Shown piece by piece: positions 1 to 64,000 of a DNA stretch of 64,000 nt. Every line of letters starts with the position of its first letter. Within the stretch, counting starts at the first letter, position 1. The DNA is taken from positions 25,861,997 through 25,925,996 of the forward strand of contig OZ038466.1 in NCBI GenBank assembly GCA_964036295.1, read 5' to 3'. The notes beneath the pieces were generated by a model. That model made no database searches. It was not told the origin of the DNA and saw nothing but the letters and a program-made list of their open reading frames with translations. The translations under genes and the position numbers were made by a program. Source of the DNA: Plumapathes pennacea. Lineage: Eukaryota; Cnidaria; Anthozoa; Antipatharia; Myriopathidae.

Positions 1-130
1 GTTCGTGTTGAACTCGGCTGTGCTCGGTTGTACTCGACTGTACTCTTGCTCTCGCACTGAACATATCCTTGCACGATGCTTTTTACCAAGTGAACCTCGT
101 ATTTATCTTGAAGTTTGCTTGTTTTAACAG

Positions 131-1516
131 ATGGAGAGTGAACTGGAGCGTTTCCACAAGCAAAACACGAGTCTGGAACTGAACATCACTGAACTCCGAC
201 TCAAACTTAAGGCCACCGACAAGGAGATGCACCAGGAGAGACAGAAGGTCAGCGGACATGTTACCATAGTAACACTGCTTCTGTTGTGTCTTTTATGGCA
301 AAGTTTTACAGTCGACTGGAAACTTGGGCTGTCTTTGAGATTGTCATTTGTTATAGTGCTAAACGTTTCCATGACATACGTGATGCCGTATTTAAGAAAC
401 TTTTCTCAGAAAGTTCTTGAGTAAAAGGTACAAAGTGGGAAAGCTTTTTAAATTTACATACAAACCAACAAAGTTTCGTTACACTGAGGTCTTGAACTTT
501 CATACGGACGTGAATAATGGTCGTACAAAACTGTGTATGATGCCTTTGCGGCGGAGTTGCAAACGAACTTTTAGTTGTGAGATCGTATGCGTAATCTTAT
601 TGTTTTTGAATCTCTGTGTTGCGTTACAGGTTCGTGACGTGGAGGCGGTGGTGAAGCGTTTCAAGACGGACGTTCATAACTGCGTCGGGTTCATTCAGGA
701 ACCGAAGAGACTCAAGGAGAGCGTCAAAAGCCTGCACGAGAAATATGTGCTGAACGAAACGGTAAGAACGCCGTGCTACAATCACTCAAGCACTTCTAAC
801 CCAAACACTAACTTTCACTGCCAACGGCGAATTGGAGTCGTGGGTGGCATTTGGTTTCCAGAAAGTGTATAAGAAGCTGATTTTTCACGGTCTCTTTCCA
901 CAGCCGGACTCTGCCGGGGTAGACGCGGACATCCAAAGAGAATACGCGAGACAGAGAGAACATTTAGAACGCAGCGTAGCGTCACTGAGAAAGAAGCTGA
1001 CCAAGGATTCGGAAATCCACCGAGCAGACAACGTGCGCATCATGCAGGTAACGCAGCCGTTTTGCTATGAGATGGTCAGACCGCGAGTGAACGGAACAAG
1101 ACATTCTGGGAGCTGTGCTATCGACGCCTTATCGGGCCTTAGAAAAGGTCTTAAAATGAGGTATTCGTTGCATCAGTGGTACTAAAACGTCTTTCCCCTT
1201 TTCTTAGGAAAACGTAACCCTGATTAAAGAAATCAACGATTTAAGACGAGAACTGAAGATCGCTCGAACACAAGTTCACGACCTGGAAACAACCCTGGGA
1301 GTCATGCGAAAACAGCAAGGAATACCCCAAGAAGACACGATGGCGGAAGCGGGCGATAAACGAAAGCTCTCACAAGAATACCAACAACTAGACAAGATTA
1401 TCGAGATGCAGAAGAGCGAGATAAGGAAGCTCCGAGGACAGATAAAAGAAGTTGAACTCCTTACCGCATCCAGACCCCCATCAGGCGCCCGGCTGCCGCC
1501 CGTGCCTGTCAGCTAA
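131..1516 (+). CDS. CFAP57: CFAP57-like ciliary coiled-coil protein, C-terminal 233 residues (gene truncated by window edge)
   Basis: Four exons at 131-247, 630-761, 904-1047 and 1208-1516 (TAA at 1514-1516). All junctions are phase 0 with AG/GT borders and together encode 233 residues. The product is almost entirely charged coiled coil. Recognisable family stretches are [15 protein letters not shown], then [19 protein letters not shown] with [14 protein letters not shown], then [12 protein letters not shown]. From memory these match the C-terminus of CFAP57 (WDR65), an axonemal protein with N-terminal WD repeats and a long C-terminal coiled coil, linked to inner dynein arms. The WD-repeat half must lie upstream of the window. 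The first visible exon starts at the AG at 129-130; its ATG is an internal methionine, not the gene start. The tail after the coiled coil is short and proline-rich. Identity is from memory, not a search. Confidence 0.85.
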
Positions 1517-3335
1517 GTTTTGGCGGGAAAAATACTTCGTGTAGACTCGCGCGTCAATTGTATATAAGCGAAACATGTGATATTCATAATGTACTCAGTA
1601 CGTACGCCTTTTGTTCTTTTCTGTAGCAGTGAAAGTGACTTAATACTAAAATCCGAATTAACTACATAGTAATGGAGATTAGATGCGTTTTTAAACGTGA
1701 ACACATTCTGAAATACTGTCTGAATATTAAAAGATTTTTGTTAAAAACAGTAGTTTGGCTACTCTTGTTGTGCACTGGACATTTCACTTGTTTTAAGAAC
1801 AGTCGTGCCTGATGGAACGCGTGATCACGCACACTCACGATGCAAGAGCAGCGCTACACTGCTCGGAAATCGACGGTGTTTTGTTTGTCGTGATTTGCGT
1901 GTGTCAGGGGGGTGGGGTGGGGAGTTGGACAAAACAAAGTCGCACTCCAGAACTGAACCACGCAGCCACGCGGCTAGTATGGAGTATTCACGCTTTATTA
2001 CACACTGCTGAAACATTTACAGATTTAGGAGAAAATGAATTAGTAAAATAACACAAGTATCAACGTATTTTTAGTTATATTTATACATAACTACCAAATG
2101 TTTTCCGATATAATCGCTGCGAAAACTCTTTTCTGCCACCTCGCGACTCGTAGTAACATACGAAATGTTTGGTATTAAATGTATTATATAGTACTTTCCT
2201 CAACTTTTACACCAATAATCAACTTCAAAAAGCAACACAAAAAGTCTAAACAACGAAGCCACACCCCAAGGTTGGTGCCTTCTTTCCGTTTCTAGCCACC
2301 TTTATTATCACGTGTATTTACAAAACAAACGAAACATGTGCGAGTGACTGCGAAGTAAACGTCTTCGATCACTCGAAGGTTTTAGTTTTGTACCGACAAG
2401 TCACAACAACCGCCTACTAAACGGCACACGCAGGATTCTAAAGTGACAAACAGTTCATTCAATCTACAGTTCTGCCAATACTGTTGGCTCATAATCATCG
2501 CTCAAAAGGACGACTTAATTCTACCTACACATGGCCGCTATCTCCTCCAGAATATCAGTCAATTTAAACCTAAGTTATAATTTATGACTTCATACTATTG
2601 AACTGGGATCCGGCCCCGTCCTAAGCACTGAACTTGGAGCACATTCTTAGAGTTTGAAAACAAAGCCATCGAGACAAACTGATTGATCATTCCAGTTTCA
2701 CCATTTCACTTCCGAGTGATACTATACTCTACTATTCGGTTACATAAGCATTTCTTGACTATTACTCGCGCTAGCTAACTTTTACTCGGAATAAAATGAA
2801 AACCTCTGTCTGGTTTTGAAAAAGTCTTGTAGTCTTATCGCTTTCAGAACTTGCCGCATTTCTGCTTTCCAAGCAACGTTTTAAAAACTATAAATTATTG
2901 TTCTCACGTTTCACTGGCAAACAGTTTAACTTAATTGAATCCATGAGTCTCTATCCATGGAGTAAAGCTGAAAGTTCAAAGATGAAAGTTCAAAGTTGAA
3001 AGATAAAGTTCGATGTTGTTGAGTCCGTCTACATTCCATGAAGCTGTTCGTAAACTGGCGCCACGCGAACTCAAGCCACGCTTACACATACGTACCAAAC
3101 CCCTTTTCGCTAAATACAAACTACAGTTCACAGTACATAATGACTTACCAAGGTTTAATCTTTTAGGTAAGCCTTTAGTAATTTCTAATAAAAATTCCCT
3201 AAAATTATACTGCAGGAAAATGATACAAGAATAAATTATATTGAAAAGTAAATTAGAAAATTCATCGGATACAACTTTTTCTACTGTATTAAGATGGTGG
3301 CTTAACAATTTATTGCGCCAAACTAGAGGGTTGGC
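1517..3335. other. Intergenic region between two convergent genes
   Basis: About 1.8 kb between the CFAP57-like stop and the ABCA stop, which converge. It presumably holds both 3' UTRs. An ATTAAA at 1726-1731 is a plausible polyadenylation signal for the plus-strand gene. TTTATT at 3309-3314 and at 2301-2306 reads AATAAA on the minus strand and could end the ABCA transcript. The sequence is AT-rich with only short ORFs lacking codon structure; I see no gene. Confidence 0.5.
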
Positions 3336-3515
3336 TCACACGTTGATTTCGCCAAGAGGAACGTCCATCATCCTGACATAATTTCCGGTTGAGCTGTCGT
3401 CACTTCCGGTTGTTCTGTCCTCATTTCTGGATGTTCTTGTGTCGAGATCAACAGACGCGCTTCGACTCTCTCGGTCCATTGCGTCTTTTTGATTCTTGGC
3501 GAAATTAATGAACAC
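3336..3515 (-). CDS. ABCA exon 46: VFVNFA-type C-terminal tail
   Basis: This final exon encodes 59 residues beginning VFINFAKNQ, the conserved C-terminal VFVNFA motif required for lipid efflux in ABCA1, with Val-to-Ile at the third position. The tail is Ser/Thr/Arg-rich and ends GEINV. Vertebrate ABCA1 ends in a class I PDZ ligand. Here the -2 residue is Ile, so the end fits a class II (hydrophobic-x-hydrophobic) pattern rather than class I. PDZ binding is inference. Confidence 0.9.
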   Translation of the reverse strand: MFINFAKNQKDAMDRESRSASVDLDTRTSRNEDRTTGSDDSSTGNYVRMMDVPLGEINV

Positions 3516-6500
3516 CTGTAGAAACGAATAAATCAGTGTGAGGGAGAGGAGTTTGCTGTTCCTGAAGCAGAGGAAAAATAGTTCAGTGCAATTTACTGAG
3601 TTCTTAAGGAAACCTTCTCGTTTTCAGACGCAAAGAAGACAAAACTCTTGGACCTAATTCAGGATTAACCTAATCGTGTTCTGAACAACTGGGCCCTGAA
3701 AGATAAGACCGAAATAACGACACACAACTGGAACAGAAGATCTGACACAGATATCAGAGCTACCAGGTCTAGATTTTCTTAGCACTATTCGAATAGTTGT
3801 GTTGTGCTACGATATTTACGCTACGGATCACAGATCCAAATGTCAAGCGAACAAGAAACAGGTGCAGCTCACCTGATCCAGAGTCGTTTGTGAGACCGAA
3901 TAGTCTTCAATGTCGAAGATTTTGCGGTTTGCCTCCAAATGGCCGAACACGCTGGAAAGGAGCAGTCCCCGAGAGGGTAGCTGGTACTCTAGAGAGTTGT
4001 GGTGTTTTTCCTGAAGAGGAAACGGGAATTGATTTAAAGGTCTGATGACCACACACAGAAAGCACTGATACGATGTTCAGGATCGTAGCATTCCTTTGAC
4101 AAACAGACGACTCACCTTAAGCACGGCTCCTGGGAAAAGGCTTTTCATGAAATCGCACACAGCGTCCAAATTAGGAGTTGCTCCCGCCACTCGCATCGTC
4201 ACCGTGTACCCGTCACCATACCTGTCACGTGACAAGAATATGACGTCAGAACACAGAAACAACAACACCAGCACAAGAGAAGGGAGCAACGAAAACAACA
4301 TGGATGATATAGAGCAGACTCACTTGTTCTTGAGGTGTTGTGGACTCCCCAGACACTTGAACTGTCCGTTCACCATGATAGCCACGCGACTACACAGTGC
4401 TTCACACTCCTCCATGCTGTTGGCAAGACGACAGACCAGCCATTAGTCAAAATCTTTGATTTTCGTTCATTGTGTTCCACATACTGTCTTTTTAAAAAGC
4501 CTCTGGAAACCGACCTCGCAACATACAAATAGCTGCTCACTACGATGAAATATTTGTTGCACATGGCAGTGCACAGACATTTTCCCATTAAGATACCACA
4601 GTAGCTCGTACAGTATCAAGGGAATATATGAGAGTATGAGGTCGTGTTACCTGTGCGATGTGAGTATAACTGTCCTGCCTTCTTTGACGATAGAAGTTAT
4701 GATGTCCCACAGAAAACGGCGCGCCTTGGGGTCCATGCCGGTGGTGGGTTCATCCTGAGCAGCGGCAAACACAAAGGATGCGGTCGTATTTAGCACACAC
4801 AAAGTAACACCAGAATTAATCACCAAGTGCTAATTGTTTACGACGCTGATCGTCATGGAAACGAGACAGCAACGGCAACGCCAAACGTTCAATCACAGAA
4901 GAGAAAAGAGTGCAGGAGGAAATACGGATTATTCTTGCATTGTTCACCTTGTCATGAACACAAATAGGACAGGTGTGCGTGTACACGCGTGTCAGACGCG
5001 CGCGAGTGAGTGAACGGGTGCGTGTGGTGGTGAAATGCGCTCTTACCAAGAAAACCACCGACGGATTCCCCACCAGTGCGATAGCTGTTGACAGTTTCCT
5101 CTTGTTTCCTCCACTGTATCCCCCAGCGCGACGGTCCTGGTACTGAATCAGGTTCATCTTACGAATCAGCGCGTCCACGACCTAAGAGTCACGTGACATA
5201 AATTGTGAACACGTGATTGTAATGACGTCACAAAGCGAGAGACAGGATACTTACGTATCTGACGTCGCGTTCTGGAACGCCTCTGAGGCGAGCGTACAGC
5301 TGCAGATGCTCTCTCGCGGTCAACATGTCGTCCAGTCCGTCAAACTGCGGGCAGTAGCCCATCGCTTGGTGTGCATCATGGATTGAGGTCAGGATGCTAC
5401 GAAGTTCACACAGTGAGTGAGTTAAAAACTGAAGACTCGCATGTCTTCCTCATCTTTCCCTTCTCCTCCCTTCACCCTGCACCCCTGACGCAAGCAAGGC
5501 TCGACAACACCAGCCTGTTTCGTGACGTACAAAGTCTGACGTCACTGACACGTGACCCATGACGCGTCACTAACCTGTTTCCCATGACGTAAGCGCCGCC
5601 TGAGGTCACTGGGATGTCTCCCGTTAGCATTTTGAACGTGCTCGTCTTTCCAGCTCCATTGACCCCAAGCAAACCAAAGCACTGCGAAGGAAAGATAAGA
5701 GGACAAAGGAAAGTTTACGCCACAAGTGAAAACAAACAAACGACACGGGAAAGACGCGCTTCTGGAAAGGAAATGGTCGTTCTAGGTTTGACTGGCGCGT
5801 ATAGAAAAAGTATAACAACGTACCTCGCCCCTGGGAACTCCCACGCACAGATGATTGACGGCGACATTTCTGACCTGGCGAGACTTGTAAACCTGTACAC
5901 AGGGGAAGAAGGAATTCATATTAATCCTGAAAATGCCCCGAGTAAAGGAAAAAAAGTCAAGTGAAATCTAAAGGTGTGATCACTCAAATGAAAGCAGTGT
6001 TCACGTTGATGTCGAATGGAGGTCACTCAATTTTTTGCTGTATTTTTTGTTTTGTTTTAGACGGGAAGCAATGTTCGTTTCCTAAACTTATTTCTTGTTC
6101 GAGGTTGCGGAACATCCCTTTACCTTTGTGAGGTTTTCTAGGCGCAAAGCGTCGGTGATTTTGCCGTCTCCTCGACTGACTCGCATTCTCTCTTGTCGTA
6201 CATCTTCGTCTTCATCTGGGTCCGGCTTCTGTGCCACACTGACCCGCCTGACAAACACAAGACACCAAACGTGAAAGCTGACAAACACAATGCGAAGGCC
6301 ATGGGCACGAGCTTATCTGACGTCACAAACATTGCACGTGACCTACAAAGAAAGGTTTGAATACCTTGGACGAATGAAGAACTTGTATTCGATCAAGACC
6401 GTGATGGTGAAGAACACAAAACCTTGGATGAACAGAGCCACAATGTTCCGTCCAGTAATATCCCAGCTGAACGGGTCGCGGAAAAGGTTTTCGCCTTTGT

Positions 6501-9500
6501 ACGGAAAAAGGAAACGAGAAACCGTTGTTGGTTGGTGAAGATAGTATAGTCAGTCAACTCCTAAGACGGACCGACACCCTCTGGACCGGCTCCAACTGTC
6601 CGTTTTAGAGAGTTCAATTAGAGTAAATGATTGAAGGAACGGCAGAGACCGTTCCTACCACGTGTCCGTCTTAGAAGAGTGTCCGTTAAGAGGAAGTTGA
6701 CTGTAAACACACACACACATACACAAACAACCGCAATGACGACAACAAGAACAACATTCAAGTGCTTAAAAAGAAAAGGTAACTTACCAAAGCGGGAAAA
6801 CAGGACCATGAACTGGTTTTTGGCCAAGTCGATCAAACCTCGCCCGAGGCAGTAGTTCGGGAAGATCAAAAATATTTTCTTCAAGAAATCGTTGATAGCA
6901 ATCAAATCCTAAAAAAAGAAAAAAAAAATCAGCTGCACATTAAACTTGGTATAAAGAACAACTGAGAAATGAGAGAGAGAGAGAGGAAACAAAAAAAAAA
7001 AAAAAAAAAAAAAAAGAACAGAACAGAACAGAATAGAACGAAACAAACCAGGAAACAACTTTCTCACTGATACACTTCATGACGAGATGAAGTAAAAGTG
7101 TTTTCTAAAAGTAAGCTGCATCTTAACGTACCTTATCATCTTGGAAAAATTCCAGTATAAACGTTGAAAGAGTTGTGTTGATGCCGATAAAGAGGTTTGC
7201 GCAGATCAACACGATGTACGCCGTGCTCGGCACATCGAATAAATAGGAGACTGGGTACATTAGGGGAGTGATGGCCCAACTACGAGACAAATATAAGCGG
7301 GTTAGATAACCAAGACAAGAGTGAGCTTGACAAGCTTGTTTCGGACTACCGGATACTCACCCATAAAGCAACAGAAGAAGGAAACAAGGAGGGAAGTTCG
7401 CCGCCGAGGTGTACGCATCCTCACCGAAAGCCAGGAATACAAAGCAACACAACACGGCTGGAATGAAGTAATTTCCCTGAAAAAGCAAACAAATAAATAA
7501 ATAAACGAGTCAACAATAAAATATTAGTCGATAGAAAAAGGCGGCGCGAGAAAGTTAGGACTGAAGACGAAACAGAGAAAAAGAATCAGGTATCAAGAAC
7601 AAGGACATAAGCAAGAGCAAATACGAACACGAGACAAGACAAGGACAAGAGCAAGAAGAAAAACCAATAATACGAGCAAGCATAAAAGTGGCAATCTTAC
7701 TCACTCCTTAACTATTTATTAGAGGCTGCCTAGATCCCTATCAGCCCTAGCTTATTCTAGGTAGCCTGCACCACAAATTTGTATAAACAATTTATCTATC
7801 TTTGTTACTGTATGAAATTATTGGTGTAAATAAACTGTGTCACTCACCATATCCCAAACATAGTTCGCCAGCCAATAGATGTAAGGTCGTACACCGCTGA
7901 CCAGATGTAAGTGCTTGGCTTTGTTGTTGCGTTCAATGACAAGAAACACGACGAAACTGGAGGGAACGAAGCACATGGCGAACACCACACAGATGGCTAC
8001 CAGGACATCTATTACTTGCTTGAAACTGAGTAAAAAGAAAGGAACAATCATAAAATCGTTCAGTTTGTATTCCTATCTTGATAAACAGACCCGGCTGAAG
8101 AAACAATCACTAGGTAGACCGTAGGGATATAGAGGGAAACGAGAACAAAAAAAACAAGGCAGAAACAAAGAGAAAGAGAGGGAACGAACAAACGATCAAC
8201 TGCCGTGTACTTACATTGTATCACTGTTCAACTGCTCCCTGTTATAGATCATGGGGTGGTTAACGATGCGAATTCCTAGAAAAGGTGAACATGTATTGAA
8301 TGAGCACATGAAGTGCAACACCAAGCGAGTCATACGCAGTTCGGGATGGCATACTATGCTTAATGCGCTGATGCCACCACAGAATAGTAACAAACTGAAG
8401 ATGTAAGCAGTTAAGAAGGGAAAGAAGACATTTCACACGCTGTTAGACTCACCAAACTCTGAAGCGTTCCAACCTTTCGCTTGAGCCTTACTTCTCAGGA
8501 TAGCGTTGTTCAGAACATTAAGAAAGGTTGGCATTGCGTGATAACCCTTGTTGTTGTACCATACCTGCAGTCACAAAGAGAAAAGTCATCCAAGAATTAT
8601 TGCTCAATCAGAACTGTATCTATTGGCGTACACATATATCACTCTGTCGAGATCAATCTTGTTCTGTAGTGTAGGCAGCGTTTGTGTTCAATATTTATTT
8701 TAAGGAATGATCGTTGGTGTTACAGCTGATACAACTGGATTCACTACCTTAGCATTGTGTTCAGTCAAGAAACGCTTCACTGATTCCGAGTTCGTCTGGG
8801 TGTAATATCTCGGCAAGTTTTTAAAGTTGTCTCCAAAAGAGACGCCGCCATATCTGTAGTACAAAAACAACGAAATAGGGTTAGATTTCCTAGAAATCAA
8901 GGGTAGGTTTCCAGGAAATTAGGCTTAAATTTCCTAGAAATCAGAGTTAGATTTCCAAGAAATCAGGGTTAAATTTCCAAGAAATCAGAGTTAGATTTCC
9001 TAGAATTCAGGGTTAGATTTTCAAGAAGTTAGATTTCCCACAAAAGGCTCACGCTCAAATTCTCGCACCTTTTCTTAATGAACTTCTGGTAGGTCTTTAG
9101 CAAGTAATCATTAACGTCTCTTCCTGTGAGATCTTGCAAGATGTCTTTCGTATGAGATGTCCACTCTGGGGGGCTGGGTCCCCCTGCCCCTGCAGGACAC
9201 ACGGGCGTCCCGGTGCTGCAGTCGCAGTCGGCTGAAGAGTTGACGTACAGCGGTCTCACTTTGTTGAACTTGACGCGCAGGTCATGTGGACAAGATTTGT
9301 CCTCCAGACACTGGACACCTTTAACGTCAATAATAGTAACATCAATGACACACACACGCAGAATGAGGAAACGGAGGATTGCGGGACGCGACGAGAGAGG
9401 AAGGGAGCTGACAGGACTTTAGACCAGACAAGACGCAGCTTTGGCAGAAATACAGACAGAAGTAAAAGCAATATAACAACGCAGCAAAGACACGGGTAGA

Positions 9501-12500
9501 GACGCAATAAGAGCATGGACACTGGCACAGGGACAAAAACAGGGACAGACACAAGCACAGAGACATACACAGGTCAAAGCACAAAAACAGGTACAGATAA
9601 CGATAAAAGCATGGTCACAGAAATATACACTGGCAAAGATTCAGAGACAGAATCTAGCACATGTACAAGCACATGCATTAATAAAAAAGAACACAAATGT
9701 GCAGGCACAGGTATAGATAGACGAGGCCGTTAGATGAGCTTTGCTCTCCATACCTACACCCGGGTACTTCATCAACGAGTGGGCCATGCTTTTGGCGTCA
9801 GCGCTCCGCGGATCATCCACGCTGAAGAACACGTGACTTTCGTACGGCTCGTTATCCACAAACATCTTGGTGCTGAGTTCAATGGCTGGCATCTCTGAAA
9901 ACGGCCTGATCTGGGATACGATCATAGCAAGACAAACGAAGATGGCAGGTAATAGGATTTGCGACAAGAATGCTTTGCGGTTTCTACGCGAGTGATGGAA
10001 ACGCTTCACTAACAACGCCCAGAACTGCTGCTTGAAGAGAAGAAGTCCGCCAAGCCTTCTGTCCACATCGAAATCTGGTGCACTTCTTCTTGACCCGTCT
10101 ACCTGGACATCTGAGAAGAAACACGAAAAAACGTCGTAACCGCAGCCCAAGTCCCAAATGTATCACCAAGTATCCTGGTGGTCACTCTTAGTACATCACA
10201 ACATGGTACTAGCAGTGTACGCGTTTTTATTTATCTTCTTCGGGCAGAGAAACATGGTGATAAAAGGGCTAATGCCTGAGATAATCCACATGCTCTAAAA
10301 TTCAGACATTTTACAACATTTAATCTTTTCCATTTTCTTTCACAAGCTGAGTAATAGCTGACGGCGTTAAAGTGGTCACGCGCTATTACGTTACACTGTA
10401 GCGTGACGTGAATACTAACCATCCGTCGCGTCCTCGTCACTTTCGTCCAGTAGCTCTGCAGTGTCTGTGAAACTGCTGGCTATTCTCGTGCGACGAAAGT
10501 GCATTCGGCCTCGGAAACTGGGCCGCCTTTTGGGTACTTCAGCTGCCATTAGATCTGGATTAAAAATACAAAGATAAGTCGTGATTCGTCCTTCACCAAA
10601 CTCTGGATGATCGTGTTTCTGGAACAAAACGTTTGACGTGGTGCAGGAACTAGTAGGCTTACCCTCTTCTTCCGCATTGGAATCAGCCGCGACTTTCAAG
10701 AAAACCTGCACAGGAAAAGAAACCCAACAGTCAAGTGAATCTCTTGTTTGAGTTCAAGTTGGTCAGACCATCAATTCTCCTAACACTAACCATAAACTCT
10801 ATTCAGAGCAGGTTAGGAGAGTTAGGTGATTCCTTGCTTGAGCTCAGGCTGGCCAGACTATCAATTCTCCTAAAATTTAGTTATGTACTTTATTAAGAGC
10901 AGCTTGGGAGAATTATCCCTTGACAAACTCACCTCCTCCAGGGTGGTGTCAGACACGCCGTATGTTCCAATGTGCAGCTTGCCCAGATTTTTATCCAACT
11001 CTTCGAACAAGTCCTGGAACCGACCTTCCCGCGCAGCCTCAGTGGGCAGCACATACGTCATATCCGACCCAATATGCTCCACGAGCTGTGCGCTCGGGAT
11101 GTAAGACTTGATGAATGACGTCACAGTCGCCTCGTTACAGTACAGCTCAGTGTCTTGGAAGAGAGGGTCTGGGTTTGGCTCCAAAGGTAGGGATTCAATG
11201 CTGCCTCGCTCCGATGCGTCGACAGAATCGAGACCTACCCCTAAAAACGTAGAAAAAATAAAAAATAAAATAAAAAATAAAAAAAGGAGGTAGTTTAAGT
11301 GTATGTAATAGAGTTAAAAATATTCATAGATGTTGCCTGCAAGGGGCGACAATTGCAAATGGCGACTGCCGGGTTCTCTACTGAATAAATCCCCTCCCTT
11401 CAGGGAAGCCAGCCAGAGAAACAGCGAGTTTGTCAAGTTACGAGACCACTTTTGTATAGTTAGCTTCCGGTTTACAGATAACGGGCAAACAAAACCAATT
11501 TCTTTCGGTATTATCCACTTCTCTCTTTGATCACTTCACAACAGAGCAAGTATCTGGCATATCTGCGTGTCTTGTAAAAATATCGACTTTGTTTGTCCGT
11601 CGGATGTACCGGATGTGACGTTTGTTTGCTGCGCCTCACCTTCATCATAAGAGCTGGCCTGGGAGCCACCGGAAGTGTCCCTGTCCCTGACCTTGAGGGT
11701 AACGTCTCGCAGGCTCTTGGCTGTGTTGGGCCTTTCTCCCGGTGCTTTTTTCGTGAGTGTTACGTAGTAGCCTTTGCCGTAGTGTGACTTGAGGAAGAGC
11801 GAGGTTCCACAGCACTGCAGCTTGCCTTGAGAGATAATGGCGATCCTGTCACCCAAGACGTCTGCCTCGTCCATGTGATGAGTTGACAGCAGGACAGTGC
11901 GACCTGCAAAACAAACATCACACTGTTAAGAAAATCATTGCTATCACGATCACCATCGTCGCCATCATCATCATCACCACTATCACTATCCTCATATATA
12001 AATCTTGGAACAAAATTGCAGGAGACAAATACCAACCTAACAACTAGTTTACACAAACTCAAACTGTTGCGGCAACGTGTGCACAAACCTGGCTTATACT
12101 GCAGAAGAAGGTCCCAGATTCCTCTCCTGGCGTATGGGTCCACTCCGGCGGTGGGCTCGTCCAAGATCACCACTTTCGAGCCCGCCACAAAGGCCATAGC
12201 AACGGAGAGCTTTCGTTTCATGCCCCCAGACAGGTTGCAGGCAAGTTCGTTCCGTTTGTCGACCAGTCCGACGTCCTTCAGGAAACTAAAACAGGAAAAC
12301 GACACAGTTGAAGGCACACGAGGACGGCAAAAGACATGAAAAGTTCCGCCTTTAAATTGGGCCTAACTCAAGAATTAGGAAATAGTCCTACCTTTCAATT
12401 TCCGCTGGGATATTCTCCTTTGCCATGCCCTTCAAAGACGCATAGTAATGCAGATGTTCTTCTACCGACAGCCCGTCGAACAGCACGTTGTACTGCGGGC

Positions 12501-15500
12501 ATATTCCGAGACTGCGTCGGATTACGTCGATATCCGTTCGGATGTCGTGGCCGTTAATGACGGCAGTGCCAGCAGTTGGAGGAAACAGGCCGCTTAAAAC
12601 CGACATGGTGGTCGTTTTACCTGCGCCATTGTGCCCCAGGAAAGATGTGATCTGGTTTTCGTACAGATTCAAACTCAGTCCATCCACGGCCAATTTGTTT
12701 CCTTGGCTGTAAACCTGCAGAAAAGCAAGTCAGAGCTTGGTCCAACACTAAACCACATTCTTATTCTACTCCGGACATGTCTAACAGACTATAAGACCTG
12801 CGAAGACTTTAAAGCCCACGGTTCACATTACACGGTCCAAAAAAAGCGTACTCTCTATGAAAAACAGTTGAAATGCTTTGAAATTACGTCGACTGACGTC
12901 ACTCGACACAGGATACCGCCTGTCGTACCTTGACTAGGTTTTGGATGGAAACTCCAAGAGGAAGATGTACGGGTTCTTTCTCTATCGCAAGGCCCTCGGT
13001 TGCGTCTCTCTCGAAGAAAACTTCTTCCAAGCCTGGAGACTGTACAAAAAGAGAAAATAAGCCCGCAAGAATCAAAATGCGATGACATCCTGCTAATCAT
13101 TTTTCTACTGCTGCCTGTCATTTATATTTGTAAATAATTCACTTTCTTTGAATTTTGCTTTTCCACGTTCCCTTGATTTTTTTGCTTTCAGCTTGGATCC
13201 CATCTACCCGGCATTTTTATCATTTCTTTCTTGCCTTTACCAGTGCTCCCGTCCGTGCTTCATACCCTCACTTATCCACCATCGCTTCAACATTCCCTTG
13301 GGGATCAACTTTAATTTTCTCTTTCCATTCTTTTACCAGAGATATATCATAAAGTAAGGAGAATTTGGCGTTTAATTAATACAAACTTTCAATATACAAA
13401 TGGGTAAAACTAGCGACAGTACATTGCTTTATGAATAAAGAGCACGCACCCCGTCCCCGCGAGAGCTTCTCGTTTGTAGGGACACGTGACCGTTTCTGGT
13501 GTGAGAGTACTGCGCGTGTGACTGCGCGCCACTCGACGAGTCGTCGTTAAACCAATAAGACTTCATGAAGGGGAAATACCACGGACGAGGGATACCATAC
13601 TGACCTAGAACAACAATACAGGGTTAGATCAAAGACTCAGTAAAAGTGTATAGATCAACTGATCAACCAAATCAAACTCTACGGGCCAATCCGTAATCAC
13701 AGTGGATCATGACAGAAAATACACGAAACACTTCACTAAGCCAGTTTCGTGACATTTCATAACTTGCTTAGATAAAAGCTGATTGCATCCTCACTGCATC
13801 ACATGTTCACTTAGCTTGCTATGGTTGATTTGACTAAGTCCATCGGGATTATAAACACGTGGTCGCTAACGAGAACTTTCATTACTGCGTGACAAGTAGT
13901 CACTGAGAGGTTTCACTCGTAACGATATGACTAAGCATACTTCACTGACTATTGTCACTGAAGACAGGTTTCACGTGACAAGTTAAACATTTTAGAGATT
14001 TTGACTTACCAGGCATGACCGCCTCTATGTACCACGTGAGTAAACCATATATGACAGCGTCAATCATCATCATTCCCAGAGCAAAACCCAAACTGAAGCC
14101 GTCACCAGACATCGGACTTGAGTAAAAGTTTGACCACTGTGCTCCCACTCCCTGCTCCTCTAACCTCGACAAATAGCTGCACGCGATGCCAAAGGCTGTT
14201 GTTGATGACAAAGACTGGAATGTGGAAGAAACCACGGTCAGCAAAACCAATTACGACTTTCGTTGCTGCTCATTATCAGTGTAATGAGTCTAGGAGAATT
14301 TGTACGTGCATAAACAAGATACATTAGCTCGTCTGTGTGTGATGTATGAAGCGGACAAACTACTCCACTTGGCCCTAGTAAGATACTGTAAACTCTACCT
14401 GTATTAAGCGGACACTTCAAAATCCCTTCGGGGTGTCCGCCTAATACAGCTTTGACTGTATGTGGATACGTATATGGGAATATCTGCGTACGTGAATGTT
14501 CTCTTGTATGTGTAGATGTGTACGTGTATGTGTGTTGGTTGTAAAAGTATGCGTGTCTGTGCTGAGGGCGCCTGTACGTGTGCGGGTATATGTATGTGTA
14601 TGTTTATACACTTTGTAAGTGTAAATGAGTATAAATTTGTACCTAAAACCTCCGTACTTTGAATGTGTGCACAACAGTACACAGAAAAAAACTATCTCCA
14701 GCTCGATTCAACTCACCGCCACAGCTTTCTCGCTGGTGTTCATGTACATCTCAAACCAGCGAACCAGCACGTAGGGCAGATACGTGACGAAGAAAATGAT
14801 TCCACCACATGCGGCCGCTATGTTTGCACGCGAGAAAAACACGCTGATAAGGAAACACATCATGACAGTTGCAATCATGAAGACGATCAGAAACATGACG
14901 ATGATGACCGGATTACTGTATTGTAGGAGCTGACCCCACTTGAGGAGAACTGTCAGCATGAGCACGCTGATAGTCATAAGAACGCAACTGTTGATGAACC
15001 AGGCCAGCCAGTGCACCGACGTACTCATGCCCATCACCTGATGATCAAGACAATCAAGAATAAAGGAGAAAAAATATGAGAGCAGGAAGAGGCGCGCGAA
15101 CTTGCTCCCGTGTATCCATGATTACACAGGCATAGCTATATGCGCACATACACGCACACGCATGACACAACACGCACTCACACGCACACTAACGATGTTT
15201 GTACCTAAAACTTTGATGACACATTGATGTACACAAACGCAACCACAGTTGTACATCAACACGCACACCAACGCAAACACACGAACATCAACTCGCACTC
15301 ACCGAGGTACACGTGAACACTGTCAACAGAGAAACTGAACGCACTTATCCACGAACATGAACTCAGGCACAAATGCACACACAACGATAAGTACATGCAC
15401 GCACAGAGCACTAATATTGCCCGCATACAGTTCTCGTATGAGGTACTCATCTCTGTTCTTACGCTGACAAAACCTCAAACTACTTAGTGCAAAGTCTCCT

Positions 15501-18500
15501 GTGGTATATCACAATGCATCAAGGAAAACCAGCCGCCCGACGACGAGCTGCCGAACGACTAGCAACGTGTTTCTCACCTTCATGACCTCCTTGAGTCTTT
15601 TCTCTTTCTCGTAAACGATTCCTTTCACGATCATTGCGACGCTGAACACCCAGGCAAGAGTCATGAACATAGGCAACATGGCTGACAAATACCACACGAA
15701 CCTGACAAGTAAGGAACAAAGATGCAGCTTTAAAAACAGGCGTCTCGCAGCAAGGGATGATCGAACTAAAACGCAGGCACGCGTACAAGTACAAGCATAG
15801 GAATGTATATGAGATTCAAAGCCGAGTGAGAGAATAAAGGAGCTGTGTGATTAGTACTACCGGTCGTTTATATAACACGGGTAGGGAAGCTGCTGCATGT
15901 ACAGTCCAGGTTCCAGAACGGTCTCGTTTAGCATGATGTTCATGAGCGACCGATCAATCAAGTCTTGCAGGTACATGAAGCCAAAGTTCAGGTATTGGTT
16001 ATGGCCGAATCCGTCCCGTGGTCCCGGTCTCCAATAGCTGCAACACGAACACAGCGAATCAACTTGTCAAGAGAAAAGCCCGTTTCAAACGTCGCGCCAC
16101 ATGCGCTAGAACCAAGCTGAATGCGCATCGGTTCCTTTGAAGTTTCGCCTCACGTGCCAAGCACGTGCTAGACAACTAAATATGGTAAAGTCAAGCACGC
16201 GCTTCTAGCGTGCGTGCGTGCGACCAGGGCAAAATATCAAAATTAATCTCACATATTCACGTACGTCTTGTCCTTTGCAATTAGTTTTATTGTTTTGCCG
16301 AAGTTGTCGTTGTCGTTCTCGACTACATGCTTAAACTCTCGCTTCATTCTCACCGATAACGAATCTGGTCCGTTCTCGGCGTGTAATCGATGTCTTGTCG
16401 GATTTTGTACTTGACAAACTTTGGAAGGCCAGTGGAAGAATCTTTAACATTCTCAAATACAAGACCTGTTGAAAAACAAATCATATTACTAGAAAATAAC
16501 GAGGGCTAAACTTGGGACCTAACTCTGATCATTTTGGAGTGCAGAAGAGAATGGTGCCTGTTAACTTCCTCAGACACAGCTGATGCAACGACTAATTCTC
16601 ATCACCTCGTCCACATAATTCCCTTGAAGATGGTTGGGAGAATTATGAGCTCAGGAGTTGAAGGTTCAGCAAACTGCTTTCACCAGTCGTACTGCTTAAT
16701 CCTTTCACTTCCAACATTGATCAACTTCCATTTTCCCTTTTCAGTCTTTTACCAGAAATGTATCGTACAGTAAGGAGAATTTGGTTTTTGATGACATGTT
16801 CAGATGAAAGATGACTGAAATATCAACTCTCACCACACCACTCATACACTTTCTTCTTGAGAGGTTGAGAGAATTTGTGTCATGATCTTGGCAGTGAAAC
16901 GGCTTAAATACTCACTTGCGATGACCGGTAAAGCGGATTCATTGACAGCGCGGTTCTCCAGTGACTTTTCATCCGGGTACCCCTCAAAATACTCATGACT
17001 GCTGCACTTGTATAGCTTCACAAACTGCCGCATCGTGGAGTCGAGGCTGTCAAGAAGCGCGCGCAAATTGGGCAAGCGATTGGTGCTGTTCGTGGTGCTG
17101 TTCATGGCGTTGTTCATGGCGTTGTTCATGACGCTGTGTCTGCTCGAGTTATACAAGTCGAGTAGAGCGTCCAAGCGGTCACTGTTCGACACGTTCCGGA
17201 GGTTTGGAGGATCGTTCAGGATGTGCCGAAGTATCTGTAGGTTCTAAACGGAACATAAAGTACAGGATCAATGGCAAACGTAAGAGTATAAAATACCGGA
17301 CGAAGACGAACAGCTAGACTATTAAAATGATCAGGATTAACAAATGGACAAACAGACAAAACCAGCCACAAATACAGAGATATAGATAAGCAAACAAATG
17401 CGCAGCCAGAAAGTAGAAGTAGTCAACACACATGAAAGGTGACTAAACACCCACACCATCATTTACACACCTCCAGGTTCTTCTGGTTAGACGAATTCTC
17501 TGTGAAATTCAACACCTGCTCGCGAATAACATCTGAATTGTTGAGCCACCACTCAGCAAAGCCTTCAATCTGTCGTATGTCTGAGAACTGCTTCTTCACC
17601 TATAACGGAATAATCCACATAGTTCATCAATAATCAATATCATGAGATGGAATTAATGAGATCTCCATGATCTTAATGCACGGAAACGTGAAAACCACGC
17701 CTAAGATCAATATTGCTCTGCGAGAGGTGATCAACTTCCATGTTGTCTCAAATAGACCATTTTCATAAGGCTCCGGCAAACTACGGCAAGATTTAGTTTG
17801 GATACCTTAAGTGGAAATGCTGTAGAAAACGACATTAATTTAGCCATCCTAACCGAGTGCATCGACCTGGAAGATGAATTCGTACTTAGGTCCAGGAGTG
17901 AAAACTGAGCTATCCTGGAGAGTGTAAACCACGAAAAATAAGCGTGTTATTTCTCACCTCAGATAGGATCCTCCTGGTCACATTGTTGTCCGGCGTGAAC
18001 AGAATCTTCCCCTTGAGGAACAGAGATGAGAGCTGGACAAATCCTCTGTCTGACCTTCCGCGTCCGGGATTTCCCGACACACCCCCAACACCGCGAACGA
18101 GCTCGTTCATCAAACAATTGCACTCAGCGTTTTCTGTAGACAGATAAAAATAAATAAGTACATGGTCGCTTTTAGACTCGAGGCGACTAAATCACCTGAC
18201 TGTTTTAAGTGCAGCTCACGTAAAACAAGACGCGTAACTAAATGCAATGACGTCCAAATATATTTTTCAGTTACAGAAACTGTAACTTGTTTCAACTGAA
18301 TGTTGCCTTTGAAACTGAAGTTCGCCAATCTAACTTGAATACAATAAAACCTAGATTAAGTTGAAACACAACCCGTCATGAAAGAAAACTGAATTGAAAA
18401 GCTTGGATGCACACCCAACCTTTGAACAACTGGTGTATTGTTAGCAATACTGCTTCTGCTGTTGCTGCTACTTAACTTCTGAAGATGACTTGAGTCACCA

Positions 18501-19798
18501 ACAACAGTCTTCCTGGAGACTACTCTAACCCGAACGATCACAACCAACATACTAATAATACCAGTATTGCTTACCGACTTTGAAGAAGCAAAACCGAGTT
18601 TTTTTGATCGAGTCATCGAAGCAACAGTCCATCTGTCGACACTGAGATTCCGAGATGCCAGGCCAACCACAGTCTATTCTGCTGTGTGGTTCAATCACTG
18701 AACAAGTATCTAAAACGATAAGAACAAATAGTGCCTGGTTATCTACAGCTAACCTTCCACTCTACAGCTCATGGCAATTCCTGCCTGACAACTTGCCTAC
18801 AATTCATACAAACTCCTACCTGTATCATAACTCTTGTTGGACAATAACTCTCGATATCTGCCATAATGGTCTCTAACGACTTCAAGGCAGGAAGGCTCTC
18901 GCACTTCTTTCTTTTCCTTGTTCTCTGTATTCTGTTCCTCCTCATCATCCATTTTTTCATCTCTGTTCATGACTTCATTTATTGCGCCCGCCCCGAGTTC
19001 TTGTAGGCTCACTTGATTGCTGCTGTCCCTGGCAACTGACATTTGATTGCAGAACGCTTTGTGCAGGCCATTTTTCTTTTGAAGTTGGCCTCGCAGTGCG
19101 ATGTAGTCACTGATGACTCGGTCAAGGTCTTGAAGTGCTTCAAGCTGCGGAAACAACACCAAGTCAAAACATCTAAGCAGTCCTTCACAAGTTCAGCTAT
19201 TTGGGATGTGTGACAGATTACAGTATCTCTTTTAGAGTGATTTCCGATGACTGTGTAGAGTGGAAACGACTGTACAATAAATCTAACGTTTGAAACTTCA
19301 GCTGAGGTCCCAATAGGAGGCAACTCTTTTTGTTGGCGAAGCCAGCATTTAGAGTACGTTGTGTACAGTTTAAACATCAAGGCTTCAAAGAACACTGAAC
19401 ACTCAGGTACAGTCGTATGACAACTGAGATTGTTTAAATGTTTTTAAAAAGTCGTACCTACAATGAAATGAACTACAGAAGTGAACGAAAACTTATTTCC
19501 GCCTTCCACGAACTTTAGAAGCAAGGCCTTGCTTCTAAAGTTCATGAAATGTGGAATAAACTGTAAAACATGGTGCCAAGTTCACTTACATCTAAAGAGA
19601 GGTTTCTCAAGTCTTCATTCAAGGCTGTCTGTAGTTGCCTGTACGCTGTGGCGTTCACCTGGGTGGGAAGGCCTGTAACATTCGGCCATGTCAGCTGTGT
19701 TCGGAGTTCGCGGCTCAGTTTAACCAGGTCCGGATTACTGAGAGCACACAAGGCTTCATCTACCTGATCCTGTCAAGTGAAATGCAAAATCCAAAAAA

Positions 19799-19849
<51 letters not shown>

Positions 19850-21823
19850 AAGAGAGACATGGTTAGCATCGGATCGCAGATTGTGCTGCCCTTACAGAAT
19901 TACTGTTGACATACCAAGCTCTGGCCATTTGGTGATTTCAAAATATGCTGTAGACCAATAGGTGATCCATCATCACAAAACAGCTTTTTTGTCTGTGCAC
20001 CATCAAGGTTCAAACCATTCTGTGGATTCGAACAACAGATCAATGACATATATAAATTTTACATTGGTAAGTTTTACAATACAGTGGTTATTCCTCTGTC
20101 TGCTGTTCTGTCAGTCAGTTGTTTGGTTGGTCAGTCAGTCAGTCAGTCAGCCAGTCAGTTAGCTACAGTACAGCTACTGTAGTCTGTAAATTACTTTACA
20201 TTGCCTGTTGGAAAAAAACTGTCCAAAGAATTACCTTGCGCAGAGTGTCAGAATTTCTCAACACCCACATGATCCAAATGAGCTGCTCAGTGTTGGCTGA
20301 TGCCAGAAGTTTAGGCAAATCCAGTCCTTGAGAAGTGGATCCTAACTCAATTGGTTGAAACACAGCCATGACCTGAAAACACACATAAGAATATTACACA
20401 CAATTCAAGCTCAAAACTTTTCCATGCAGGACGATGGTCTGAATCCCACTCAGTCAACAGGGATAACAACGGAGGAGTTGGAGGCAGATTGGTAAGTTTA
20501 GAACTTTTGCAGTAGAGTTGACTCCAAATTACACATGTTTGAAACTAATTTATGTCATATGAGATGTTCTCAAAAGAGAATTGTTTGAACTAGCTCTATC
20601 ACTTTAAGCTGGAAATTTTGTAGACATGAGGCATGCAGTATGTAGGGGAAATATGCAATAATGCAGGAGATAAGTCTTGCATCCAGGAGATTGATATGCC
20701 TATGCAGGAAACTGGAAAATCAGGTGCTCGTGTGGAAGGCTCACACATTAATATTGTTATGCCTCAACAGTCTGCACTTTTCAAGTGTACTGTCAGTCGA
20801 AGTAGGAATTCCTGTCTGATATTCTGTAACTCATAGCACTGCTCTCAAACTCTTCATGTTTCCTTTCTAGCGAGTAATAAATGCCTACCTTTTGTACGTC
20901 AACCCTGGAATTCATTAGCTCATTCACAAGCTTTGGGTCGAGTTTGGTTGTATTCAACAGGAACTGTTGAAACTCAACAGGATCTTTCAGAAGTCTATCC
21001 AGGGGTACATCTGTTAATTCAAATGAAGGGGTCAGATTAAAAAAGACCAAAGTGACAATTTACTTTGCTATCTTCAAAATCCCGATTTTTACCTAGTGTG
21101 TGATTATTCCTGTTGTTTTGATCAGAAGCACACATCAGTTAGATCTCTTTTAATCTGACTCACTGGGTAATGTATCCAATGACCATATTTCATTACGCAT
21201 GCATGTATATACCTGAGAGGTTCATGCCAGCCCAGCTGGAGCCATTATTACCAAGCAAGGTGTTCAGTGCCTGCCTGTCTTGGACCCACTTTTGGTAATC
21301 TGTGTTGAGTCGCAGCAAATGGTTCCTGAAACTTCCATTCAGAAGCAGAGGTCCTGCATCCTGAAACAGTCTCAGTAAACTGTGGATCAAAAGAAATTGA
21401 ATGAACACTTACTACTACGTTCACCAATATGAACACAGCTGTAATATTGGGCAGTTTAGTGACAGCAATGGTGGAAAACTTATCGAGATTTGACTTACAT
21501 ACAGTACATGTATGAATGTGGCTTTTTTTCTATAAAACCATCTATTCACACATACATGTACATACCCTGAACTGCTGATATTAGGCAGACCATTGGCAAC
21601 AAGGTATGATTGCTTGGGGTCAAGCTCATTATCTTTGAAGTCGCAAATGAATGACTGCATGAACACAAGTAGTCCTGCAGATGGTAAAGCTCGAGGCCTG
21701 TACAAAACTGGAAAACAGAAAAAGGATACATGTATGTCAAGTGAAATAATTTAAAGTTGTCACTGGACTAATCATACTTCTCTTTCACAGCTCTTGAGAA
21801 AACTTCACAAACATGTAAATAAA

Positions 21824-21872
<49 letters not shown>

Positions 21873-21882
21873 TCGTTTCAAA

Positions 21883-21913
<31 letters not shown>

Positions 21914-24027
21914 TATACAGTCGTTTCAAAAAAGGTTGACCCTAAAAAAATAGCAAAATAGGCAAATACCATGACCGAAAGGGATCTGTGAAATAGACAA
22001 AATAATATGAATCTGATAATATTCACGTTCGAATAAGTCATGTCATGTGCGTAGAGTGTGAACTTTGCTGGAGAATAACATATTTGCCTGAAATTCTCGG
22101 CTATTCACAAATCCCAATATCCCTTTTGGTCGTGGTATTTGCCTATTTCGCTCTTTCTTTCTTTCGAGGGTCAACCTTTTATGAAATGACTGTATAGAGA
22201 AAAAAACATTTAGAGGAAGAAAAAAATGCATGTTATGTAACTATGAAAACCTCTGAATATAAAACATACCATCACTGCGGTGCTCTGGTTTCCTTCTTGT
22301 TCTCACTCCCACAAGGATCAGGAAGAGAAGGAGTGGCCAAAACAGCTCAATCAAATTCCTCAACTGAAAAGCAAAGGAGTCTTTGAGACATTATTACCAA
22401 ATTATGTAGCACACAAAAATAAAATGATTATCAAAAACACAGAAATACTCAAATAATGGGGAGAGTATTATAACAAAATGTCTCAAACATAAACAAATAG
22501 CCTCAAACATAATATTTGGGGTACCACTGATCATTATATAATAATTACATTAAAATATTAATCAATAATTTAAGTAAATAACTTTGATCTGAAGAGCTTG
22601 TTCCAGGCAAATGCAGTAGTATTACACTGTAATTACAGTAAACATAATTTATTACATCACCCATGTACATATGAATTTTTCTTATCTTCTCATCTTTCTG
22701 GCATTGCATCTGTGAACAACTTTTCAGAAGATTATCCCATTAGAATAACAACTACACTGGCAATCCTTAACCCTTTTGGTCTTAATGGGACAACATTAGT
22801 GCAGTAATGCTGGACAATAATATTACTGTACTCTCTAAATTTTACTGCACCGGCAGTTATAGCGAGATTTTTCAATTCTAATAGCAGCTCTGGTCACTGA
22901 GAACTACTAGCACAGTAGGGGTTAATATGTCCTGATATTCTTCGGGATCATTTTTTCTCGGAATGTCAGATGATCGGCCGAACAAACTATTCTTCCCATT
23001 GATGAATGACACAGCCGGATTTCTTAATGTGCTCATGACGACAGCACGGCCCATCAACAAACAAATCACTCCATGAGTTCGCGCAACCAATCATATGCTG
23101 GCCGTGCAAAAATATCATCATGGCTCACTGCACAACATCTCAAGAATTAAGCATTCAAATACTTCGCAAACCTATAATTTCTTCTATCACCTTCGGAAAT
23201 TGTTGGCTATCAAGTGGTAAGCCGCGATTCACGCGGAAAAAGAACGAAGGAAGTTCAAAGATATTGAGGGAGAGAGTAGATATCACACGATGAGTGCACC
23301 CTCGAAAAACGTCCATTAGGATATTGGGTTCTCGAATCGGATAATTTCTGATTTATATCAAAGAATGTTTGTAAAACCTCGGTTTTGCTGTGTAACGGTC
23401 TTCTGCGTCGGAAAATCCTAGACAACGAAATGCAGACCGGAAAGGGAAATTTTCACGAGAGCAGAGTGAATAAACAAAATGGCGATCTAAACCATCTGCC
23501 GACACAAAGCTTTCACATGAATCGCGAACTTCCTGTCGATGAAGATCCCTTGCGCTGCAGTAATTAGACGGAAAAAAGTACAATAACGTCAAGATGCATC
23601 GAACAAATCTGATAAAAACCTGAATAGAATAGCATACAGAGCGGCTGTGTTAAACAGCCGGCGCGTTCAAGCCCAAGACGCGCATGGAACTGACATTTAC
23701 ACAAAATTATCGTTTCAGTTGGTGAACGCAAATCGACGGTGTACCACGTTCTTTCAGTTTTAAGAGTTAAATGTACGAGTTGAAAAGGAATGGAATATAT
23801 CTGCGCTGACTGGTACCAGTCTATTGAAGGTTCATATTATTAACGTCTATTTTTTTCACGCAACATGCCAGACACGAATCGAATTTATAGCAATCTTCCA
23901 GTGTTAAGACTCGGGGCCTAGTGAAAAAGTTAAACAAAAACGTTCACAGTCAAACACTTACGTGCTGCCGCTTGCGAAGCGTGAAGTTTTTCCACAGCAC
24001 AAGCTTCAGCTGTCCCCAGAACCGCAT
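3336..24027 (-). CDS. Full-length ABC transporter, ABCA1/ABCA4/ABCA7 clade, with a trefoil domain in extracellular loop 1
   Basis: I reconstruct 46 coding exons totalling 7359 nt (2452 aa plus TGA at 3336-3338), keeping frame at every junction with canonical GT-AG sites. Human ABCA1 has 2261 aa and ABCA4 2273. The start ATG (24027) opens [20 protein letters not shown], matching the ABCA1-type N-terminus. Order: TM1 (about 23-43), large extracellular domain 1 (44-800), TM2-6 (800-1015), NBD1 (Walker [10 protein letters not shown] 1131-1139, LSGG 1230-1233, Walker B Asp1254), TM7 (about 1575-1595), extracellular domain 2, TM8-12, NBD2 (GVNGAGKT 2124-2131, YSGG 2223-2226, Asp2247) and the C-terminal VFINFA motif (2394-2399). 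Both ATPase sites look intact. Family members flip phospholipid, sterol or retinoid lipids across membranes; the substrate here is unknown. The odd feature is a trefoil module at residues 447-491. It cannot be assigned to ABCA1, ABCA4 or ABCA7 individually, so no symbol is given. Confidence 0.93.
3873..6247 (-). CDS. ABCA exons 37-45: linker and nucleotide-binding domain 2
   Basis: Exons 6124-6247, 5824-5892, 5575-5681, 5255-5396, 5047-5181, 4651-4754, 4324-4416, 4116-4221 and 3873-4010. They encode [13 protein letters not shown], then [20 protein letters not shown] (Walker A), [13 protein letters not shown] (Q-loop), [17 protein letters not shown] (signature), [20 protein letters not shown] (Walker B/D-loop), [14 protein letters not shown] (H-loop), then [13 protein letters not shown] and the [13 protein letters not shown]-type C-terminal strand. 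No key residue is missing, so both NBDs are predicted active. Confidence 0.93.
6365..8025 (-). CDS. ABCA exons 32-36: second transmembrane bundle (TM8-12)
   Basis: Exons 7848-8025, 7361-7476, 7132-7279, 6788-6908 and 6365-6494. Clear family blocks are [94 protein letters not shown] and [17 protein letters not shown]. Residues about 1823-2054. The acceptor of exon 32 lies at 8026-8027, giving the in-frame [13 protein letters not shown] foldback element occupies 6551-6703 between exons 35 and 36. Confidence 0.92.
6551..6703. mobile_element. Foldback (MITE-like) element with CGGAC-rich arms
   Basis: The left end begins CAGTCAACTCCTAAGACGGA. The reverse complement of the right end begins CAGTCAACTTCCTCTTAACG and includes further GACGGACAC steps. 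The right end is followed by TA (6704-6705), typical of Tc1/mariner-type insertion; the left TA is degraded (TAGT). The centre is a short hairpin (GGAACGG, loop, CCGTTCC) near 6635-6654. It has no coding capacity and lies in ABCA intron 35. Confidence 0.5.
6991..7040. repeat. Poly-A run followed by GAACA pentamers
   Basis: About 25 consecutive A followed by GAACAGAACAGAACAG-type repeats, in ABCA intron 34. GA dinucleotides precede it. It could be a retroposon tail, but no body is recognisable. Confidence 0.7.
8215..10110 (-). CDS. ABCA exons 27-31: TM7 and extracellular domain 2
   Basis: Exons 9754-10110, 9069-9318, 8748-8853, 8453-8564 and 8215-8275. Exon 27 contains the basic stretch before TM7 ([18 protein letters not shown]) and the TM7 helix. 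Exon 28 has the family cysteine and proline block [13 protein letters not shown], then [19 protein letters not shown]. Exon 29 starts with RYGGVSFGD. Exon 30 carries [20 protein letters not shown]. Loop 2 appears typical in size, unlike loop 1. The short intron after exon 28 holds an AGAAATC-type minisatellite, and the intron after exon 27 a degenerate ACAGG-type tandem array. Confidence 0.9.
8878..9036. repeat. Intronic minisatellite, about 24-bp unit
   Basis: Around six diverged copies of a unit like GGTTAGATTTCCTAGAAATC, alternating CCTAG and CCAAG variants. It fills most of the intron between ABCA exons 28 and 29, stopping about 30 bp short of exon 28. Confidence 0.8.
9516..9700. repeat. 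Degenerate ACAGG/CACAG tandem array
   Basis: A purine-rich stretch with many ACAGGGACA, ACACAG and ACAGGTACAG steps at about 6- and 12-bp spacing, in the intron between ABCA exons 27 and 28. Divergence is high, so this is an old array. Confidence 0.55.
10420..11240 (-). CDS. ABCA exons 24-26: post-NBD1 regulatory domain and linker
   Basis: Exons 10933-11240, 10663-10705 and 10420-10554. The first encodes the regulatory domain typical of the clade ([14 protein letters not shown], then [14 protein letters not shown]). The 43-nt micro-exon gives [10 protein letters not shown], and exon 26 is basic then acidic (RRPSFRGR... DESDEDATD), a likely cytoplasmic linker before TM7. The intron at 10706-10932 contains an old tandem duplication of about 90 bp. 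Confidence 0.88.
10735..10920. repeat. Diverged tandem duplication of about 90 bp
   Basis: Copy 1 (about 10735-10825) and copy 2 (about 10826-10920) share the order: Cys/Leu-like TTTGAG or CTTGAG step, CAGACCATCAATTCTCCTAA (copy 2 CAGACTATCAATTCTCCTAA), then TT(C/A)A(G)AGCAG and a final TGGGAGAA or TAGGAGAG. It lies wholly within ABCA intron 24. Confidence 0.6.
11640..13604 (-). CDS. ABCA exons 19-23: linker and nucleotide-binding domain 1
   Basis: Exons 13450-13604, 12929-13039, 12392-12714, 12089-12285 and 11640-11903. Exon 19 begins with the conserved [12 protein letters not shown] stretch. Exon 20 uses the acceptor at 13040-13041 (not the nearer CAG), which keeps phase and yields [15 protein letters not shown]1 has Walker [11 protein letters not shown]-loop region [10 protein letters not shown], signature [10 protein letters not shown], Walker [14 protein letters not shown], and H-loop [16 protein letters not shown]. 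All catalytic positions are present, so this half should bind and hydrolyse ATP. Exon 23 continues to the conserved KGYYVTL strand. Confidence 0.93.
13303..13368. repeat. 66-bp intronic interspersed repeat, copy 1
   Basis: The segment starts GATCAACTTTAATTTTC, contains CTTTTACCAGAGATATATC and ends AGTAAGGAGAATTTGG. A second copy of equal length lies at 16719-16784 in another ABCA intron, about 80% identical by eye. It is probably a fragment of a dispersed family. Confidence 0.6.
14010..15701 (-). CDS. ABCA exons 16-18: first transmembrane bundle (TM2-6)
   Basis: Exons 15578-15701, 14717-15037 and 14010-14214. They encode the conserved intracellular helix block [16 protein letters not shown], hydrophobic segments around [20 protein letters not shown], the ABCA hallmark [17 protein letters not shown], and the [16 protein letters not shown] loop before TM6. 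Residues about 800-1015. Exon 17 (321 nt) is purely phase 0 at both ends. The intron at 14215-14716 contains a small foldback element and GT-rich sequence; the intron at 15038-15577 contains CA-rich sequence. Confidence 0.9.
14386..14458. mobile_element. Small TA-flanked foldback element
   Basis: An imperfect inverted repeat with CTGTATTAAGCGGACAC on the left and GTGTCCGCCTAATACAG on the right, closed by a short loop around TCCCTTCGGG. TA dinucleotides flank both ends (14384-14385 and 14459-14460). The CGGACAC arms resemble those of the element at 6551-6703. It is in ABCA intron 17, next to GT-rich repeats. Confidence 0.5.
15861..24027 (-). CDS. ABCA exons 1-15: N-terminus, TM1 and extracellular domain 1
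   Basis: Exons (transcript order): 23962-24027, 22270-22363, 21566-21707, 21213-21379, 20889-21010, 20235-20372, 19915-20019, 19590-19769, 18820-19144, 18575-18709, 17958-18133, 17471-17599, 16916-17243, 16354-16465, 15861-16037. Exon 2 carries TM1 ([17 protein letters not shown]). Family landmarks are [35 protein letters not shown] and [10 protein letters not shown]. Exon 4 is best started at 21379: the CAG at 21380-21382 gives the correct phase, while nearer AGs break frame. Exon 9 includes a Glu/Lys-rich acidic stretch and exon 13 a Met-Asn-Asn-Ala repeat with several NxS/T sites; both look like lineage-specific loop insertions. Intron 1 (22364-23961, 1.6 kb) is the longest of this gene. 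Confidence 0.88.
16719..16784. repeat. 66-bp intronic interspersed repeat, copy 2
   Basis: Partner of 13303-13368: starts GATCAACTTCCATTTTC, contains CTTTTACCAGAAATGTATC and ends AGTAAGGAGAATTTGG. The flanks differ from copy 1, arguing for two independent insertions rather than a local duplication. Confidence 0.6.
18575..18709 (-). CDS. ABCA exon 10: trefoil (P-type) domain module
   Basis: This 135-nt exon encodes residues 447-491. It has six cysteines (449, 460, 470, 475, 476, 487) with gaps of 10, 9, 4, 0 and 10 residues. From the second cysteine on, this is the spacing of secreted trefoil factors. It also has the trefoil core R457-x-D-C-G-x-P-G-I-S and the C-C-F-D-D step. Differences from the usual pattern: Trp462 where Phe/Tyr is common, and Arg-Phe-Cys instead of Pro-Trp-Cys at the last cysteine. 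Both flanking introns are phase 1, so the exon is a symmetrical 1-1 module of the kind moved by exon shuffling. It sits just before the ABCA-conserved region starting ECNCLMNEL. The position places it outside the cell or in the lumen, where the three disulfides could form. Trefoil domains bind carbohydrate or stabilise mucus-associated proteins; that role here is inference. Confidence 0.88.
19510..19543. repeat. Perfect 34-bp palindrome
   Basis: GAACTTTAGAAGCAAGG is followed directly by its exact reverse complement, with no spacer. Flanking bases 19493-19509 and 19544-19560 extend it as an imperfect stem. It lies in ABCA intron 8. Confidence 0.9.
19794..19850. repeat. (TAAA)n microsatellite
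   Basis: About 14 uninterrupted AAAT/TAAA tetramers in ABCA intron 7. Confidence 0.95.
21825..21917. repeat. Two (AT)n blocks split by a copied transposon end
   Basis: AT dinucleotides run from 21825 to about 21868. Then ACAGTCGTTTCAAAAAAA (about 21869-21890) interrupts, and AT dinucleotides resume to 21917. The interrupting sequence is the same as the left end of the adjacent foldback element at 21918-22192, so the microsatellite and transposon end were duplicated together. Confidence 0.85.
21918..22192. mobile_element. MITE-like foldback element with TA target duplication (Tc1/mariner type)
   Basis: A 275-bp element flanked by TA (21916-21917 and 22193-22194). The left end reads CAGTCGTTTCAAAAAAGGTT and the reverse complement of the right end CAGTCATTTCATAAAAGGTT. 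Similarity continues inward through GACCCT, ATAGGCAAATACCA and AAAGGGAT, so each arm spans roughly 70-75 bp. There is no ORF of transposase type, so it is non-autonomous. It lies in ABCA intron 2. Confidence 0.8.
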
Positions 24028-24739
24028 TTCGTCTTCTCCGTTTTTTCACGGTATCCGTGCTCGGGTGGAAGTTGCTGTTGGGCGAGTGTCCCCCAAAAAT
24101 CGAGTTAGCTGAGCTGAAAAGCTCACAAGCATCGAAAAACCCACGAAAATGAACCTGTTTAGATGACAGACGCCAGAAGGACACGCAGGAAAATATCGAA
24201 GGTAACCCGATCTAAAATTGTCTGCTCGCAGACTTTTATAACTCTCTCGTCATCGCGATGTATCGCAATTGCAAGCACTCCTGCAAATGAATACAGAAAA
24301 ACAGGAAGTTAAAAGAATACACTTGATCGCGAGAACGTGACGATGACGAAGCAATACCTTCGAGGTTCCTTGTTGTGCACTAAACATCTTTTATCATAAA
24401 TTGTTTACTTGTCAATCGGGAGGCTGGGAAGCACTATCCCCAGGCTCACTCGATACTTCTTTGACGCCTGCTGTTAACTGCAGATCGAGAAGACTGTAAG
24501 AGTTTGAAAGGTATGGAAGGTCGTGAAAGAGAATCTAAGCCGTAAAATTCCAAGTAGATAGTTTAAAGGAGATTGTGTACAAATAGATTGTCCAACCGTG
24601 ATATTTAAAGATCTGACTTTTAAGCAGCTTTGAGGTTTTGTGAGAGCCAGGTGATGAATCTAAAATGAGTTCATGATTTTTACTTTCTTAGGTCTCCTAC
24701 ATGCATAAAATGGCAAGTATTTAATCAAGTATTTAAACT
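24028..24739. promoter_or_regulatory. Divergent (probably bidirectional) promoter region, ABCA / FBXW9
   Basis: The two start codons are 712 bp apart on opposite strands, so this interval must hold both 5' UTRs and promoters unless upstream non-coding exons exist. I see no confident TATA box or initiator, nor any coding exon. The part next to the ABCA start is richer in G+C than the part next to FBXW9. Confidence 0.55.
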
Positions 24740-27700
24740 ATGGATAAAGAAGCCCAAGAGAGTGCTGACAGCTTTACTAGATTGTCACTTTTGGCAGCTG
24801 GACAAGAGGAAGAATGCTGTAAAAGTGAGAGTTTGTGCAGTGCAACAGATGATCATCAATTGAGACCTGATCAAAGAATCCATGCAGTAGATAAATGTGG
24901 GAGCCTTCAAGTAACCGAAGGACTGGCTACAAATGGTGATGAAAGCAATATTGCACTAATGACAAGGAGTATTTCTCATCTAATGGATCTTCCTCCAGAA
25001 CTTCTTTTGGCAATTTTCTCACACCTTGATGCTAGGTTTTCTCTGTTAGTTTTGCCTTGTGTCTGTCAACTGTTTTATGATTTATTATTTCTGGAGTCGA
25101 GCTGGAAAACCAGGTTTGCCAAGACATGGCCACATAGGGACAAACCAGCAGATTATGACTATGTGTCAAGGTTTGTGGTTTCCTGCAGGTCTAATATATT
25201 ATTAGTGTTAGTCTTACTAATAGCTGAGGAATGAAGTAATATTTATGATATTAATAATGATAAAGTAGTTCTACACAGCACCCAGCTGGTTCCATAGATT
25301 CCTTGCTTGTGGCAGAGGCTGCTTGCATGCATGTCCGAAGAGTGGCTAACCTTCCCGCAAGGGTATGAGAGGAACCTCTGGAACCAGAGTATTCTCACAG
25401 AGCCTTAGTATTTGAATTGATTATATTTCTTTGACTTTTCTTCTGTATTTTCATTAATTATCATTGTTGTTCTGTAAAATTTACATTTTAGTTGGAAAAA
25501 AGTATGTGTTGAACATGAAGACATGGATAGATTCTGGTCAGATCCAGAGACCAGTTTTGATTTCTACCAACTCTCTTGCCACATCGCTCCAGTAGATGCG
25601 GTGCACATCATGTGTGGTGGGAGGCTGTGTGCCTCTGGTTCTCGAGACAGAACAATTGGTATCTGTGACTTGTCATCCCTTAGAGATCCCTCTGATGTTG
25701 GTGCTACAAAGAATGCATTTCGGCATTTCCTAGATGGACACAAGGTGAACCAACAATCAACAGATCTAATCTGAAGTTCAACCTCTTACTGGCTAGAGAT
25801 ATAGTATGGCGAACTTAGCATTTGACTTTTATAGCTTGGCTTACCTCACCACCCCAGCAATTGAATGATCATTCTTACTACATGATAATCATATATTTTA
25901 TCACTGATTGGGATGCTAGACCCTTTTAGAATCATGACATTAGTTTTGAGTCCATTAGGCTTTTTTTTTTTGTCAGTTCAGAGTCTAAATGTTGAAAACA
26001 AGGCAGCCCTGTTTGCAAAAAAAAAAGTACTATATATATATCTATAGCAGTGAAGTACTATATATACTCGGTTTCTTCAATTGTAGTATAAGACAAGCCT
26101 GGAACCTAGTATCTACTGAAAGCTAGAAAACCCTAGCTGATAATATGTGTATAGGGTTTTCTCTCTTCTCCATGAATCTACCATATATATTATCTCCCCA
26201 CCCTCTCCCCCACAGGGATGGGTGTGGACTCTCAACAGTGACCCCACAGGGGCCCCGAGGGTCTGCTCTGGATCTTGGGACAAGACAGTGAAGATCTGGG
26301 ACCTTAGAGGTCCTAACAATGAAATGGCAACTTTGAGGTATAAATTTATGTGCTTGATGTTGGATCTCATCATGAGTTGCGTATCTTTGAAGCATAGTTG
26401 TCTGCCTTTATTAAAAAAAGAATAAAAAAAAAAAAAACAGTGATAACAGTGACAATGAAACTACAGGCAATGCAATCAAACTCATTTCCATATGAAAGGT
26501 TTTTCACTAGACCTTGCTTTGAAACAGGCAAAAAACAACTCGCAAGTGGCCTTTATTTATTGGGAGGCGGAAAAGCCTCTTACTGTACTTATTGGTTGCT
26601 GTCCATGGCTTCTTAGGGACCACAATGCAGCTGTGTTGTGCTTGGCTTGGAATACCGATGTTCTTGTGACCGGGTCTTATGACAAGCACGTAAGGCTGTT
26701 CGATCTACGAGGTATTAAATCCGTCAAACATCTTATTGTATGTCTATTTATTTTCAATGTGGACGAATTTGAACGCCATATCCCCATGTACAAGTGCTTT
26801 TTACAAAAGTTACTTTTCTGCCTAGTTATGGCCGCTGCACGTAGAAGAGCCAGAGAGAGAGAAAAAAAAGGGAATAGTATTTCACATATAAGGCGCTGTT
26901 ACGCTGTGCAATTTTCTCAACAACTTGTCTCGCAACGGTTGAAAATTTATCGTTGCAGTTGAAGAGGTGAGATGTTACACTGTGAAGCACGATCTCAGCA
27001 ACTTGCATGGGACGATTTATGCCGAGAAAAGTTGGGACAACTCCATTCGCTATTTATGTAATTGTCGGCGCTTCGCGACAATTTGGTTTATGACTTGCAT
27101 GACATTCGTGCATTGACTAATTTTGCTGTCCTTTTTTCCATTATAATGTGTCATATTTTTGTCTTCTCCAAGCTTTATATGAGCTGTTATTACTGTGATA
27201 AAGGTCTATTGAACGCGCCCCAAGTTCTGATATTGCTGACGTTTTGAACATTTGCTCTTAATAATAGAGGAATTAGTGCTATTAACGCAATATTTTAGTA
27301 TCGATTTTAGTTCATGCAATCATTCTTTGCTTATTCATGCCGATGTAAAACCATCACTAGTTTTTACGAGACTTACTCCATCTGAGGGCTGTTTCTAAGT
27401 ATATTTTGCTCTTGACATTGCAGAAAGCAAAGTGGTTTCCGAGTTGAAATACCATAGCCGTCCTGTGCTGTGTTTATTGGCAGACGAGCAGTTCATCATC
27501 AGTGGCAGCGAGGACAAGACTATGCGTATTTTTGACCGCCGGGCTGGACAGCTATTCAAGACTATCAAGGTAAAAACTTAACACGCAAATGGAATGAAAA
27601 CTTTTCACAAAGGTGGACTGAGTTATCAGTCAAAAATGATGCGTTCAAATGAAAGCGAATTAGTGCGGACGCGTGACTTCAAAATTGAAGTTTTTGAGAA

Positions 27701-29232
27701 CGAATAAGTGGCGATGGAGGCCGCCTCAGAAGAGGAGCATAAAAATATGACAGAAATTCCCCCAAACCATCCAGAAAGTGAAGACTTTTACGCTTTAATT
27801 TAGGGATAGAAAAGTTAAGACAGTTGAAAATTTTACGTCCATGTCTTTCTTCTCCTCAGCTCGGCAGCCCTGCCTTCTGCATCTGTTCTTGTGAGACGTC
27901 TGGCTATAACTACCTGCGAGTAGGAGGCAGAGAGGGCCAAATCTATTTGTTCGATTCTTCTGGTTCTTCCTTTGAAGCGCTCACGGTATGAGTCACACAG
28001 CTCAGTCGTTTGTACACAGATCTTTCTTATTTTTTCAGCGAGAACCTCATTCTGGACTTTTACTGATCACAAAATAGCATTATATCAGGGATGAAAAGGA
28101 CCTTGTTCGGGTGGAGGACCTCTCACAGAAAGTGCCGAGTCGTGACTTTGTTTCAATTGTCCGAGAAAAGCATACAAAGATAAATCAAAGGAGAGAAGTA
28201 ATTCAAATATTGTATCTCACCGTTTAATTTGGTTTGTGGATCTGCAGTTCACTTTGCTTTGCGTGCATGGTGGATACTGATGCCTTAAAAGAAACTATAG
28301 CGTCTATCTGTTGGCCCTTTCTCACTTATGTTTTTGCAATGGATTGTCGGTAGAACAATCGTTCTTTTTTCTTGGTTTTCAGCCCACAGACCTTGGGACT
28401 GATGCACGGGGCAAAGTGACGGGACTGTGTCAATATGGCGGAGCTGTGGTAGCATCGTCTACTGACCACTCTATCAAGGTGCGTTCAATCTTTAACAACA
28501 GAAAATTAGAAAGTGGACAAGCAATCTTAACATGTCTGAACCCGTTGGCAAGAGAGAGAGAGAGAGAGGGAGAGAAATTGAACACGAAAAATTGTCAATA
28601 CAAAGATTGCTTCACCGTGAGAACAGAGGCGTAAACTTCCATGTATGACTCATAAGTGAAGCGATAAAAGCATCAATTACTTTGCTGATAAACTTTAGTT
28701 CTGCTTTCTAAGAGTTGTGATAACTTCGTACTAAATAACTTCCAAATTCTTGCATCTCAATACGCAATACTCAATACTCAAGACTTTCTTTGTAATGTCC
28801 AGTTCGTAGTTTGGATATCAATAGGTTTAATTCCCAAGTTGATGTTACTACTACGTATTATTGTAAGGGAAGGAAAGAAGGGCGAGTACAGGTGCCACGT
28901 TTTATTTCAGCCCGACTGCATTCAGAGCTGTGGGACTTCAGGGTGTGCTTTAAAGATTCATTCTAAATTTAAACTCTTTTATAGGTTCTTGAGCCGTCCA
29001 GAGTCCCATCTCTTATTCGTTCGTTTGACGAGCACAATGGTGAAGTAGCTGCGGTAGGTCTTGGCTTTATCTTACAAATCAAACGTTTTATTGCTGACAT
29101 CGATTGCAGCTTTTAATGGTATTTCTTCTTTTATTATACCAGCTCCATAGCAGCTGCGGTGTCCTGGCGTCGGCTTCAAGTGATTTATCTGTCGGCATTT
29201 GGAGGCCCAGAAGCATTCGCCCTTCAACGTGA
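24740..29232 (+). CDS. FBXW9: FBXW9-like F-box/WD40 protein (ubiquitin-ligase substrate receptor)
   Basis: Nine exons: 24740-25170, 25492-25744, 26216-26337, 26617-26711, 27424-27569, 27860-27985, 28383-28478, 28985-29053, 29143-29232. They total 1428 nt (475 aa plus TGA) and are in frame throughout. The F-box lies at residues 81-125 (LMDLPPELLLAIFSHL). FBXW9-type sequence follows (CHIAPVDAVHIMCGGRLCAS) and then WD blades ending CDL, IWDLRG, LFDLRG, IFDRR, LFDSS and IWR. The first blade has Cys instead of the usual Trp. By family, it would join an SCF (SKP1-CUL1-F-box) ligase and present substrates through the WD propeller; the substrate is unknown. The N-terminal 80 residues are non-conserved and acidic. 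The start chosen is the first ATG in the open frame. The gene is head-to-head with the ABCA gene. Confidence 0.9.
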
Positions 29233-30930
29233 AACCCAGTGAATTATACACCATGAAAAATCCCTTGCATGCACCACCACCAGAGAGAGAACGTTAAGCC
29301 TGGTTCACTGGCGTATAAAGCGTGCGCGCAGTGCTTGTGGACCGACATAAAACAAACGCAAATGCAAGTTTCCACTCGTTCGTTTGCACTTCTCTTATTG
29401 CAGTCGTATCGTACGCTTGAAGAGCTGATTTATAGATTCATGCACGCTGGCGAGACAGTCAATATTTAAGCGATCTGAGGTCGGTCAAGACTAAGTGCGA
29501 GTCGAGTGTGAACAGTGGACTTTTCCACAGATTTATCGACAGTGTGAGCGCACATAAAGTACGATCTCCTTTTAAGGCGGGAAACACGGTGCAACATTGC
29601 GTGCAATTGGATTTTGTTCGGCGGACACACCCTGCAACATTTCACGCAACATTACGTGCAGCCATTTTGATCCCGGACGCCGGCGAAATTTGATTGTTGA
29701 AGTAGAACTCGCCTCTACATTGCACGTTCTTGACTTATTTTATAGTTTTTAGCACGAACTCTTAAGAACCTTAGGAGATTCTAGTTGTTTAATACCGTTA
29801 GTCTAGAGAAATCTTAAGTCACAGATGAGTATTTATTAGTTGAGGACCTCCATGGAATTGACTGGAGCTTTCTTCGCTAAATATTTATCTTTCGTGCCAT
29901 ACGTACGAATGCAGCAACGACTTTGTCTTTCACTAACGACGGGATCAAGAGTTCTGGATTTAGGTGCAAATAAAGCACTCATTATCTCATAGCTGTTAGT
30001 GGTGTGGCAACATGAAGTCATTTTACTACAACGAGGATGTGTGACTTGTTCTTTTCCTGACCGCACGCGTCGACAGCAATGCTTGGCATCTTTCGCTTTG
30101 CCGTATGCGCGACTCTCAAGTTTTGACCAATAAGTGTGGACAGGCATGAAGCTTTGTGTCTGACCGGCACCGCAGACAAGCTGTGTCTGTTCTTGTGCAA
30201 GACCGACAAAACCAATCATGACTTGGTTACTGGTATGAGTCCAAAATCCGTCATGCCATCAGTCCAAACTCCCACGGAACATTCACGATTTCCCTTGACA
30301 AAGGAAGTCGTTAAAAATGTGGTCGTGAACTCATGAAGTGGACTGTCAGACTTTACAAATCAATGTAATGAGAAATGGATGACCAAACCACAAGAATGAG
30401 ACAGCTTAGCCAGCCATCACTTACAGCAAATAAATTAGTTTTCTTTCAGGTAAAATCAAGCTCACACTGCTTTGACATGCTACAATCTTGTAGAATATGG
30501 AGGTCCTCTCGACCTCTTGCAGGTTTTACACCAAATTTACAATTTTCCCGCTTAAAACTGTGATCATTCAACACCTCAAGGAGAACTCCAATTGTTACTC
30601 TAAAACACACAGGTATCCAAAATGTACCATTCCATGGTAACGCGAATTACCGTGCCTCAAAACTCATAACATGGGTAATCCTGTGCAAGAGTTTTCCATT
30701 TCATGTTCGTCAAACTTCGCGGTAAAAGAGCAATGGTCCTGAACGCAACTGGGTCCTCTCATCCATCCGGGATACGACGGGTCACTGACCAACAGACAAT
30801 CCGCAACTCAAGAAGAGAACCAATCTCAGCTGCCCTTCATATCCGGGAAGTCCGGCAGACCTCTGACCAGTGGAAAACACTCCAACGCCGCGTTTTGCTT
30901 GAGCCGAAGTCGTCAAAGCAAATCCTCACG
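29233..30930. other. Intergenic region between FBXW9-like and CCDC24-like genes
   Basis: About 1.7 kb between two convergent genes. It includes FBXW9 3' UTR, repeated CAACATT/CGTGCA steps near 29590-29660, and a possible Tc1-type transposase fragment near 30740-30905. No other gene structure is seen. Confidence 0.5.
30740..30905 (+). pseudogene. Possible Tc1-like transposase fragment
   Basis: The plus-strand frame gives GIRRVTDQQTIRNSRR, then SAALHIREVRQTSDQ, and RRVLLE. This resembles the helix-turn-helix linker region of Tc1-type transposases (RVT..QDR.IR... then a terminal R-R-L). There is no DDE catalytic domain and the fragment runs into the last exon of the opposite-strand gene. Weak call from pattern memory only. 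Confidence 0.3.
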
Positions 30931-33448
30931 CTAGTCACAGCTTTCACGGCATTCAATTACTCTCTTTCGAAAACGCGCCGCGGAGGTTGGTCTGTTTGTT
31001 TTGGCAGAGTTTGGAGGAGACGGTACCAGGCTGCTGGCTGAACCTGGTGGCGACGGGCTGAAGTGTTTTTGACGAAGACCGCTGACTTCACTCTGGGAGG
31101 CCGCTATGATCCTAGTTTTCCCCACGTGGTGTCGGTCGTGCGGAGTTGAGGGAGGTCTGGGTACTGTTGGATTCTTCGAACCAGAAGATAAACGGCGCAA
31201 AGGTGACTGTATACAAGGTGGTTCTTCAATGGAGTGCTTTTTATATGGAGAGGTGAGACTTCGTCTGGGTTGCCTAAACATTAGAAAACAAAGCAAATAC
31301 ATCCACTTCATGGTCATGTAAGCCTACAACACAAGTACAAAAGGCTACCTAGGTGGGGGGTGGGGGTGGGAGCCCTTGTCAAGTACCTCAAACATGGGGG
31401 CAACTTACTTTGAATGTTTGTCTTGATCGCCCACACAATTCAAAATTTCTTTTTCAAGTTTGGTACCAAGATCCCGCAAGTCTGTGAAGGAAACTCAAAT
31501 ATTAGGTTTGACCACAGTAAAGAAAGTATTAATATAATCATTAATCTGCTGAATATAAACATGCCAGTCCGACTAGTGCATGGTAAAATAGCACTTTACA
31601 TAAATTGGATCATACTACTGCATAGAGACCTGTATCATAAAAAATATTTTTTTTAAGCAGTTCTCTCTGAGTCCTGATTGTTATAAAACTTCAGTTTTAT
31701 ATAAAGGATCATTGAGCTACAAATTCTGAAATCTTCTCTTGAATACAGAATGGAACATTAAAGCAAACTTAAAGCTAATGTGAAAGTCAGAAATAACATT
31801 AACCTTTGAGAGAAGGTTCTTGTTCTACAGGAGCTGTAGCCTGCTGTCTGTAGTCGGATTCTTCAAACAAACAATCCTGGAGGAAAGAAAAGATTCAGTG
31901 TCACTTTTCTGTAAAATGTTAAAGCAAAGCAGTAAAAGAACAGGAATGTGCAAGTAAACACCTGTAAAAAAGTGATGTCTTCTAATAGGCCTTCTTTCTC
32001 TTCTCTCAGCAATTGCCTGAATGAGACAGAAAGGATACAGTGGTTAATCAACTCAAAGGTATTTTCAAAGTTCTCACAGGGCTAATCACTGGTATTCTAG
32101 CAGTTTCACGCTCACCTGAGATTATCTGTGACTCTATCAATTTCCAGAGAATTAAGCTTGTCATTCATGCTTTCCAGATGATCACTGAGAGATGAAGTGC
32201 ACCTTTGTGTTGACAGAACATGATCATCAGCGAACATCATAGAATATTGTTTACGATATTAATTCACTCTCCATTTGTGTAAGTGTTATTTTGAAACACT
32301 CACCGACTGCCGTCACTGCTTGGTGTGGCTCTCATGGGAGTCTGTCGACCATCTCTTGAGGCGAGTGCTGTGGAAGGCCAGGAGGCCACTTCTGGGCCTC
32401 TCCTTGCTTCTGTGAAATTAGAATGATAGTGTTATAGTGTGTCAGTAATGTCGTTAGCAGACTTGTGCAACTCCAAAGAAAAACTTTATAACTGAAAATA
32501 GTGTGACTGTACAATAAATGCATAGGCTTTTTTGGTATACCTATAAATTTCTTTATGCATCTTCTCTCTACTACTGTATTAAATTAGTCGGAATTATGTG
32601 TTATTTACCAGCATCTTCAAGCACATAGCCAATGATCTCCGAGTCTCGTCTGCTCAAAACTGATGACGTTTTCCTGAAGGTAAGTCAAGGAATGGATGCA
32701 GGATTTGTCAATATTTATGCAAATGTTATTAATGAAGGTTGTTTATAATCTAATTTTTGAGATGGCTTGAGGTGCTGTATTAGGTATGGTTATTATAAAA
32801 CTCAGTGCAGGATTGTCTCACCTTCCTTGCTCTATTGCTCTCTGTTGCAAAGATTCAACAAACATTCTGATTTCCTTTTTGAGGTTTTCTCTCATCAGAG
32901 GAGGCTCTGGCAGACGGCACAGATGCCTTTTCAAAGCTTCCTCTGGTTTAAGGAAAGACCAGGCCAAATGAGTTCCTGTGTGAGGAATTAATCAAAACTG
33001 GTGTCCCCCCTCAAATCAAGTATATTTTGTTTACAGTAGTTGTTGTTTCTGTTGTTGTAGTAAATTTATTCTGCAAAACGTAGTAATTATTTAGTACCTT
33101 TTATCTCTTTCTCAGTTTCCTCCCGGTAATCTCGCCATATATCCAGAAGTGCCGAAGCCTTAACAAAAATGAAAATATCTTAGTACTCTGGTACAGTACT
33201 TCACAAATTAAAGTATTCTCAAGCTATCAAAATATCAACCACTGGGGCAACTGAAAATTCTCTTGAACGACAGGACACTTTACCTCTTCGTGTAAATCTA
33301 ACGTTTCGTCGACCAGGTCTTCCCCGAGTGCCTCTTTGATTTCAGGCCTTTCGCTCGGTGCAACGTACTCTTCCACTAGTTTCCACAAAGAAGGCCGTAT
33401 CTCGAATAGTTCCAAGGTCCATTCCATCTGGGAGGCAGTCCGTGACAT
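30931..33448 (-). CDS. CCDC24: CCDC24-like protein
   Basis: Ten exons in transcript order: 33284-33448, 33098-33158, 32822-32942, 32609-32673, 32304-32409, 32116-32202, 31962-32016, 31804-31876, 31409-31481, 30931-31273 (TAG at 30931-30933). Total 1149 nt, 382 aa, all phases consistent. The N-terminal region PSLWKLVEEYVAPSERPEIK with LGEDLVDETLDLHEE matches human CCDC24, as does the following LKKEIRMFVESLQQRAIEQG block. The middle is Ser/Pro-rich, then come short coiled coils (LRDLGTKLEKEIL). The long last exon is Pro/Ser/Arg-rich and disordered-looking. CCDC24 function is poorly known. The start could be the ATG at 33448 or an in-frame ATG at 33427; the conserved part begins after both. Human CCDC24 is about 307 aa. 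Confidence 0.8.
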
Positions 33449-35029
33449 CACACCAAGATTTCTGACTGTTAGACCATTATGTTGTATACGACTTTAGCTT
33501 ACAATAGGAGGTCTAACCTTGCCGGAACCCACATGAGCGTACAACAACAAAGATGATTCCACTTGTCGTAAAAGGAAGCCATTTCAGTTGCCAGGTCAGC
33601 TGTGTGACCAGGCCATGAATAAATTCAACGTGGGCGAGTTTTGTGAGAAATGCATTGTGGGTCTTAGGCCCGGTTCGTCAGTTGATTTATACGTCGAATT
33701 AAATGTGGTCGAATAAAAGAAAATAAAAAACAAAACAAAACAAAAACCTTTGGACCCAGCGGAGAACCAACGACGCAATAATTACCCACTGAGGTGTTAT
33801 CTCTTAGTTTCTGTAGCCTTGGTTATATGGCTTCACTTTTGGACTTAGAATAACCAAGATGGCCTATGGCACGATCTAGCGCAATAATTCCCAACAACTA
33901 GCCTCCTATTTCAAAGATAAACCTGAAGACCCTTTGTTACCCATTTAAAACACGCCTCTTGCCAGAACCTACGACGAGAGCTGAACAAATATTTTTTGTA
34001 AATGGTCATCTTACCAGTAAGGCTGTCGGTACAAGGGAGCACTGGTAAAATGTGGTTTGCGACCACTGCATCGTTGTTTAGCCGGCACCACAACAATTTT
34101 ATACTGAGGCCCTTCCGACTGGCTTGAGAGATTGGCAGTACCTCTGAATTATACAGGTCAAATCCAGTCTCCAAACATATCGTATTAATACGGATTTTGA
34201 TGTATCCAGAGACTAGGTAGACCTGCAGTAAGCCTGTAAAGAAGACAACATTCCCCTTTTTATGGATATCATGGTTAAAGTGACAACAAAGGTTTGCGAG
34301 TCCCTTCTGGAAAATGTTGTTAAACGGTTGATGTAGGCGTAGTATTTGTCTTTGTAAAATCCTTGGACTGCAGAATGTGTTGATGCTAAGTAGACTGCGA
34401 TTTAGGCTGACCTAAAAATTTATTGTGTTGATAAAGCGGTAATAATAGCTCTTTGGCCTTCATTAAAATATCCTAAAACATAACGATTTCTCAATAATAA
34501 TAATAAAGTGAACTAACTTAAAGTATTAGCTATCTACAATGCGCTTTGTTTTTTGAAAGGAAAGAAATTTGAAAAACACCGTCCAAGACCTTTGCAATGA
34601 TAAAAAGCGCAAACGACGCCGTGTTTTCGGACCTTCCGAACAACACTCGGTTACTTTCCTTAGCAGGATCCCATCTAGCCACTACCAACTGGCCTCTGAG
34701 AGCAACGCTTCATCGGAGCTCCAATTGGTTCCCGGACATCCGGCCCTCCCTACCCGAAAACGAACGAACGAAAGCTTGGCGTGCCTGGAGTTAAATACAC
34801 AGAAACTGGCAGGTACGGGTGTACGGGTTTCCACATTAAAAATAATAATAATAATAACTCGTGTTCCCTCTAAAACTACATTTTATTTCATCAACTTGAA
34901 TACAAACTTGGAACACGGACATGCTCGTGTAATACAGATTCTTATTCTCTGTACTATTATAAAACCATTATAAAACTATCATAAAAATAGATATTTCCTT
35001 CAGCGGAGTGGGATTAAAATTATTTTTTC
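33449..35029. other. Intergenic region upstream of CCDC24-like gene
   Basis: About 1.6 kb. It should include the CCDC24 promoter and the 3' UTR of the centlein-like gene, as both lie on the minus strand. There is a short (AAT)n run near 34838-34857. ORFs here are short and lack splice or family support; I see no gene. Confidence 0.5.
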
Positions 35030-38000
35030 TCATTCCTTTGATGTTTGGGAAAGTGCTCGCAGCTTTGATTCTGCAGAAACCCTTTCTTCTATCGCGTCCA
35101 GCAGAAGTTCCAAAAGTGGAACAGCAAAAGCGTTCTCTCTTCGTAGAGCTGCCTCTAGTCTGCTCCACCAAGTCTTCTCTCGCAAGTTCCACTGCTGTGC
35201 ATGAAGTGCTCCGTCGTCTTGAAGAATTTCCTCCAAGTCGGACGAACTAATATCCAAAATGTCGCGAGCTTTCTTTTGCGCTTTCTTGACTGACGACTTA
35301 GACGCGTTTCTCCACTGCTGCTCTTGGTGCAGGTCTAAACTCTCTTCCGCTCGACGAGTTGTATTCAGCATATCTTCCAGCAGAGTCTTTACAAATGCCT
35401 GGTATTCCTCCACACGCTCAGTAACCTTATCGAGCTTACACCGAAGTGACGTCATAGCAGCCTCGCTTTGGTTAGCCAATCCCTGCAGCTGTATTGCAGC
35501 GGCTGTTTCCATTTCAGAGACGACCACTTCTGCTTGACTGCGGAGAGCTTGGGTCTTACTCAATAGATGGGTCTTTTTCCTCAACTCCTTTTGGTACTTG
35601 AGCAGTTCCTGGCGATATTTGGACTTTTCCTTTGCTTCCGTCTGTTGGCGGCGTTCTAGAGTGCCGATTCTCACTTTAGTTGCTTTCTCTCTCTCCTTCA
35701 TCTCTGCGACCTTTTCCTCTAAGCCCTTTACCTGCTCAGAGCTCTCGGCCCCCTTGTCCCGGGCCTCCTTCGCCTTGCCCTTCAGTTCATCGACAAGGGT
35801 CCTCTTCTGGTTCAAAGCGTGTTCCGTCCGGGTTAGTTTCTGTTGAGCTTCCTTGAGCTTCGCCTTTAGATCTTCGTTCTCCGCCGTAAACGATCTGACA
35901 ATGTGCGAGAGTCTGATACATTCCCTGCTGGCTGCCGTTAATTGCTCTTCTAGACGCTTCCAATCCGCAACGGATACCGCATTCACCCTTTTCTCACTCC
36001 GCTCAGCGAGCTGTGCAACAAACGACTCCTTCTCTTCCTGACATTTTTTAAGACTGTCTGTTAGATGCTGAACAGAATTTCTGCTCACTTGCATTTTCTG
36101 CAGCATCACATTGAACTCAGCCTGGAGGCTCTCATTCGCCTCTTGCTGCTGATTTAGCTCTTTCACGGCTTTTTCTTTAGTCTGACGTAAAGCACTAACT
36201 TCCTGTGTAAGACTCAAGATTCTCTGTTTCATGCTGGCCCATTCATTCCTGCCGGGGGTCCTCTTGAGCCCTTGAGACTTCCTAGTCAGCGGAGTCTGTT
36301 GCGCTGTGGGTTTCTTAAACCCTGCAACTCGTCCTTGTCTGGACCTTGCCCTAGTGCCAGGTTCGCCGTCAGACTTATCTTCGTTATCTGTGGCTGATAA
36401 GTCCCCCTGCTCGCCCATGTTGACGCTCACACCAAAGTCTGCAGTGCGTGTGATTTCTTCTGTTTGGGTACCGAATGAAGCTTGGCGAGGTAACGAAGCT
36501 TGCTTGACTTCTGACGATGAGCCGCTCCCCATAATCTTATCTGCAACGCGCCGGACCTGTTCTTCGTATTTGTTAATGTTTTTTACCTGTTGCTGAACGC
36601 GATGCTTTCCTGTTTGTGGATCGCCAAGTCCCTCATCTAAGAGTGACTTCTCTAAAACATTAGCAAGCCGAGTCTCCCGACGTTCTTGCCGCTCTTGCTG
36701 CTGCTGCTGCTGCTGCTTCAGTTTCTGCAGATTCTGTTCTGATTTTAACTGTTCAAACTCGTCAGCCAGCTTGGAGAACTCTCGCTTCAGCGCCTTGTTT
36801 TCCTCACGTTCCGCCCTCCTTTCCTGCTCCACAAGTTCTTTCTCCTCTTCGAGTTCTTGCACCACTCTCTGACAATTTAAAGTTTGATCTTGCCAACTGG
36901 CCAAGTCGCTTTCCATTTTATCAATGTCCAACTCGAGTACTTTTATCTGCTCCTTTTCACGGCTAAATTCGCCAAGCAGCTCTTCCTTTTGAGCTCTCTC
37001 TTCTTGTAAATGAACCTGGAGTTCCTGCATTGTGGCCACGCTCCTAGCATGTTGGACCCTAAGCACATCAATCTCTTCAAGTACCTCATGCCTCTCCTTG
37101 GCTAGCGCTTCATACTCAGCTTTGTAATGAGCAAGTTCTTTCCATATCTGATCGCTGTCTTCGTGTCTAAGTTCTCTTTCATCGGGTCGCGTTGGAAGCT
37201 GTCTTTTCAGTCCTACCTTGGCATCAGTGTCATAAGTCGTCAGCTGCTCCTGTAAAAACTGATAATTCTCTTTCAACATTCGGTACCTCTGTTGGCGCTG
37301 TGAGTGAGCACGGCGTATTTCTACCAGTTCGCTCTCCTTTAACTCCAGGAGCTTTTTCAGTTCTTCTATTCTGCTTTCATACTGACTCAACTTCCCGGGT
37401 AAAACCTCAATGTCTGGATGTCGTTGGATCGTTTCCGTCCGTTTTAGCGCTGACTGCCTGGACAAACTTCCCTCATTCCCTTCCTCAACATAATCTTTGC
37501 TTGGTATTTGCTCGTTTGCTTCATCTCCCATGCCTACAAATCTCCCCTTCTTTGACATAGCAGAACTAATATTCTCTTCACCAGCTAGTCCTCCAGGGTG
37601 AAGTCCAACAACAGTTTCCTTCAACTCTCGAATAACTTCGTCTTTCACCTTGAGTTGCGTCGCGGAGTTTTTCTTCAACTCGTCCATTTCCAGGCGAAGT
37701 TGATTTTCGACCGCTTGATTCCATGAACATTGCGACTGAAGATCCGACACTAACTTTTGAAGAGTTGCCACCTCACGACCGTGCTCTTGTCCACGTGCTT
37801 TCAAACTCCGCTCCTGTTCACTGTGTACCGCTTCGAGTTGCAGAATCCGTTTCTTCTGTTCAGAAATCTGCTGGGAAGTGTTACTACACTCCACCTGAGC
37901 TTGTCTGAGTTGCTCTTTCAGAGCGGAGATACTAGATTCCTTCAGTCGTGCATCCTGGTATTGTTGTTCCAAAATCCCTTCCTGTTCTTGAATCTTGCTT

Positions 38001-38704
38001 TCCTTTAATCTCAGTTCAAGGACAGCATCTTCATGCTGTTTCCTTAGCCGTGAACACTTTTCTGTAAGTCCCTCCATTTCGCCTGCTAAGTCTTTTATTC
38101 TTTTATCCAAGTCAGCATTGGTTTCCATGACAGCAGCAAAGTTTGACCTTTCTTGGCTTAGCTTATTCACTTGACTCTCTAAACTCGCAATATGAGTCTT
38201 CAGGTCGTTTTTCTCCTGCTCCATTTGATCCAAACTCTCTTTTACCTTGTCGTCGTGCAATTCCTTTTGAATCTGATGAGCGTGCACGACTTCGGAGAGG
38301 TATTCATTCTGTTCTCTCGTTTCAGCTAGTTTGGAAGAAAATCTCTGTTCCTGATCCTTTAACTTTTGCTTCAGTTCTTCGTTTGTAATGAGTAAGTCGT
38401 GATACCTGGTCTGATTATACTGGGTTTCTTCTCCAGCTGCCTGCGCCGCGTCCTTGAGCTCTTTGATCTTCTCGTCCTTCATCTTCAATATTTCGAGAAT
38501 TTTCTGGTCTTTCTTTTCACCTTTCTCCTTCTCTCGCGCCATTATCATACTCACAGCGGAGCCTAAATCCGGCTGTGAAGATTGCAGCTTCTTCCAAAGA
38601 TTCCATACAAAATCCTTGTCGGCTTTACATTGTGTTAACTCTTCGTACAAAGCTCGGTTTTCCGAGACCAATTCTTTCACGTTCAAGCTTTCGTGGTCTC
38701 CCAT
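35030..38704 (-). CDS. CNTLN: Centlein-like centrosomal coiled-coil protein, single coding exon
   Basis: One uninterrupted frame of 1224 aa (TGA at 35030-35032). I place the start at the ATG at 38702-38704 (MGDHESLNVKELVSENRALY); an upstream in-frame ATG at 38731 would add nine residues. Nearly all of it is coiled coil. Centlein hallmarks from memory are ENRALYEELTQCKADKDFVW followed by LWKKLQ near the N-terminus, EDSDQIWKELAHYK near residue 513, and DILDISSSDLEEIL near residue 1150, followed by a C-terminal helical block. There is a Gln-rich patch from CTG repeats near 36699-36719. Human centlein (about 1405 aa) bridges C-Nap1 and Cep68 to hold centrioles together. The lack of introns contrasts with all its neighbours and with the many-exon human gene. 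Confidence 0.88.
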   Translation of the reverse strand: MGDHESLNVKELVSENRALYEELTQCKADKDFVWNLWKKLQSSQPDLGSAVSMIMAREKEKGEKKDQKILEILKMKDEKIKELKDAAQAAGEETQYNQTRYHDLLITNEELKQKLKDQEQRFSSKLAETREQNEYLSEVVHAHQIQKELHDDKVKESLDQMEQEKNDLKTHIASLESQVNKLSQERSNFAAVMETNADLDKRIKDLAGEMEGLTEKCSRLRKQHEDAVLELRLKESKIQEQEGILEQQYQDARLKESSISALKEQLRQAQVECSNTSQQISEQKKRILQLEAVHSEQERSLKARGQEHGREVATLQKLVSDLQSQCSWNQAVENQLRLEMDELKKNSATQLKVKDEVIRELKETVVGLHPGGLAGEENISSAMSKKGRFVGMGDEANEQIPSKDYVEEGNEGSLSRQSALKRTETIQRHPDIEVLPGKLSQYESRIEELKKLLELKESELVEIRRAHSQRQQRYRMLKENYQFLQEQLTTYDTDAKVGLKRQLPTRPDERELRHEDSDQIWKELAHYKAEYEALAKERHEVLEEIDVLRVQHARSVATMQELQVHLQEERAQKEELLGEFSREKEQIKVLELDIDKMESDLASWQDQTLNCQRVVQELEEEKELVEQERRAEREENKALKREFSKLADEFEQLKSEQNLQKLKQQQQQQQERQERRETRLANVLEKSLLDEGLGDPQTGKHRVQQQVKNINKYEEQVRRVADKIMGSGSSSEVKQASLPRQASFGTQTEEITRTADFGVSVNMGEQGDLSATDNEDKSDGEPGTRARSRQGRVAGFKKPTAQQTPLTRKSQGLKRTPGRNEWASMKQRILSLTQEVSALRQTKEKAVKELNQQQEANESLQAEFNVMLQKMQVSRNSVQHLTDSLKKCQEEKESFVAQLAERSEKRVNAVSVADWKRLEEQLTAASRECIRLSHIVRSFTAENEDLKAKLKEAQQKLTRTEHALNQKRTLVDELKGKAKEARDKGAESSEQVKGLEEKVAEMKEREKATKVRIGTLERRQQTEAKEKSKYRQELLKYQKELRKKTHLLSKTQALRSQAEVVVSEMETAAAIQLQGLANQSEAAMTSLRCKLDKVTERVEEYQAFVKTLLEDMLNTTRRAEESLDLHQEQQWRNASKSSVKKAQKKARDILDISSSDLEEILQDDGALHAQQWNLREKTWWSRLEAALRRENAFAVPLLELLLDAIEERVSAESKLRALSQTSKE

Positions 38705-39373
38705 GCCGAAAAAAGCAAAACAACCGTACAAATCGCAAGTATGTTAAAACGTATACAGTGATTTCCTTGGATAGAGATCACGGTCTCCTGTTCAGACCAG
38801 TTTTACTCTTGATTTGTGCTGAGCCGTTAGCAAGCCGATTTTGCCGCCATATTGTTGTTAGTTCCAGACTTCCGCGGTATTTGGAACGTATTGAATCTGG
38901 GATCTAGTAACAATCCACCGGGGTAGGGTGGGGAACTACTTTATTTGTTCCATTACGGAATATTTGAGGTTTTACCTTACTGTTATATTATTTCAAATAT
39001 ATTCACAATATCTATTATGTCCAAGAGGAACTTGGATGTATAGTGTTTGACCGAACCAATCCAGGATCTCCGGATGTGAAAGTGATCCCCCTACTCTACC
39101 CCCGTCCTTTGTAATATTGGTTGCTAAGTGCGTCAAGAAGGAAGGAGACTTAGAGCGTTCACCATTTTCATTCTAATTTTTTCTAACTTTTGTGGGAACA
39201 ACAAGACTTTTCTATTATGTGTTCGACCTTAAACTTAAGTGCTTAGGCTAAGAGCAGGCGATTTTCGTGACAGATCTGTCGAAGCTTTTGTGAGCCGCGG
39301 AAGCATTTTTCCTGCCGATAATTTATAATCCTTGTAAAGCAGCTTCCTGGCCAAGAAGACGAGAACGCCGGCA
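38705..39373. promoter_or_regulatory. Divergent (probably bidirectional) promoter region, centlein-like / PTCHD-A
   Basis: 669 bp separate the start codons of the minus-strand centlein-like gene and the plus-strand Patched-domain gene. I see no coding exon here. Core promoter motifs cannot be assigned with confidence. The PTCHD-A 5' UTR may carry a further non-coding exon that I cannot see. Confidence 0.5.
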
Positions 39374-42300
39374 ATGCAAGCAGAACGAGAATCAGACGAA
39401 ACGAAAGGCTGTAATTGCCTGAAAAAGGTCAGCAACTTCATCACAGGTTCATTGGAAGGTGGATTTTACAGGTATGATATCTTGTTGATTTTCACTTTCA
39501 TATAAATCTGGTCTAAAATATGGCATTTATCGACTGGGGCCAGTACGGTACGCACTCGCTACTAGTATATTTGGCGGTAACATTGCAATAGACGAGGAGC
39601 TGTTAGAATATCCGGTCCTAATATTTGTTCGTTGTGCGTATTTTAAGAGGAAAACACACGTTTTTGTCGGGATGGTTATGTAATACATGTATAAATACCA
39701 CAGTCTGTGCCTTGTCGAGATTACGTCCGAGGTGTAGAGTTGCCGATATTGCTGCCCAAACAACGTGCTTCAGATATCATTGAGATATTGGATGAATTTT
39801 GAACTGAAACATTATAACTGACGTATCCTGACGACTGTGATAATTATGCGTGCACTCTCAGAAACCTGCACCTGCGTAAAATTAGAATTTCAAATAAAAC
39901 TCACATGTGTGATAAAGTTTGCCCGAATGAAATGTTGTTTTTGGCACTAACAACCGTTTATCTTCTAACATAAGTTATTGTATATTCGATATTGGTTCAC
40001 CTTCAGTGTTAGCAGCTGACGGTCATATATCCACTCTGCCACCTAGCTGTTTCCACCATTATGTTCGTTTAGCAAGACTGCATGAACTACAAAGAACATA
40101 TAAGGACTGATAAGATGCATGAAAGCAACTTTTTTCACTTGTCACTGATGTAGTTTGGATGCAATAAAATTTATAGAGAGGATATATATTTACATGGCAG
40201 TGCAAATATATTAATTCTATTTTCAAGTGGTAAAATATTGTTTTTACCATGAGAAAATAAGATAAATATTTTCATATTTCTCCTTTTTTTTTCTTTAATA
40301 CATAGTTGATGTATACATATGTACTGAGCACAGAAAGTTATATTGTATGTGCATGCAGGTTAGGCAAAGTTGTTGGGCGTAGTCCATGGATCACAATACT
40401 GGTTTGCCTCATCCTCTCTGGTGCCTGCATGGTTGGCATGTTGAATTTCACTCAAGAAAGTCGAGGAGAAAAGCTATGGTCTCCCCAGGATTCTATAGCT
40501 TCAAAACATCAAGCATTGGTTCAGGAAAAATTTCCCACAGGTTCCCAATTTTCAGTTGCTCTGCTTGTTGCTAAGGATGTCCTTATGCCAGATGTTCTTA
40601 TTCAGGTTTGTTGGGCTATAATAAGTTAAGTCTGTACATTATAAACACCTTAAGTTCTCAGGCAATAATTATCATCAAAATTAATTATTACTAGTTTAGA
40701 TAATTAGTTTTAATATATAGTGTTATGGGATAGAGATATAGATTACAGTAAATAGCAAGTAATCTATATTTATTCAGCAAAAGTATTTATTTTGTAGATG
40801 TTAAAAGACTCATGGTTGATGTTAGAGTGAAGTGATGTGAACCCTTGATGTGCTGAAGTTAAACCCCAAAAGTGACCACCCCAATTTGTTACATGTTATT
40901 CGTAGATGTATGGTTATTTATTCTAGCTACAATACTAACCTACATTTTTATTGTGTTTACCATAGTATTTAGATATAGATATTATATTGGTACTAAAGGT
41001 TTAGTTTAAATCTAATATTATTATATTGTAGTGATCACAAATTTATCCAGACAAATTATGTAAAATGAGGAAACCTGCCATACATAGAGAAAGTTTGTGT
41101 GACTGTAAGCAGCTTCATTTTTGTTTTTCAGGCATTAGAGATGGATCAAAAAGTGAAAGGGCTACAAAATGGCACAAAAAATAGCTGGAAAAACATTTGT
41201 CTTAAGTATGTGATCAGAGCATGTATTCCTATTAAACTAACATAAGCTTTTTGGTTTACAATACCTATTTGAGTATATGCATGTCTATCAAGATAAATTG
41301 TATGCCTGAGCAAGTAGCTTAAGATTACATCCTGTTTGTTTGTTTGTTTGTTTGTTTGTTTTTTTAGACTTGGTGAAGTTTGTGCTGCTAGTAGTTTACT
41401 TGAGCTGTGGTCATTTGATGAAGACGTCATAAGAAAACTGACCAAGAACGACATCTTACAGAAAATCAACCAGCCAGATCTTATCAGGTGATCAAACTTT
41501 TTCTATTCAGGTGATCAGACATAAACTTCTCCTTTTAATACTTTGTCAACTGTGCAAAGGTAACATGGAGAAAATGACAGTCATGCAGGGATCATGGATC
41601 TTCTGTTCTCACAATTTTGCATATTCTTCTAACGATTCTTATAGAAAATTTTGTACTCACATATTGTGGTGTCCTTTATAATTTTACATAGCCCAGTAAC
41701 CCGCAGAAAATTTGTTGTGGACCAGATTCTTGGAAATGTCAAAACCAACTCAAGTAACTTTATTACAAATGCTGAGGCCATGACCATGTCATATGGACTG
41801 AAATTCAACCCAGTGTTTGACGCAAGTACAGGCAGACGGGTAAGTCACTTGGGATACAGCTGCCCCCCCCCCCCCCCCCCCCACGAGTTATGACACTGCA
41901 ATTGTACAGTTTCATTTTCACTTTCACTTTCACTTTTATATATTTCCTTGATAGAAAACTAAACTTATCCTGGCTAGTTTATAGAATAATAGCACACTTT
42001 CATTCTTGTATGTAGAGAATAATAATTATGTACCATAATATTTTAACAGGATGATGAGGAAGTTAATGAATGGGAAGAGAAGTTTGGTGAAGTTATGAAA
42101 TCCTGGTCCAGCTCATTAATGGATGTATATTATTATACTCGTGTCAGGTAATAATTAACGTATTGTATACATTAGCTGAACTGAATGTCACATTAGAAAG
42201 GGCAATATTATGATGCTCCTCCTTGATTATTTGTTTATTTGTTTAAAGTGTATATTAATAGTAATGTGTACATATGTTCAGTGGCTGTGTACAGGTGTAT

Positions 42301-45300
42301 TGTTGTGTTTAATCATATACATTAATTTGTTAATTTATTTGTACTAACTGTACACAATTCTTGGTTTGCAACTGACATCATGGTGGCCATGCTAGAGAAA
42401 CATTTACAAAAGTTTGCTCGTTAGTCTCTATTGCACTTGAAACCAACATCTTCCAACATAGCTACAGTTTCTTTGTATTCTGAGTCACCAAAGATTGATT
42501 TCAAACCAAGAAATATAATAATATATTGTGAAAAGTTATTTTGCAATTAATGCCCATTAATTTGTGAAGAGCCTCTCATTTGAATGTTTGTTTGTTTGTT
42601 TGTTCAGCTTCCGAGAAGCTGCAGGTGGCTCTATTCAGGGAGATACACGCCTTCTCTCTGCTGGCTACGTCTTGATCATCATTTATGTTGCCTTGGTTCT
42701 TGGCAATTTGACCAGGCTTAATCTTAAGGTATTACCCGAATTCTATCAAGTGACCTTCAGAAATTTACAACTGTCATATAAATATTACTTAATTGTACAT
42801 TTTTCAAAGTTTGCAAATACAGCTGTGCTTTAATAAACTATAACTAACTGATTTTTATATCAGGTCTGGTTGGCTATTGCTGGTGTGCTTTGTGTTGGAC
42901 TAGCCATTGGTGTTTCTTTTGGTCTAGCCAGTGCCTTTGGAGTGTTTTACGGACCGGTGCATTCAACTTTGCCCTTTCTGCTATTAGGTAAACTTTGTAC
43001 GGTGAACCACCCAATTATTCATGGTTATAAAATAATTAAGTTACTTAATTGTTATGCTTAACATGATTGGTTAAAAAAACTTGTCAGATGAGAGTAATTA
43101 CACGCTTACATGATGCAATCATCATTTTTCATGTATTTTATTGACTAATTATTGTATAAAATAAGTGTATAATGAGTTCCTGTGTAATATAGCCTCATCT
43201 AAACACGCAGGAAGTTGGGACAACACGAGAGTAGCGTAGGGAAACCACGAGGTATCTTGCCTTCTCTTATGCTTCAAAACGCTATTTTTTTTCTATTGGC
43301 AGGTATTGGAGTTGATGATATGTTTGTCATAGTTCAAGCTTGGAGTAACATTCCGTCGGAAGTTCACCAAGCCAACGATATTTCTGAGCGAATTGGAATG
43401 GCCTTAAAGCATGCTGTGAGTGATTCTGATTTGCTGATGCCATGCGTTATAACACCATCACAACAGTATAAAGGGGATATAAACTGACATGGCCTCATGT
43501 CATATCTCAATACAGGGTGTTTCGATCACCATAACGTCGCTCACAGACTTCCTGGCTTTCATGATTGGAGCATCAACTGTGAGTACAGCAATGTGTCTTG
43601 AGTAATTGTTTTTTTTTTGTTTAAATGCAGTGTGTGTTACGTCAATGCTCTTCCCATGTGGGACCTCAATTTAAAAAGTCACAATAAAATAGTAAAAGGT
43701 AGCTAGAAATATGATAAAAAATACATATTCTTGCAATGACAGACTTTTCTCGATGAGTCGAAGGTGGGATTTCCGTGGTGGAAAACTTTGAAGTTGGACA
43801 AAAATTAAAGGGTTCAGACTATGGGCTGTTGATCCTTAACATTGCTGTATACGTATTCACTGTGTTCCTGTGGCTCCTGTCAGCTTTCTTACAACTTTTC
43901 CTTCTTATCCCTCGCTCACTGTTCTCTCCCTTAGGTTTACTGTGTATTTGCATACTGTATACGTTTATGCTAGTCGAAGGTAGCATGTGACGGGAGTTTT
44001 CGTTCTTTTTGCTAGATTTTGCCGGCCTTGAAGTCATTTTGCATCTTTGCAGGGATAGGTAAGTACTTTTTGCAAATTCAGAAATGTGAGAAAATGAAAA
44101 TGAAGTAAAGTGTGGATAGCAGAAAAGATCAGAGAGAAAATAGTAGTATGGGGAGGAAAAGAACCACTGAGTTTTAAGTTGTCCAGCTTTCTTTTCAATA
44201 AACTAATCTCTGTTGCCACTCAAACGTTTTCGTTCCTATTAGGCATTCTGATGGATTTCATCTTGCAAGCGACATTTTTCACAGCTTGGCTTGCGATTGA
44301 TGCTCGAAGGTAACGCGCTAATGAATTAACACTTCGCAGTATGACGTCAACAGCGTTGAACCAACTGGATAATTTTGCTGCTACGACGGTTTCTACACCA
44401 TTATATCATTATGTGTACCTATAAAGAACTCTCTCAGTTTCGCTTTTTGACCCTCTATCTAAAATTAAAGCCACTGCATAATGTACAGTTGCTATTAACG
44501 ACTCACGGCCACGCAACTATCAACACTTTAATGCTTTCCTTTATTTATTTTTGTTTTGTTTTGTCAACATAACAAACCAGTGTCGTTCTCTATACTTTCA
44601 CTTTTTAGACAAGAGAAAAAGCGTGATGGTTGTTGCTGTTGTATCAAACTTCCTGACGACTACACTGAATCAAACTGCGGCCGTAAAGATCGCATGAAGA
44701 CTTTCTTCGACAAGATCGTCGCCCCTGCTGTACTGTCACTTCCTGGCAAGGTATTATCAACTGCGGATCAATTTTAGAAACAGTGGGAAAATGACCTTCC
44801 AGGCTTTAGCTTTAAACTATAGTATCGTGGATAAATAAAGGTTGATTGATTGATTGATAGATGTAATAAGCTGTTAGTTCTGAGTTTAATCTCTTTCTGT
44901 GTGTATCATCTGTTGCAGATCATCGCTATGGTGATAACTGCAGCTCTGTTTGGAGTCAATTTGTATGGCACGCTTATGATCAGACAATACTTTGATCAAG
45001 TGTGGTTCCTGCCACCTGATACAATGGCGTACGAGTACGCGATTCAGAATCAAAAAGTAAGCGACAATATCTCCTGGTTAATACAACCATTTCGTTGCTA
45101 CGGGTTGTTCTTTCTAGACACAAATAGTCTTTTTATTTTTGTCATTAGAGAACAGTTTCCAACTACTTGATTCTAAGCAGGAATGGTTTGAAGCTGTAAA
45201 GTTCGCCGTTGGACATCATAACTATTTGGCTAAAAAGTTGATATAAGGCGCGCTTAATTGTTTGGGTATATTTTGGAATAGGAAGTATCAGCGGGCTGGG

Positions 45301-48300
45301 CGGTGAAATCTCTTGGTCTGGAGCTGAACTGAATGGAGATGTAATACCGAGGCAGCCTTTTGTGATTCCAGGGTGAACGTATTCAAAACACTCCGAAATT
45401 CGGCTACTCCTATTCCGGAATAGTTACCGAATGTAACAATTTTTTCTGCGTTTTTTTTTTTTTTTTTTTTTTTTCGATTTCTGATGTTGTTTGTCAATCT
45501 TTGTATTCACAGTTCTTCCCTATTTCTGGAGTTCCTGTTGTCATTTACACAGGTATGTATCAGGGTGCAGGCGAATCGTCAAACGAACAGCGATATTCTG
45601 CCGTCATGTATCTGTATCACTAGACAGTGTGATGGCACGGTTTTTGTTGTCTGCGTTTACGGTGTGATGCTATAATATTATATATATTATATATATATTA
45701 GTCTTCAGATAGTTCTTTTCTTGTGTGGTGACGAGTAAGTTGTATCTTGATATTAATGTGTTGTATGTGATCGATGGTCTTTTGAAATAATTTCTTGTGC
45801 TCTTTTTTTAGGCGAGATTGATTATTTCAAAGATCAGAGTAATCTGCACGAGTTGTACCGGGTCGCTGTAGATGATAAGTACATCGTGGAGAGTTCTGTC
45901 ACCAGCTGGTACGAAAACTACATGCAGTGGACAAAGGCGAGCAAAAATAACTCGCTACTAAACCCAGGTAAATGATTGCTAAATCATTATCACAAATAAC
46001 TATACACCATGGCGAAACATTATTGAGTGGTTTCATAGTTTTTGCATCATACATTTTTATTTTTTTTTTACCGAGCAACGTTTGTTGTTGTCAACATGTA
46101 TGCTCGCTGTTATGTTGTTTCGTCGTGCGTGTGAGTGACTCTGTTTTCTGCTTGTCTCTTATTTTCTATGAAACTACCAAATTAATTTTCCCAGAAACTC
46201 CCTGTGTGTCTTGTTTCATCAAGATTGTTTGTATAATCTGATTACAGGAAAGTCTGAAATCACGGATAAGACGTTGTTTTACGCGTGGCTCCAAGAATTT
46301 CTCGGGTCTCCTGCCGGCAGGAGTTTTAAGAATGACGTCAAATTCGCTAACAAGTCAGGACCTCCGCAGATAACGGTAAATTACACATAACGTGTGGTAT
46401 GCGTTTTTCTTGTGGTTGCTGCATTGATTAATACTGTCGAAAGTAAAAATAATACATTGTCTAATGTCTAAGATTTGCTTTACTGTCTTGAATCCGGCAT
46501 TTCTTGATCTAAAGTTGTCTTTGTTTTTGTTGTTGTTGTTGTTGTTGTTGTTGTAAATTTCCTTCGTCAGGCTTCCCGCATGAGATTCACTCACAAGGAC
46601 ATGGAATCCTCAAAGATCGAGGTGAAAGCAATGGACGATCTGCGAGAGAAAATCTCCAAAATCTACCCAAACGACGATGCCTTTGCTTATACGCGTTTCT
46701 ACTTGCAATGGGAAACCAACAAGGTGCGCGAGATTTAATCTTAAACAGTTCAGACACAGCCTTTCCACACCGGAAGTCTAGCGATTACAAACCAGTTTTA
46801 TACTGTCTCAGTATTGACCAGGAAGTCGATACGTGGAGTAGATTAAGAGCTGCGTTTTGTTTTACAATTCTTTCTTTCTTTCCAGGTTATTTCTGAGGAG
46901 GTTTTCCGAAACGTCGCTCTTGCTCTGGCTTCTGTTTTCGTCGCCACGTTAATAGTGCTTGCTAACTTCTGGACCTGTTTGATGGTCTTCACGTGTGTCG
47001 GATTTACGTTGGTAAGTTAGGCCAGTTTCAATTTGTTTGTGATTTGATTTTTTCTTAACGTAGAAGTTAGTTATTAGAAATCAGTTGGAAATTTCTGGAA
47101 AACAATAAGTTAAAAGCTTCGGAATTCATAGCTCAAGAATTTGTACCTTCAATTAAATTTGATTCTGGAACAGTTGTTATTTCTGTCTATTTCACCCTCC
47201 AACACCCCCCCCCCCCCCCCCCCACCCCTGATAGTAAAAAGCTTGTACTAACCCCTCCCCTCCCATGTTGGTACAGGTGGATCTGGCTGGCACAATGCAT
47301 TTTTGGGGTTTGACTATTGACACAGTAACCACTGTTATACTGGTGCTGGCCGTGGGTCTCGCTGTGGATTACTCGTCGCATATTGGACACACGTTTATGA
47401 TATTCACAGGCTCCAGTACAGGTATGACGTCATCGGGGTTTCCAATTGCCCGTTATGTCTGTAGCTTTTACGCAAATACGAACTCAAACCAATTTGATCA
47501 GATATAATTACTAATTCTAAATCTAACAATCCAGTATTCCAACATAATTATAATCGGCCACCTAACTAAACAACTGTCACACAAGTCAATCAGCTTTCAT
47601 CTCCTGCAGAGCGTGCCCACGTGACCCTGCGAGACATGGGGCCAGCGGTTTTCAATGGAGGCTTCAGTACTTTCTTGGCATTCGTCCTGTTGGCATTTTC
47701 AAATTCTTATGTTTTCAAGACATTCTTTAAGGTATGCTCAATCAACTGTGTGTGGCCCGGATGTACTGAGCAGTTGTGAGTGGCATAATTTTTCGTGACA
47801 CGGTAAAATATTCTTTAATGCCAGTTGCCATAGTTTTTGACGCGATGCAGTGTTGCCTTGTGTTATTGTGATGGGTTCCAGGTGTCTTGCGAACGGGGGT
47901 TTATATTCACTCGTGGTCGTGTTCTGTCGCAGGTCTTTTTCTGTGTGGTTGTTTATGGCACGTTCCACGGACTCGTATACCTTCCCGTACTCATGGCGTC
48001 TATTGGACCATCCCCGTATGAATCGGCCACGCCCGCGGTCAAAAAACCTCAGCGGAGTCAGTCTCCCGTGCATCCGTCAGAACCGCCGGGAGATAACGTT
48101 AGTTATGAACTTGCCGTGGCTGGAGGAAGGACGACGCCATTACGTGCAAGGCCTCCGCCGGCAAAGAACGGAAATGCGTACATTCCTCCACCTGACTATG
48201 AAGGTTGGTGTCATCTCTTCGTCCTTTTGCTCTGATTTAATCTGTGGTCTTCTTCCTCTTCTTTTCCCTGCTGTGCTCTGCTGACTTCTCCCCGTCTTCT

Positions 48301-48394
48301 TCCCCTTTCCTCTCTCCTCTTCTCTTCTTTTTAGAGAGGAAACGACAGCACAGGAATGCGAGACCACTCTCCTATTTTCCCATCTACTCTTTCT

Positions 48395-48443
<49 letters not shown>

Positions 48444-48865
48444 TCCTCTCCCCCTGCTCTCTGCTCCTCTATTTTCCTCTTTGTTCCTCTATCTTCCTCT
48501 CTCCTTTACTGTTCTATTCCCTCGCCTCCTCTTCTCTAGAAAATGCGAAATTCAAACACCATGCACAAGTAGTGTATTGCACCAAATTTATTCTTGAAAC
48601 ATACCTTTGTTTGTTTAGAATTTAAATCTGTCCAAAATGTAGTTTCAACTCGACACAATAAAAGAACGCTAAATGAAATGAAAAGCAACCATGAGTTATA
48701 TATGTTATATTGATAGTGCCAAGACAATTTCTCGGAACAACTGCAGGGAACTTGAAGCCTTACTTTGTTTCAGGTGTGAACATGGTTGATATGCAGAAGA
48801 AATCGTCCGCGTCCGCGAACCCAGGATTCCACGGAAGTCAAAAAGATTTGGCTCAGAGTTCATGA
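39374..48865 (+). CDS. PTCHD3-like Patched/RND-family membrane protein, copy A
   Basis: 23 exons: 39374-39471, 40359-40605, 41132-41205, 41368-41487, 41692-41839, 42050-42147, 42608-42728, 42864-42987, 43303-43415, 43516-43578, 44016-44058, 44243-44309, 44609-44750, 44919-45056, 45513-45552, 45812-45967, 46248-46375, 46571-46723, 46886-47011, 47277-47421, 47610-47731, 47933-48203, 48774-48865. Total 2829 nt, 942 aa, in frame. TM1 is at about 41-63 (SPWITILVCLILSGACMVGM), then loop 1. The sterol-sensing-type bundle starts near 278, with GIGVDD at 344-349. A Cys4 cluster lies at 447-450. Loop 2 precedes the second bundle from about 692, with Asp764 in GLAVDYSSH. Both RND proton-relay aspartates are present, suggesting an active ion-driven transporter; the substrate is unknown (sterol or lipid by family). 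The first exon is set by homology to copy B. Confidence 0.87.
47202..47222. repeat. Poly-C run in PTCHD-A intron 19
   Basis: About 20 consecutive C about 50 bp upstream of exon 20. A similar run of about 18 C sits at 41864-41881, roughly 25 bp after exon 5. Confidence 0.9.
48395..48439. repeat. (AT)n microsatellite in a pyrimidine-rich intron
   Basis: About 22 AT dinucleotides inside a 300-bp CT-rich stretch (48241-48540) of PTCHD-A intron 22. Confidence 0.95.
48657..48662 (+). other. Candidate intronic polyadenylation signal, PTCHD-A
   Basis: AATAAA 112 bp upstream of the last exon. Copy B has AATAAA at 60693-60698 in the same intron. Reading through the exon 22 donor would give a short alternative C-terminus (EGWCHLFVLLL, stop at 48233-48235). 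Use of the signal is untested. Confidence 0.35.
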
Positions 48866-49091
48866 GCCCAGTTCAAAGGTCATCGTGCGATGTTTTAACC
48901 AATAAGTCCCTTTACCACTCATGCAGAGTCACTAAAAAAGTTTTACACACCGTATAAATGGTTGTGAAGTCAGTCTCTCTGCTTCGTCCCGTTCATTTCT
49001 TTTTGTTTTGTTTTGTTTTGTTTTTCTGCAAGCTGCATTATAACCCAACTCTGCCCGTCATCTGTGATCGTCAAGTATCTCGGCTTCGACG

Positions 49092-49241
49092 ATTGCGCAT
49101 GAGTGTGAAAGTGTCTTATTGGTCGGTTGAATAACTGTTATCAGTGATAGATTTTAATTGCACGTCATTTTAGTGTGTGGACATGGTAAACTGGTTTGGT
49201 CGTTCTTATAGTTCGATCTAGTTAGTGAACGGGTTGGTCTT
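49092..49241 (+). promoter_or_regulatory. 3' flank block conserved between PTCHD-A and PTCHD-B
   Basis: About 150 bp downstream of the stop matches 61121-61270 downstream of copy B, in the same order and spacing. Shared steps include GCGCATGA, CTTATTGGT, AATTGCACGT, TTTTAGTGTGT, ATAGTTCGATCT and GGTCTT. Neither copy is coding here. It could be 3' UTR regulatory sequence or simply a recent duplication remnant. Confidence 0.6.
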
Positions 49242-49812
49242 CTTGGTTCACGTCTGGACGACTTGATCTTCAAATCGTGTCTTGGGCCCCAGGAGGGTCT
49301 ATTTGTACAGCACCTCACGTTACAGTGAGTAAATCACAAAGCTACACAAAAGCACAACGGTCTTGGTGTTTGAATGTTTTCGGAGTGGATTTTCAAACAC
49401 TTTTCAAGGGATCGTTATCAGATGTATGTCTGCTGAGCTTTTAATTTTGCTGTTTATGTATTCATTCATTCCACTGTAGATACTTTGTTAGATCCGTTTG
49501 TGTAGTAATTCGAAAACATAAATACCCTTCGGATTTTTTTCTTAATATTTGAAATGAAAACTGCGAGTTTTTTCTCCTTGCTATTTATAAACAGCATTTA
49601 GAATATTTATTGTGTACATTATTTATAGTGTAGAATTTCACCGTAATTCTCAATTGTATTATATGGAAGGCAAGCAAATTGCCAGTTAGTAAAGCACATA
49701 TTTAATTTCTTCACAGAGGAGCAGGTTCCGCACTGTGATTAGTAACGCATTGGTAGGCACAGAAATTCCATACAGGGACAGAGGTTTGCTTGTGACTGTG
49801 TAAATAGAACTA

Positions 49813-50040
49813 CAATCATGGCCAAAATTAGTTGGGACGATGCCAAGGCTATGTATTTTGTACTGAAACAAAATCATTAACATTAGAGGTAGCTATGATA
49901 CCCCCCTCCCCCTGAATCAATGTTGGTGTGAGTTGGTGCATGTTACGTACTGTGTGCAGCTGATATTTCAACATTGATTTGGGGGAGGGGGGGGGGGGGG
50001 GGGGGGATTGGTATCGTCCCAACACTTTTGGCCATGATTG
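49813..50040. mobile_element. TA-flanked foldback (MITE-like) element with poly-G arm
   Basis: The left end reads CAATCATGGCCAAAATTAGT and the reverse complement of the right end CAATCATGGCCAAAAGTGTT; both continue to TTGGGACGAT. TA flanks both ends (49811-49812 and 50041-50042). Inner arms also pair: ATACCCCCCTCCCCCTGAAT at about 49899-49918 with ATTTGGGGGAGGGGG near 49977-49991. The left arm carries about 50 extra bases without a partner, so it is interrupted. Expansion of the G run (about 49981-50006) is one-sided. Confidence 0.75.
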
Positions 50041-50348
50041 TATATCACTGTAGTTAATTTTCAGTCATCACCTAAACAAACGAAGCTTGAGAATCTGCTG
50101 ACAAGGAACACGTCTGGAAACTTCCTGGATGGGCTTGCGTAAAGCCGTTTCTGATTGGCGGATTGTCTGGCAAGGCTCATTTGCTTAGTTGATGAACTGT
50201 ATGCCTTTATTCATTATGACGTCATTTGGCTTGATGCGCTTTGTAGCAGTCGCGGATTTCACGAGTGTCGGCCGTTTTTAAGATCGCTGATCTTTAATAT
50301 GATGATGTATTGGCGACTGAAATTATCTTTGATAGCATTGAATTCCTC

Positions 50349-50381
<33 letters not shown>

Positions 50382-50657
50382 TCGTTTTTGTTGAAGCATC
50401 TTGCTACATAAACACTCTAATCCACCGCCCACACCCACATTTTGGCTTTTTCGCTGAAAAAAAGGCAAGTTGTTTCGAATATATTCAGGGCTGTGAGACG
50501 GCTTTTCATCCTTACAAGAGGTTTAACACAGTCAGCTTCCGCATTATCTTCAACTTACGTCAAAGTGAACACAAATGACTGCAATTTATCACTAGTCATG
50601 ATAAACTGTGTGCAAGTCTGCACGTAGGCTATAGTCTTGGGTGTTGTTGTTGTTGTT

Positions 50658-50683
50658 GGGGGGGGGGGGGGGGGGGGGGGGGG
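50658..50683. repeat. Poly-G run
   Basis: About 25 consecutive G following a GTT repeat, in the PTCHD-A/PTCHD-B intergenic region. Exact length is unreliable in assemblies. Confidence 0.9.
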
Positions 50684-52291
50684 ACCCGTGTGTTCTGCAT
50701 GGTCTTGTACAGTGTTCAATAATTATCCCGAGTGAGATAAAAAGAGTGCTTGTACATTTGCAGTATACTCGTTTCCTTTGTCAAGCATCGCGGTCCTACC
50801 TTTCATTTTATAATGTGGACGTTTTGATCTTCATGCTTCGCAGCGCGAGGAATAAAAAATTACCATACTTTTCTTTGTATGCTATTTTTAACGATAGTTG
50901 CATAAATTATTGTAAGGAGAGCACCACGGGTATTGCCGGGCTTTTAAGATTTTCTGCGGTTGAGATTGAAGGCAGCGGGATTCTTGAGCTTCTCTTTCCT
51001 TCAGCATGAAGTTTTGTTGACCGAGCCCACTGTACAATCAATCCAGAAACCGCCAGGTAAGTGTTATTGGCGCCAGTCGCACTCGTAACTTTAAAGACAT
51101 TAATATCGGCATTTGCATCATTTGAAGTGCAAACAGCGCTTGTAACCAGAAATATATGCCAGCAAGTTGCTACCAAACATTAAAGAAGCTGTCTTATTGC
51201 TCTCGATAATGAGTTATTATCGATTAAACTTCAAAGTTCGACCGGGCCCATTATTACCTTTCTGCGATACATTTGAGCGAACATGGTTAAGAAAGTTATG
51301 GTCTAAGCATAGTTCAAGACCACTGCTAAACGTGGTCTTTATAAACCGACGCCGATATATGTTCTGGAAATGCAGCTTAACCTTCCATTGGCGAACCCTT
51401 ATTTACGGAGTCCGTCAAAACTTTAATTTAGCAATAAACCAGGTCTAAGTGGCTTTGTTTAAAAAATCGACTCTTGATGTTTGCCGTTCACTTCGGCGTC
51501 ATGCATGCGAATCGGCATCAAGCGGATCCGTCAAAACTCGTGCTGCGCTTATTTCGTTGGCTGAGTTCAAAAGCTCAAAGCAGCTCAGTAGGTTTTTTCA
51601 TTTGCTTGAAGTTAGGCTCGGCTTTACTGAGCTTGACCCTCCCGCCACAGCTTCTCTCAATCTGTCGCTCCCACATGGCATTTCTGTTTAAATTACTGAT
51701 ATGATCATAAGCGTGAAAGTTTCAGGTTTATTACGGCACCGGTATAGTTGGTATAAATGCAATCGGTCAATGGTTTCACTTAAATGGTTTTTTTCGTGTC
51801 CACTTACCAGTAGTATTTTGCACGGCTGGTATAATGTAATTGTTTGCGGAATGTTTTTTGATCATTGCAACGTTTTATTGTGATTACCATGGAAACCAAA
51901 ATCATACAGGATTTTTTCACGTAATTGGCGTAATCAGCATATTTCTGTGCACATTTTTGTATCATGAAGTAATGTGCATTTAAGCCCAGCTTATACAGTT
52001 TGCCTCGCTCGTGCAAAGCCGCACACCAACTTTAGAAGTTATTAGAAAATTAGGAAAAGACTGGCTTCGATAAAAATCAAACATTCTATCAGTTTGCTTT
52101 CAAAAATTCCTTAAGCAATGGCAGCAGAGCGAAGTGATATTGCCCGCATTTTTTGTCATTATTTCTGCGAGAAAAGTAACAAGATAACAAATTCAGGATA
52201 AGACCAGCCTTGGCTGACTATTTTGTGAGTGAGGCATTTGTAAATTCTTCAGTATATTTCCTTCTCAGCCAATCAAGTCAGAAACTTAGTG

Positions 52292-61027
<8,736 letters not shown>

Positions 61028-62053
61028 CACTCACATACCAATAGCATTTTTTATTTCCTTCCTTCTCTGCCCGCAAGTTTGACTGTCACTTGACCCGTCA
61101 AAATATCTTGACCTGAACAACTGCGCATGAATGTGAAGGTAGCTTATTGGTTGGTTGAATAATTGTTGTTGACAATATTGGTTTTAAATTGCACGTAATT
61201 TTAGTGTGTATAAGTAAGTTGGTTAGGTCGTTCTGATAGTTCGATCTCGTCAGTGGACGGGTCGGTCTTAAAGTCTGGACAACCGGTTATTGTATAATCA
61301 TCTTATAAAGGATGTTTGCGGAACAAAGTCCTAAACCACTTTTTAAATGTTATTTTTTAAAGAAATATGTCTAATTTTATATATTGTATATTAGTCTTAA
61401 TTTTAAATTTAATATAATTTTTCTAATTGATTATAATGGAACATGTAAGATTATTCTTGTTGCTATTTATTATCAGTAATTTATATATTTATTGTGTCTT
61501 TGGTGTTTTTTCTTTGCCACGGTACATAGTATACGCCAGGGAGGTAGGATTTTATTTCGTTTTCTTTTTTGCTGCCCTGCCTTAAACATTCTTGGCAATT
61601 TTTGCAGCTTTGATAGGGTCTTTTCTCAAATTTCGGTAATCATCACGATATTTCAGCCATGAATAGGGTAACAGTCGAATTACGCTGTGATCAGTAAATC
61701 AGCAAGCCACATCGTGTGCATAAGACATCCTGTGAGAACAGAGTTGGCCATCTGTTCGAAGCTGTTTTGAGTACTCGCTGTTAATTTTCTGCCACCACTC
61801 AAAGAAGCAAGTAAATCTCCGTATGAGAAGTGCGGTACCGATAAATATCTGACCGGCCGGCCTGACTAATTTCATCGCCGCGCGTAATCTGAAAACTGAA
61901 CAGATTTGCTTGAAGCCGTTTCTAATGATTTCGATCGTCTTACAAGATCATAAATGGACACCACTTGACAACAGTTTTTGATTAACTTTAATAATAAATT
62001 TGATCAGCGGTCAAAGGGACCTCTGACCTCAGTGACCTCTGACTTCTAATTCA
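61028..62053. other. Intergenic region between tail-to-tail PTCHD-B and PTCHD-C
   Basis: About 1 kb holding both 3' ends. 61121-61270 matches the PTCHD-A 3' flank block. I could not see the same block downstream of copy C on the minus strand. The rest is AT-rich with no gene. Confidence 0.55.
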
Positions 62054-64000
62054 TTAACTCTTTGCCAAGTCGTCTTGGCTTCCCTGAAATCCTGCGTTTA
62101 TCGAAGCTTTCTTCCTTACGCCAGTTAACGTCACACCTGCAACAGAGAACAATAACTTCAAGCTTTCCCCCAAAGTTGCCAAGTTAATGGGTTGCCTCGG
62201 TACAAAGATATTATTACGTTTGATTTTGGAGCGGTACAGCGCTTGCGCTGCGATTGATCTCAGAGAAGAGAGGACAGAAAAGAAAAGAGTAGAGAATAAA
62301 AAGACAAGAGAAAACGGAAAGGAGAGAATGGAGGAATGGAAAGGTGAGCAAGAGGAGGGATGAGAAATGAAAAAGGGAAGAGAACAGGAAGAGGAGACAG
62401 GAGGTTAACGCAGAACAAGAGAAACCAGAAAGAGGGATAAAAACCAACCACCGTTATCTGATGAAGGAATGTAGCGATCTGATTTAGTAATGTAGAGTGC
62501 ACATTTTCCATTCTTCTCCGACGGAGGCGTGAGAAATAGCGTCGCTCTTCCTTTAGACATTGTAATTCCGTTGCTGACGTTATCACCGGCCGCTATATTT
62601 GAAGGATAAACGGGAGACAAACGTCTTTGGGGTTTATTGACCGCGGGCGTAGCCGAGTCGTACGGGGATGGTCCAATCGACGCCATGAGCACGGGAAGGA
62701 ACACGAGTCCGTGAAACGTGCCATATATAAACACACAAAACAAAACCTGAAATAGAACAGGATCTCGAGTAAATAGTTACACGCTCTTGTTGTAAGCGGA
62801 TTTACACGGTGCGAGCTTTGGGCAGCATTACAAAATTGTTCCTCGCATCACACTGTAACTGCACAGATGACACTACAAAATGGCAGAAAATACTACACAG
62901 TACAACAGACAATAGCAAACACACTAACACAATGATAAGACCGAACGGAACACACCACATCACACAAGGTACACACATAACATAACAGACACAAACCACA
63001 CCAAAAAATATCTGAACACTGCATACACACTACATCACGTCACAACAACACACGAGAATTGGGACGAACTACTCACAGCCGCTGCACATTTCTACGCATC
63101 ATTTGAGAAGTATATTGGTGTACCTTAAAAAATGTTTTGAAAATATAAGAATCTGAGAACGCCAAAAGAACGAACGCCAGGAAAGTACTGAAGCCTCCAT
63201 TGAAAACCGCTGGCCCCATGTCTCGTAGAGTCACGTGGGCACGCTCTGCGGGAGATGAGAGCTGATTGGTCAGTTGTACGACATTTGGTTTAGTTGAGTG
63301 GTTTATTGAACGTTGTATTGTTTATTGTGGTTTGTTTATTTCTGCTTGATTTAGTTTGGATACTAGTATGACGTCATACCTGTACTGGAGCCTGTGAATG
63401 TCATAAACGTGTGTCCAATATGCGACGAGTAATCCACAGCGAGACCCACGGCCAGCACCAGTATAACAGTGGTTACCGTGTCGATAGTTAAACCCCAATA
63501 GTACATTGTGCCGGCCAGATCCACCTGTACCAACAGGGGAGAGGAAGGGTCAGTACAGGCCGGAGGGAGGGGGGTTGCTTATATGTATTTGGAGCGTTTG
63601 CGTAAATGTACGTATAAGACAACCCTTAGAGAGCTTCCGAAACGGGATAAATTATAATGCCTCGGGTGAATGTGAAATAATCTGTCGTTAAAGCTATGCA
63701 CGTCACGCGCGCAACGCGTGATTAAATTCGTTCCGTTTGAAGCTATAAAAAACTAACTAAACCAACAAGCAAATCGTGAGTGATTTAACTACTTATAGCA
63801 TTTGACACTAAGAAAAGCAATAATAGCTGTTTGATGTAGCTAGTATAGAGTGAAGAGATGTCGGGCGCTGCTGTACGAAACGGGCCTAACTTACCAACGT
63901 AAACCCAACACACGTGAAGACCATCAAACAGATCCAGACGTTTGCAAGCACAATTAATGTGACGACGAAAACGGAAGCTAGAGCAAGAGCGACGTTTCGG
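62054..64000 (-). CDS. PTCHD3-like Patched/RND-family membrane protein, copy C, 3' part (truncated by window edge)
   Basis: Visible exons in transcript order: 63895-64000 (partial), 63380-63524, 63124-63245, 62452-62746 and 62054-62136 (TAA at 62054-62056). They correspond to exons 19-23 of copies A and B, with the same lengths for exons 20 and 21 and identical phases. The encoded part includes the end of the second membrane bundle with GLAVDYSSHIGH, then RAHVTLRDMGPAVFNGGFST, TFHGLVFLPVLMASIGPSPY and a divergent cytoplasmic tail. Exon 22 is 24 nt longer than in A and B and the tail sequence differs most. The last exon was too short for ordinary ORF detection; it is supported by its acceptor, phase and the shared ending GFQGSQDDLAKS. 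The gene runs off the right edge. Confidence 0.88.

Follow-up and report, generated by a model that had tools for sequence, protein, structure and literature searches.

Trefoil (P-type) domains are cross-linked by disulfides in the pattern C1-C5, C2-C4, C3-C6. For the trefoil factors (TFFs), a lectin site has been described in which an Asp or Asn before the second cysteine contacts GlcNAc and a Trp before the sixth cysteine contacts Gal (PMC7221086). As reported in that account, only the side chains of Asp20 and Trp47 of TFF3 contact the disaccharide, Asn replaces this Asp20 in TFF1 and TFF2, and Trp-to-Ala mutants of TFF1 and TFF3 are inactive (PMC7221086). Larger proteins that the same source names as hosts of the module are lysosomal alpha-glucosidase, sucrase-isomaltase, and ZP1/ZP4 (PMC7221086). 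Unlike these enzymes and zona proteins, the host described here is a membrane transporter.

ABCA1, ABCA4, and ABCA7 share the order TM1-ECD1-TMD1-NBD1-TM7-ECD2-TMD2-NBD2-R1, with both Walker/signature sets. In the first extracellular domain (ECD1) of ABCA4, residues W339, Y340, Y345, and F348 of the S-loop are described as touching the substrate, and the same source gives the S-loop as unresolved in the ABCA1 structure (PMC8219669); the loop is therefore probably flexible. The basis of the interaction between ABCA1 and apolipoprotein "remains unknown" in the wording of one report (PMC13161189). Our searches of the open-access literature showed no trefoil-bearing ABCA transporter among the papers listed, and a mite genome paper, in the portion bearing on these families, treats trefoil and ABCA1 as separate genes (PMC6806590). 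The combination of the two may already be present, unnoticed, in automatic annotation.

Here, we analyze a window of 64,000 nucleotides, the whole stretch of DNA under study, that corresponds to C5:25861997-25925996 in a genome of 290 Mb on 24 contigs (C1-C24). A gene model was built by chaining anchor peptides under splice-site scores and phase rules, with exon ends chosen by score; in the final model, longer anchors were forced for exons 8, 9, 13, 17, 21, and 28, and exon 37 was added to a first, unforced 44-exon chain of short anchors. The resulting ABCA1/4/7-type gene occupies 3336..24027 on the minus strand (24027→3336) and comprises 7,383 nt encoding 2,460 amino acids in 45 coding exons, one fewer than the 46 counted in an earlier note on this DNA. 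It forms a single open frame with zero phase mismatches and its sole stop at the end, and its introns fall into 21 of phase 0, 12 of phase 1, and 11 of phase 2. Pfam recognizes two ABC2_membrane_3 and two ABC_tran domains in the model protein, together with R1_ABCA1 (PF23321; 114.7 bits, 75/75 positions, aa 2322-2396) and Trefoil; two AAA models also match, one of them, AAA_15, below its cut-off. Against solved chains, aa 1-931 match ABCA1 at 3.5e-99, ABCA4 at 1.7e-94, ABCA7 at 3.4e-86, and ABCA3 at 1.1e-35, and by this comparison the predicted transporter is nearer to ABCA1/4/7 than to ABCA3.

The exons follow the architecture given above for human ABCA1, ABCA4, and ABCA7. Gene model and solved-chain matches place the start codon and an ABCA1-like N terminus in exon 1 (23962..24027, minus strand, as for all exons of this gene), TM1 and the start of ECD1 in exon 2 (22270..22363), and a TMD1 segment, which served as a query for ABCA paralogs, in exon 17 (14717..15037). 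Supported by the model and Pfam, NBD1 is encoded by exon 21 (12392..12714), which carries its Walker motif and provided our NBD1 query, and by exon 22 (12089..12285) with the signature and the Walker B motif VVILDEP; the Walker motif of NBD2 lies in exon 38 (5575..5681). With VVFLDEP as the Walker B motif of the second half, the catalytic motifs appear intact in both halves. The model sequence further contains an ECD2 Cys cluster in exon 27 (9069..9318) and, in exon 45 (3336..3515), the C terminus with a VFINFAK motif and the stop codon, adjoined by the R1_ABCA1 domain. We take the Cys cluster and VFINFAK to be known ABCA1 motifs, and presumably ABCA4 and ABCA7 likewise share this cluster and a VFxNFA-like C terminus. 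Taken together, the model is predicted to encode a full-length ABCA1/4/7-type transporter with one trefoil, contained in a single exon, in its first extracellular domain. The solved human ABCA1, ABCA4, and ABCA7 chains, in contrast, have no trefoil in this segment.

Elsewhere in the window, repeated exon-like frames extend from 45000 to 63600, which resemble Patched-type genes by motifs such as GLAVDYSSHIGHTF and GLVYLPVLMASIGPSPY. Similar terminal exons occur at 47834-48232 (+), 60148-60504 (+), and 62408-62776 (-); a Pfam search of single Patched-like terminal exons gave no match. A long TA/AT dinucleotide run at 55611-55803 reads IYIYIY on both strands, and shorter runs lie near 48300 and at 21800-21940.

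The trefoil is encoded by exon 10 (18575..18709, aa 447-491), where Pfam, PDB matches, splice sites, and the gene model coincide. In the best-supported model, this 135-nt exon runs 18709→18575 on the minus strand and is of phase 1 at both ends, in agreement with the earlier note, which had named exactly these coordinates and phase-1 introns on both sides; the plus-strand translation of 18575-18709 contains two stops. Read on the minus strand, the exon begins with ATACTTG, its borders being cgttttag/ATACTTGT at the acceptor and AAAGTCG/gtaagc at the donor. The exon 10 peptide matches the Pfam Trefoil profile (PF00088) over positions 1-43 of 43 with 53.3 bits (cut-off 21, E 2.4e-14), a match far beyond chance. 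When scored within the whole 2,460-aa protein, a check that the earlier note had proposed, the profile still reaches 45.1 bits. Its top PDB matches are porcine spasmolytic polypeptide (TFF2; 1.7e-16), TFF1 (1.1e-10), and TFF3 (1.2e-6). All six cysteines line up with those of TFF1 and of the first TFF2 domain, and the trefoil spacing, including the CC pair, also shows when the domain is aligned to TFF1, TFF2, and 19 of the genome's 30 other trefoil matches. The claim of a six-cysteine trefoil exon thus holds, as does its placement, in frame, within the part of an ABCA1/4/7-type gene that encodes extracellular loop 1, for which gene model, Pfam domains, and solved-chain matches agree. The domain resembles TFF1-3 in its six-Cys spacing, an RxDCGxPGIS-like core, and the Asp of the sugar site; it differs from them in residing inside a membrane transporter instead of being secreted alone and in a Phe at the position of the sugar-site Trp.

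To either side of the trefoil, the protein reads as ECD1. Exon 9 (18820..19144; splice sites and model) encodes an acidic low-complexity stretch and then ...SNKSYDT up to a phase-1 donor, and exon 11 (17958..18133), entered through a phase-1 acceptor, continues ECD1 and aligns with ABCA1 TTPYCNDLMKNL...GKILYTPDTPATRQ. If exon 10 is left out, SYDTENAE-C pairs with FYDNSTTPYC of ABCA1 and SYDRRTTSFC of ABCA4 in two MAFFT modes. The insertion point accordingly lies between D348 and C355 of ABCA1 (YDN/STTPYC355) and between D363 and C370 of ABCA4 (chain numbering). ABCA4 338-370 falls within the ECD1 segment aligned to the insertion region, which puts the trefoil downstream of the S-loop equivalent, in ABCA4 terms about 16 residues past the S-loop. 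The S-loop aromatics themselves are not confidently alignable in this protein because of the acidic low-complexity stretch that exon 9 carries just before the trefoil.

At exon 10, the upstream border is less secure than the downstream one. In the 44-exon chain, exon 9 ended at 19013 and exon 10 started at 18761. The junction at 18709 is favored over this alternative by splice and codon scores: the acceptor scores 2.81 at 18709 versus 2.12 at 18761, the donor 4.7 at 18820 versus 4.3 at 19013, and the added exon 9 tail is coding-like in codon use (0.22) while the dropped 18710-18761 piece is not (-0.24). Under both choices the trefoil is in frame, the difference being the upstream intron phase alone. 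Exons 9, 10, and 11 join in a single frame that is open with or without exon 10, and the introns beside exon 10 measure 110 and 441 nt. Ranked from the weakest of 44 by a simple splice score, the exon 10 acceptor is 17th and its donor 10th. With exon 10 alone excluded from training, it ranks last among the 45 exons in mean codon log-odds (-0.02; others 0.08 to 0.59), and it stays last, followed by 0.05, when each exon is left out of training in turn; 3.1% of stop-free 45-codon intronic pieces (n=386) reach the exon 10 score. A Cys-rich composition may account for part of this low value.

To place the module among the trefoils of this genome, we searched all contigs with the PF00088 profile and obtained at least 31 matches, one of which is exon 10. 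With an E limit of 0.1, the exon 10 peptide returned 22 matches, the exon itself at 100% and the next-best at 47% identity. Neither a recent copy nor a donor gene emerged among these matches, and a recent copy of a known trefoil gene is rejected as the source by this distance, which also suggests that the insertion took place long ago. Among the 30 other matches, 24 were examined for splice sites, and 19 of these have phase-1 splice-like sites near both ends, within 23 nt on the upstream and 19 nt on the downstream side; this was a consensus scan that returned several candidate sites per exon, some of other phases, and it serves as supporting evidence only. The remaining five comprise two trefoils in one frame (C3), one with a distant donor (C4), and two with a side that has no close phase-1 site. 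A tree built from 23 short domains (the exon 10 trefoil, three TFF domains, and 19 of the other 30 genomic matches) is weak; it sets exon 10 beside a C4 cluster near 9.67 Mb with support of only 0.75. At one 10-kb locus of this cluster (L049), Pfam found Trefoil alone, in two stretches, within three minus-strand frames. As a separate observation, C1:41986000-42015000 holds a cluster of trefoil exons with 10 of the 31 genomic matches, all of them closely flanked at both ends by phase-1 splice-like sites, in which two types alternate (CDDVPSDGR.. and CQTAPESR..). No relative was confirmed in the viral and prokaryotic sequence collections that we searched.

The ABCA relatives offer a second point of comparison. 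At E <= 1e-12, a threshold that may miss more divergent ABCA genes, the NBD1 query detected four ABCA loci: the window gene (C5) and loci on C11 (77% identity), C9 (64%), and C4 (59%). A trefoil match lies nearby solely at the window gene; contigs C9 and C11 gave no match in the PF00088 search, and the matches on C4 lie more than 3 Mb from the ABCA locus there. When the trefoil peptide was run by tblastn against the C11, C4, and C9 loci, it likewise found weak pieces alone (best E 0.03). The C11 paralog, whose 77% identity spans an 84-residue NBD1 stretch, has a large ECD1. Its homologous ECD1 stretch, from ILCG to KILYSPNG, is one exon (L017:8083-8424) with neither intron nor trefoil; this exon and its splice sites were read by eye, MAFFT having placed the C11 ECD1 badly. 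For the C11 ECD1 region, 5.9 kb were searched against Pfam in one stop-masked frame and gave nothing. The C4 gene has a short ECD1, with its TM1 and pre-TM2 matches 400-450 bases apart.

These observations support the exon-shuffling origin that the earlier note had put forward, since trefoil exons elsewhere in the genome are often phase 1-1-like (19 of 24) and the nearest paralog, on C11, has no trefoil. Phase symmetry alone is weak evidence, because exons 23 and 26 of the ABCA gene are also 1-1. Exon shuffling best explains how the trefoil came to lie in the ABCA gene: a module, probably from the lineage's own repertoire, would have moved into ECD1. On the sequences compared here, a full-length ABCA1/4/7-type architecture with an ECD1 trefoil of this origin is likely.

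Contig C24 of the same assembly is a 17,711-base mitochondrial contig in which ARAGORN (bacterial code) found only two tRNAs, one for Met and the other with anticodon tca. Its cox1 is split around an endonuclease-like frame, and nad1 and nad3 lie between the parts of a split nad5, the gene names other than cox1 having been assigned by eye. Together these mitochondrial features suggest a hexacorallian and fit sea anemones, which supports the cnidarian source implied in the earlier note.

Several other readings of exon 10 were weighed against a shuffled, functional trefoil. Phmmer paired part of it with SRIVCGHPE of ABCA1, as would be expected if the Cys-rich segment were native ABCA sequence (ABCA1 SRIVCGHPEGG) that resembles a trefoil by chance. 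This has next to no probability, given a full-length profile match with six cysteines at E 2.4e-14, flanks that align without the exon to ABCA1 YDN..C355, and a C11 paralog that has the ILCG segment but no trefoil; profile, flank alignment, and paralog together rule out a native origin of the Cys motif. An artefact, whether from mis-assembly or from another gene's trefoil exon within an ABCA intron, is very improbable as well, as the contig measures 26.6 Mb, the exon is on the same strand with an exact phase fit and introns of 110 and 441 nt, and the genome holds a single full-identity match to its peptide. A more serious question is whether exon 10 is used. Being of equal phase at both ends, it could be a cassette exon, in which case most transcripts would skip the trefoil and the working transporter would be an ordinary one; skipping yields the unbroken ...SYDT-ENAEC... 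that aligns to ABCA1 FYDNSTTPYC, and the codon-usage score is the weakest of the 45 exons. We regard this as unlikely, as the splice sites of exon 10 are not unusually weak and its six cysteines are intact although the closest trefoil found elsewhere in the genome is only 47% identical, which suggests selection at the protein level.

For a trefoil that is retained in the protein, the main question is whether it binds sugar. Within its RID-CGW segment, exon 10 keeps the Asp before the second cysteine in alignment with the TFFs, and the same alignment gives Phe in place of the Trp before the sixth. By the residue numbering of TFF3 and the alignment to TFF1, we assume this Asp to be the equivalent of TFF3 Asp20. 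Judged by these residues, sugar binding by the exon 10 trefoil, a role that the earlier note had proposed, is plausible. The Phe at a sugar-contacting position also suits a purely structural role, in which the trefoil, as a disulfide-rich spacer, would lengthen or stiffen a flexible loop of ECD1 close to the substrate entry and bind no glycan. The acidic low-complexity stretch in the adjoining exon 9 points the same way, as does the probable flexibility of the S-loop, by which the region may tolerate insertions (PMC8219669 for the ABCA1 structure). On the other hand, the sugar-site Asp is kept and Phe is still aromatic, and we consider a mere spacer possible but the less probable role. We tentatively favor, at somewhat short of an even chance, a module with low affinity for glycans or glycoproteins that may keep the transporter or a lipid acceptor near the side of lipid exit or entry. 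The trefoil would fold independently as a three-disulfide knob on ECD1, in the loop that corresponds to D348-C355 of ABCA1, and the ATPase and membrane machinery would remain ordinary. That such a lectin-type module beside the substrate loop might go further and steer lipid export or uptake to glycan-bearing partners, giving a lineage-specific choice of acceptor, is a more doubtful proposal.

If that proposal is true, the glycan-bearing partners could include glycoproteins of the mucus, the surface of a symbiont, or an acceptor similar to an apolipoprotein. For ABCA1 and its relatives, the handover of lipid to the acceptor and the partner contacts of the ECDs are described as unresolved, in the terms of the report cited above (PMC13161189). 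In this respect, a recognized binding module at a defined ECD1 site, together with a trefoil-free paralog on C11, offers a ready natural comparison. The gene would also be a clean case, from an animal, of a polytopic transporter that gained a domain by exon shuffling.
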